Source: Syntrophomonas sp.
Lineage (GTDB): Bacteria > Bacillota > Syntrophomonadia > Syntrophomonadales > Syntrophomonadaceae
Assembly: GCA_016841425.1 (NCBI GenBank)
Contig: JAENZE010000022.1
Coordinates: 1-37,313 of the forward strand
Length of the DNA: 37,313 bases
Direction of reading: 5' to 3'
Shown here: positions 1-37,313 of the stretch, piece after piece
Numbering within the stretch: position 1 is the stretch's first letter
How the letters are laid out: every line of letters begins with the position of its first letter
Notes under the pieces: model-generated
The model's database searches: none
What the model was told of the DNA's origin: nothing
The model's input: the letters and a program-made list of their open reading frames with translations, nothing else
Translations under genes and position numbers: made by a program

Positions 1-86
1 GGGACGGTTACATTAACACCCTTCAAGAGTATTATCGTCATGACTATTGGGATTCTATTGAACAATCCGTTCAACTACAATTTACA

Positions 87-203
87 GGGGACGGTTCTTG
101 CGGTTACCAATTGGTTTTGGATCATGCCTTTATAATAATACCTCTACTACTTCCTGTTAATCGAGCTAATAATCGAAATCATTTAACCGCAAGAACCGTC
201 CCC
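87..203. repeat. MITE/REP-like element with 20-bp perfect inverted ends
   Basis: The arms at 87-106 (GGGGACGGTTCTTGCGGTTA) and 184-203 are exact reverse complements, separated by about 77 bases of AT-rich sequence. A partial copy of the tip (GGGACGGTTA) also opens the window at 1-10. The GGGGACGGTTC motif resembles palindromic repeats seen in many copies in Clostridia, often linked to REP-associated transposases (from memory, not searched). It lies beyond the end of the ars-like operon and could also act as a hairpin terminator. No gene is visible in 1-262. Confidence 0.65.
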
Positions 204-262
204 TTGGTTTACCTCTAACCAGGAATACCATATCATACTGTTGCTTGATCTCGCCTGCCTTT

Positions 263-685
263 TCAGACAATCTCTATAATGGGCTCGATTACTATTTGGC
301 TCTTCACCGACTCGGCAATAGTCGAATACTTGCGAGCCATTTTCAGGGCTCTTAAGACTACTTTTTCACTGCTATTGCGAACTTTTACGTGAGGCCGCAG
401 GGTTAGCGTCTTGAACCAGGAAGTCTGATCCAGGAATTCTTCCACTTCCCCTTCCGCTGTACATTCAAATGCTATCAACTCCAGTTTAAATCTCTCCGCC
501 GCCCAGATGACCATCATATGCACACAGGTGTTAACGGCCATCATATAGGCATCTTCAGGAGTCATCATATCCGGATGCCCATGCAGGGTAGGTGGAGCAG
601 AAAAATCCATTTCGATTCCGTTTTCGCAATAAGTATAGCCCAGATGTTCCCCTTTCCAGACCACTTTGTTGGTATATACGGCCAT
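263..685 (-). CDS. OsmC/Ohr-family protein lacking the second redox Cys
   Basis: This 140-residue protein matches the OsmC-like fold in length and layout: an N-terminal strand region, the central helix with a Cys in NTCVHMM (C54), then the strand with RPHVKV near residue 98 and the helix KMARKYSTIAESVKS. OsmC and Ohr hydroperoxidases use two Cys. The second normally falls in the KYC-like motif, but here position 121 is Ser, so classical peroxidase chemistry is unlikely. It may instead be a thiol or persulfide handling or binding protein. Its ATG overlaps the stop codon of the upstream DGC gene (TAATG), implying translational coupling. It is the last gene of the Acr3/GcvH-like/DGC operon. Confidence 0.8.
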   Translation of the reverse strand: MAVYTNKVVWKGEHLGYTYCENGIEMDFSAPPTLHGHPDMMTPEDAYMMAVNTCVHMMVIWAAERFKLELIAFECTAEGEVEEFLDQTSWFKTLTLRPHVKVRNSSEKVVLRALKMARKYSTIAESVKSQIVIEPIIEIV

Positions 686-1131
686 TATTCATCACCTTCC
701 TGGCCCAGTATTTCGTCTACTTTTTTTGCTATCTCTGCAGCTACCAGGTCAACTGCCTCTTTATCACTTTCGCTGAAGGTGCGGGGAGATTCTGACAGTT
801 CTAATCCAGCGTCTTTGATCATATCGGTTATTACAAATGAGTAGGCCGGTTTTCCGCTCAGTTTTTCGGTACTAATGGCACTGCATCGTTTCTCACAGCC
901 ATCTACGGTTATGGTGGGAAAGCGGGTCGCAAACTGCCGTTCGCCTTTATCTCCGGCTATAAATAGTGGCAGGCAGAGGGTAACTGCCTGACCTTTTCGC
1001 AGTTCATCCAAGACTTTGCGGCAGGCAAAACGAGTAATGGACCCGGCGCATATTTCCTCCCCATTGCAGGGGACGATACCCACTTTAACAGGTTTAGGGT
1101 TCTGGGGTATTTCTACTATGGCCTCAGACAT
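685..1131 (-). CDS. DGC-domain putative zinc-binding protein (copy 2)
   Basis: The 148-residue protein contains the Asp-Gly-Cys signature of the DGC domain family (PF08859), TVDGCEKRC, with the DGC at 77-79 and a further Cys at 83. Additional Cys at 22, 28, 37 and 53 give a likely metal- or thiol-binding cluster. The family's biochemical role is not established; it is usually annotated as putative zinc-binding. A GGAGG site precedes the ATG. The C-terminal tail after about residue 105 is acidic and helical and is absent from the shorter paralogue immediately upstream. It sits two bases from that paralogue and overlaps the OsmC gene, so all three are surely co-translated. Confidence 0.8.
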   Translation of the reverse strand: MSEAIVEIPQNPKPVKVGIVPCNGEEICAGSITRFACRKVLDELRKGQAVTLCLPLFIAGDKGERQFATRFPTITVDGCEKRCSAISTEKLSGKPAYSFVITDMIKDAGLELSESPRTFSESDKEAVDLVAAEIAKKVDEILGQEGDE

Positions 1132-1133
1132 AT

Positions 1134-1535
1134 TTATTCCTCCTTCATCCTACAGTCCACTTCACCGGATAATTTCTCGGCCAGGTAATGGGCCAGTTTA
1201 AAACCCGGTTCGCCTAGATTCAAAACCCCTTCCGGCTTGAGATCCCGATGATCTTTGAATACTTCCAGGGTACGGACTGCTTTGTCCACTTTCTTGCCTG
1301 TTGCTTCCACATTTTTCAGGGCACAGTCCTTGGCGCAGCCATCTACGGTAATTACGAAACTATCTTCCATCCGTTCCAGTGCTTCCGGGTCCCGTATCAT
1401 CAAGCGGCCCAGGCAGAGAGTATCCACCTGACCAGGCTTTAGGTCCTCAGCTAGTTCGTACGTCGCCTGACGCCCGATTTCTCCATATGCCTTGCCGATC
1501 CCGCTGCAGGGTAGTACCAGTATCTTTTTACCCAT
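1134..1535 (-). CDS. DGC-domain putative zinc-binding protein (copy 1)
   Basis: This 133-residue paralogue of the next gene has the DGC triad at 65-67 (TVDGCAKDC), with Cys at 10, 41 and 71 matching the Cys pattern of the neighbour. The N-terminus (KKILVLPCSGIG) looks like a Rossmann-type strand-loop with a Cys in the loop, as is usual for DGC proteins. A GGAGGAA ribosome site supports the ATG. It follows the GcvH-like gene by about 20 bases. Two adjacent DGC proteins next to a lipoyl carrier suggest sulfur or metalloid transfer chemistry, but that is inference. Confidence 0.8.
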   Translation of the reverse strand: MGKKILVLPCSGIGKAYGEIGRQATYELAEDLKPGQVDTLCLGRLMIRDPEALERMEDSFVITVDGCAKDCALKNVEATGKKVDKAVRTLEVFKDHRDLKPEGVLNLGEPGFKLAHYLAEKLSGEVDCRMKEE

Positions 1536-1556
1536 TATTTAAATTCCTCCCATACT

Positions 1557-2030
1557 CTAATCAGCCTGTTCCAGGTCAGCTCGTATTTTCCCTTCCATTA
1601 TCGGTAAGTACTCTTGAGAAGTCATCAATCTCGACTGATCTGCTTGCCAATCACCTGGATCAACCTGGAATATCCATCCTTCACCGTAGGCATCATTGTT
1701 AATAATCTCTGGTTCTTCTTCCAGTGCTGAATTCACTTGGGTAATGATTCCGCTGACCGGTGATATTATTGACACCGTCTGCTTGATGGTTTCAATAGTG
1801 CCTATCTCATCTCCAGCCCGAACCTTTTGCCCTTCGGTCGGCAGTTCGATAAAGGCAATATCACCGGCGTGGGTTTGCAGATAATCACTTATACCTACAA
1901 CTGCATATCCCTTGGCCTCACGTATCCAGAAGTCGTTGCCATCATAAAAGCAGGTTTTATCCACCTTAAATGTAAATTTGTCCCAGGTTATCTGAATATA
2001 ATTGCCATTTTCAATATAATCTTTACTCAT
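1557..2030 (-). CDS. GcvH-like lipoyl carrier protein
   Basis: The 157-residue protein follows the glycine cleavage H-protein plan: VVGISDYLQTHAGDIAFIELP near 44-64, then the lipoyl hairpin IGTIETIKQTVSIISP with the probable lipoylated Lys at 83, and the C-terminal part with EGWIFQVDP. True GcvH is typically around 130 residues; the 30-residue N-terminal extension with one Cys (27) is unusual. No gcvT or gcvP lies nearby. The neighbours are DGC proteins and an Acr3 permease, so a role outside glycine cleavage is likely. A perfect AGGAGG lies eight bases before the ATG. Confidence 0.8.
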   Translation of the reverse strand: MSKDYIENGNYIQITWDKFTFKVDKTCFYDGNDFWIREAKGYAVVGISDYLQTHAGDIAFIELPTEGQKVRAGDEIGTIETIKQTVSIISPVSGIITQVNSALEEEPEIINNDAYGEGWIFQVDPGDWQADQSRLMTSQEYLPIMEGKIRADLEQAD

Positions 2031-2078
2031 TGCAGATACCTCCTTTGTTTTGCTCTGATACTAATTACTTCGAGTCTG

Positions 2079-3140
2079 TTACTCCGTTGCCAGCTGGGGT
2101 TCAAAGTATTTTTTCTTCAATTTCAGTGCAACATTCACCAGCATTATCAGTACCGGAACTTCTACCAGAGGGCCGACAACAGTAGCAAAGGCCTGAGCAG
2201 AGTGTATACCAAAAACCGCAACCGCAACTGCTATAGCCAGTTCAAAGTCATTGCTCGCTGCAGTAAAAGAAACCGTTACTGTCCTCGGGTAATCGGCTCC
2301 TATCCATTTAGCAATAAAGAAGGTCACATACCACATAAACAGGAAGTATATAGTCAGGGGTATCATAACCCGCACAACATCCAGAGGCAGACTTAAGATC
2401 ACATTACCTTTTAGGGAAAACATAACCAGTATTGTGAACAGCAAAGCGATTAAGGTCAATTTGCTGATGCGAGGCAGAAAATTAGCTTCATACCAATCCC
2501 TGCTCGTGCGCCTGATCATAGTGGTACGGGTAATGAGAGCCGCAATAAATGGAATACCCAGATAAACGAAAACACTTTTAGCTATCTCCAACATCGATAC
2601 ATCGACTACTACGCTGGACAATCCCAACCAACGAGGGATAACCGCCAGGAAGATGTAAGCATAAACAGAGTAAGTAAGAACTTGAAATATAGCATTAAAA
2701 GCTACTAAACCGGCCACGTATTCGGAACTTCCTCCAGCCAGGTCATTCCATACCAGCACCATGGCAATACAGCGGGCCAGACCAACCAATATCACGCCAG
2801 CCATGAGTTCCGGCTTATCCGGCAGCAATACCACCGCCAGTATGAACATTACAATTGGACCTATGATCCAGTTCTGGATCAGCGAGAGGGCTAAGAGCTT
2901 CCGATCCTTGAACACTGTGGGCAGTTCCTCATATCGTACCTTGGCCAGAGGCGGGTACATCATAAGGATCAAACCTATCGCAATTGGAATGTTGGTGGTC
3001 CCGACCTGAAATTGGCCCCAGAAGTCGGATATTCGGGGATACACATAGCCTGCTCCTATCCCCACCGCCATGGCCAGGAATATCCACAAGGTAAGATAAC
3101 GATTCAAAAACGACAACCTGCTGCTAACTGATTCTCCCAT
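2079..3140 (-). CDS. acr3: Acr3-family arsenite efflux permease
   Basis: This 353-residue membrane protein has about ten hydrophobic segments and belongs to the bile acid/arsenite BART superfamily. The motif [16 protein letters not shown] carries the Cys (C124) conserved in Acr3 arsenite pumps, and [14 protein letters not shown] near the C-terminus carries the conserved Glu. Length matches the family. An upstream TTG at 3146 is in frame, but AGGAGG at 3149-3154 is ideally spaced for the ATG at 3140, so I use that start. It exports arsenite or a related oxyanion using the proton gradient. As first gene of the operon it sits behind a symmetric palindrome array that is probably the operator; no ArsR gene is in the window. 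Confidence 0.88.
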
Positions 3141-3173
3141 ACACAAAACCTCCTAATACACATCAAATATACT

Positions 3174-3233
3174 TATGGCCATAGGCAAATTAATAACCGT
3201 ATGCATACGAATGTTTTACTTGCTATGGCCATA
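3174..3233. promoter_or_regulatory. Triple-palindrome operator region upstream of acr3
   Basis: Two copies of the 10-bp palindrome TATGGCCATA (3174-3183 and 3224-3233) flank the 12-bp palindrome CGTATGCATACG (3198-3209). The three centres are exactly 25 bp apart, so the 60-bp block is itself an imperfect dyad around 3203.5. It lies between the acr3 start and an extremely AT-rich stretch (3235-3295) with several TATAAT-like hexamers on the minus strand. This fits a repressor array just downstream of the promoter. Confidence 0.6.
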
Positions 3234-3301
3234 TCTTATTTATATATAATTATATTATAATATTTATATATATAATATAATTTATTAATGTAGCTTAAAA
3301 T

Positions 3302-3325
3302 AGTGAGATAATCAGTGAGATAATC
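3302..3325. repeat. Tandem 12-bp direct repeat
   Basis: AGTGAGATAATC occurs twice in immediate succession upstream of the acr3 promoter region. It could be an activator or regulator half-site pair, or just slippage. Nothing else recognisable lies in 3326-3484. Confidence 0.5.
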
Positions 3326-3484
3326 AGGAATTTGTGTTCTGATAGTTAGTTTAAGCCGTTTTTATAAATGTTGCTGGCAGAGCAAGTAAGCATCAATGTT
3401 CTTCCTGCCTATATCTCGAATCAAGTAGAAAGCCGAGAAGCCCTTCCACATATGCAAGGGTAGAGAGTATTCAACAGAGGTAAT

Positions 3485-4282
3485 TCATCGATTAAATCTT
3501 ATCCTGTCTTTATCAGAAGGAACACTTCTATATACTGTTTCCCATTTGCCGTCCCGAAATATTTCATATTGCTCAAAAGCGCAGGGAATACCCCTTGCTG
3601 AAAGCAAATCACTGCTGTCCATGAGCTGAAAATGAAGATGCGGAGCTGTTGAATTACCTGAATGCCCTACTTTCCCTAATACATCCCCTTTTTTTACAGT
3701 TTGACCTGCCGATACTGTAACGGACCCCGTTTGCAAATGTGCGAACGCGGCGTAAACATGATCAGAGCATTTCATAATAACATAGTTGCCTGCAACAGAC
3801 CTGATGTCATCTTTTTCAGGGTTAAATGTATAAGCATTCTTTAGAGCAACAAACAGATCAGAAGCCAGATGAACTCTCGGCCTTTCCTTATAGCCGTCTT
3901 CGGCTTTGATAATTTCCCCGTCACAAGACGCATATACTTCCTGCCCCCAGCAATAACACTTGTTTAAGGGAACGCCAAAGACGATAAACCGCGTCAGATT
4001 TGTCTGATAAAAGGGCCTCCCAGTTCTCGCCCAGTCAACCTGTAAAAAATCAAAAGCATAGCGCTCTCCCAATTGGTCTGTCCCATGGCTTGGAATCCTT
4101 TTTCCTGGTGTGTTAGGCGCCATCCATTCTCCTCTTAATGGAAATTCGACAATTACCGTATCATCAAATCCTTTCATTTCCACACTCCCCGTTCCGGAAT
4201 ACAAAACTTTATCCACCATGTCAGACAGAATAATGATCACAAGTAAACTGAGCATCAATCCTGCAGCTAAATGTTTTCGCAT
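3485..4282 (-). CDS. Secreted or membrane-anchored M23 (LytM-type) metallopeptidase
   Basis: A single N-terminal hydrophobic segment (about residues 5-22) is followed by a compact M23 domain. The zinc ligands are visible as SHGTDQLGERYAFDF (first His and Asp) and the HLHFQ motif near residue 217 (HxH). The GKVGHSGNSTAPHLHF core is typical of LytM/lysostaphin-type peptidoglycan endopeptidases. A Cys-rich KCYCWGQEVYASCDG patch may form disulfides. The longer GTG start at 4288 is less likely than the ATG at 4282, which has AGGG five bases upstream. The start overlaps the 3' end of the EFR1 gene, so both are co-translated. Substrate is unknown; peptidoglycan stem or bridge peptides are expected. 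Confidence 0.85.
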   Translation of the reverse strand: MRKHLAAGLMLSLLVIIILSDMVDKVLYSGTGSVEMKGFDDTVIVEFPLRGEWMAPNTPGKRIPSHGTDQLGERYAFDFLQVDWARTGRPFYQTNLTRFIVFGVPLNKCYCWGQEVYASCDGEIIKAEDGYKERPRVHLASDLFVALKNAYTFNPEKDDIRSVAGNYVIMKCSDHVYAAFAHLQTGSVTVSAGQTVKKGDVLGKVGHSGNSTAPHLHFQLMDSSDLLSARGIPCAFEQYEIFRDGKWETVYRSVPSDKDRIRFNR

Positions 4283-5061
4283 GAGCACCCTCTTTTAATA
4301 TCCGCAATCTTAACATTGGGATTGTGATACCTCCTGCGTCTGACTGTTTTTTTGCCATATTCTATTGCTTCACATGGACACCAGTGAATGCAGGCAAGGC
4401 ATCGCTCACAATTATGCTGCCAAACCGGACGCCGGTCTTCCATTTTTATATTGCATACCGGACATACTTCTGTGCAAAGGCCGCAGCCCGTACATTTGCC
4501 GGTCGTTAAAAACGCTTCGTCCCATTTATTGATATTTTTATACAGATAACTGCGATTTGTTATTTTACTCCACAACTCCGCTTTCCTTATCACCGGTTTC
4601 CGTTCACCACCAGCAATCGCTCTGGCGGCTTTATCCACCTTTACGTTGGCATCTCCCAATATTTGCCGAACCTTTTCAGATGAGGGAGCCTGATGACCCA
4701 CAATGTAGTTACCCGGCATCTTAACCTCTTCCGCATAAGATAAACGAATCCCTTTTCTGAACAGAATATCCTCCAGCATGCCCAAAGGGTTCGCCCTGGT
4801 TCCTCCGGAATTGGCGACCGCAAAACAATAGGTTCCTGGATTTATGACAAGTCTTTCGGCAAATCGCTTCACTAATCTGGGCAGCCCATTATAGAAAACT
4901 GGAAATATAAAACCAACAGATTCACCAGGACCGCCAACAGGTTCACCCGGTACCTGTGCAGTCATCGGCTTGATACTGCAATCTCCTAATTCTTTTGCGA
5001 TCTTACGGGCAATTTCCAGTGAATTGCCTGTCGCAGAAAAGTAAAATATTGTAAAGTCCAT
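4267..5061 (-). CDS. EFR1-family flavodoxin/ferredoxin fusion
   Basis: The N-terminal flavodoxin-like part begins MDFTIFYFSATGNS, the usual FMN phosphate-loop signature of EFR1 proteins. The C-terminal part carries two 4Fe-4S clusters: CTGCGLCTEVCPVC near 191-204 and CERCLACIHWCPC near 217-229. Length (264 residues) is normal. I chose the ATG at 5061 over the in-frame ATG at 5076 because AGGG lies five bases before it and family members begin exactly here. It is a cytoplasmic electron carrier of unknown partner. Directly downstream of a TetR gene and overlapping an M23 peptidase gene, it is probably under TetR control. Confidence 0.88.
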   Translation of the reverse strand: MDFTIFYFSATGNSLEIARKIAKELGDCSIKPMTAQVPGEPVGGPGESVGFIFPVFYNGLPRLVKRFAERLVINPGTYCFAVANSGGTRANPLGMLEDILFRKGIRLSYAEEVKMPGNYIVGHQAPSSEKVRQILGDANVKVDKAARAIAGGERKPVIRKAELWSKITNRSYLYKNINKWDEAFLTTGKCTGCGLCTEVCPVCNIKMEDRRPVWQHNCERCLACIHWCPCEAIEYGKKTVRRRRYHNPNVKIADIKRGCSCENI

Positions 5062-5081
5062 ATAAACCCTTCCCATAATTG

Positions 5082-5705
5082 TTATTTATAAAAGAGCTTT
5101 CTGAGTTCATTAAAATAACCATCTATTCGAGCAATAATCTTGTCATAATCGAATTCATTGTTTTCTAAGGTTCGAATATCCTCCAATATCTGATTTGTAA
5201 AACCGACATTCGCCCAAAATATCAGCTGCTTGCACCTTTCGAAGTCAAGACCTTCTCTGAATCTGGATTCATCAATCAAATCAAACATTGTCTCATAGCA
5301 TAACGATTGTTTACCCTTCAGTCTTTCCTCCAGTTCCTTATTAATTTCTTCAGACTTTGTGATGGTGCTGACCTTATTGAATTCGAAAATCCAAGGGTGC
5401 TTCCGCAGCAACTCAAGCTGAAGAAGATATGACTGCCGTAGTCTTTCAAAAATATCCCGTTCATTAAAATTCATTAATTCTAAATATTCGTTATTAATTA
5501 TGTCTGTGCAGTAATCGTAAAGGAATAGAAAAAGATCTTTTTTGCTATTTACATAATGGAACATTAACCCCTTTGAAATTCCGGATTCTTTTGCAATTAC
5601 ATTTGTCGATGCTTCATCAAATCCCTTAGTAGCAAATTCCTTTAATGCCGCGTTTAAGATAGCATCCCGTCTTTTTTCTTCAAGATCAACTAATTTTAAA
5701 AGCAT
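5082..5705 (-). CDS. TetR/AcrR-family transcriptional regulator
   Basis: The 207-residue protein has the TetR N-terminal helix-turn-helix: AILNAALKEFATKGFDEASTN, then IAKESGISKGLMFHYVNSKKDLF (about 15-60). The C-terminal half is all helical, as expected for ligand-binding and dimerisation. AGGTG lies five bases before the ATG. It heads an operon with the EFR1 and M23 genes, 20 bases apart. The inverted repeat in its own promoter implies autoregulation. Ligand cannot be told from sequence. Confidence 0.88.
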   Translation of the reverse strand: MLLKLVDLEEKRRDAILNAALKEFATKGFDEASTNVIAKESGISKGLMFHYVNSKKDLFLFLYDYCTDIINNEYLELMNFNERDIFERLRQSYLLQLELLRKHPWIFEFNKVSTITKSEEINKELEERLKGKQSLCYETMFDLIDESRFREGLDFERCKQLIFWANVGFTNQILEDIRTLENNEFDYDKIIARIDGYFNELRKLFYK

Positions 5706-5747
5706 GATATCACCTTATTCATTTTATTTACCTATCAGGTTAATATT

Positions 5748-5778
5748 ATTATATATCTCATTGACCTATTTGGTCAAT
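5748..5778 (-). promoter_or_regulatory. Sigma-A-like promoter with embedded TetR operator
   Basis: On the minus strand TTGACC (5772-5777) and TATAAT (5748-5753) are separated by 18 bases. A perfect 7-bp-arm inverted repeat, ATTGACCTATTTGGTCAAT (5760-5778), covers the -35 box and part of the spacer. This geometry fits TetR autorepression of the regulator-EFR1-M23 operon. Confidence 0.7.
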
Positions 5779-5952
5779 ATGTCGAGGAAAAAATTTTAAT
5801 TGTAGCAATCTCTTATTTAGTTTATCTTAGAAACAATTGAACTGTCAGACAAGTTGTTAGATACTTAAACGAGCGCCTTTAAACTTTTTCCTGGATTTTC
5901 TATTCTGAGATTTCATCCCTCCAATAACCATTTGTCATCTGTGAAAACGGCC

Positions 5953-5994
5953 AAAAAAGCGGGCCGAAAAATACACTTTTTCAGCCCGCTTTTT
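5953..5994. terminator. Bidirectional intrinsic terminator
   Basis: A long hairpin (AAAAAGCGGGC ... GCCCGCTTTTT, with an inner GAAAAA/TTTTTC pairing) has T-runs on both strands. On the minus strand it ends the long operon whose last clear gene is the TrmO-like fusion at 6428; no plus-strand gene feeds into it. Confidence 0.85.
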
Positions 5995-6343
5995 ACTCAT
6001 CAAAATAGGCCCCCCAGAAAACAATAAAAACCGCTCCGCTTAGATTATTTTCTTTAATAAACAAATAAATAGATCTAAATTATTTATGTGATTATGGTCG
6101 AATATCCACAAGGTAAAACCTGCCCATCTAAAAATACAGTGGCTGATTTTTGCATATATTGTGAAAGGTTGTTTGATGTGCAGATTTAATAATTATGACC
6201 TAAGGTGCGTTATTCATTCTAGAATTCGAATTTATGAACTCCTAAAATATTATTTATTGGCCTTTCTATGCCCAATTTAGCATTACGATTGCGTTGGACA
6301 GTTTGACAGGTTCCTTGTTCCAGTTTCTGTTTTAAATACTGGT
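5995..6343. other. Intergenic stretch, nothing recognised
   Basis: AT-rich sequence between the terminator and the GC-rich repeats. It holds no convincing gene or RNA. A short reading frame crosses the right part into the repeats but has no family resemblance. Confidence 0.5.
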
Positions 6344-6424
6344 CCAAGGGACGTGTCCCCGCGGGCCATGCTGAGCCAAGGGACCTGTCCCCGCGGTCCT
6401 GTCCCCGCGGTCTGTCCCCGCGGG
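6344..6424. repeat. GC-rich short repeat cluster (REP-like)
   Basis: The 20-mer core CCAAGGGACNTGTCCCCGCG occurs at 6344-6363 and 6376-6395, followed by two shorter units sharing TGTCCCCGCGG (6400-6410, 6413-6423). GGGACNTGTCCC is itself palindromic. The composition differs sharply from the surrounding AT-rich DNA. It directly abuts the stop codon of the TrmO-like gene. Confidence 0.65.
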
Positions 6425-6427
6425 CCA

Positions 6428-7255
6428 TTACTCCTGGAAGTTTATGATAAATAGCTGTTCATCTGCAGGTTCTAGAAGTTCGTCATTCGTTGCTTCATGT
6501 TTCACAGTTATGGTCAGGAGTTTCCCATCCTTTTCCCAGACGCTCTGTTCCAGCTCACTAGCATCGTTATATCTAAACCGGGGTGGATTGGCCAGACGGG
6601 CATTGCATAAACCCTGTAACACATCGGCCAGGCACGCTGAACCGCTTACAGTTATCTTTAACTCACTGGTATTTAGCTGACCAAAATAATCATCTGCGAT
6701 CAAGGCCATACGTACTCCAAGCAGCAGACCGGCACATTTCTCCTGATGGTGGTTCAATGCCTGCTTAAGAAAGATTTCCTGACGCATTTCCCGCTTTTTA
6801 GGGCGTATGTATGGGGTATGGGGAGAGAAAACGATTTCCTGCTCATAATAAGGTTTGATATCCAATACCGGGGTACCTTCTATAGCATCCAGGCCACTTA
6901 CATAAAGCAGATTATCCTCTACTCGTTCTAATCCGACCAGGGTCAACCCGATGGGGTTGGGCCGGCCTATGGCACGAATAGCAAAAACACCGTATTCCGG
7001 CAGATCAGAATTCACCTTGCCGGGAACCACCTTTAAAAGGTCACGGTCCGCCTTATGAAACCACATCTGTATCCACAGGTGAGAATTCTCAGTAATACGC
7101 AGCAAGCCCTGCTGGTATTCAGAAAATATTTCGATTACCGCATTGCCTCCTTTGATCGGAACATCGGCCGGCTCTTGATATTCACTTTTTACTATGCCTA
7201 TAGGCTTTAAGGTATAGATATCGGTTTCAACACTTGGAAACATTATATTGCACAT
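6428..7255 (-). CDS. TrmO/TsaA-domain protein fused to an FmdE-like domain
   Basis: Residues about 14-145 form a TsaA/TrmO domain (YTLKPIGIVKSEY, IGRPNPIGLT, EGTPVLDIKPY), the SAM-dependent family that methylates t6A37 in some tRNAs. Residues about 165-270 resemble FmdE: NHHQEKCAGLLLGVRMAL followed by SACLADVLQGL. FmdE is the small accessory subunit linked to Mo/W formylmethanofuran dehydrogenases. It closes the ECF transporter operon, 11 bases after EcfT. The start is uncertain: ATG at 7255, or ATG at 7243 (MFPSVETD). In some genomes TsaA-like proteins neighbour molybdenum-cofactor genes (recollection), so a role beyond tRNA is plausible here. Confidence 0.75.
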   Translation of the reverse strand: MCNIMFPSVETDIYTLKPIGIVKSEYQEPADVPIKGGNAVIEIFSEYQQGLLRITENSHLWIQMWFHKADRDLLKVVPGKVNSDLPEYGVFAIRAIGRPNPIGLTLVGLERVEDNLLYVSGLDAIEGTPVLDIKPYYEQEIVFSPHTPYIRPKKREMRQEIFLKQALNHHQEKCAGLLLGVRMALIADDYFGQLNTSELKITVSGSACLADVLQGLCNARLANPPRFRYNDASELEQSVWEKDGKLLTITVKHEATNDELLEPADEQLFIINFQE

Positions 7256-7266
7256 CCTTTCTTCAC

Positions 7267-7986
7267 TTAATAGCTAATGATAAGCATAAGGGTAATAGTA
7301 ATAAAAATCAGCATTACCGCATAATCTATCCAGATGAAATCCAACCTGCGCAGATAGGTGCGCCGGGGATAGGCCCGAAATCCCCGAGATTCCATAGCTA
7401 CAGCTAACTGCTGCGCTTTCAGCAGCGCTCCAAAAACCACCGGGAATAACAGACTGCGGAACAAATCTATTTTTCTCCCCCAGGATACCTGCTTCAGCTC
7501 CACCCCTCTTAACTGTATTGCGGTAACTACATTGACAAATTCATCCCTAAACAAGGGCAGGAAGCGCATGGCGATGGTTACCATAAAGGCCAATTCATAG
7601 GGTATTTTCCACTGAACCAGGCCTAAAATAAAATCCCTGGAGCTGAAAGTGGTGAAGATAAGGGCAGCGGATATTATGACTATGATCCGCAAAACCAGGC
7701 TGGCACCGGCCAGCAAACCCTGGCTGCTGACCAGGGCTGTAGACCCTAATGAGAGTAAGACTTCCCCGCCCCGGGTGAAGATACACTGGATGATAAAAAC
7801 AACCAGCATGAGCTGTAAGAAACGCTTCAAGTAAACCCATACCGAAGAGATGTCAATTCTAAACAGCAACAACAGCAGCAGGGTCACAAGCAGAAGGGGT
7901 AGCAGCTCCCCGGCACTGTTATAAATCAAAGCCAGGGTGGAGAGACAGATAACTATAACCATCTTCGTCCGGGGATCAAGTGTCAT
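7267..7986 (-). CDS. ecfT: ECF transporter transmembrane (EcfT) subunit
   Basis: This roughly 239-residue protein has five to six hydrophobic segments and the EcfT/CbiQ plan. LDPRTKMVIVICLS opens the protein, and the two cytoplasmic coupling motifs that contact the ATPases appear as AIQLRG and AMESRGF. An in-frame GTG start lies at 8016, but the ATG at 7986 has AAGGAA five bases upstream and starts MTLDPRTK, typical for the family. It overlaps the end of the second ATPase by 11 bases. It scaffolds the S component and the EcfA pair. Confidence 0.88.
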   Translation of the reverse strand: MTLDPRTKMVIVICLSTLALIYNSAGELLPLLLVTLLLLLLFRIDISSVWVYLKRFLQLMLVVFIIQCIFTRGGEVLLSLGSTALVSSQGLLAGASLVLRIIVIISAALIFTTFSSRDFILGLVQWKIPYELAFMVTIAMRFLPLFRDEFVNVVTAIQLRGVELKQVSWGRKIDLFRSLLFPVVFGALLKAQQLAVAMESRGFRAYPRRTYLRRLDFIWIDYAVMLIFITITLMLIISY

Positions 7987-8668
7987 AGCCGTTCCTTCCT
8001 TTTCGCTCACTATCACCCACTATGCGGCCCTTTTCCAGCTGTATAACCCGGTCAGCCAGGTGTTCGACAAAACCCATATCATGACTTATCAGGACCATCC
8101 CCCGACCGATAGAGGCGATTTTTCGCAAATAGCCCGCTAGAATCTTTTTGCGATAGGCATCCAGCCCTATAGTAGGTTCATCCAGGATCACAAACTCGTT
8201 TTCTGCGACCAGTACTGAGGCTATCGCCACTCGTTGTTTTTCTCCCTGGCTTAAAAGCAGGGGAAACACATGCCGATATTCAGCCAGCTGAAAAAATTCC
8301 AGGCAGAAATCTACTTTTTCCTTCACCCGGGCTGGCTCCCAACCCTGGTTGACCAGGCCAAAGCCGATCTCTTCAGCTACTGTAGCGCAAAAAAGCTGTA
8401 GATCAGGATTCTGAAAAACATAACCGATGCGCCGTCCGATTTGGGCCAGCGACATTTCGCTTACCGGCTCACCCTGCAGAAGGACCTTTCCTCCGGTGGC
8501 CTGCAAAATTCCGATCATTACTTTGCCCAGAGTGGTCTTACCGCTTCCGTTTGGTCCGATGATAGCGGTAATTGATTTTTGCTCTATTTCCAGGTTGATA
8601 TTCTCCAGCGCCATCCTGCTGAGTTTAGGATAATGGAAATTCACCTGGGTCAATGTTAAAAAATGCAA
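7976..8668 (-). CDS. ecfA: ECF transporter ATPase (EcfA)
   Basis: The 230-residue ABC ATPase has Walker A GPNGSGKTT (about 38-46), Q-loop VFQNPDLQLF, signature LSQGEKQR, Walker B FVILDEPTIGLD and switch His in LISHD. The FQNPD/QLF stretch is typical of ECF ATPases. It starts at TTG (8668), with GGAGG seven bases upstream. It overlaps EcfT downstream and follows the other EcfA by 33 bases, so the two form a heterodimer driving the S component. Confidence 0.9.
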   Translation of the reverse strand: MHFLTLTQVNFHYPKLSRMALENINLEIEQKSITAIIGPNGSGKTTLGKVMIGILQATGGKVLLQGEPVSEMSLAQIGRRIGYVFQNPDLQLFCATVAEEIGFGLVNQGWEPARVKEKVDFCLEFFQLAEYRHVFPLLLSQGEKQRVAIASVLVAENEFVILDEPTIGLDAYRKKILAGYLRKIASIGRGMVLISHDMGFVEHLADRVIQLEKGRIVGDSERKGRNGYDT

Positions 8669-8701
8669 CCTTATCCCTCCGGCTTTTATGTCTGTTGATC
8701 A

Positions 8702-9433
8702 TTAATCGATCAAGTGCTGGGCAGCCAGAAACTCCCGATCAGCTGTCATTGGTTCTATTGGTCCCCATCGGGCCAGGGCTCCTCGTTCCAAAACCATCAG
8801 GTGATCAGCAAAAGTAACGGTTTCCAAGCGGTGCTCAACCGCAATGATAGTCTTCCCGGCATCTTTGAGTCGTTTAAGCACATCTGCTACTCTCTGCACA
8901 GCCTGCTGATCCAACTGGGACATAACTTCATCCAGTATCAAAAGCGGCGGGTCCAGGGCTAGTACCGCAGCCAGAGCCACCAGGTGCTTTTCCCCTCCCG
9001 AAAGGTGATAAGGATTAGCTTCTATCAATGAGGAAATGCCCAACAGGTCAAGAACTTCATCCACTCTGGCCCGGATATCACCCGGAGGAAGACACAGGTT
9101 CTCAGGTCCAAAAGCTATTTCATCTTCCACGCTGGGTGAAAAAAGCTGGCTGTCCGGGTCCTGAAAAACTATTCCGACTTCTAGGGCCAGGCTGGCTGCT
9201 CTCAGTTTTTGGATATCCTTGCCGTCCAGCAGTATCTGTCCCTGCATTACTCCATCCCTTCTATGCCCGGCTATGCCGCTCAAACAATAGCAAAGGGTGC
9301 TTTTTCCGCAGCCGCTCAGGCCGGTTATCACCAGCATTTCTCCCCTGGCCATGCGAAAATTCATGTTCTTTAATACCAGCGGTCCTTCCGGCCAGTATCT
9401 ATAACTCAAGTCCTCAACAATTACCGCTTCCAT
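8702..9433 (-). CDS. ecfA: ECF transporter ATPase (EcfA, second copy)
   Basis: The 243-residue ABC ATPase has Walker A GLSGCGKST (about 38-46), Q-loop VFQDPDSQLF, signature LSGGEKHL, Walker B LLILDEVMSQLD and switch His in AVEHR. The D-loop region reads EVMSQLD rather than the usual EPTSGLD, so Pro and Thr are replaced in this copy while the other ATPase is canonical. Asymmetric ATPase pairs are normal for group I ECF systems. Confidence 0.9.
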   Translation of the reverse strand: MEAVIVEDLSYRYWPEGPLVLKNMNFRMARGEMLVITGLSGCGKSTLCYCLSGIAGHRRDGVMQGQILLDGKDIQKLRAASLALEVGIVFQDPDSQLFSPSVEDEIAFGPENLCLPPGDIRARVDEVLDLLGISSLIEANPYHLSGGEKHLVALAAVLALDPPLLILDEVMSQLDQQAVQRVADVLKRLKDAGKTIIAVEHRLETVTFADHLMVLERGALARWGPIEPMTADREFLAAQHLID

Positions 9434-9481
9434 AAACCTGCTTCCACCTCAAATTCATATTTCAACCCGTTAGTCTCCAGC

Positions 9482-10054
9482 TTACCCCTGGTTCATATCA
9501 TAGTTAGGCTTCTGGAACCTTCTTATCTGCTGTACGATCTCAAAGGCTATTAGACCACCTATACCCCCGGACAGGGCAGCAAGACTCAGACTGAAGAGCA
9601 GCGGCATTAAGGGAAACCGGTAATATACCAGATTCACCATAACAGTACCGGTCACATTGCATAAGAGCCCGGCCAGAAAGGCACAGGGCATACAGCAGAC
9701 CCGATGTCCAATTATTAATAGTCCCAGGTCGGCTATTACTCCTGGCATAGTATAGGTAAGCAGGCTCATCACCCCCTGTGAGCCGACCATGCCGGTAGCA
9801 ATGACCATGATAGCCTGCACCAGGCCGATCAAAGTCATAGTTCCCCTTTTACCTGTAATACCAAACCCCAGTACCAGCCAGATCATATATAATCCACCGG
9901 TGACCGCTCCAGGAGGAATGAGCAGGGGGCCGATTAATATATGGCTTAGAGGTGCAACAACCGGTTTAATAGCAATCCCCAGAGCCGACATCATAGCTAT
10001 GATAATCAAATCGTAAAGAGAAAATCTATCGAATATCTTCTGCCCTATCCCCAT
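9482..10054 (-). CDS. ECF transporter substrate-binding (S) component
   Basis: The 190-residue protein has about six hydrophobic helices. DLIIIAMMSALGIAIKP in the first helix contains the small-residue pattern S components use to contact EcfT. The following GPLLIPPGAVTGGLYMIWLVLG resembles the YkoE/ABC_cobalt-like S-component families, but I cannot assign the substrate. GGTG lies seven bases before the ATG. A 101-base gap separates it from the DUF2149 gene, and the ATPases follow directly. Operon context with surface-binding proteins and an ExbB-like channel suggests a ligand that must first cross the envelope. Confidence 0.82.
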   Translation of the reverse strand: MGIGQKIFDRFSLYDLIIIAMMSALGIAIKPVVAPLSHILIGPLLIPPGAVTGGLYMIWLVLGFGITGKRGTMTLIGLVQAIMVIATGMVGSQGVMSLLTYTMPGVIADLGLLIIGHRVCCMPCAFLAGLLCNVTGTVMVNLVYYRFPLMPLLFSLSLAALSGGIGGLIAFEIVQQIRRFQKPNYDMNQG

Positions 10055-10155
10055 ATCTTTTCACCACTCTTTAATAAAATGCATTTTTCTCGCTTTACCT
10101 GCAGGGCGCCTTAACCAGGAAACTATTCTGCACCAGTATCTTCAGCAGGATGAAA

Positions 10156-10470
10156 CTATTCACTGGTCACCATAAATAATTGCCCGGTATCAGGATCTTT
10201 ATAAACAGTTCCCATTTTTTCATAAAGGCCCCCTTCATTCTGGGTTTTGATCAGGTTCTCCTCTATATCTGGACTTTCAGTAACCTCCTGGCCCATCTGA
10301 ACTTCTACCTGCGCTCCTACCTGGTCCAGATTAACATTCCAGTGAATGACGAGAGAAAGCATTAAACCGCAGGCAAATACCAGCATAGCATCTACAATAT
10401 TAACTGCACCCTCCAGTGGATTTACTTCTTCCGCTGTCCTCAGTCTCTTACTCCTTAATCCCCCGTTCAC
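10156..10470 (-). CDS. DUF2149 protein, ExbD-like partner of the channel
   Basis: Short protein with one transmembrane helix, VNPLEGAVNIVDAMLVFACG and onward, then an extracytoplasmic acidic region. An Asp at residue 27 near the start of the helix matches in placement the essential intramembrane Asp of ExbD/TolR. The reading frame extends upstream to 10509, but that would overlap the ExbB-like gene by 62 bases. GTG at 10470, with GGAGGTG seven bases before it, leaves a 23-base overlap and is preferred. DUF2149 next to MotA/TolQ/ExbB proteins is known from methanogen genomes (recollection), where its function is undescribed. Confidence 0.8.
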   Translation of the reverse strand: MNGGLRSKRLRTAEEVNPLEGAVNIVDAMLVFACGLMLSLVIHWNVNLDQVGAQVEVQMGQEVTESPDIEENLIKTQNEGGLYEKMGTVYKDPDTGQLFMVTSE

Positions 10471-11101
10471 GGCCAAACACCTCCAATAAACTTTCCATAA
10501 ATGCTTCAAGTGAGCTCATATAATCTTCATACCATCTTCTCCGCAGACGAGAAATAGCAAAGCATATCGCAGCTGCTGCCAGACCTGAAACTGTAGCATC
10601 AAAGGCAGTGAGCAGAGAATCAGCCAAAGTCTTGGTATCACCCTGCCCCATAGCGATCAGACCCGGTCCGAGTGGAATTAGCGTAGCCATCAATCCAAAC
10701 ATGGGTCCCACCCGGGCGATCAGGTCAGTCCGAGAGGTTATTTTAGCATAATGGAGCTCCTCCTCGGATAATAACCTGCGGGCAACAGCCTGCAAAGATA
10801 CCTCCGGTAAGCTGCTGTGATTGATCAGCTCCCTTAAAGCAGCCTTCTGCCGTCGGAACAAATGACTGTTATTAATCTCCTCCATTATTTCCTCATTACT
10901 ATTGCCCTGAAAAGCTTCCAACATCTCTGGAATATTTATCTTTACTTTGCGCCGCTCGAAGATGATTTCCGCCATCAGCCCTCCGAACTCCACTACCGTA
11001 ACAGCCAACATGAGCAGCAGTACTGCAATGGTAGGCATAAGTAAGCCAGTGGAAATGGAATGCATGGTATCCTGGAGTGGGGTCAAAATAGAAGTTATCA
11101 C
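10448..11101 (-). CDS. MotA/TolQ/ExbB-family proton channel protein
   Basis: This 217-residue protein has an N-terminal helix (MPTIAVLLLMLAVTVVEFGG), a cytoplasmic helical middle and two further helices. The core RVGPMFGLMATLIPLGPGLIAMGQGD and AFDATVSGLAAAAICFAISRLR is the conserved TolQ/ExbB/MotA channel signature. It starts at GTG with GGAGG seven bases upstream; this GTG overlaps the stop of the anchored surface protein (ATGTGA), so expression is tightly coupled. It probably forms an ion-driven motor with the DUF2149 protein. Finding this in a monoderm-type lineage without TonB is notable. Confidence 0.9.
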   Translation of the reverse strand: MITSILTPLQDTMHSISTGLLMPTIAVLLLMLAVTVVEFGGLMAEIIFERRKVKINIPEMLEAFQGNSNEEIMEEINNSHLFRRQKAALRELINHSSLPEVSLQAVARRLLSEEELHYAKITSRTDLIARVGPMFGLMATLIPLGPGLIAMGQGDTKTLADSLLTAFDATVSGLAAAAICFAISRLRRRWYEDYMSSLEAFMESLLEVFGRERGIKE

Positions 11102-12351
11102 ATTGCTACCTCCCTTGCATATTCAATGTATCTTTTTACTGAGCCAAATATAAATAAGAGCAAAAATAGTATCGCAGCGTAAGTATCTAAAACATTGTCT
11201 TTTTCCTGCCGCTGCAGAGCTACAGCATCTGCAGACATCTCAAATACCCGCCAGGGTTGTTCACCTGCTTCTTCCAGGTATACAACATTTTCTGCCAGCT
11301 CCCGGTCAATCAAATGCTGTTGACTGCTTCCTGCTTCCTCTTCAGTCTGACCATTGCTTTTCGACTCACTACTGCCTGCCGTCCTGCTGTCCTGTGCAGC
11401 AGCTATCGGCTCCGGCCCGTTGACCACACAGGTGGCGGTTAATTCTCCAACTATGGTGGTAACGGTAATCACCGCGGTGCCCTCGCCAACCACTGTGACC
11501 AGGCCATTTTCATCAACTATTGCTGCTTCGGGGTTGCTGGAACTCCAGGTAACACTTTTTTCAGTGGCCTCTTCGGGATCTATATTTGCAGTCAGCTTTA
11601 CCGTGCTGCCCACTTTGAGATTCACCCAATCCTGATCAAGAGATACCTGGGAAGGCGGCATACCACCCAGCATGATTTCTATGGTATGTATCCATTTGGC
11701 TGATTGATAGGCATTATCCTCGGTGGCGTCTTTCTGCCCGAATAGGAGCCGAAACCGGGAGGAAGTATCAAAAGCGCTGAAATCCGGTTCAGCTTTATAC
11801 CTCTGCCAGTTATCCTTATAAGCTATTATCGGCTCTACCCGCACCGCTCCGTCTAAAGCCCCCTCCCGCGGAGTTTTGTTATCATAATCCCAGTGTGAAG
11901 CCAGGTTAGGGTAATAAAACCGGGGTGTGTCAAGTAATTCGGACCTATCCAGGTTGATATACCATCCAAATTGGATATCATTGGTATTAACATAGAAAGT
12001 TTGTATCGAGTTAACATCCACTCCTGCGTCTGTTAATAAGTCGCTTAATTTTACCCCGGCCGCAGCATCTATACATATTGCACCCATGCTATCGATAAAG
12101 GTATAAGCCTGTTGGACCTGGGGCAGTTTGTCAAAATCGGTCAGGGTGTAAACCTTTTTGGTATAATAAGGGCCTCCAAAATAGCCGACCTTGATGGTCA
12201 GAGTATCAGATGGTACTCCAGTACTGCCGCAGACAGCGCTGGCCGGATGCGGATCTATAAAACCCGGCAGACTGAGCAGTATTACTGCTATTAAAATAAA
12301 CATGATAAATCTAATGAGTCCGGAATGGGCTCTGCACACTTGCACTGGCAT
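11098..12351 (-). CDS. C-terminally anchored sulfite-oxidase-fold/Big2 surface protein
   Basis: Signal peptide (about 1-36), then a sulfite-oxidase molybdopterin-domain-like region (about 45-245): VYTLTDFDKLPQVQQAYTF, LSDLLTDAGVD, RFYYPNLASHWDYD. Next comes a bacterial Ig-like Big2 domain (VSLDQDWVNLKVGSTVKL, about 250-325), a Ser/Glu-rich linker and one C-terminal membrane helix (YAAILFLLLFIFGSV) with a short basic cytoplasmic tail. GGAG lies eight bases before the ATG at 12351, so the GTG at 12360 is rejected. Its stop overlaps the ExbB-like start. The topology would let its membrane helix contact the ExbB/DUF2149 complex, like a TonB-type transducer (inference). Confidence 0.78.
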   Translation of the reverse strand: MPVQVCRAHSGLIRFIMFILIAVILLSLPGFIDPHPASAVCGSTGVPSDTLTIKVGYFGGPYYTKKVYTLTDFDKLPQVQQAYTFIDSMGAICIDAAAGVKLSDLLTDAGVDVNSIQTFYVNTNDIQFGWYINLDRSELLDTPRFYYPNLASHWDYDNKTPREGALDGAVRVEPIIAYKDNWQRYKAEPDFSAFDTSSRFRLLFGQKDATEDNAYQSAKWIHTIEIMLGGMPPSQVSLDQDWVNLKVGSTVKLTANIDPEEATEKSVTWSSSNPEAAIVDENGLVTVVGEGTAVITVTTIVGELTATCVVNGPEPIAAAQDSRTAGSSESKSNGQTEEEAGSSQQHLIDRELAENVVYLEEAGEQPWRVFEMSADAVALQRQEKDNVLDTYAAILFLLLFIFGSVKRYIEYAREVAM

Positions 12352-12467
12352 TATATTCACTCCATAAAAGTCAAATACTACGATTTTCTCCTTATAACTT
12401 CTATATTCTAAAGCTTCGGATTTAGCCGCGTATGGTTATGATCCAACTGCTATCGGTTAAGCAATTT

Positions 12468-13907
12468 TTATAGTTGCTGGCATATCCGATAGATGATGGC
12501 GGCTGCCTCAGCCCGGCTAGCGGACGAGGACGGAGCAAAGGTATCTGCAGTCTTACCATTAACTAACCCTCGGCTTACCACTACTGCGACTCCCTTCTGT
12601 GCCCAGGATGCAATGTTCCTGCTATCTATAAATCGCTGCAATATTTCTTCCGGGTTCAGGGAAGAAGCGGCTGACTCAGGCAGTGCCCGGGAAATGATGA
12701 CCGCCATCTGTTCCCGGCTTATATTATCATCCGGACCAAAAGAATCTGTATCGTATCCGCTCATCAGACCTGCATTTACTGCCGCAGCTATGTAATCGTG
12801 ATGCCAGACGCCAGCCGGTACATCTTTGAAACTCAGGCTCGAACCCCGGAGGGGTTCGATATTCAGTGCGGCCGTTAACATTCTGGCGAACTGAGCCCGG
12901 GTAACCTTCTCTTCCGGTTTGAATTCCGTATCACTCATACCGCTGACTATTCCCCTGGCCACCAGGTACTTGATATTATCGTTGGCCCAATGCCCTGCCG
13001 TATCGGCAAAATTCTTTTCAGCCTGGTAGGTAAAAGTAACTGCCTCACTATCCAGCCGGCCAAAGCCGATGGTCCTGGCCTTAATGACCGTGTCTTCATT
13101 GACCGCTATGGGGGCATTGAGAAAGGCCTGGAAATTGGGGTAGCTGATATTGAAGATATGGCTGCCATAGGTTGGTTCAGAACCGTCCAGAGTGTAATAA
13201 ATCATGACATTATCCGGCACTTCATCCGGCTTCACCAGTGAGACTTTGGTTCCAGCGTTGATGGTGCCGGAAGGGGTATCCACCTCAGGTACCGGCCAAT
13301 GTCTTAACTTCTCGCTAGATACTTCAATCACACCATTATCGATTATCTGCTGGATCATGACACAATCCCCACCAGTGGGCTCATTGGGCGCTACCTGGCC
13401 GAAGCATAATCTGCCCTGGGAATCATCCAGAGCGATTATAGTTTCAACTGCAGTTTTCCCGTCTTCATTGCGCTGCGGAGGCCAGCTAGCCACATCGCCC
13501 TCCACTTCTCCATCCGGGAAATAATAACGCTGTTCTTCCAGCATCTGCTTGATGGTATAGTCGATATGTACATAAATCCCCCCGCTCGGTTTGAATTTAA
13601 GCAAGGTGGCATTATCTTTTAATCCCGCTTCATCCAGTATGCTCTGCAGGGTCGGCCCGGTCCGGTCCCTAAAAACCTTCAAGGCCGGCCAGTGATTATA
13701 GCCGGAATAGGTATAGGTTTTCTGGGGCAGAGCCCGCAGATCAGACATGGTAAACTTGACCTCTTTTCCTACCCCATCCCCGGTCACGGTCAATACGATC
13801 TCTTCTTCAGCGACTGCCTTCTGCTGGGGAACTATGAGAAATAAACTGAATAACAGACTTATCCCTACTACCGCTGCCAGTATTCTCCTGAATCCCAAAC
13901 TTTTCAT
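12468..13907 (-). CDS. SLH surface protein with sulfite-oxidase-like and chitobiase-like domains (type A)
   Basis: Signal peptide to about residue 33, then a sulfite-oxidase-fold domain (about 36-200) with the type A hallmark LPQKTYTYSGYNHWP. A chitobiase C-terminal-type beta domain (about 210-295) carries IYYTLDGSEPTYGS, and three SLH repeats (about 303-479) begin FADTAGHWA, with FKDVPAGVW and a third repeat following. The Cys that binds Mo in sulfite oxidases is replaced within SGYN, so enzymatic Mo chemistry is not expected. SLH repeats should bind pyruvylated cell-wall polymer. A 10-bp-arm structured element lies about 215 bases upstream. Confidence 0.82.
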   Translation of the reverse strand: MKSLGFRRILAAVVGISLLFSLFLIVPQQKAVAEEEIVLTVTGDGVGKEVKFTMSDLRALPQKTYTYSGYNHWPALKVFRDRTGPTLQSILDEAGLKDNATLLKFKPSGGIYVHIDYTIKQMLEEQRYYFPDGEVEGDVASWPPQRNEDGKTAVETIIALDDSQGRLCFGQVAPNEPTGGDCVMIQQIIDNGVIEVSSEKLRHWPVPEVDTPSGTINAGTKVSLVKPDEVPDNVMIYYTLDGSEPTYGSHIFNISYPNFQAFLNAPIAVNEDTVIKARTIGFGRLDSEAVTFTYQAEKNFADTAGHWANDNIKYLVARGIVSGMSDTEFKPEEKVTRAQFARMLTAALNIEPLRGSSLSFKDVPAGVWHHDYIAAAVNAGLMSGYDTDSFGPDDNISREQMAVIISRALPESAASSLNPEEILQRFIDSRNIASWAQKGVAVVVSRGLVNGKTADTFAPSSSASRAEAAAIIYRICQQL

Positions 13908-14120
13908 ATTAATCTTTTATCCACCTTTCCTTTTAATAGGGCCAGGCACCAAGTAATTAACTCAGCCAAACATATCTGTATGACACAAGAGCAGACGAAA
14001 ATTGTACGGATGAATGCTTAAGACCGCTTGGGTCCGGTCTTACTTTCTCCTTATTAATTAGCTACTGATGCTTTTAACTTCAAGGGCTGAAACAAGTTAT
14101 ATTCCCGCTAAAAAAATCGT

Positions 14121-14215
14121 CTTTGTCCCGTTTCGGGGTAGTACCCGCAACCTTAATAGTGACCAACGGGAACATCAGTAGTACCCGGAGGGTGAAGGGT
14201 GACCGCGGGACAAAG
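14121..14215 (-). other. Structured intergenic element with two 40-nt repeat units
   Basis: Perfect 10-bp arms CTTTGTCCCG (14121-14130) and CGGGACAAAG (14206-14215) enclose two units with an exact 40-nt period. On the plus strand GTAGTACCCG is at 14138-14147 and 14178-14187, and GTGACC at 14159-14164 and 14199-14204. The strand is uncertain; minus is assumed because all genes run that way. It could be a leader RNA for the SLH gene starting at 13907 or a small palindromic mobile element. The rest of 13908-14291 shows only a small hairpin (AGACCG/CGGTCT near 14020-14040) and a REP-like GGGCCAGGCACC at 13939. Confidence 0.55.
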
Positions 14216-14291
14216 CATAATATTCATTTACAACAACAAATAGCATGGGTGAAAGTTTATTTATTAAGTTAATACTTAACAGGCCCTCTCC

Positions 14292-14852
14292 TTACTGTAG
14301 TTCCAGGCTAACCAGGTATTTTGTAAATCGCAGTCCGGACTCGTCACTGCAGACAATCAGGTGCAGGCTCCCCTCCTCATCGCTTAAGGTTCTTAAAGGT
14401 TCGCCATAATCGAGATACATCACATACACCTCATCCGCCTTCTGGATTTCCGACATCTCCATCACCTGACTGTAGTAATCGATCCCCCTGGTGATGACTT
14501 TGGTATATTTTTGGCTGATGGACGGGTCAATACTGTTCAGCACATCCAGCAGCGGCACCCCGGTATACTGATGTTCTATCGGAGTATCGCTGTCACTATT
14601 GCCACAGGCGCCGCTGCAATCAGGCTTAACTGTTAATCTTTTTTCAACCGCTGCCATCTCCTCGATATCAGCAATCGTGAATCTGCCCAGGATTTCCTCA
14701 TCAGCCGTAATTATTACCGTCCCTTCCTGCAGGCCGCCCCTATCATGGCTGAAATACCATGAAACGGCCGCAATTACCAGCAGCAGTCCTATTCCTGCGA
14801 TCAGCCATTTTAGGGAACTGCTGCTCCTGCTTTCCTCGCTGCTCTTTGTCAT
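14292..14852 (-). CDS. Membrane-anchored minimal sulfite-oxidase-fold protein with retained Cys
   Basis: Residues 1-13 are Ser-rich and cytoplasmic, 14-34 form a membrane helix without a clear cleavage site, and the remainder is a small extracytoplasmic domain. FTIADIEEMAAVEKRLTV, YTGVPLLDVLNSI and DYYSQVMEMSEI match the sulfite-oxidase-like neighbours. Unlike most of them it keeps Cys at the ligand region: KPDCSGACGN (C79, C83), close to the CAGN/CSGN motif of true molybdopterin-binding members. It is the only stand-alone, N-terminally anchored version here, and could act as the membrane-proximal acceptor (inference). Confidence 0.72.
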   Translation of the reverse strand: MTKSSEESRSSSSLKWLIAGIGLLLVIAAVSWYFSHDRGGLQEGTVIITADEEILGRFTIADIEEMAAVEKRLTVKPDCSGACGNSDSDTPIEHQYTGVPLLDVLNSIDPSISQKYTKVITRGIDYYSQVMEMSEIQKADEVYVMYLDYGEPLRTLSDEEGSLHLIVCSDESGLRFTKYLVSLELQ

Positions 14853-14886
14853 CTTCCTGCCCCCCTAAAGATCAACTGCTTTTTCA

Positions 14887-16707
14887 TCAGTCAGCAATCA
14901 AACCAGCATATGATAAAAAACGCTTTAGAACAGCGGCTGTCTGAGCCCGATCCAGCTCGCTTTGCGGAGCAAACTCTCCTGCTGCTGTTCCCTCTACGAT
15001 CCCGGCCTCTACGATCAGGGCTATCTCCTGTCGGGCCCAGGAGGAAATTTTATCTTTGTCTTTGAACTTGGCCAGGATTCCTTCCTGTTCTGCCACTGAA
15101 AGGTAATTTTCCTTTCCTACCAAATAACGGGCCCGGCCTAACATTACTGCCATTTCTTCCCGGGTGATACAGCCCTCAGGCTGAAAGATACCCCCCTTAT
15201 AACCACAAACGATATTCTGGGCCATAGCTCCGGCAATGCTGCCCGAATACCAGTCGGCCGCGGCCACATCGGTAAACTGTCCTTCTGCTAATACTTTTTC
15301 CTGCAGACCTAAAGCCCTAACCAGCAGCACAGTAAATTCCGCCCGGGTGATCTTGCTCTCCGGTTCATAGGCAGCACTGCTCCTGCCGGTTATCAGCCCT
15401 CTCCTGGCCAGTACCTGGATATCCTCTTTAGCCCAGCTATCTTCGATATCTGCAAACGTCAGCCCGCTCCCTGACGGTTCTTTATTCAAGCCAAATACCC
15501 CGCCAGTAATGGCCAGCTCTGGCTCAGATCCCGGCTTTTCTGGTACGGTGAAATCAAAAACTGCCGTTTCACTATCCAGTTTTCCTGGCCAGACCGCTTT
15601 GGCCTTGACCCTGGTATCAGCCTCGATCACTATAGGTTCATCCTGGCCTGCCATCGGGCCACAGCCATGCAGATTGAATATCCTGCTGTCCAGATCAGGT
15701 TCACTGCCATCAGTAGTATAATAGATCTTGGTTTTGACATTCCCGCTTAAAAACACCTGGGTACCCGGGCTCACTTCCCCGCCGGCGGTCTCTACTTTCT
15801 TACCGGAAAGCGGATCGATGATCCTGGCCACCGGTGGTTCCCAGCGCTGCAGAGGATCGCTAGTAACGGTAATAGTCTGCAGCAGCTTGACAAAGGTTAA
15901 AACCGTCTGTTCGGTTGCTGCCCTCTGCCCCAGGCATAATACCGGGGTATCAGCCGTATCCATATCATTATAATCATCCGATCTTTCCATCCGTTTCAGT
16001 GCTATCAGGGGCTCTACCTCGGTTCTCCCGGGGAACACGTAGCGCTTCCGTTGCAGTAATTCCTCCAAGGTAAAATCACTCCAGTAACCGTCAGTACCCA
16101 TGAAAGTAATCAAGCGGGCATCGGCTGTGATACCGGCATGATCCAGCAGCGCCTGCAGGGGAATTCCTTCCGCCGCTACCGGGAAATCCATGGGAAAATC
16201 ATTGGTAGCCGAGAATACTGTCCTTACCTGCGGCATCGCTTCCAGCTCGGCCCGGGTAAAAACCGTATTCTCCCTGACACCATCTCCCATTATGCATAAC
16301 AAACCGATGGTCTGAGTGATCCCAGCATCAGCATATCCGTTTGCTTTTACTGTGATCTTATAGTCTTTTGAAGTTCTGAATATCGATCTGTCAATGATGA
16401 TTTTGCCTATACTTACAGAGTATTTCTCACCATCCAAAGCTGTTCCATCAACCAGGATACCGCTTATGACTTCCCTCCAGCTCTCATTATCGTTAAAAGT
16501 CAATTCCACCGACTTATTAACTACATTAAGCTTGGTATCTGCCAGCAGGGCTGGCGGTGTTCTCAAGGAATTCAAACGTGGCAGTACCTCGTTATCACTG
16601 GCGGCAGCACAGCTAAAGGCTGACAGCAGGCTAGTGCATATCAGCATTACTAGTGTCAGCGACATGATCAGTATTATGAAGCTTGTTTTGCTTCTTATCT
16701 CCAGCAC
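14887..16707 (-). CDS. SLH surface protein with Shr-HID-like, sulfite-oxidase-like and chitobiase-like domains (type B)
   Basis: About 606 residues. A signal peptide is followed by a domain like PF07550 (Shr-like hemoglobin-interacting, formerly DUF1533): VELTFNDNESWREVISGILV to VKANGYADAGITQTI. Then comes a type B sulfite-oxidase-like domain (FTRAELEAMPQV, FPVAAEGIPLQALLDHAGI, MGTDGYWSDFTLEELL, LGQRAATEQT), a chitobiase-type domain (IYYTTDGSEPDLDS, LHGCGP) and three SLH repeats. The frame is open up to an ATG at 16749, but GGAGGG seven bases before the GTG at 16707 marks the real start, giving a clean signal peptide. The position equivalent to the Mo-ligand Cys is Ser/Ala. Confidence 0.8.
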   Translation of the reverse strand: MLEIRSKTSFIILIMSLTLVMLICTSLLSAFSCAAASDNEVLPRLNSLRTPPALLADTKLNVVNKSVELTFNDNESWREVISGILVDGTALDGEKYSVSIGKIIIDRSIFRTSKDYKITVKANGYADAGITQTIGLLCIMGDGVRENTVFTRAELEAMPQVRTVFSATNDFPMDFPVAAEGIPLQALLDHAGITADARLITFMGTDGYWSDFTLEELLQRKRYVFPGRTEVEPLIALKRMERSDDYNDMDTADTPVLCLGQRAATEQTVLTFVKLLQTITVTSDPLQRWEPPVARIIDPLSGKKVETAGGEVSPGTQVFLSGNVKTKIYYTTDGSEPDLDSRIFNLHGCGPMAGQDEPIVIEADTRVKAKAVWPGKLDSETAVFDFTVPEKPGSEPELAITGGVFGLNKEPSGSGLTFADIEDSWAKEDIQVLARRGLITGRSSAAYEPESKITRAEFTVLLVRALGLQEKVLAEGQFTDVAAADWYSGSIAGAMAQNIVCGYKGGIFQPEGCITREEMAVMLGRARYLVGKENYLSVAEQEGILAKFKDKDKISSWARQEIALIVEAGIVEGTAAGEFAPQSELDRAQTAAVLKRFLSYAGLIAD

Positions 16708-16815
16708 AATATCTCCCTCCCTGCAGCCTATCCCCACTTTCCAGTTCACTTCAGCCAGCCTGATCTGTAATAAACAGCCTAACTCTCATCTAATCCATTT
16801 TATAGAATTAAATCC

Positions 16816-18300
16816 TTACAAGAGGTTCAGCTCTCTGCACATACCTGCAATCATAACCGCAGCCTCAACGCGAGTAGCAGGTGCCTGCGGACCAAATGAA
16901 CTCCCATTCATTGCATCTACAATGCTGCAGTTTGCAAGTAAAGCTATATCCTGTCTAGCCCAGGACGATATAGTACCCTTATCACTGAACCTGTTCAAGA
17001 TCTGATCGGCATCACTCACAGATATTTCCATGCCGGAACGCGTTTTAAGGGCCCGGGCAATCATAACCGCCAGCTGTTCATGATTCACATAATCATCCGG
17101 GGCAAAAGTACTGGCGTTATAGCCGGTTATCAAACCGGCCTGTACCCCAGCCCGAACCGGTTTATAATACCAGGAGCTGACCGGTACATCGGTAAAATTT
17201 AGGGGTTGACCCTGCTCAGGAGTGATTTGCAAAGCTGTGGTCAGCAGTTTGGCAATCTGAGCCCGGGTCAATTTTCCTTCCGGTTGGAATTCAGTGATAC
17301 TCATCCCGTTAATGATCCCTTTGTCTACCAGGGCATATACGTCATTCCGGGCCGGGTGGTTCTGCAGGTCCACAAACTGCCTGCTCCCTGCTGAAGATGA
17401 TGTCGACCCTGCCACCAGATATTCATAGGTGGCCACCTCGCTGTCCAGTTTACCCATACCGATAGTCCTGGTCTTGATAGTTAAACTCTTATCAATAGTT
17501 ATGGCTTTATTCAGCTCCGGCTGGAAGCTGGGATAGCTGATATTGGCTATCTTGCTCCCATAAGCGGGTTCACTGCCATCCAGGGTATAATAGACCAGGG
17601 CATGATAAGGAGTTCCATCCGTATATTGAATAGTGACCTGGGTTCCGGCTGGCACCATCCCGGGTGCCACATCTGGCTGTGGAGCATCCCACTGCTGCAG
17701 CGGGGTGGTCAATACCTCTATGGTTCCTCCCTGATACAGCCCGCTTAACATGCGGTTTATGCAGCAGGTGGGTTCATTGATGGCACACTGTCCATAAAGA
17801 AGTTTGCCGTGGTTCTTATTCAAGGCAATCATAGTTTCTACCAGTTTTTTGCCTTTTTCACTGCGAACCGGGGGCCATATACTGAGGTTTTCCTCTTCTT
17901 CACCCTCTGGAAAGTAGTAGCGGGGTTCCTCCAAAAGCTGGTCTCTGGTAAATTCAAAATAAACCGCATCATTCACTTTTACCCGAATAAGGGTAGCATT
18001 ATCTTTTAATCCGGCTTGATCCAGGATAGTTTTAAGAGTTGGTCCCTGCATGTCCTTAAAAATCTGCAGGGAGGGCCAGTGGTTATAGCCGGAATAGGTA
18101 TATTTAGCCTGAGGCAGGGCCTCCAACTCGGCCAGGCTGAATTCCACCATTCTTTCCACCCCATCCCCGGTTACCGTAAGAGCAATTTCACCATCCGCAG
18201 CTGATAGCTGCACCGTACTAACAAACAGGCAGCTGAAGATTATACTCAAGCCCAGTACAAGGACCAGCATTTTGTGAAAACTTAAGTTTTTACAGATCAT
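16816..18300 (-). CDS. SLH surface protein with sulfite-oxidase-like and chitobiase-like domains (type A)
   Basis: The 494-residue paralogue of the 12468-13907 product has the same order: signal peptide, type A domain (LPQAKYTYSGYNHWP, DQAGLKDNATLI, RYYFPEGEEE), chitobiase-type domain (VYYTLDGSEPAYGS) and three SLH repeats (from about 315). The type A binding region again has no Cys; CCINRM near residue 180 is a different site. AGGAGGTG lies 13 bases before the ATG, longer than usual, in a GC-rich folded leader. It precedes the type B gene, repeating the A-then-B order seen at 31261-26781. Confidence 0.83.
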   Translation of the reverse strand: MICKNLSFHKMLVLVLGLSIIFSCLFVSTVQLSAADGEIALTVTGDGVERMVEFSLAELEALPQAKYTYSGYNHWPSLQIFKDMQGPTLKTILDQAGLKDNATLIRVKVNDAVYFEFTRDQLLEEPRYYFPEGEEEENLSIWPPVRSEKGKKLVETMIALNKNHGKLLYGQCAINEPTCCINRMLSGLYQGGTIEVLTTPLQQWDAPQPDVAPGMVPAGTQVTIQYTDGTPYHALVYYTLDGSEPAYGSKIANISYPSFQPELNKAITIDKSLTIKTRTIGMGKLDSEVATYEYLVAGSTSSSAGSRQFVDLQNHPARNDVYALVDKGIINGMSITEFQPEGKLTRAQIAKLLTTALQITPEQGQPLNFTDVPVSSWYYKPVRAGVQAGLITGYNASTFAPDDYVNHEQLAVMIARALKTRSGMEISVSDADQILNRFSDKGTISSWARQDIALLANCSIVDAMNGSSFGPQAPATRVEAAVMIAGMCRELNLL

Positions 18301-18317
18301 AATGCTTTTTGGGCACC

Positions 18318-18432
18318 TCCTTCCTTTTCAGGCCTACCTCGCCTGCTTCTGCGAATCCAAAGATAGACTCAGATTAAACCCATTGCCCGGCTGAGGCAGC
18401 AGGTTTAACTTTTGATTACCAGGGACGCAGCA
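18318..18432 (-). promoter_or_regulatory. Folded leader upstream of the type A SLH gene
   Basis: On the minus strand the leader can form CCTGCT/AGCAGG as an outer stem, enclosing AAACC/GGGTTT-type and GAGTC/GATTC hairpins, and ends with the AGGAGGTG site. No U-run terminator is seen. It may control translation or transcript stability; I do not recognise a riboswitch class. Confidence 0.3.
18415..18432 (+). repeat. Left imperfect inverted repeat around the small secreted gene
   Basis: ATTACCAGGGACGCAGCA here matches the reverse complement of 19065-19083 (TGCTGCGTCCCAGGGTAAT) with one gap and one mismatch. The pair brackets the gene at 18484-19035. Confidence 0.45.
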
Positions 18433-18483
18433 AATGTTAACATTAACTATATTGTGATATCTGTTTTAATCAAGAAATTATGT

Positions 18484-19035
18484 TTAGTTATCTGTAAGGT
18501 AAATGGCATCCAAATCTTTGCACCATTCTGACATAGTATCATCCCCTGGATAGCCATATAATTGACCATGGAAATTCCGCAGGCAGTCGGTGCTGCTTAA
18601 AGTTTCGCCAACTTCACAGAATTGGAGAGCAATCACTGCGTCTATTGCTACAGCTGCACCACCCGGAGTTGCATAATAATACCCATAAATGGTACTCATG
18701 GGCAGATTGCCGGTACTCCAGCTGCCGTCCACATCTCTGAAATCGATATAATCAATATTGCCTACAGTAATACCAGCATCTTCCAATACATCCACCAGCA
18801 ACGGTCCGGCAGTGTTAAAATAATGATAGGATCCGCCACCTTTGCAGTAATAACTTGAATAAGTTTTATTATATTGGTCGAAATCATCTTCTAACTCACT
18901 GGCACTATATGATGTTACATAATTGTTGTTTAAATAAATATCCAGGGAATCGGATGCAAAGGCTGCCGGACAGGCTAAACACAGCAGTGCCGCTATTAAC
19001 ACTAGAATCCCCAGTATTTTTTTATTTTTTTTCAT
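18484..19035 (-). CDS. Small secreted sulfite-oxidase-fold protein
   Basis: The 183-residue protein has a clear signal peptide (KKNKKILGILVLIAALLCLACPAAFA) and a single domain. SASELEDDFDQYNKTYSSYYC, GPLLVDVLEDAGITVGNID and the closing LDAIYL follow the sulfite-oxidase-like pattern of the neighbours in shortened form. It has no SLH, chitobiase or membrane anchor, so it should be released or held by partners. Four Cys in the mature part may form disulfides. It is flanked by near-identical inverted repeats, hinting that it arrived or moves as a cassette. A good ribosome site precedes the ATG. Confidence 0.7.
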   Translation of the reverse strand: MKKNKKILGILVLIAALLCLACPAAFASDSLDIYLNNNYVTSYSASELEDDFDQYNKTYSSYYCKGGGSYHYFNTAGPLLVDVLEDAGITVGNIDYIDFRDVDGSWSTGNLPMSTIYGYYYATPGGAAVAIDAVIALQFCEVGETLSSTDCLRNFHGQLYGYPGDDTMSEWCKDLDAIYLTDN

Positions 19036-19064
19036 TTTTATACCTCCCCATATTTATAGTCGGC

Positions 19065-19083
19065 TGCTGCGTCCCAGGGTAAT
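19065..19083 (-). repeat. Right imperfect inverted repeat around the small secreted gene
   Basis: Mate of the repeat at 18415-18432; see that entry. The 19036-19156 gap also contains a TACTGGA/TCCAGTA hairpin. Confidence 0.45.
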
Positions 19084-19156
19084 TCCGGATTGGTACTGGA
19101 AACTCTTCCTTAGAGAAAAGCCTCCAGTATACACAAACTACTTTGTCAGCCAGTCT

Positions 19157-22100
19157 TTATTCTTCGCTTACCGTAAAACTCAGCTCCTGATTGGCTGCCG
19201 CCCGGGGCACCATGCTGGCCCAGTCTTCCCAGACAAAGACGTCTACATAGGCTTCCCCGCTGATACCTGACGGCAGGGTGAAATCGCTGCTGACCGTGGT
19301 GCCGCTTACCGGAATGTCGGTGGAAAAAACGCCTACACAGCCCAGGACCTGACCGCCGCTTTCGCTGCTGGCGTTGGCGCCGCCCCGTACCTGTATAATG
19401 GTAAGGCCGCCGGTGGCACTGCCATAATTATTATCTATCCCGGCCTGGATGCGGTAGCCGCCCTGGCTGGGTACCGTGCTGATTTCACTGCCGGCCGAAT
19501 TGAGCAGATCTACCTCATCAATTACAAAATAGTGCCCGGACAGTACATTCAGTCCTTCCAGCATCGCATTGATATCATCATTATCAGCTGGACTTACATC
19601 ATAGTACTGGAGAGTTCCGTCCCGGAAGATAATAATACCATTTGATATAGTTAATACATTGCTTAAACCAGTCAGGATCTCATCGTCAAAATTGTCTAAA
19701 TTACCCCAGCACACAACGCTGCCGTCTATCTTTATGGCTTTGCTTCCTCCTTCGGACCCAAGGCTTACAGCTGCAACATCATGAAGGCCTACCGGAACAT
19801 TGCGGCATCCAGAATAGTTTTCGCCCCATGCGACTACAGTGCCATTGTTTTTCAGGGCGAGACATCTCTCACTTCTGATACAAACATCTACTACCCCGCT
19901 CAAACCTTCTGGTACATCACACTGTCCGCAATAGTATTGGTTCTGTACATCTTGGTTGCTCCCCCAGGCTACTACCGTTCCATCGTGTTTCAAAGCCATG
20001 GAATAATAATGTTCTGCGAACACCCGGGCTACATTATCCAAACCACCTGGTACATCACATTGTCCATAATCATTATTCCCCCATGCTACTACTGTTCCGT
20101 CTTCTTTCAATGCCAGGAAATGATCATTGCCGGCAGCAATAGCAGTAACATTATCTAATCCGTCCGGTACCTGGCACTGCCCGTAAGAATCATTGCCCCA
20201 GGCGACCAGGGTGCCGTCATTTTTCAAAGCCAGGCAGCAGTCATTAGTGTTCTGGGTTAGGGTTATAGCGACAATGTCCTGTGCGCTATCCGGCACCTGA
20301 CACTGCCCGTCGTCGTCAAGTCCCCAGACGACTACGGTTCCGTTTCTCTTCAGGGCCATTATATTGCTAGATGAAGTGGTTATGGCAGTAACGCTGTTCA
20401 AGCCTTCCGGAATCTGAGCCAGATTAAAGTCATCTCTGTCAGACGTCTGGATAAGTTTGACGGTTCCATCCATATTTAAAATAGCTAACCCATATTCTGT
20501 AGAACCGATCTTAGCCGGGCCTTGAACATAGCTGCTGGCAGCATATTCTGCCGGGGTCTGGGGAATATCCGGTGATGGACCGCTGTAAGGGACCTCATCC
20601 TCAAGCAGATTCAGGCTGGAAGGCATATATGGTTCCAGGTTACTGGTATTTTCCCAAATCCCCAATGTACCATCCTCATTAAAAGCTAACATGTATTTAT
20701 CAACGCCTGATCCAATTACAGCCAGGGGTTTGTTTTCCAGTTCCAGAGGAATACTTATCGAACAGGCGTAGGTTCCTCCTCCGCCCCATACAGCCACGCT
20801 TCCATCCCATTTCAAAGCAGCCACATATCTGTACCCGGCAGCAATCCCCTTGATATACTGCAGGTTCAGAGCTTCTATTGCATACTTGGAGCTAGCTGCA
20901 CCCCACACTACCACAGTTCCATCATTTTTCAGAGCTACATTGTTTCTTTCCCCTGCTGCAATGGCTACTACGTCCTGCTTTGCCTCATCCGGTATTGCAT
21001 AATCAAACCATGTACTCGAACCCCAGATTCTTACCTCACCGCTGGACAACAATGCCAGCAACTGACGACTGCCGCCCTGAATATCTACAACCGTACTCTG
21101 ACTCAAATCTGAGGGTATACTTGACAAATAGTAATCATCAGACCCTCCGCCCCAGGCCCATACTTTGCCATCTGTGTCGAGAGCCAATGAAGTTTTACTA
21201 ACGGCGCAAATATCTACTATCACTTTGTCATTTAATACTTCCGGCACAGTGCACTGACCCAGATCATTCATACCCCAGGCCACCACGGTGCCATCTGCCT
21301 TCAAAGCCAGGCTGTGATAATTACCGGCTGATACGGCAATAACATCATTTACTTCAGGCGGCATATTGCACTGTCCAGCACCGTTATCGCCCCAGGCTGC
21401 CACGGTGCCATCACTTTTCACCACTAGAATATGATCTCTTCCAGCCGCAACACGTCTGGAATAACAAGCATAATCACTCTCTTGATAGGCTGCCGGAGTT
21501 GAAGGCAGCTCAGGCAGCACATAGTCGGCACTAACTTTCTTCACATGCAGGGTGTAACAGCGCTGACTGCCGCTGGCTGCGGTTACTTCGATCTCAATGG
21601 GATTATCACCCACGTTCAGCTCTGCTCCATTTATGACTGCGGTTTCACCACCGATAACTGGGGTTCCATTGACCTCCAAAGTCGCAGTGCTGCTGTAAGG
21701 CTGGGCTGTAATGCGGACTTCATTGACACTATTAGGAACATCCACGATTCCTTCAGTCTCATCCGAGCTGAATGTAGGATAGATGCCGCATACAGTTGTA
21801 GTAGTACCGTCATAGGTTTCCACACTCAAACTGTCCAAGTCAGCATTATCGCTAATAGGCCGGGTAACGGTGATGGTGTAGGTCTTCTCTATTGTTTCAT
21901 CCCGAGAGGTTACTACAACATCTATTGGATTCTCTCCCACTGTCAGGCCGCTCACCGTCTGGGCGGTGCCGCTGAATGCTGCTGCCCCGCCTATGGTCAA
22001 AGCAGCATTTGTATCTACAGTGCTGGCAGTAATGTCTAGGCTCTCTGCCTCACTGGATATAGTTATTGCATATGCGGTAATCGCAGGATCGAAGTCCTGG

Positions 22101-22831
22101 TCAAGAGGGTATCCTGTTACTCGCAGGCTTTCCAAATCAGCATTGTCACTGGGACATTCTTCCCGGGTAATAGTAATGGTGTAGGTCTTAGTCGTAACTT
22201 CATCTTCTGCGGTTACCACTACAGCTATATCATTTTCTCCCACCACCAGACTGCTTACCGGGCCAGTTATATTCACGCCAGCGTTTGTATCTGCTGCGGT
22301 GGCGGTTATTTCTACACTGTCTGTTTCAAAGGGTACAGTTAATGTATATTCCGTAGTCCCCGCAGCAAATACCTGGTCCAGGTTGTATCCTGTTACTCCC
22401 AGGCTTTCCAAATCAGCATTGTCATTCAGTAATACATCCGCCCTGTTAATAGTAAGAGTATAGTTCTTAACTGTAGTTCCGTCCTGGGCGGTTACTCCTA
22501 TAACTATATCAGTGTCTCCCACCTGCAGACCGCTCACCGTCTGGGCGGCCCCGCTGAAGGCTACAGTTCCATCGATGGTCAATGATGCGTTTTCGTCCGC
22601 GGTGGTGGCGGTAATGTCTATGCTCTCTGCCTCATTGGGTATACTTACTGCATAACTGGTAGTACCTGAATCAAAGTCCGGGGCCAGATCATATTCCCCC
22701 GCCACTTGCAGACTGCTTAAATCAGCATTGCTGCTGGCTGCGGGATCTGCCGGCACATCTTCGGCTAACCCGGCCGGTATACACATAAACAGCATCATAA
22801 AACACAGTACTAATGAACATATTTTTCTCAT
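19157..22831 (-). CDS. Giant secreted protein: cadherin-like repeats plus RCC1 repeats
   Basis: 1224 residues. After a signal peptide come four cadherin-like beta-sandwich repeats (PF12733 type, about 34-433), each starting NADL.SL.V and ending TYTITITR. About 440-1100 holds RCC1-type repeats with the unit DGTVVAWG.N..GQC.VP (over ten copies), expected to form one or two beta-propellers. The last 115 residues (from EVDLLNSAGSEIS) are a domain shared with the products at 23016 and 29600. There is no SLH or sorting motif, so attachment may depend on that shared domain. No enzyme motif is seen; binding or adhesion is likely. It is a close paralogue of the next protein upstream. Confidence 0.83.
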   Translation of the reverse strand: MRKICSLVLCFMMLFMCIPAGLAEDVPADPAASSNADLSSLQVAGEYDLAPDFDSGTTSYAVSIPNEAESIDITATTADENASLTIDGTVAFSGAAQTVSGLQVGDTDIVIGVTAQDGTTVKNYTLTINRADVLLNDNADLESLGVTGYNLDQVFAAGTTEYTLTVPFETDSVEITATAADTNAGVNITGPVSSLVVGENDIAVVVTAEDEVTTKTYTITITREECPSDNADLESLRVTGYPLDQDFDPAITAYAITISSEAESLDITASTVDTNAALTIGGAAAFSGTAQTVSGLTVGENPIDVVVTSRDETIEKTYTITVTRPISDNADLDSLSVETYDGTTTTVCGIYPTFSSDETEGIVDVPNSVNEVRITAQPYSSTATLEVNGTPVIGGETAVINGAELNVGDNPIEIEVTAASGSQRCYTLHVKKVSADYVLPELPSTPAAYQESDYACYSRRVAAGRDHILVVKSDGTVAAWGDNGAGQCNMPPEVNDVIAVSAGNYHSLALKADGTVVAWGMNDLGQCTVPEVLNDKVIVDICAVSKTSLALDTDGKVWAWGGGSDDYYLSSIPSDLSQSTVVDIQGGSRQLLALLSSGEVRIWGSSTWFDYAIPDEAKQDVVAIAAGERNNVALKNDGTVVVWGAASSKYAIEALNLQYIKGIAAGYRYVAALKWDGSVAVWGGGGTYACSISIPLELENKPLAVIGSGVDKYMLAFNEDGTLGIWENTSNLEPYMPSSLNLLEDEVPYSGPSPDIPQTPAEYAASSYVQGPAKIGSTEYGLAILNMDGTVKLIQTSDRDDFNLAQIPEGLNSVTAITTSSSNIMALKRNGTVVVWGLDDDGQCQVPDSAQDIVAITLTQNTNDCCLALKNDGTLVAWGNDSYGQCQVPDGLDNVTAIAAGNDHFLALKEDGTVVAWGNNDYGQCDVPGGLDNVARVFAEHYYSMALKHDGTVVAWGSNQDVQNQYYCGQCDVPEGLSGVVDVCIRSERCLALKNNGTVVAWGENYSGCRNVPVGLHDVAAVSLGSEGGSKAIKIDGSVVCWGNLDNFDDEILTGLSNVLTISNGIIIFRDGTLQYYDVSPADNDDINAMLEGLNVLSGHYFVIDEVDLLNSAGSEISTVPSQGGYRIQAGIDNNYGSATGGLTIIQVRGGANASSESGGQVLGCVGVFSTDIPVSGTTVSSDFTLPSGISGEAYVDVFVWEDWASMVPRAAANQELSFTVSEE

Positions 22832-22930
22832 CTTTATTCCTTCCCCTTCCTCTCCGCTATTTTTCGTAATATTCCTTATCTACGGGTAATTGCCTGGATC
22901 CCCCCTTTGCTTGTGGGACTGATTTATAAA

Positions 22931-22968
22931 CGAACTAATTTAATCACTTTCTCGCTAGTTCATTTAAA
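22931..22968 (-). terminator. Possible hairpin between the two RCC1 genes
   Basis: On the minus strand AATGAACTA pairs with TAGTTCGTT (one G-U) around an 18-base loop. It lacks a good U-run, so it may be an attenuator or processing site rather than a terminator. Confidence 0.3.
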
Positions 22969-23015
22969 ATGCCTTGAGGACGAGCCAATGTCCCGCCCCC
23001 AAGGTACTCTGTACG

Positions 23016-26000
23016 CTATGCGGTCAGATTAAAGCTGAATTGGTACGGCATATCAATGGGTACGCCGGCTTCATCCAGAATATATACATCTACATATACT
23101 GTCCCGGGCGAGACATCAGAGAGATCAAAATCAGCATAGATGTCGGCACCGGCTGCTGGTATACCTGACTGCAGGCTGATTATTCCCTGGGGTTCTCCGC
23201 CGTACGCTGCGTTAGCATCAGAACCGCTGCGCAGCTGGAACAGGGTAGTAACGGTCTGGGGGCGACTGGTATTATTGTTGATATGGGCTTTTATATGACA
23301 GGTTTCCGAACTGGATACGGAGTTTATTTCTTCATGGGAACTGTCCAGGAGATTAACGCTGTAAATGCCAGCTTTAGCATTCAGCTGGATGTTTTTACTG
23401 ATCTTGTACTCATCCAGAACAGTGCCATTTGCCCCAATCGTCGTAAGGGTTAATACATCACTATCAATATTTATGATGCAATAACTGATGGCATCCGCCC
23501 CTTCGGCCACAGCAGCGATGTATTCACTCTCCTGCGGACTAAGGTAGGTTTTGTTTCCGGAAACACCCATCACATAGGTAACCCCATCGGCAGCATTTTC
23601 CTGCACCGCCCCTGAACAAAGGGGATAGGTACGCATATACATATGCTGATGACCGACAAAGGCCATATCAACATCATTTCTTTCCAGTATAGGTGCCCAG
23701 TACTCTTTTATGGTTTCGCATATTGAACTATCGTAGGAGGTTACTTCATAGGCAGGATGATGGAACATGACAAAATTCCAATCCTTAGTGCTGTTCTGCA
23801 GGTCGGTTTCCAGCCATTCCATCCCGGCCTCTGTTATATCACCTTCGATTCCCATGAGGTTGCTGTCCATTACAACAAAATGAGCGTTGGCATAGTCGAA
23901 TGAGTAGTGATGTTCTTCCAGTCCTTCCGGTCCATTCTGGGGAAGAGCGAAAGATTTAAAATATATGCTGGTTTCTTCATCTTCATGGTTGCCTATAGCG
24001 GGCATAAATGGTATTTGATCAAAATATCCCGATTGGATATCGAAAAAATCTTCCCATTGGCTAATATCAGTGGTTTCATCCACTAAGTCGCCTGAGTGCA
24101 GGGCGAATTTTATATCCGGGTAATCGTTCCAGGCATCAGCCAGGAGGTTGGACCACACAGCAGAACTGTTTTCGTTATAGCCTATATGAGTATCACCTAA
24201 GTACATGAATGAAAATGTGTCAGTCGAAGCAGCTGTGGTAAAGATCGCTGCTTCACTCCAATTATTCTCCGTGCCCACCCGATAGACATAAGTGGTACCC
24301 GGTTCTAAATCGGTCAGTTGGGCTTCAAAATGATTATACCCTTCATAAAGTTGAGTACAGATCGCATATACTCCCTGGGCACCGCTAAAGTCGCCAGTTT
24401 GTTCACTTTCTTTCATATATTGTACTTGTCCGCTGCTGATATGGCTGCTGCTTCGCCAGGCTGCAGTCTGAGTAGTTTTTGGATCACCCGTCCAGGACAA
24501 TATGATCTGATCGGGTAAAAGATCTTCAGCTGCTATAATAGTAATGGTTATTGTGTAGGTTTTTATCGTGTGTCTATCCTGGGCAGTTACTTCAACAGTA
24601 ACGATGTTCTCTCCTACTACCAGGTTGTTTACTGTCTGAGCAGTCCCACTTACGGCTGCAGTTCCCCCTATCTTCAGGCTGGCGTTTGCATCGGCGGTTT
24701 CAGCGGTTATATTTACGCTGCTCACTTCATTTAGTATCGTTACTGCGTATTCGGTTGTATCAGAATTAAAGGCTGGTTCCAGATCACATCCTGTCACTAC
24801 CAGACTGCTCAGACCGGCATTACTGCTGGCAGCATCTGAAGCCCGGGTGATAGTAATGGTGTAAGTTTTAGTTGTCTCCTGATCCTCAGCAGTTACTTCT
24901 ACAGATATTTCATTTGTTCCCACCGCCAGATTATCTGCTGGACCGGTTATCTTTACGGCAGCATTGTCATCTGCTTTAGTGGCAGTTATTTCTACACTGC
25001 TGACTTCATAGGGCACATCTACTGTGTACTGAGTTTTATCAGAATTAAAGGATGGTTCCAGATCGTATCCGGCTACTACTAAATTTTCCAAATCAGCATT
25101 GCTGTCGCTGTTTAAGAGATTCAGGCCCTCGGGAACATCAGGCCCAATTACGTATAACGTTCCATCTTCCTGCAGTCCGCATATATAGGCACTGTTTCCT
25201 TCTATAGCTGAAGAGAAGGCCAAAATATTCGAACTTGCCGGGATCAGTTCTATCCCCTCGGTATTGTTATTGACGGGAGACATGCTTCCCCACCCTTGGA
25301 CTGATCCATCAGCCAGTAAAGCTGCTGCATACTTAAATCCTCCTGCAACAGCTTTTATACCGGTCTGGCTGCTTATACCATTACAGTCACTGGCATGGTT
25401 ACCCCATACTACTACGGTTCCGTCTTTCTTAAGAGCCACACAGTGATATACTCCAGCTGCTACGTCCAGGGTCTGTCCATCCAATCCTCCCGGTTTCGCC
25501 CCGGCATTGCTGCCCCAGGCGATAACATTGCCATCTTCGTTAACAACCATAGTATCAACGCTGTTAACTGCTACAGCGACTACATTGCTCAATATATCAG
25601 TCTGCTGGGAGTTGGGCAGCTGTTTGCTCCATACGATAACCTGGTTGGACTCGGTCACTACTGCCAAGGCAGCTCCTCCAGCTGCTATAAGTTTAATATT
25701 TCCCTGCACCGTTCCTACTGTATCAGGAATGTTGACTGCTACTATTTCCCCCGATGAATTAAAATTACTGCCCCAGGCTACCACCGTGCCATCATTTTTT
25801 AAGGCCAACGTGGCATAAATGCTCGCTGCCAGTGCCTTAACATCTGCCAACCCCTCAGGTACATCGCACTGCCCGTAGGTGTTATCACCCCAGGCTTCAA
25901 CTGTCCCATCAGCTTTGACCACTGCTATATGATCTCCACCAACCGCTATCCGGTTACGATATTGAACATAATCACTGGCTGCATATTCTGCCGGGGTCAG

Positions 26001-26705
26001 AGGCAGCTCACTTTCACCTAAAGCCCGTAATAAAACTTCCGCTTCAGCCCTGGTTATAGTAATGGTGTAGGTCTTTACTGTACTCTCGTCTTCGGCAGTC
26101 ACTTCTACAGCTATTTTATTGTCTCCTACAGCCAAATTATCTACCGGGCCTGATATATTAACTACAGCATTTTCGTCTTCTGCGGCCGCGGTTATTTCTA
26201 CATCCTCAACTTCATTGGGTACATCTACTGCATAATCAGTAATTTCAGCCTCAAAGTCCGGGTCCAGTTCATATCCCGCCACTTCCAATATACTTAGATC
26301 CGCATTGCTGCTGGCCGGTGGTGTTTCCGCCGGTATTTCTTCGGCACGTGTAGCCGTAATAGTATAGGTCTTAATAGTTCCATCCTCAGCGGTCACTTCT
26401 ACCGCTATTTCATTGTCTCCTACAACTAAATTATCTGCCGGGCCAGTTATATTGACGACAGCATTTTCATCTGCTGCAGTAGCAGTTATTTCTACACTAT
26501 CCACCTCATTGGTAACATTTACTGTATAATCAGTAATTTCAGCCGCAAAGTCCGGGTCCAGCTCATATCCCGCCACTTCCAGTATGCTCAGGTCAGCATT
26601 ACTGCTGGCTGGTCCATCTGCCGGATTTTCATCAGCCAGACCTGCAGCTGGTATGCACATGAACAGCATCATGATACATAGTATTATTGACCATAGTCTT
26701 CTCAT
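23016..26705 (-). CDS. Giant secreted protein: cadherin-like, RCC1 and purple-acid-phosphatase domains
   Basis: About 1229 residues. Signal peptide, two cadherin-like repeats, RCC1 repeats (about 240-530), two more cadherin-like repeats (about 540-730), then a purple acid phosphatase N-terminal FN3 domain (LSWTGDPKTTQTAAWR) and a calcineurin-like phosphoesterase. Metal-binding motifs are complete: YLGDTH, LHSGDLVDE, IGNHEDE, MFHHPAYE and GHQHMYMR. The C-terminal 115 residues are shared with two neighbours. It probably hydrolyses phosphoesters outside the cell. The ATG at 26705 is preferred over the upstream TTG because the resulting signal peptide matches the paralogue's (MRRLWSIILCIMMLF). 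Confidence 0.85.
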   Translation of the reverse strand: MRRLWSIILCIMMLFMCIPAAGLADENPADGPASSNADLSILEVAGYELDPDFAAEITDYTVNVTNEVDSVEITATAADENAVVNITGPADNLVVGDNEIAVEVTAEDGTIKTYTITATRAEEIPAETPPASSNADLSILEVAGYELDPDFEAEITDYAVDVPNEVEDVEITAAAEDENAVVNISGPVDNLAVGDNKIAVEVTAEDESTVKTYTITITRAEAEVLLRALGESELPLTPAEYAASDYVQYRNRIAVGGDHIAVVKADGTVEAWGDNTYGQCDVPEGLADVKALAASIYATLALKNDGTVVAWGSNFNSSGEIVAVNIPDTVGTVQGNIKLIAAGGAALAVVTESNQVIVWSKQLPNSQQTDILSNVVAVAVNSVDTMVVNEDGNVIAWGSNAGAKPGGLDGQTLDVAAGVYHCVALKKDGTVVVWGNHASDCNGISSQTGIKAVAGGFKYAAALLADGSVQGWGSMSPVNNNTEGIELIPASSNILAFSSAIEGNSAYICGLQEDGTLYVIGPDVPEGLNLLNSDSNADLENLVVAGYDLEPSFNSDKTQYTVDVPYEVSSVEITATKADDNAAVKITGPADNLAVGTNEISVEVTAEDQETTKTYTITITRASDAASSNAGLSSLVVTGCDLEPAFNSDTTEYAVTILNEVSSVNITAETADANASLKIGGTAAVSGTAQTVNNLVVGENIVTVEVTAQDRHTIKTYTITITIIAAEDLLPDQIILSWTGDPKTTQTAAWRSSSHISSGQVQYMKESEQTGDFSGAQGVYAICTQLYEGYNHFEAQLTDLEPGTTYVYRVGTENNWSEAAIFTTAASTDTFSFMYLGDTHIGYNENSSAVWSNLLADAWNDYPDIKFALHSGDLVDETTDISQWEDFFDIQSGYFDQIPFMPAIGNHEDEETSIYFKSFALPQNGPEGLEEHHYSFDYANAHFVVMDSNLMGIEGDITEAGMEWLETDLQNSTKDWNFVMFHHPAYEVTSYDSSICETIKEYWAPILERNDVDMAFVGHQHMYMRTYPLCSGAVQENAADGVTYVMGVSGNKTYLSPQESEYIAAVAEGADAISYCIINIDSDVLTLTTIGANGTVLDEYKISKNIQLNAKAGIYSVNLLDSSHEEINSVSSSETCHIKAHINNNTSRPQTVTTLFQLRSGSDANAAYGGEPQGIISLQSGIPAAGADIYADFDLSDVSPGTVYVDVYILDEAGVPIDMPYQFSFNLTA
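26053..26625 (-). repeat. Recent intragenic duplication of cadherin-like modules
   Basis: The first two cadherin-like modules of the phosphatase protein (about 26352-26625 and 26053-26320) are nearly identical at protein level (NADLSILEVAGYELDPDF in both) and similar in DNA, unlike the more diverged later pair. This points to recent unequal crossover. Confidence 0.65.
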
Positions 26706-26780
26706 TTCCACCAATTCTCCTTTCCTCCCCTTGAGTCACCCTTTATCCGCTTATACAGATCATTGGGAATACCAAGATAT

Positions 26781-29564
26781 TTACTCATATTCAATAAAGT
26801 TTATATAAACCAGGAACCGTTTTAACATAACTGCACTCTGGGCTCGATCAGCGTTGCTCCGGGGAGTAAAATTACCATCAGGCATGCCATTGATGATTCC
26901 AGCGCCCGCTGCCAGTGCTACATCTTTTCCGGCCCAGGGAGAAATTGCCTGATGATCCCCAAACCTAGCCAAATATGCTTCCTGTTCTGCAGCCGAGAGC
27001 TTATTCTCTATTCCGGCCACCCGGGCGGCCCTGACTATCATGACTGCGATTTCCTCCCGAGTTATATTGTTATTAGGTTTAAACAGCTGTCCATCATAAC
27101 CGGTAATTATGTTTTCAGCTACTGCAGTTGCTACGCTGCCGGCATACCAGGCATTAACATCGACATCCTTGAACTGCCCTGCTTTTAAGACCCCTTCTTC
27201 CAGTCCCAATGCTCTTACCAAGAGGGTGGCAAACTCGGCCCGGGTAATGCTGCTGTTCGGTTCATAAGCACTCTCACTCTTGCCGGCAATCAGCATCTTG
27301 GAAGCCAGTAATTCGATGTCGCTCCTGGCCCAGCTGTTCTGAATATCAGCAAAGGTTTTACTCATCTGCAGCACCGTGTACAGGCTGTTGCTGCGGCTAA
27401 ATATGTCCGCATATTCTATGCCATCCTGGATCTCAAAGAGTGTGGGCAATGGTAAGAATTTGCCGTTGGCTTCATTCCAGACTACTCCTACCGCCTGCCT
27501 GGGATCAGCCGATTTCTTCAAGAGCAGGTCTCGCTCTACATACGTACCGCCAAAATAGCTGTACTCTATCTTCTTTCCGCCGGGGGCTGTAACTTCTACC
27601 TTAAATTCGGTGGGGTCGGTCAGCATCTGCTGTCCGGGCTGGAGCTGTGCGGTCAGTTTATTCCTGTCCCCTTCATTCGCTCGCGATATCACTATGTTTA
27701 AGGTGAGATCCTCCAATTTCACTCCCAGACGGGCTGCAGCTTCTTCCAGATTTATAGTGTTTAAGGGCAGGGTGTATCTGCCTATCTGACTGTCTATCCC
27801 TAAAAACATCCCTTTTTCTTGGGCTGCCTGAACAATCAGGGCGGGGATTTGCATATGCACTTCATCCACATCATCAGTTGAAATAACAGTCATTCTGCTG
27901 CCGGGCAGACCATTTTCAATATCAGGCAAAGCGCCCTCCAGCAAGACCATCCGCTCTCCGGTACGGCCACCATCCCCGGTTATTGACTCCCGCAATATGT
28001 TTTCTTCACTGAAGGTCTGCAAGGTCAATGCTGAAGCGGGCGTAACCTGGGGCACAGATACGAGTTCTGGGGGTAAGGCTCCGCCACCAGGAGGGGTACT
28101 GCCTACGGTGAAGGTCAGACTAATAACTTTACTATCATAGTTGCCCCTGCCAATAGCTACGGCTTTTATCGTGGTTTCCCCGGTTATTTCAACCGGCTCC
28201 TCTACCCCCTGTTCCGGTCCGCAGCCATGCAGGTTAAATATATCGCTGTCCATATTGGGAGTACTGCCATCTGTAGTATAGTAGATTTTGGGTACCGCAC
28301 TGTTGTGCTTGAGATAGATCAATGAGCCGCCTGGTACTGCACCGCCCTCAGTGACATCCCCATTTTTCGAACCAATTACAGCGGTTGGACAATCCCATTT
28401 ATCCGGGGTATCAGTTTCAACGGTTATTGTACTCAAGCGTTTAACAAACCATAGTAAGGTCTGCTCAGTTGCGGCTCGCTGTCCATAAACCATTACCGGT
28501 ATATCATCATCAGTCATATCATCATAGCTGGAAGATCCTTCCGCTCGTTGCAGGGCTATGATAGGCTCCACCGTGGTTTTAGAAGGAAATATATATCGGG
28601 TTTGGCTGAATAATTCATTTATGGTGAATTCAGCCTCATATCCGTCAGTGCCGATAAAGCTAATCAATTTGGCCTGGCTCCAGTTTATTCCCGCATTATT
28701 CAGTAATGTCCTGAGCGGAACACCTTCAACTGCCATCGGTAAATCGTGAGGCCGGTCACTGGTAACAGATAACACCTTTCTGGTCAGATTCATTTCCTGC
28801 AGTTCCTGGAGGGAATAGGAAACCGTCTTCGAGACTCCATCGCCGTTAATGGTCAGAAAATCCTCAGTGTTTCCTCCCCCGCCAGGTCCGCCGCCAGTTC
28901 CTGATGAACTAACCATGAAGCTGCTGGTCTGGGGGACCGCCATTCCATACCCGGTAATATAAATGGTATATTGCCCGGCTGATGCATCTGCGGGTAATGT
29001 GAATCCGCAACCAAAAGTGTTATTTTCTACCGTTGGCTGGGCCACATAGACTCTTCCATTCTTACTGTTGCGCACAGACACGGCAAGACAATCCACGTTT
29101 TCAGCTGTTCCGGATATCTCCACCTGCTCTCCGGCCTTAAATTCTGCACTGTCTGATGGCTTTATGATATTAACTGCCACATTAAGATCCCTCACCAGGA
29201 AAATCCGTTTAACCGGGGAAAGGCTCAAACCGCTCAGTGTGATGGTATATTCCCCTTCCGCTGCATCGGAATCCAATATAAAGCTGGTGGAAAAAATCCC
29301 GTTGCTCACCCTGGGCTGGGCCGTATATACCAGGCTATCCTGCGCACTTCTGACTGTTATGGCAACTTCTGCCAGTCCCTGGGCAGTTCCGGATATCTCC
29401 ACCACACTCCCCAGCCCGAATACCTGACGAGCAGTAGGTGAGGTAAAATCGGCCTGTATATTACTGGCACAACTGGCCGGAAGATTAATGCCTAACATAG
29501 TCAACGATATGGCCAGGACCATAAAGATGCTCAGCCATTTCTTCCTATTTTTATGTATATTCAT
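26781..29564 (-). CDS. Large SLH protein: Ig-like, sulfite-oxidase-like (type B), chitobiase-like domains
   Basis: 927 residues. Signal peptide; two Ig-like repeats (about 35-217), each with VEISGTA and YTAQP/YVAQP; Gly-rich hinge; type B sulfite-oxidase-like domain (about 232-400: LPMAVEGVPLRTLLNNAGI, GTDGYEAEFT, YGQRAATEQT); chitobiase-type domain (IYYTTDGSTPNMDS); a 240-residue region of the kind seen before SLH repeats in other S-layer proteins; and three SLH repeats (about 745-927). The Mo-ligand Cys position is Ser/Thr. AGGAGAG five bases before the ATG supports the start. It follows the type A gene, mirroring the pair at 18300-14887. Confidence 0.83.
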   Translation of the reverse strand: MNIHKNRKKWLSIFMVLAISLTMLGINLPASCASNIQADFTSPTARQVFGLGSVVEISGTAQGLAEVAITVRSAQDSLVYTAQPRVSNGIFSTSFILDSDAAEGEYTITLSGLSLSPVKRIFLVRDLNVAVNIIKPSDSAEFKAGEQVEISGTAENVDCLAVSVRNSKNGRVYVAQPTVENNTFGCGFTLPADASAGQYTIYITGYGMAVPQTSSFMVSSSGTGGGPGGGGNTEDFLTINGDGVSKTVSYSLQELQEMNLTRKVLSVTSDRPHDLPMAVEGVPLRTLLNNAGINWSQAKLISFIGTDGYEAEFTINELFSQTRYIFPSKTTVEPIIALQRAEGSSSYDDMTDDDIPVMVYGQRAATEQTLLWFVKRLSTITVETDTPDKWDCPTAVIGSKNGDVTEGGAVPGGSLIYLKHNSAVPKIYYTTDGSTPNMDSDIFNLHGCGPEQGVEEPVEITGETTIKAVAIGRGNYDSKVISLTFTVGSTPPGGGALPPELVSVPQVTPASALTLQTFSEENILRESITGDGGRTGERMVLLEGALPDIENGLPGSRMTVISTDDVDEVHMQIPALIVQAAQEKGMFLGIDSQIGRYTLPLNTINLEEAAARLGVKLEDLTLNIVISRANEGDRNKLTAQLQPGQQMLTDPTEFKVEVTAPGGKKIEYSYFGGTYVERDLLLKKSADPRQAVGVVWNEANGKFLPLPTLFEIQDGIEYADIFSRSNSLYTVLQMSKTFADIQNSWARSDIELLASKMLIAGKSESAYEPNSSITRAEFATLLVRALGLEEGVLKAGQFKDVDVNAWYAGSVATAVAENIITGYDGQLFKPNNNITREEIAVMIVRAARVAGIENKLSAAEQEAYLARFGDHQAISPWAGKDVALAAGAGIINGMPDGNFTPRSNADRAQSAVMLKRFLVYINFIEYE

Positions 29565-29599
29565 TTATACTCTCCTTTCTACAACATTGGGCAGTTCGA

Positions 29600-31261
29600 T
29601 TACTCGATGTTAAAATTCAAGGTATGATCGTCACTCCCCAATGGGTTATAATTGCTGAAGTTATCCCAGATGAAAACATCAACATATGCTTTCCCGCTCA
29701 CATCCTCGGGCAGGTTGAATTCAGCCTTGCATTTACCGCCATTCACGTCTACAACGGTTTGGGCAGCGGTATAGGCTATTACCTGGCCACCGCTTATCAT
29801 ACCAGCCTCACTTCCTGCGCGTACCTGAATGATTAATAAGGCATTTTTGGCTGTATTTACCTGGTTCACGGAATCAACCTCAATACAATATCCTCCACCG
29901 GGCGCCACGGAACTTGTAGCTGCCCCGGTATAATCCAACAGCTGCACATCACTGATGGTAATTTCATCATCAACATTGACCAGCTCAACCGCATTGACAT
30001 ACTTTAAGCGGTTGAGACCAGCATCGCTGCCATTGCGCAGGATTTGAATGGTTACCGTCTCATCTCCTGATACATCCGATACTTCAGCACCATTGACTTC
30101 ATAAGCCAGCATGCACTGCTGATCTCTAATATCCTGTACTGTGCCCCCGGTAAACTTTTCCCCGTTGACAGCAATGAAATTCACTTCCCAGTTGCTGGAA
30201 GCATTGAGTTGATCCAATAGGGTACTGAGAAGTACTCCTTTCGCATTAACGCTTACCGTCTGTCCACTCTCCAAACACTGGTAAGTCCTCTCAGCCGGAG
30301 TCATGACTCTCAAGGTTTCGACAGTATAATAGGTATTAAGACCTGCGCCTTTTATCGTACAGGCCAGTGATCCCAGATCATAGTTGAAAGTGACTACTTC
30401 GCTGTCCAGTTTGCCCAGACCGATAGCCCGGGCTTTGATTGTGACTGGTCCGTCAATAGGTATGGGTTTATTTAAATGAGGCTGAAAGGTGGGATAACTG
30501 ATATTGTATATATTGCTATGTACCGTAGGTTCGCTTCCATCCACGGTGTAATATATCTTGGTGTGCCATAGTGACCCGTCTCCATACTGCAGCTCAACTT
30601 CCGTATCTTCCATTACCGAGCCGGAGTTGGGATATGCATCAGGTGTATCCCACTGGGTCAGTTCTTCACAAGTTACTTCAATCGTGCCCCCTTTTAGAAT
30701 CCCATAAAACTGTTCCCCGTTGCAGGCAGTCGGTTCCAGTGGATCCCACTGACCATAAATCAATTTGCCATTTTTCATAAAAGCTATCATGGCAGGAACT
30801 TCTACTTTTCCTTGTTCTCCCCGGCCTTCCGGGGGCCATACCGTACAGTCGCTGCTATCTTCCCCCTGCGGGAAATAATAGCGCGGAACATCCAGCAGAT
30901 CCCTGCAGGTATAGTAGCTGTATGTGGAATTACTTAATCTTATTTTAATCATAGTAGCTTCCTCTTTCAGCCCGGCCTGATCAAGAAGAGTCTGCAGGGT
31001 TACCCCGGTAGTGTCTTTGAATATCTGCAGAGAGGGATAAAAATTATATCCGGAATAATCATGAGTTTCCTGGGGCAGGGCCTCTATTTGCGCCATGGTA
31101 AACTGTACGGTGTTTTCCACCCCATTCCCCTTTATGGTCAATACTATTTCATCCTCGGCCAACGCTGCAGGTGCGGCAATAGTCAGAAGGCTAAAAATTA
31201 TGCTCAGAGCAATTACACCTGCCAGCACTTTGTTAACCCGGAATTTAGTGAATTTTTTCAT
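29600..31261 (-). CDS. Secreted protein with two sulfite-oxidase-like domains and shared C-terminal domain (type A)
   Basis: 553 residues. Signal peptide; type A domain (about 38-205: LPQETHDYSGYNFYP, RYYFPQGED); chitobiase-type domain (IYYTVDGSEPTVHS); a second, shorter domain of the same fold (about 300-430: YTVETLRVMTPAERTYQC, LLSTLLDQLNA) that keeps a Cys in TYQCLES; and the 115-residue C-terminal domain found in the two RCC1 proteins. It has no SLH repeats, so it differs from the other type A proteins in anchoring. AAGGTGG precedes the ATG by six bases. Confidence 0.8.
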   Translation of the reverse strand: MKKFTKFRVNKVLAGVIALSIIFSLLTIAAPAALAEDEIVLTIKGNGVENTVQFTMAQIEALPQETHDYSGYNFYPSLQIFKDTTGVTLQTLLDQAGLKEEATMIKIRLSNSTYSYYTCRDLLDVPRYYFPQGEDSSDCTVWPPEGRGEQGKVEVPAMIAFMKNGKLIYGQWDPLEPTACNGEQFYGILKGGTIEVTCEELTQWDTPDAYPNSGSVMEDTEVELQYGDGSLWHTKIYYTVDGSEPTVHSNIYNISYPTFQPHLNKPIPIDGPVTIKARAIGLGKLDSEVVTFNYDLGSLACTIKGAGLNTYYTVETLRVMTPAERTYQCLESGQTVSVNAKGVLLSTLLDQLNASSNWEVNFIAVNGEKFTGGTVQDIRDQQCMLAYEVNGAEVSDVSGDETVTIQILRNGSDAGLNRLKYVNAVELVNVDDEITISDVQLLDYTGAATSSVAPGGGYCIEVDSVNQVNTAKNALLIIQVRAGSEAGMISGGQVIAYTAAQTVVDVNGGKCKAEFNLPEDVSGKAYVDVFIWDNFSNYNPLGSDDHTLNFNIE

Positions 31262-31292
31262 TGCTGTCCACCTTCCTAATGAATTTTCCTTT

Positions 31293-32327
31293 CTACCTGG
31301 AGTTAAGCACGTTCATAATAAGGGTTACTGCTTCACCCCTTTTGGCATATTTCAGCGGCTGAATGGTATTATCGGAATATCCCTGCATGAGCCCCTTTTG
31401 TGTCATGGCTGCTATAGCTTCCCGGGCCCAAACGGATATATCAGCACTGTCGTTAAAGCCCGGTTCTTCTGCGGCTCCAGCTATTCCAGCTGCTCTTACT
31501 ATCATAACCGCCATTTGCTCGCGGGTAACCGGATCATCTGGTCCGAAAGTATCCGCATTATATCCATTGGCCACCCCACTGGCTACTGCCGCAGCGATAT
31601 GATTCCTGGCCCAGTGGTTTACGGTATCCTTAAAAGTTGCACTGCTCTGCTGATTCAGGTTGAAAGCCTTTACCAGTACGGCAGCAAATTCAGCACGGCT
31701 GATAGTTTTTTCAGGCCGAAAACTACCATCGGGATAACCATTTATAGCTCCCAGAGCTACCAGCTGACTGATGCTGCTGGAGGCCCAGTGCCCGTTAGTA
31801 TCATTAAAATTCTGAGTCCCGGTAGAAGCTGTGACACCAGCTTCACTGTTTCCGGTAATCGCTTCGGGGTTGGGGCTTACTCCCCCTCCGCTACCTCCAC
31901 CGCCGGTAGTTGGACTTACTCCCCCGGGTGTTGTACTGCCTCCGGGCGGGACAGATGAGTTGTCCTTGCTTACCCCGAAAGTAAATACAAGGGGTGCACC
32001 TAAACCTTCTGCCCCGATCTTGATAGTATATATGCCTTCTAAGGCATCGCTATTAAGTTGAAATCCAGTTGTGAAAGTACCATTAAATACAGATGGCTGT
32101 GCTACATAAGCAATACTTCCTTTAGGATTAAACACTACCAGCGATACCTGTTGTACGTTGCTTGCCTTTCCGCTTATTTCAACATCATCTCCTGGACTGA
32201 TGGCCTGTGAAGAAGCCGGTGAATCAAGACTTATTGATACTCCATTTTCTTCAGCAAAACAAGTCCCGTTTAAAACAAACAAACAAATAATCAGTACCAT
32301 TAGTAAACTTCCCAACGTTTTTCTCAC
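31293..32327 (-). CDS. SLH surface protein with one Ig-like domain
   Basis: 344 residues. Signal peptide (1-25); one Ig-like domain (about 30-120: VEISGKASNVQQVSLVVF, AYVAQPSVFNG) homologous to the repeats in the product at 26781; a Pro/Gly/Ser-rich linker; and three SLH repeats (from about 170: FNDTNGHWA, FKDTVNHWA, FNDSADISVWA). It starts at GTG with AAGGA nine bases upstream. It has no sulfite-oxidase-like domain and is the first gene after the tandem leader RNAs, so it may be the structural S-layer anchor of the set. Confidence 0.83.
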   Translation of the reverse strand: MRKTLGSLLMVLIICLFVLNGTCFAEENGVSISLDSPASSQAISPGDDVEISGKASNVQQVSLVVFNPKGSIAYVAQPSVFNGTFTTGFQLNSDALEGIYTIKIGAEGLGAPLVFTFGVSKDNSSVPPGGSTTPGGVSPTTGGGGSGGGVSPNPEAITGNSEAGVTASTGTQNFNDTNGHWASSSISQLVALGAINGYPDGSFRPEKTISRAEFAAVLVKAFNLNQQSSATFKDTVNHWARNHIAAAVASGVANGYNADTFGPDDPVTREQMAVMIVRAAGIAGAAEEPGFNDSADISVWAREAIAAMTQKGLMQGYSDNTIQPLKYAKRGEAVTLIMNVLNSR

Positions 32328-32496
32328 TTCATCTCATCCTTTCCCCAAAATTTAAAACATAAGATTATGTCAATACCCTATCCCCTCCTATTCCATTACT
32401 CAAATAACTTTGGTTATATCCTCTATACCCACGCGGTAGTTGTAAATATTTAGCTCATAGTTATTCCTAACATCTGATAGAGTTATTCTTACATGC

Positions 32497-32665
32497 AAAA
32501 AACTTCTGCCAAAAGAGTATAGACAGAAGTTTAAAACTATCCTGATACTCCTTTCCAAATGCGGGAGGCGGCAAAATTTCTCTCACCACCCTCGGGTTTT
32601 TGCCCTGGGCTGCTAAACCATAGACTGAATCCTTAGGTTTAACAGCTCGGAGTCGTTATTCGGTT
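32497..32665 (-). ncRNA. Riboswitch-like leader RNA, copy B (proximal)
   Basis: Copy of the element at 32796-32965 with an exactly parallel layout: closing pair ACTCC/GGAGT, a 10-bp stem (CTGTTAAACC at 32636-32645 with GGTTTAGCAG at 32610-32619, minus-strand sequences), a GGCAAAA/TTTTGCC stem around ACCCGAGGGTGG, and a 3' terminator hairpin ACTTCTG/CAGAAGT (32502-32530) followed by six U. It lies about 170 bases upstream of the first surface gene. No known class was recognised by eye. Confidence 0.6.
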
Positions 32666-32795
32666 TTCTGCTGACTTATCTTTTCCCAGAACCCTATGCC
32701 AATAGTTTCAAGTCTATTATTTTTACTATTGCAGCAATTTTGATGATTTCGGCTAAAACAGCGTTACTGATTATCTTGTGCTGTTCAAAAATATC

Positions 32796-32965
32796 AAAAA
32801 ACTTCTGCCAAAAGAGTATAGACAGAAGTTTAAAACTATCCTGATACTCCTTTCCAAATGCGGGAGGCGGCAAAATTTCTCTCACCACCCTCGGGTTTTT
32901 GCCCTGGGCTGCTGAACCATAGACTTGAATCCTTAGGTTCAACAGCTCGGAGTTATTATTCGGTT
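32796..32965 (-). ncRNA. Riboswitch-like leader RNA, copy A (distal)
   Basis: This copy is nearly identical to copy B, offset by 299-300 bases. Its 10-bp stem pairs 32936-32945 with 32909-32918. Compared with copy B the pair at 32940/32914 is G-C instead of A-U, a compensatory double change that keeps the stem. A one-base indel in the loop shows the conservation is structural rather than coding. It ends in ACTTCTG/CAGAAGT (32801-32829) and U6. A weak promoter candidate (TTGAAC-16-TAATAA) lies at 33031-33058. Confidence 0.6.
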
Positions 32966-33064
32966 GTAAAGCTCTCAAATCTAATAAATTAATAATAAGA
33001 TGATAAAGGCTTGGTATTACGGATCGATTTTTATTATTTAATCTCATTTCATGTTCAAGAAAAT

Positions 33065-33098
33065 AAAAACTTCTACCCGGCGAATTGTAGGCAGAAGT
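33065..33098 (-). terminator. Third terminator of the leader array
   Basis: A ten-pair stem ACTTCTGCCT/GGGTAGAAGT (33069-33098, minus strand) is followed by U5. Its core matches the terminators of the two leader RNAs. The 33 bases before it (33092-33124, with GATACTC) also align with the leader 3' ends, so it is the remnant of a third copy. Confidence 0.7.
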
Positions 33099-33124
33099 AA
33101 TTGATTATACTTGATACTCATTCC

Positions 33125-33512
33125 TTTTAAATAACGTAAGTGCATTAACTTAAACTTGAGTATTATAATACTTAGCCCAATCCCTCATGTTTTTCTCCAG
33201 AGACATCTTGTCCCCGATCTGCTTTATCTGTAACTGCTTGTTTTTAAATGCAGTTAATTTCTCTAATCTGTATTATATGGTAGTATTCTACTTTTACTGC
33301 CATAATCCTCTAAATAATAGTAATTTTTTCCTATGGTGCTATGGGCATTATAGAAACTTCGTTATGATTCTTAAGTCCTATTTTTAAGTTTATTTGGGGA
33401 TATGTAAGCTAGAGATAAGTTTATAATTTTGTAAAACTAATGGTTAATGCTGACTTACCAGGGTCATGACCAATCACGTAACCACAATCCCAGTGGCCAA
33501 ATAGATAGGGAA
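33125..33512. other. AT-rich gap between leader array and IS21 element
   Basis: I see no gene or clear RNA here. The stretch is the original 5' flank of the leader array, cut from further upstream DNA by the IS insertion at 33513. Confidence 0.5.
33508..33512. repeat. Target-site duplication of the IS (left)
   Basis: GGGAA here is repeated at 35931-35935 immediately outside the other IS tip. Confidence 0.7.
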
Positions 33513-33574
33513 TGTTTTTGGCAAGTAAAAAATACAGCAAACGGCAAAAAATAAATCCAGCACCCCGGTTTCCA

Positions 33575-34297
33575 TTATTTCCTGATAGTGGAATGTGTGA
33601 GTCGGTAGCTTTGTCCACCAAAAACCAGCAGATGACTATGGTGAATTAAACGGTCAATAATCGCACTGGTTAGCTTCTCATCGTAGAATATGCCGTTCCA
33701 TTTGCTGAATTCCAAGTTGGTCGTAATAATAATACTGCGCTTTTCATAACAGTCTGCAACCACCTGATAAAGTAGCTGTGCACCCTGACGGTCCAGGGGA
33801 ATGTAGCCCCATTCATCGCAGATTAGCAGATCCAGCTTGGATAGTTGTTTGAGCATTTTACCCAAATTTCCTGCTATTTGAGCATCATTCAGCTCGTTTA
33901 CAAGGGCGGCTGTACGGTAGAATTTCACCCTCTTTCCTTGCTTACATGCTTCCACCCCGATGGCGGTAGCCATATGGGTTTTACCGGTTCCCACCGGCCC
34001 GTAAAAGATCAGATTTTCCTTTCGTTCCAGCAACGCAGCAGTTTTCAAATCATCTACCGGAATAGAAGCCGGTATTTCTATATGATCAAGGCTATAGCCG
34101 TTAAAGGTTTTAATGACATCAAAGCTGGCTTGTCTCAAGCAACGATTCTGGCGATGAACTTCCCTGGTTTTTAACTCCATTTCCAGAAGTTTGGCCAGAA
34201 ACTCTTCATGGGTATCCGCAGCAATATGCGGATAGTTTTTTGCCAGCCCATTTCCCCAGCGCAACTGCTTGCAGTAGTCTTTAATCAGTTCTTTCAC
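33575..34297 (-). CDS. istB: IS21 transposition helper ATPase IstB
   Basis: The 240-residue AAA+ ATPase related to DnaA/DnaC loads and activates the IstA transposase. Walker A is GPVGTGKTH (100-108) and Walker B LLICDEWG (157-164), with sensor ITTNLEFSKW (191-200). Length is typical. The GTG start overlaps the istA stop (GTGA), the usual IS21 coupling. It appears full length and intact. Confidence 0.95.
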   Translation of the reverse strand: MKELIKDYCKQLRWGNGLAKNYPHIAADTHEEFLAKLLEMELKTREVHRQNRCLRQASFDVIKTFNGYSLDHIEIPASIPVDDLKTAALLERKENLIFYGPVGTGKTHMATAIGVEACKQGKRVKFYRTAALVNELNDAQIAGNLGKMLKQLSKLDLLICDEWGYIPLDRQGAQLLYQVVADCYEKRSIIITTNLEFSKWNGIFYDEKLTSAIIDRLIHHSHLLVFGGQSYRLTHSTIRK

Positions 34298-35790
34298 TTG
34301 TGCTCACCTGCTTTCAGGAAAACATCATAGCAGGTTAGATCAGGTGTATATATTGCCGGTGAATTTATGCCGGCAGAAATTAGCGGCAAAAAATCATTAA
34401 AGCTGGGTTCAGTTAATCTGCGATAGCTTAATAGTATGCTGTCTGCATCTGCTTTGCCAGAATCCATGGTTTCCAGCAAACAGATGGTGGCGGTATCCAT
34501 GTCGCTTTCCGTAATCATCCGAACTAGCAGATGAAGACTTTTCTTTTTCTCGGCATAGTCCAGATATGAAAGATATTCCTGCCAGGGATCGGGCAGTTCA
34601 TGATAAAAGCCGGTGTATTTCAAGGCATTGGGCCGTTTGGCTAAGGTACTAAGATAGGGCAGCCAGTCCATTATTTCCTGTCCCTGACCATACAGTCGCT
34701 TGTGTCTTACAATTGGCTGGTATTGCTCATTAAGAATATCAACCTGATGTGCTCCAAGCTTTATGTATATCTCTTTCCCTGCCACTTGAGGGGAAGCTGA
34801 ATAAATATTACCGTCATAACGAACTTTGCCGTATTTATTGGCTACAAGCTTTTCTGTACGCCCAATATCAAAAGGTTTGGTCGGTAGAGGTAGCATAGCG
34901 ACTTTATCTTCCAGCAACAGCTCGGCTATTTCCGTTCCTTTAGAGTAATGCTTTCGTTGATGATCTTTTTCTGCTACGTCAAAAAGTCCATGGTTAAATA
35001 CTTCAATATCATCAAAGACCGGTTCAGGTACAAAGAAGTTCCGGCGGCTGTAGCCAACCTTGTTTTCAACATGTCCTTTCTCATGCCCTTTGCCAGGGTT
35101 GCAAAATTGAGCTTTAAATCCATAGTGGAGTGCAAATCGATAGAACTGTTCAACAAGCTTTCTTTTTCCTTGTTCCCCAATACCAGCAACAGCTGCTGAC
35201 AGGTTATCAAACCAAATTACTCGGGGAACATGCTCCAGATGTTCGAAGATCTCCTTTAGTCCGGTGAGCAAGCATTCCTGATTCTGGCCCCGAAACACCT
35301 GGGGATATCCGGCATTGCTGTAGGGCAATGAAAGCACTAGTTCATAACCCTTGACTTGCTTGCCTTGCTCAATCATGACGATCTCGCCAAAGTCCACCTG
35401 GGCTTCACCGGGTGGATGCTCCAGGGGAAGAAAGCCTTCTTTTTCCCCGTAGAGTTCCTTTTTCCTGGCGGCTACATAAGCTCGCACAGTTCTTTCGCTG
35501 GCATTAAATATGTCACCGTGCTCATTGCACAGACGTTTGTAGATACGGGTTGCACTATGACGCTGCTTAACTGGCCGGTTAAGATCTTCTGTAAGCCAAG
35601 CATCAATAATTGGCTTTACCGGATCCAGCTTTGAGGGCCGGCCTCTTTTGGGTTTTGTTTTCAAGTTGAAATCAGTTTCTTCCGCGTATTTCTTTACAGT
35701 TCTGAAATCATGTCGGGTTTCTTTGGCAATACTTCTTAGAGATTGTCCTTTATGAAAGCTCAGGTGTTTGATATGATATTTTTGATTCAT
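34294..35790 (-). CDS. istA: IS21 transposase IstA
   Basis: About 498 residues. An N-terminal helix-turn-helix (HKGQSLRSIAKETRHDFRTVKKY) is followed by an integrase-type DDE core: Asp in EAQVDFGE, Asp in VIWFDNLS and Glu in KGHVENKVG. The C-terminal region recognises the terminal repeats. An ATG at 35799 is in frame, but AAGGA is well placed for the ATG at 35790 (MNQKYHIKHL). A hairpin with arms around TTTGT/ACAAA at 35812-35842 precedes the gene and may block read-in translation from outside. Confidence 0.95.
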   Translation of the reverse strand: MNQKYHIKHLSFHKGQSLRSIAKETRHDFRTVKKYAEETDFNLKTKPKRGRPSKLDPVKPIIDAWLTEDLNRPVKQRHSATRIYKRLCNEHGDIFNASERTVRAYVAARKKELYGEKEGFLPLEHPPGEAQVDFGEIVMIEQGKQVKGYELVLSLPYSNAGYPQVFRGQNQECLLTGLKEIFEHLEHVPRVIWFDNLSAAVAGIGEQGKRKLVEQFYRFALHYGFKAQFCNPGKGHEKGHVENKVGYSRRNFFVPEPVFDDIEVFNHGLFDVAEKDHQRKHYSKGTEIAELLLEDKVAMLPLPTKPFDIGRTEKLVANKYGKVRYDGNIYSASPQVAGKEIYIKLGAHQVDILNEQYQPIVRHKRLYGQGQEIMDWLPYLSTLAKRPNALKYTGFYHELPDPWQEYLSYLDYAEKKKSLHLLVRMITESDMDTATICLLETMDSGKADADSILLSYRRLTEPSFNDFLPLISAGINSPAIYTPDLTCYDVFLKAGEHK

Positions 35791-35930
35791 CGTCAGCATC
35801 CTTTCTTGCTACCCCCTTTGTCCTTGCAAACAAAAGGGTAGTATATTTTGGGGGTGCTGGCGATGTTTTTTCCAATTTACTGCTGTATTTTTAACTTGCC
35901 ATTCGCTGTATTTCTATTTTGCCATAGACA

Positions 35931-35935
35931 GGGAA
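35931..35935. repeat. Target-site duplication of the IS (right)
   Basis: GGGAA, identical to 33508-33512 on the other side of the element. Confidence 0.7.
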
Positions 35936-35958
35936 AGAGTAATAGTTTTTCCAACCGT

Positions 35959-36414
35959 TCATTGAAACACTGCTAGTCCTAGAGCCAGATGTCCCCATAA
36001 AGTATTTTTCACCATATCCAATTGATCTTCCTTACAATCAACCATAATAATCACTTCTCCCATTGAGTCATTACGTCGGTTTTTTGAATGTCTGGTTTTA
36101 CCCCAGAAATAATCTATCAGACATCCGAGCAAGAACCCTCCTGCCAGACCTATAAGCCCCCAAATTATTGGCCCCCATTCCAGGATGAATCCATAAATAA
36201 CGCCTAGAGTCATGAACACTGTACCCAGTATGGCTCCGCCGTCTATCATGCTGACCCCATCAGAATGATGAATAGTGTCTAGAATCTGACGAGGCTCTCC
36301 CCTTAACTCCAGGGGCAGTATAAAAATCTGTTCATTCTTCAGGCCTTTTTCTACCATTTCACTAACTGCTAATTCAGTATGAAAGCAGTAATTAAATGAA
36401 GCTAATACATACAT
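35959..36414 (-). CDS. Small membrane protein, unknown function
   Basis: 151 residues from the ATG at 36414 (MYVLASFNYCFHTE), chosen because GGGGAGG lies eight bases upstream; the longer frame to 36537 would run into the neighbouring gene. The N-terminal soluble part may be a small alpha/beta domain. Two Gly-rich hydrophobic helices (AILGTVFMTLGVIYGFIL, IIWGLIGLAGGFLLGCLI) resemble the glycine-rich helices of stress or sporulation membrane proteins. The tail ends in VIIMVDCKEDQLDMVKNTLWGHLALG. It follows the upstream membrane-protein gene by four bases. No specific function is assigned. Confidence 0.7.
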   Translation of the reverse strand: MYVLASFNYCFHTELAVSEMVEKGLKNEQIFILPLELRGEPRQILDTIHHSDGVSMIDGGAILGTVFMTLGVIYGFILEWGPIIWGLIGLAGGFLLGCLIDYFWGKTRHSKNRRNDSMGEVIIMVDCKEDQLDMVKNTLWGHLALGLAVFQ

Positions 36415-36418
36415 TGGA

Positions 36419-37204
36419 TTAACCTCCCCTATAAAACGCAGGTCTTCTAAAATCAGGATTTTGGTATTTGGTTTTAAAAAACTGGGCTTGTTCGATATCA
36501 AAAAGCTTATTTGAAAGCACGCTGCTTTGGTAAGCATCCCAAACTATAAAAACAAAGAAGGAAGGAATATTGAGGAGCCATTGCCAGTTAACAATAGCCT
36601 TGGCTTGCTGGAAATCTCCTAAAGCAGTATATCCTATGGCTTGAAGAGCATGAGAATAGATAATAATAAAAGCTCCAATTATTAATAAAAAAATAGCTTT
36701 AATGGTTTCAGCATTATATAGCTGACCCAGGCCTGGCAGCAATATGGACCATGCAATGGATAACCTGGGATTCCGCTTTTCCAGAGCATTAATTGACGCT
36801 ACACCCAGAGCTATAGGTATGATGGGTGCATATTCGCGATCTGCTAATACTGAAAGCTTATTAAATTCAATGGTAAGGCGATAACTATCCCAAACGGCAA
36901 ATACCAAAATCCCACAATAGATAAGCAGCCATTGTGTGTCCAGGACTTCTTTAGCCTGTTGAAACTTGCCGGTAAAACTATAGATAATGGCCAGGTTAAT
37001 ATGGGCCATATAATTTACTATCATCTCGCCGCCAAATACAAAACCACCCTTGGCGATACTTCCTAATGTTATATGCCCAAAACCTGGATAACAGAAGGAC
37101 CACCAGGCAATTACCCATGGATTCCTGAGCTGGAAATAATTAAGACTATATGATGTCAGATTAGCTTTGGGACGGCGAGTTATCTGCGCTGCAGATGAAT
37201 ACAT
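36419..37204 (-). CDS. Internally duplicated polytopic membrane protein, unknown function
   Basis: 261 residues with two homologous halves. NPWVIAWWSFCYPGFGHITLG matches NPRLSIAWSILLPGLGQLYNA, and GKFQQAKEVLDTQWLL matches GDFQQAKAIVNWQWLL; both halves then have VFxVWDxY. Each half has about three hydrophobic segments. The PGxGxxxxG motif resembles small TM2-like membrane proteins. An AGGAGG six bases before the ATG supports the start. It forms a two-gene unit with the next gene. Function is unknown. Confidence 0.75.
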   Translation of the reverse strand: MYSSAAQITRRPKANLTSYSLNYFQLRNPWVIAWWSFCYPGFGHITLGSIAKGGFVFGGEMIVNYMAHINLAIIYSFTGKFQQAKEVLDTQWLLIYCGILVFAVWDSYRLTIEFNKLSVLADREYAPIIPIALGVASINALEKRNPRLSIAWSILLPGLGQLYNAETIKAIFLLIIGAFIIIYSHALQAIGYTALGDFQQAKAIVNWQWLLNIPSFFVFIVWDAYQSSVLSNKLFDIEQAQFFKTKYQNPDFRRPAFYRGG

Positions 37205-37313
37205 AAGAAACCTCCTCTCAAGGTTTTCATCATGTTATTATTTCCAAGCAAAGACTAATTAGTTTCCCCTGAAAAACTCCAATTTTGAGTTAATTGGGAA
37301 AAGAATAGTTCTT

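Follow-up and report, generated by a model that had tools for sequence, protein, structure and literature searches.

An ExbB/DUF2149 motor with a SUOX-fold head and an ECF importer, downstream of Moco riboswitches in Syntrophomonas: a candidate system for acquiring a molybdenum or tungsten pterin cofactor

ExbB-type motors serve outer-membrane uptake, envelope maintenance and motility. In the Ton and Tol systems (ExbB-ExbD-TonB and TolQ-TolR-TolA), an ExbB-family channel is combined with a small transmembrane partner carrying an Asp (Asp25 in ExbD) and with a third protein that has one membrane helix. The known relative of the locus described here is the Bacteroidota haem system HmuYRSTUV (HmuS-HmuT-HmuU-HmuV), in which HmuU is an ExbB-family protein and HmuV a DUF2149 protein (PMC10434189), while HmuS, which handles the cofactor outside the cytoplasm, carries terminal membrane helices (PMC12583661, PMC13227078); HmuT, HmuU and HmuV are uncharacterised (PMC13227078). 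Two further systems are relevant: the group I ECF transporter YkoEDC, whose S component has a dedicated A, A, T set, and PruR, a secreted SUOX-fold protein lacking the Mo-ligating Cys, which signals to DcpA (PMC13259868). The route by which pterins, Moco among them, pass through membranes is described as unknown (PMC9793310, PMC13259868), and open-licence papers yielded neither a bacterial machinery for acquiring Moco or a related pterin nor, in the literature on DUF2149 and Moco import, a system like the present one.

The window, that is, the whole stretch of DNA analysed, comprises 37,313 nucleotides of Syntrophomonas sp. (GCA_016841425.1, contig JAENZE010000022.1, positions 1-37,313). Pfam and NCBIfam profile matches recover the gene order of the initial annotation at the coordinates it gave, entirely on the minus strand: SUOX-fold surface proteins, an anchored SUOX-fold protein (hereafter the head), ExbB, DUF2149, EcfS, EcfA, EcfA, EcfT and TrmO-FmdE. 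The extent proposed earlier, 6428-14852, contains the core genes but is too short, as the same-strand run extends to 32327 and is preceded by two Moco riboswitches. The features are as follows, from the upstream end:

32831-32964, minus strand: Moco/W riboswitch aptamer 1 (RF01055, 89.8 bits, gathering score 36), followed by a terminator at 32800-32830
32532-32660, minus strand: Moco/W riboswitch aptamer 2 (RF01055, 83.7 bits), followed by a terminator at 32501-32531
31293-32327, minus strand: SLH surface protein, first gene past the riboswitches (PF00395, 145.3 bits)
29600-31261, minus strand: SUOX-fold surface protein with two SUOX-type regions (PF00174, 31.4 bits, cut-off 24; N-terminal domain in the SUOX seed alignment)
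26781-29564, minus strand: SUOX-fold and SLH domains (PF00395, 113.8 bits; SUOX by alignment)
23016-26714, minus strand: RCC1/cadherin-like surface protein with a purple-acid-phosphatase-type domain (Pfam; homologues near heads in relatives)
19157-22831, minus strand: RCC1/cadherin-like surface protein (Pfam)
18484-19035, minus strand: small secreted protein, weakly SUOX-like (no Pfam match; aligned by eye with SUOX domains)
16816-18300, minus strand: SUOX-fold and SLH domains (SLH, 89.3 bits; SUOX by alignment)
14887-16749, minus strand: SUOX-fold, SLH and Shr-like haemoglobin-interacting domains (PF00395, 105.7 bits; PF07550, 84.8 bits; SUOX by alignment)
14292-14852, minus strand: small SUOX-fold protein with an N-terminal membrane anchor (Oxidored_molyb PF00174, 23.8 bits, just below the cut-off of 24; homologues in many loci)
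12468-13907, minus strand: SUOX-fold and SLH domains (SLH, 135.4 bits; Oxidored_molyb PF00174 weak, E 0.006)
11098-12360, minus strand: head, with SUOX domain (about residues 45-232), Big_2 domain, disordered linker and C-terminal membrane helix (AlphaFold2 and structure comparison)
10448-11101, minus strand: ExbB-family channel (MotA_ExbB PF01618, 36 bits, cut-off 22.9)
10156-10470, minus strand, open reading frame open to 10509: DUF2149, single transmembrane helix (PF09919, 41.6 bits, cut-off 27.1; start chosen by conservation)
9482-10054, minus strand: ECF S component, YkoE type (PF09819, 49.3 bits, cut-off 25.2)
8702-9433, minus strand: EcfA (PF00005, 96 bits; best NCBIfam match ECF_ATPase_1, below its cut-off)
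7976-8668, minus strand: EcfA (PF00005, 106.5 bits)
7267-8016, minus strand: EcfT/CbiQ (PF02361, 108.3 bits)
6428-7255, minus strand: TrmO_N and FmdE fusion (PF01980, 99.8 bits; PF02663, 31.1 bits)

The genes for the head and ExbB overlap by 4 nt. The 23 bases described earlier as lying between ExbB and DUF2149 are, given the conserved DUF2149 start at 10470, a 23-nt overlap; the 11-nt overlap of EcfA2 and EcfT stands as described, counted from the inner ATG. The two RCC1/cadherin-like proteins are part of the run and have no assigned role. The initial annotation contained no ligand proposal, riboswitches, MobB/MoeA/AOR neighbours in relatives or kinship to HmuU and HmuV.

The arrangement recurs in many species and is thus not due to chance. 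The head, ExbB and DUF2149 form a conserved unit: of 80 named loci, 70 have a SUOX-fold gene as the immediate upstream neighbour of ExbB, and 78 contain DUF2149. Both motor proteins score above the gathering thresholds of their families, MotA/TolQ/ExbB (PF01618) for the channel and HmuV (PF09919) for the adjoining DUF2149 gene product. As in Hmu, the pair is accompanied by a membrane-anchored extracytoplasmic head with a C-terminal helix, for which we infer cofactor handling. Unlike in Hmu, the head has a SUOX fold and not that of CobN (CobN-type HmuS, PF02514, has no match in the genome), TonB, a TonB receptor and an outer membrane are all missing, and Moco riboswitches and an ECF importer lie in the same run. 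The absence of TonB and of an outer-membrane partner, pointed out in the initial annotation, extends to the whole genome, where profile searches matched neither TonB_C, Omp85 nor ExbD/TolR (PF02472). The transmembrane Asp of DUF2149 (Asp27) is invariant in 94/94 sequences and falls in register with ExbD Asp25 by hhalign, in an alignment that is not significant. We rejected DUF2149 as an ExbD homologue: PDB profile search and hhalign align the Asp-bearing helix only, without significance, and the likeness to ExbD/TolR is one of working principle only. The locus departs from Ton/Tol in that DUF2149 does not score as an ExbD, that the helix of the third protein lies at its C-terminal end and the same protein bears a SUOX domain, and that TonB and the outer membrane are lacking.

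The AlphaFold2 model of the head has pLDDT values mostly above 80 in both domains. In structure comparison (VIA-align, 143-151 residues aligned) it matches sulfite oxidases, with Z-scores of 12.5 to SoxC and 12.4 to chicken sulfite oxidase, and is equally close to pterin-binding PruR (Z 12.4 to 7kom). The model supports assignment of the SUOX Mo-domain fold to the head, although Pfam makes no such call. The SUOX fold holds pterins in both sulfite oxidase and PruR. No Cys is conserved among 17 heads, and the Mo-ligating Cys is present only in some of the small SUOX proteins; without a conserved Cys and with an OFF-switch layout, the surface proteins are not favoured as ordinary Moco enzymes. 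They differ from PruR in being multidomain and in their attachment, either to the S-layer or to an ExbB-type motor. A C-terminal helix is present in 62 of 67 ExbB-adjacent SUOX-fold proteins, compared with 7 of the 164 further SUOX-fold proteins encoded in the same loci, and the same membrane tail occurs on a CobN-type head of another lineage (Desulfovirgula, locus L153). The earlier suggestion that the helix of the head could be the transducer gains support from this distribution, and it remains a candidate for that role. L153 shares ExbB and DUF2149 with the SUOX-type loci, as does L016, a CobN/ExbB/DUF2149/DUF2162 locus with a cobalamin riboswitch, whose head does not match the tail profile. 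L016 also contains FmdE and TsaA-type genes; both the TrmO and FmdE domains of the fusion in the window occur there. L016 and L153 differ from the SUOX-type loci in their chelatase-fold heads, tetrapyrrole-type regulation and other importers.

The importer genes (S, A, A, T in one run) have the composition of a group I ECF system, and the S component belongs to the same family and fold as that of YkoEDC (a fusion homologue aligns to YkoE with Z 24.0). It differs in its contact residues: the thiamine contacts W49, E77, Q95 and Y46 of YkoE are replaced by Y, V, P and G in the S type of the window (none of the four kept), and thiamine is not favoured as its ligand on these grounds; E77 and Q95 are retained in the fusion-type S component. 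A further difference from YkoEDC is linkage or fusion to SUOX domains. In five genomes the S component and a SUOX-fold domain are fused, which supports the view that surface domain and S component are direct partners. As the AlphaFold model of the fusion is good in its S part and mostly below pLDDT 50 in its SUOX part, the fused-domain call rests on Pfam, hhalign and a SoxC profile match. An EcfS copy on host contig 9 was rejected as a pseudogene: the reported stops reflect a match overrunning an intact 179-aa open reading frame. Absence of linkage between the motor and ECF genes in related genomes had been set beforehand as the refuting observation; EcfS and DUF2149 co-occur across related genomes (Fisher p = 5e-9) and lie in the same region in several genera. 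Rumen-type relatives have a FecCD/Peripla_BP_2 importer in place of ECF, so the association of the motor is not specific to ECF. Many loci have no importer within 10 kb, which counts against the acquisition reading proposed below.

Both tandem aptamers have a terminator and an overlapping antiterminator, and are predicted to be transcription-terminating OFF switches; a short GGG/CCC stem lies at the expected place of P3. The terminators, which have loops longer than 8 nt, were recovered by a scan allowing longer loops. Terminators follow 14/14 riboswitches versus about 4% of controls. Moco riboswitches are found at six of the eight order-level loci with a visible upstream region (rough chance 2e-7), and also at Pelotomaculum, Sporotomaculum and Dethiobacter loci; their absence from the other two order-level loci counts against a Mo/W-cofactor reading. 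The class-level genome search covered the same 63 genomes as the order-level search. In the window about 20 kb separate the riboswitches from exbB, on the same strand throughout, yet with gaps and a terminator-like hairpin (22972-23004) in between; this layout counts against the acquisition reading, and transcription of the exbB, DUF2149 and ECF genes from the riboswitches is putative. MobB genes lie behind ECF-SUOX clusters of relatives, and AOR, MoaD-like, MobB-FdhD or MoeA genes are found near rumen-type loci. We strongly infer that the cluster belongs to the Mo/W-cofactor regulon and is under feedback repression.

Because SUOX surface proteins, motor and importer recur together under Moco-sensing RNA switches, we propose, with a confidence of about one half, that the cluster serves a monoderm bacterium as an acquisition system for a Mo/W pterin cofactor (Moco/Tuco, molybdopterin or a closely related compound). 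S-layer-bound SUOX-fold proteins would gather the cofactor, or material containing it, at the cell surface. The SUOX-fold head, held on its flexible linker and C-terminal membrane helix, is predicted to dock through that helix to the ion-driven ExbB/DUF2149 motor, which would pull on or reshape the head such that the ligand is released or stripped. The freed ligand would enter through the YkoE-type ECF importer (FecCD/Peripla_BP_2 in rumen-type relatives), and Moco would switch expression off through the tandem riboswitches. The ligand, its inward direction and the mechanical role of the motor are all putative. Two further observations count against this proposal: the host encodes MoaA and is therefore able to make the pterin itself, and the pocket of PruR is considered too small to hold Moco (PMC13259868). 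More tentatively still, the cluster may be a machine dedicated to taking up Moco/Tuco or molybdopterin, its ion-driven ExbB/DUF2149 motor working, in cells without an outer membrane, on interchangeable extracytoplasmic cofactor-binding heads (SUOX for Mo/W pterins, CobN for tetrapyrroles).

The SUOX head could instead do for Mo/W what the haem de-chelatase HmuS does for haem iron, with the motor driving extraction of Mo/W from external cofactor or thiometallates, the metal being the nutrient and the importers taking freed metal, metal complex or pterin. HmuS, which adjoins the same ExbB/DUF2149 pair, does take iron out of haem (PMC12583661), and the FecCD/Peripla_BP_2 importer of rumen-type loci, near AOR, suits metals or chelates. 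We nevertheless consider this unlikely, as this importer belongs to the vitamin-type YkoE class and not to the CbiMN/NikMN metal class, and no conserved set of metal-binding residues was found across SUOX domains. Several clusters include ApbE, DUF4405, Fer4_5 (NapH-like) and Gx-type genes; the first three could signify redox work instead of cofactor acquisition, DUF4405 and ApbE being markers of extracytosolic electron transfer (PMC11334425). The ECF complex or motor might, by analogy with FLEET-type ECF genes, which provide ApbE with flavin, supply pterin or Moco outwards to surface SUOX proteins in extracellular electron transfer. Proteins that use Moco would not be expected to be switched off by it, however, the Mo-ligating Cys is conserved neither in the heads nor in most SUOX domains, and ECF transporters are importers; we find outward delivery distinctly improbable. 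We give very little credence to a sensing role, in which the SUOX proteins would recognise external pterins as a signal, and the anchored head would relay occupancy together with ExbB/DUF2149: PruR, signalling to DcpA, is a precedent for pterin sensing by the SUOX fold (PMC13259868), but no conserved signalling output gene lies beside the unit, and importers and ECF S fusions are found there instead. Least probable of all is an Hmu-like uptake of haem or another tetrapyrrole, in which the riboswitch would control only the surface genes upstream, since against the ExbB/DUF2149 match to HmuU/HmuV and the Shr-like domain on one surface protein stand the Moco riboswitches and MobB/MoeA/AOR neighbours across lineages, a genome without a CobN family protein, and SUOX-type loci that show no association with haem enzymes or cobalamin riboswitches.

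On the acquisition reading, the cluster offers concrete candidate genes for the membrane crossing of Moco or pterins. If it is correct, a conserved motor and head in monoderms, with heads swapped between cofactor-binding folds, would constitute a general cofactor-handling motor, and HmuT, HmuU and HmuV would gain a testable mechanism. The organisms carrying these loci are syntrophs and gut anaerobes, many of them with Mo/W enzymes.

All ten genes of the proposed cluster lie on the minus strand where the initial annotation had placed them, confirming the observation of the gene cluster; TrmO_N-FmdE, CbiQ/EcfT, two ABC ATPases, the PF09819 S component (EcfS), DUF2149 and MotA_ExbB score over their Pfam cut-offs. 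Pfam does not detect the sulfite-oxidase (SUOX) relation of the anchored protein at 11098-12360 (the head), but structure comparison upholds it. The 23 bases read as a spacer between ExbB and DUF2149 are instead a 23-nt overlap, taking the conserved DUF2149 start at 10470. The same-strand run extends beyond 14852 to 32327, with eight further surface-protein genes (SUOX domains, SLH, RCC1, cadherin-like). As had been noted for TonB, the host genome gives no match to TonB_C, Omp85 or ExbD, in agreement with a monoderm host. The closest named ExbB relative comes from a Syntrophomonas sp. MAG; the same set also includes Syntrophomonas wolfei subsp. methylbutyratica.

The linkage of motor and ECF S genes holds in related genomes: among 63 genomes of the order, DUF2149 occurs in 15, EcfS in 16 and both in 13 (Fisher p 5e-9, kinship of genomes uncorrected), the three genomes holding EcfS alone being <90% complete. 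In those Syntrophomonadaceae loci that were read, SUOX-fold protein, ExbB and DUF2149 adjoin. Scanning genomes with the ExbB alignment yielded 80 named loci spanning Syntrophomonas, Pelotomaculum, Desulfoscipio, Sporotomaculum, Petroclostridium, Dethiobacter, Anaerovorax, Mogibacterium and rumen clostridia. Of these, 78 contain DUF2149 and 70 have a SUOX-fold gene immediately upstream of ExbB; in several remaining loci (L128, L157, L160, L167, L176, L184) the head is displaced, divergent or cut off by a contig end, and its tail is the same. Many loci have no importer nearby. Mogibacterium-type loci have a FecCD permease, an ATPase and a Peripla_BP_2 protein in place of ECF (FecCD plus binding protein in 20/36, ECF S in 0/36), with AOR close by in 16/36 and MobB-FdhD, MoaD-like or MoeA genes also close. 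Three of this type from rumen/gut (L166 5702-18900, L174, L186), combining motor, FecCD importer, tungsten AOR, MoaD-like gene and a MobB-FdhD fusion or MoeA, are candidate tungsten-acquisition islands.

Just upstream of the run, beyond 32327, lie two riboswitch aptamers in tandem:

32831-32964, Moco/W riboswitch aptamer (89.8 bits, gathering score 36)
32532-32660, Moco/W riboswitch aptamer (83.7 bits, gathering score 36)

Behind each stands a hairpin, AACUUCUG...CAGAAGUU, followed by a U run. A competing helix, GGAGUAU/AUACUCU, would draw on the 3' strand of the helix that closes the aptamer and on a portion of the terminator; the two states are computed to lie ~1 to 2.5 kcal/mol apart. This layout is computationally predicted to be a ligand-repressed (OFF) transcriptional switch. 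Terminators of <= -10.9 kcal/mol are found near 14/14 riboswitches examined, as compared to 18/520 shuffles and 26/540 random stretches. The riboswitches lie ~20 kb from exbB, and the run between holds a terminator-like hairpin (22972-23004) and a 384-nt gap (13908-14291); in L023 and L024 just one gene separates the riboswitch from the head. Upstream of the riboswitches, two ORFs (33575-35799) resemble, by eye, an IS21-type transposase pair (IstB/IstA).

A same-strand Moco riboswitch lies within ~21 kb in six of the eight order-level loci with a visible upstream region (the window, G044:C63, G025, G006, G028 and the second locus of G071), and in neither G012 nor the first locus of G071. With ~13 Moco riboswitches per ~3-Mb genome, the binomial chance is ~2e-7; relatedness among the loci makes this a rough figure. 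Moco riboswitches also occur at Pelotomaculum, Sporotomaculum and Dethiobacter loci, and at 1/7 rumen-type Bacillota loci tested. Tandem and triple Moco RNAs are on record, as are 15 or more copies in S. wolfei, in passages that do not describe the present gene cluster (PMC2408646). A second cluster type (L095, L097 and, in the window's own genome, L096) comprises Moco riboswitches, SUOX proteins, a DUF4405-like gene, ApbE, EcfS, a small SUOX protein and EcfA; EcfT and MobB come next in L095 and L097, and the L096 stretch ends inside EcfA. L096 (contig C9 10000-29900) has three Moco riboswitches and also encodes a 2678-aa surface protein. Riboswitches, cofactor-synthesis genes and Mo/W-enzyme genes alike point to a Mo/W cofactor. 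Elsewhere, in L027, a c-di-GMP-I riboswitch (1252-1336, minus strand) precedes a SUOX-fold surface gene.

In the AlphaFold model of the head, made with 17 orthologues, the SUOX domain spans 53-231 and the Big_2 domain 233-318; a disordered linker (319-391) leads to the C-terminal helix (390-419). The head aligns by VIA-align with SoxC (Z 12.5, 143 aligned, 2.9 A), chicken sulfite oxidase (Z 12.4, 151 aligned, 3.4 A) and PruR 7kom (Z 12.4, 125/134 aligned, 2.7 A). PruR is a pterin binder of SUOX fold that lacks the Mo-ligating Cys and whose pocket is considered too small to hold Moco (PMC13259868). The heads likewise share no conserved Cys, which makes binding likelier than Mo catalysis. The C-terminal membrane helix, earlier suggested as the transducer, is nearly confined to heads (62/67, against 7/164 for the remaining SUOX-fold proteins at these loci). 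With E 2.8e-6, the head-tail profile also matches the C-terminus of a Desulfovirgula thermocuniculi CobN/Mg-chelatase protein (PF02514, 187.7 bits) whose gene immediately precedes ExbB; the profile finds no match in the CobN-type protein of L016, a locus from another family of the phylum. A tail common to two unrelated folds, both beside ExbB/DUF2149, matches what one would expect of a motor-coupling element, and the transducer proposal gains support.

ExbB is secure at the family level. The sole membrane helix of DUF2149 carries an Asp invariant in 94/94 sequences and in register with ExbD Asp25; because the profile comparison is not significant, the earlier label 'ExbD-like' stands as an analogy. 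The same pair is hmuU/hmuV of Bacteroidota hmu operons, induced by iron starvation (PMC10434189). There the neighbour is HmuS, a CobN-type protein anchored in the membrane, for which haem de-chelatase activity has been shown (PMC12583661), whereas here it is a SUOX head; HmuT, HmuU and HmuV are uncharacterised (PMC13227078). L016 is the tetrapyrrole counterpart, with adjoining FmdE, TsaA-like and, as assigned by reading, oligopeptide/nickel-type ABC genes:

L016 6324-12401, CobN-type protein, DUF2149, ExbB and DUF2162, preceded by a cobalamin riboswitch
L016 12848-14067, TrmO_N and FmdE, separate
Window 6428-7255, TrmO_N and FmdE, fused

The motor is thus paired with CobN and a cobalamin riboswitch at one site, and with SUOX proteins and Moco riboswitches at the other. 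TrmO_N and FmdE domains accompany both types.

ECF transporters are importers, and by this class assignment transport would run inward. In a fusion homologue, the S domain matches YkoE 5edl (Z 24.0). Of the four YkoE thiamine contacts compared (PMC5037267), the window type keeps 0/4, and the S-SUOX fusion type keeps E77 and Q95. In five genomes the S component is fused to a C-terminal SUOX-fold domain, good evidence that the two work together. PF00174 gives the fusion domain of L106 29.6 bits against a cut-off of 24; the fused-domain alignment matches small SUOX proteins (hhalign 96.7%, controls <1%) and SoxC (profile E 0.003).

The original interpretation is partly supported and becomes more specific, with a Mo/W pterin cofactor as the proposed cargo. 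The analysis establishes the parts, their folds and linkage and the regulatory elements; ligand, direction and force we infer. Most likely, surface SUOX proteins would gather the Mo/W pterin, the head would present or strip it under force from ExbB/DUF2149 via the C-terminal helix, the ECF importer would bring it inside, and Moco would shut off expression. There is a fair chance that this Hmu-like system is dedicated to acquiring Mo/W pterin cofactor; as the host encodes MoaA, it would supplement cofactor synthesis rather than replace it. Haem keeps a small place as ligand, given the Shr-like haemoglobin-interacting domain (PF07550, 84.8 bits) of the SLH/SUOX surface protein at 14887-16749, a domain that could serve in the capture of cofactor-bearing proteins. 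Also inside the run, 19157-26714 encodes two RCC1/cadherin-like surface proteins of 1200 aa, one with a purple-acid-phosphatase-type domain, whose homologues recur near heads in relatives.

Follow-up and report, generated by a model that had tools for sequence, protein, structure and literature searches.

The array and the genes it leads

The window analysed here is a stretch of 37,313 nucleotides from Syntrophomonas sp. (contig JAENZE010000022.1), and its minus strand carries a tandem leader in front of surface-protein genes (Table 1). The leader has two units, at 32496-32665 and 32795-32965, which are 97% identical over 170 nt. A covariance-model search against the Rfam family RF01055, which has a gathering score of 36, matched both, and judged by their sequence the two aptamers are full-length molybdenum cofactor (Moco)/tungsten-cofactor riboswitches, well above chance. 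Each carries a GAAA tetraloop of the GNRA class on P4, and their P3 is short, with a mismatch at 2 of five register positions. Further upstream lies an aptamer-less unit, where RF01055 gave no match even at an E-value of 10. This third terminator is most likely what remains of an older unit that has decayed, and a similar aptamer-less terminator also precedes an array in another genome of the genus (G003). The preliminary description of this stretch had reported two copies and a third remnant, all ending in the same ACTTCTG/CAGAAGT terminator stem and lying upstream of surface-protein genes. All three places could be located, and the minus-strand array indeed leads surface genes that start at 32327.

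Table 1. Coordinates of the features discussed, in window positions except for the last line.
Feature	Position	Strand	Basis or remark
Aptamer 1, promoter-proximal, Moco riboswitch, P3-containing	32831..32964	-	RF01055 89.8 bits, model 1-135, E 6.9e-21
Aptamer 2, Moco riboswitch, P3-containing	32532..32660	-	RF01055 83.7 bits, model 1-135, E 4.5e-19
Terminator 1: 11-bp stem 32799-32809/32821-32831, loop 32810-32820, U run	32796..32831	-	Sequence; dG -12.6
Terminator 2: stem 32500-32510/32522-32532, loop 32511-32521, U run	32497..32532	-	Sequence
P1 3' strand, unit 1 (AAAGGAGUAU), able to pair with terminator loop 32810-32819	32844..32853	-	10/10 pairs; MFE of cut transcript
P1 3' strand, unit 2, complementary to terminator loop 32511-32520	32545..32554	-	Pairing and MFE folds
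Third unit, aptamer-less: GAGTATC tract 33113-33119, terminator 33069-33077/33090-33098, U run	33063..33119	-	
IS21-family element (istA/istB), terminal inverted repeats, flanking 5-base duplication GGGAA	33513..35930	-	About 400 nt upstream of array
First gene: 344-aa S-layer-homology (SLH) protein, GTG start	31293..32327	-	Pfam SLH 145 bits
Secreted protein with SUOX/PruR-like domain (30647-31156)	29600..31261	-	Pfam, predicted structure, alignment
SLH protein with SUOX/PruR-like domain	26781..29564	-	Pfam, domain search
Further same-strand genes: surface proteins (metallophosphatase/RCC1/cadherin-like; SLH + SUOX/PruR-like; Shr-like HID), then MotA_ExbB, DUF2149	10156..26714	-	
ECF-type transporter genes (PF09819, two ATPases, CbiQ) and TrmO_N-FmdE protein	6428..10054	-	Same strand, after surface genes
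Mixed tandem before formate dehydrogenase (L072; counterparts L076, L077, L078, L079)	G000:C25:266595-266189		

An automatic terminator scan called no terminator, as it allows loops of at most 8 and the loop here has 11. A promoter scan gave 7 hits against 4.8 +/- 2.1 in shuffles, which is not clearly above chance. The IS21 insertion upstream of the array may have changed the promoter.

Among the proteins behind the array, Pfam calls an Oxidored_molyb domain weakly in two, at 31.4 and 23.8 bits for a cut-off of 24. The predicted structure of the domain (pLDDT 87, pTM 0.84) resembles the molybdenum domain of sulfite dehydrogenase (2xts_A; Z 12.6, rmsd 2.8, 124 residues aligned) and the stand-alone pterin-binding PruR proteins (7rkb, with neopterin, Z 11.9; 7kos_D, Z 11.7); by this model the surface domain has the sulfite-oxidase (SUOX) fold. 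A PDB sequence search with the domain profile gave chance-level matches only, and the relation to PruR and SUOX proteins therefore rests on the predicted fold. SUOX enzymes require a molybdenum-binding cysteine and PruR is described without one (PMC13259868). No cysteine is invariant in our sequence alignment of 19 domains; R92-Y93 and W169 are, in an alignment numbering that is not mapped onto the PruR pterin site (Tyr104, Trp160). With a modelled SUOX fold and no invariant cysteine, the surface proteins look like PruR-type pterin-binding proteins. The same review describes the PruR pocket as probably unable to hold Moco, which counts against direct capture of Moco. Other genes of the window include ExbB-like and DUF2149 genes at 10156-12360, on the same strand after the surface genes, and a gene at 2079-3146 that by eye resembles an ACR3-type arsenite transporter.

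Aptamer structure and the proposed switch

Selection on RNA structure had been proposed from a G-C to A-U double change and a one-base loop indel between the copies. Both differences are real: the first is P2 pair 25-51, where the promoter-proximal copy has G-C and its partner A-U, and the second falls in the P2 end loop. One double change alone is weak evidence; an alignment of 11 units is not. The genus has 12 P3-containing array units, and the alignment takes in all but the decayed G001 unit, with 90.0% of cells paired and double changes in 11 of 38 pairs (37 cells). Its covariation score is 0.319. Shuffles gave 0.195, none of 500 reaching the observed score, and sliding the partners gave no more than 0.141; the aligned units are related rather than independent, and the sliding control keeps this relatedness. 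P3 pairs 59-73 and 61-71 show joint changes from one array type to the other, and the P3 helix is 74.5% paired. The proposal of selection is thus upheld by covariation across the genus.

The P1 3' strand (AAAGGAGUAU) and the terminator loop (AUACUCUUUU) are complementary over 10 pairs. In the MFE fold of a transcript that ends before the terminator 3' arm they form an antiterminator, extended by GGAUAG/CUGUCU, and the MFE fold of the full unit has aptamer, P1 and terminator. In the units of G001 and of the second G003 array (G003b), AAAGGAGUAC pairs with GUGCUCUUUU or GUACUCUUUU, and GGAAG with CUUCU, so the pairing is kept despite differing sequence; a U-A pair of the antiterminator is swapped for C-G between the window and these units. 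All 12 P3-containing array units have a terminator, though that of the decayed unit is poorly formed. MFE folds of cut transcripts have at least 7 P1-strand antiterminator pairs in 9 of the 12 units; the three with fewer are the decayed G001 unit, G3a_1 and G3a_2. Pairing is 10/10 in five of the six units tabulated from the 12. Against shuffled downstream tracts no unit is individually significant (fractions 0.095-1.0, 12 units), which is due to the purine-rich P1 strand and the U-rich downstream tract, and a duplex test of the antiterminator fell below p 0.05 in only 2 of 12 units. Among six full-length units folded, G1_3 retained the antiterminator in place of the terminator, and the G2_2 sequence stopped short of its terminator arm.

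By its sequence, the leader holds two full aptamers, two terminators and, in each unit, a P1 3' strand that can pair with P1 or with the terminator loop, but not with both at once. We consider it likely, with a probability of roughly 85%, that the P3-containing RF01055 doublet works as independent transcription-termination OFF switches in series on the surface-protein operon, where the continuity of the operon over 26 kb is an assumption. With plentiful cofactor, binding would hold P1 closed, the terminator would form and RNA polymerase would stop at unit 1 or 2. With scarce cofactor, the P1 3' strand would pair with the terminator loop, the terminator 5' arm would be held in the enclosed loop and transcription would proceed into the surface genes. 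Serial stops should make the response steeper and reduce the leak. The steeper response, put forward as sharper control in the preliminary description, would fit the published pseudo-cooperative model for such tandems (PMC9481103); the leader combines two aptamers of the same class, each with its own expression platform.

A mobile or simply duplicated repeat without function could look similar at first sight, as the copies are recent duplicates or homogenised. The preliminary description had itself named scattered copies or a lack of covariation as grounds for giving up a regulatory role. A whole-genome search, however, found the unit at its two places only and nowhere else, the covariation over 11 units is clear, and 12 of the genome's 13 RF01055 copies precede transport, hydrogenase, formate dehydrogenase, surface or redox genes, the remaining one being at a contig end; we regard the chance of a functionless repeat as close to nil. 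It is very unlikely, too, that the array is a silent relic whose control was lost after the IS21 insertion or the decay of the leading unit. The element at 33513-35930 and the missing aptamer of the third unit would suit such a loss, but some 400 nt of leader still separate the third terminator from the element, the two aptamers are intact and differ at a pair whose change is compensated, and G002 and G003 have kept related arrays in front of the same set of genes.

Two further alternatives accept a working array and differ in its logic. A cofactor sometimes induces the genes that depend on it, which would favour a ligand-activated ON switch where binding promotes read-through. But P1 and the antiterminator compete for one strand, so that a stable P1 removes the antiterminator and ligand-induced termination is predicted, which leaves the ON switch only a slim chance. 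Two-input control, as the preliminary description had also suggested, would require each window copy to recognise a ligand of its own, for instance Moco in one case and the tungsten cofactor in the other. Mixed tandems of P3-lacking and P3-containing aptamers do exist in the genus; the window copies, however, are both of the P3-containing type, nearly identical and clustered in the tree, and we find this suggestion extremely unlikely for the window array. OFF switches in series thus remain our preferred reading.

Arrays, surface domains and mixed tandems in the family

The genus has two types of P3-containing array. Type A, found in the window, G002 and G003a, stands before the surface operon, and type B, found in G001 and G003b, before a ModA-type operon; the array at G001:C37 was considered as a surface-gene array and rejected, as it leads a ModA-type gene. 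In G003 both types diverge from one intergenic region, with the surface genes and the molybdate transporter head to head. The window copies cluster together in the tree (support 0.88), the G002 copies do likewise (0.916) and, with midpoint rooting, the G003a units also fall together. This clustering within each lineage points to duplication or homogenisation within lineages. In the window, G001 and G003, the unit nearest the promoter has decayed or lacks an aptamer.

The surface domain was found at 51 places in 7 of the 8 family genomes examined, with none in G001. It forms 14 clusters in those 7 genomes. Of these clusters, 8 have a Moco riboswitch on their own strand no more than 5 kb upstream of their start, where random placement would give about 1% per cluster; the other 6 have no Moco riboswitch in front. 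By profile comparison, the domain is confirmed for proteins behind riboswitches in another genus (99.6% and 99.3%) and for the C9 loci in the window's own genome (98.5% and 84.1%); a ModA control and another surface protein came out at 0.4% each. Among 14 loci with the domain from a wider search, RF01055 was present only at two genus-mate loci (L133 and L134). The other 12, from Pelotomaculum, Desulfoscipio, Anaerovorax, Petroclostridium, UBA4049 and a second locus of the G003 organism, gave no Rfam match up to 10 kb on each side. No general link between domain and riboswitch outside the family was seen at these loci. The single-contig genome G025 (2,936,195 bp), probably Syntrophomonas wolfei by its size, has a six-domain cluster behind the riboswitch at C1:2249385.

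RF01055 is present in 52 of 61 genomes searched. Within the window's family it occurs in 34 of 37 genomes with 285 matches, 282 of them over the cut-off (below it are G001:C37:184043, G012:C20:35340 and G028:C4:183438). When matches at most 500 nt apart on one strand are counted as one leader, there are 238 leaders: 203 single, 25 double, 8 triple (three including a below-cut-off member) and 2 quadruple, and tandem leaders occur in 20 of the 34 genomes. The family is rich in Moco-riboswitch tandems, as Regulski 2008 saw in S. wolfei. The P3 state was read from sequence for 63 of the 285 aptamers and from length alone for the remainder; the sequence-based index misplaced P2 in many rows, which were judged by eye. 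Downstream ORFs were taken from the 94 of 238 leaders with at least 500 nt of downstream sequence, 4 of which had no ORF, and 88 of the 90 were scanned, two giant ORFs being left out. Among them were matches to Molybdopterin oxidoreductase (19), SBP_bac_11, ModA-type (18), PBP_like_2, TupA-type (8), SLH (7), Fe_hyd_lg_C (4) and cobW/HypB (4), a set that suits a regulon of the cofactor.

Some individual loci deserve mention. The longest runs in the census are six Moco-family aptamers within 1.3 kb at G022:C37:2870-4147, four in series and two divergent, and four in series at G023:C91:5338-6089. In the window's genome, a single P3-lacking riboswitch (L075, G000:C25:51160-51040) precedes genes that by eye are hypA/hypB-like and [NiFe]-hydrogenase-like; hydrogenases behind tungsten-cofactor tandem riboswitches have already been reported (Sherlock 2022, PMC9481103). 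Another P3-lacking riboswitch (L070, G000:C11:38073-42281) stands before SLH/Ig-like surface proteins and a FecCD-like permease, again by eye, and this gene content suggests a metal-chelate importer in the regulon.

In front of a formate dehydrogenase operon, all 5 genus genomes have a mixed tandem in which a P3-lacking aptamer comes first and a P3-containing one 131-165 nt after it, and in all five each aptamer has its own terminator. The P3 stem of these tandems is 96% paired, without double changes, and folding did not resolve an antiterminator for this leader. The catalytic formate dehydrogenase gene of the window's genome (L072) has an in-frame TGA that probably encodes selenocysteine. 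P3 presence correlates with Moco and its absence with the tungsten cofactor, a specificity that rests on correlation (Regulski 2008, PMC2408646). If this assignment is right, the mixed tandem is a candidate NOR gate for the two cofactors. The logic-gate table of Sherlock 2022 (PMC9481103) lists no mixed Moco/tungsten-cofactor gate, and we found no earlier report of one in the open-access literature searched. The mixed pair would also allow the claim about P3 to be tested in one leader.

These observations can be joined in a broader scheme, which we put forward as speculative and rather unlikely as a whole. Under cofactor starvation, the surface operon would be induced, S-layer-anchored PruR-like domains would capture pterins, molybdopterin or a Mo or W chelate, and the catch would be passed via the ExbB/DUF2149 and ECF-type proteins to a cell that senses the finished cofactor, with the same sensors forming a Moco-plus-tungsten-cofactor NOR gate (the mixed tandem) on formate dehydrogenase.

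Comparison with known riboswitches and pterin-binding proteins

The preliminary description had left the ligand between a molybdenum-cofactor-type and a novel one. The full-length RF01055 matches agree with the former; the latter is rejected because the matches are full, to a family in print since 2007-2008. The value of the locus lies not in the riboswitch class, which is known, but in the surface operon led by the array, together with the mixed doublet elsewhere in the genome. A sensor of finished cofactor before surface proteins of pterin-binding type makes the function of these proteins testable, and raises the question whether the surface of syntrophic bacteria serves to gather molybdenum, tungsten or pterins.

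In its full-length match, GAAA tetraloop, conserved core and a terminator platform as in some members, the array resembles the published RF01055 riboswitches (Regulski 2008, PMC2408646). Those described there lead genes for cofactor synthesis, transport or a classical molybdoenzyme, whereas the window array leads S-layer proteins. Tandem Moco/tungsten-cofactor riboswitches have been reported in S. wolfei and G. metallireducens (Regulski 2008, PMC2408646), and 13 Moco doublets and 2 triplets were listed later (Sherlock 2022, PMC9481103). The window array adds one more to these tandems, with which it shares serial aptamers, a terminator for each and the pseudo-cooperative class. The Moco tandems of Sherlock 2022 lie upstream of cofactor biosynthesis genes, and the surface operon as a target is the less expected part.

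A published parallel comes from S. wolfei, where P3-lacking RNAs precede 'putative sulphite oxidase' genes (Regulski 2008, PMC2408646). Through the G025 cluster, these products probably belong to the same protein family as the window surface domain. The S. wolfei case, however, is a single 119-nt aptamer, probably P3-lacking, and the window has a P3-containing doublet; the products were named sulphite oxidases, whereas the domains aligned here have no invariant cysteine. PruR (PMC13259868; PDB 7rkb, 7kos) shares with the window domains the SUOX fold, secretion, a length of about 170 residues and the lack of a conserved molybdenum-binding cysteine. It differs in standing alone, while the window domains are parts of S-layer-anchored and other large surface proteins.
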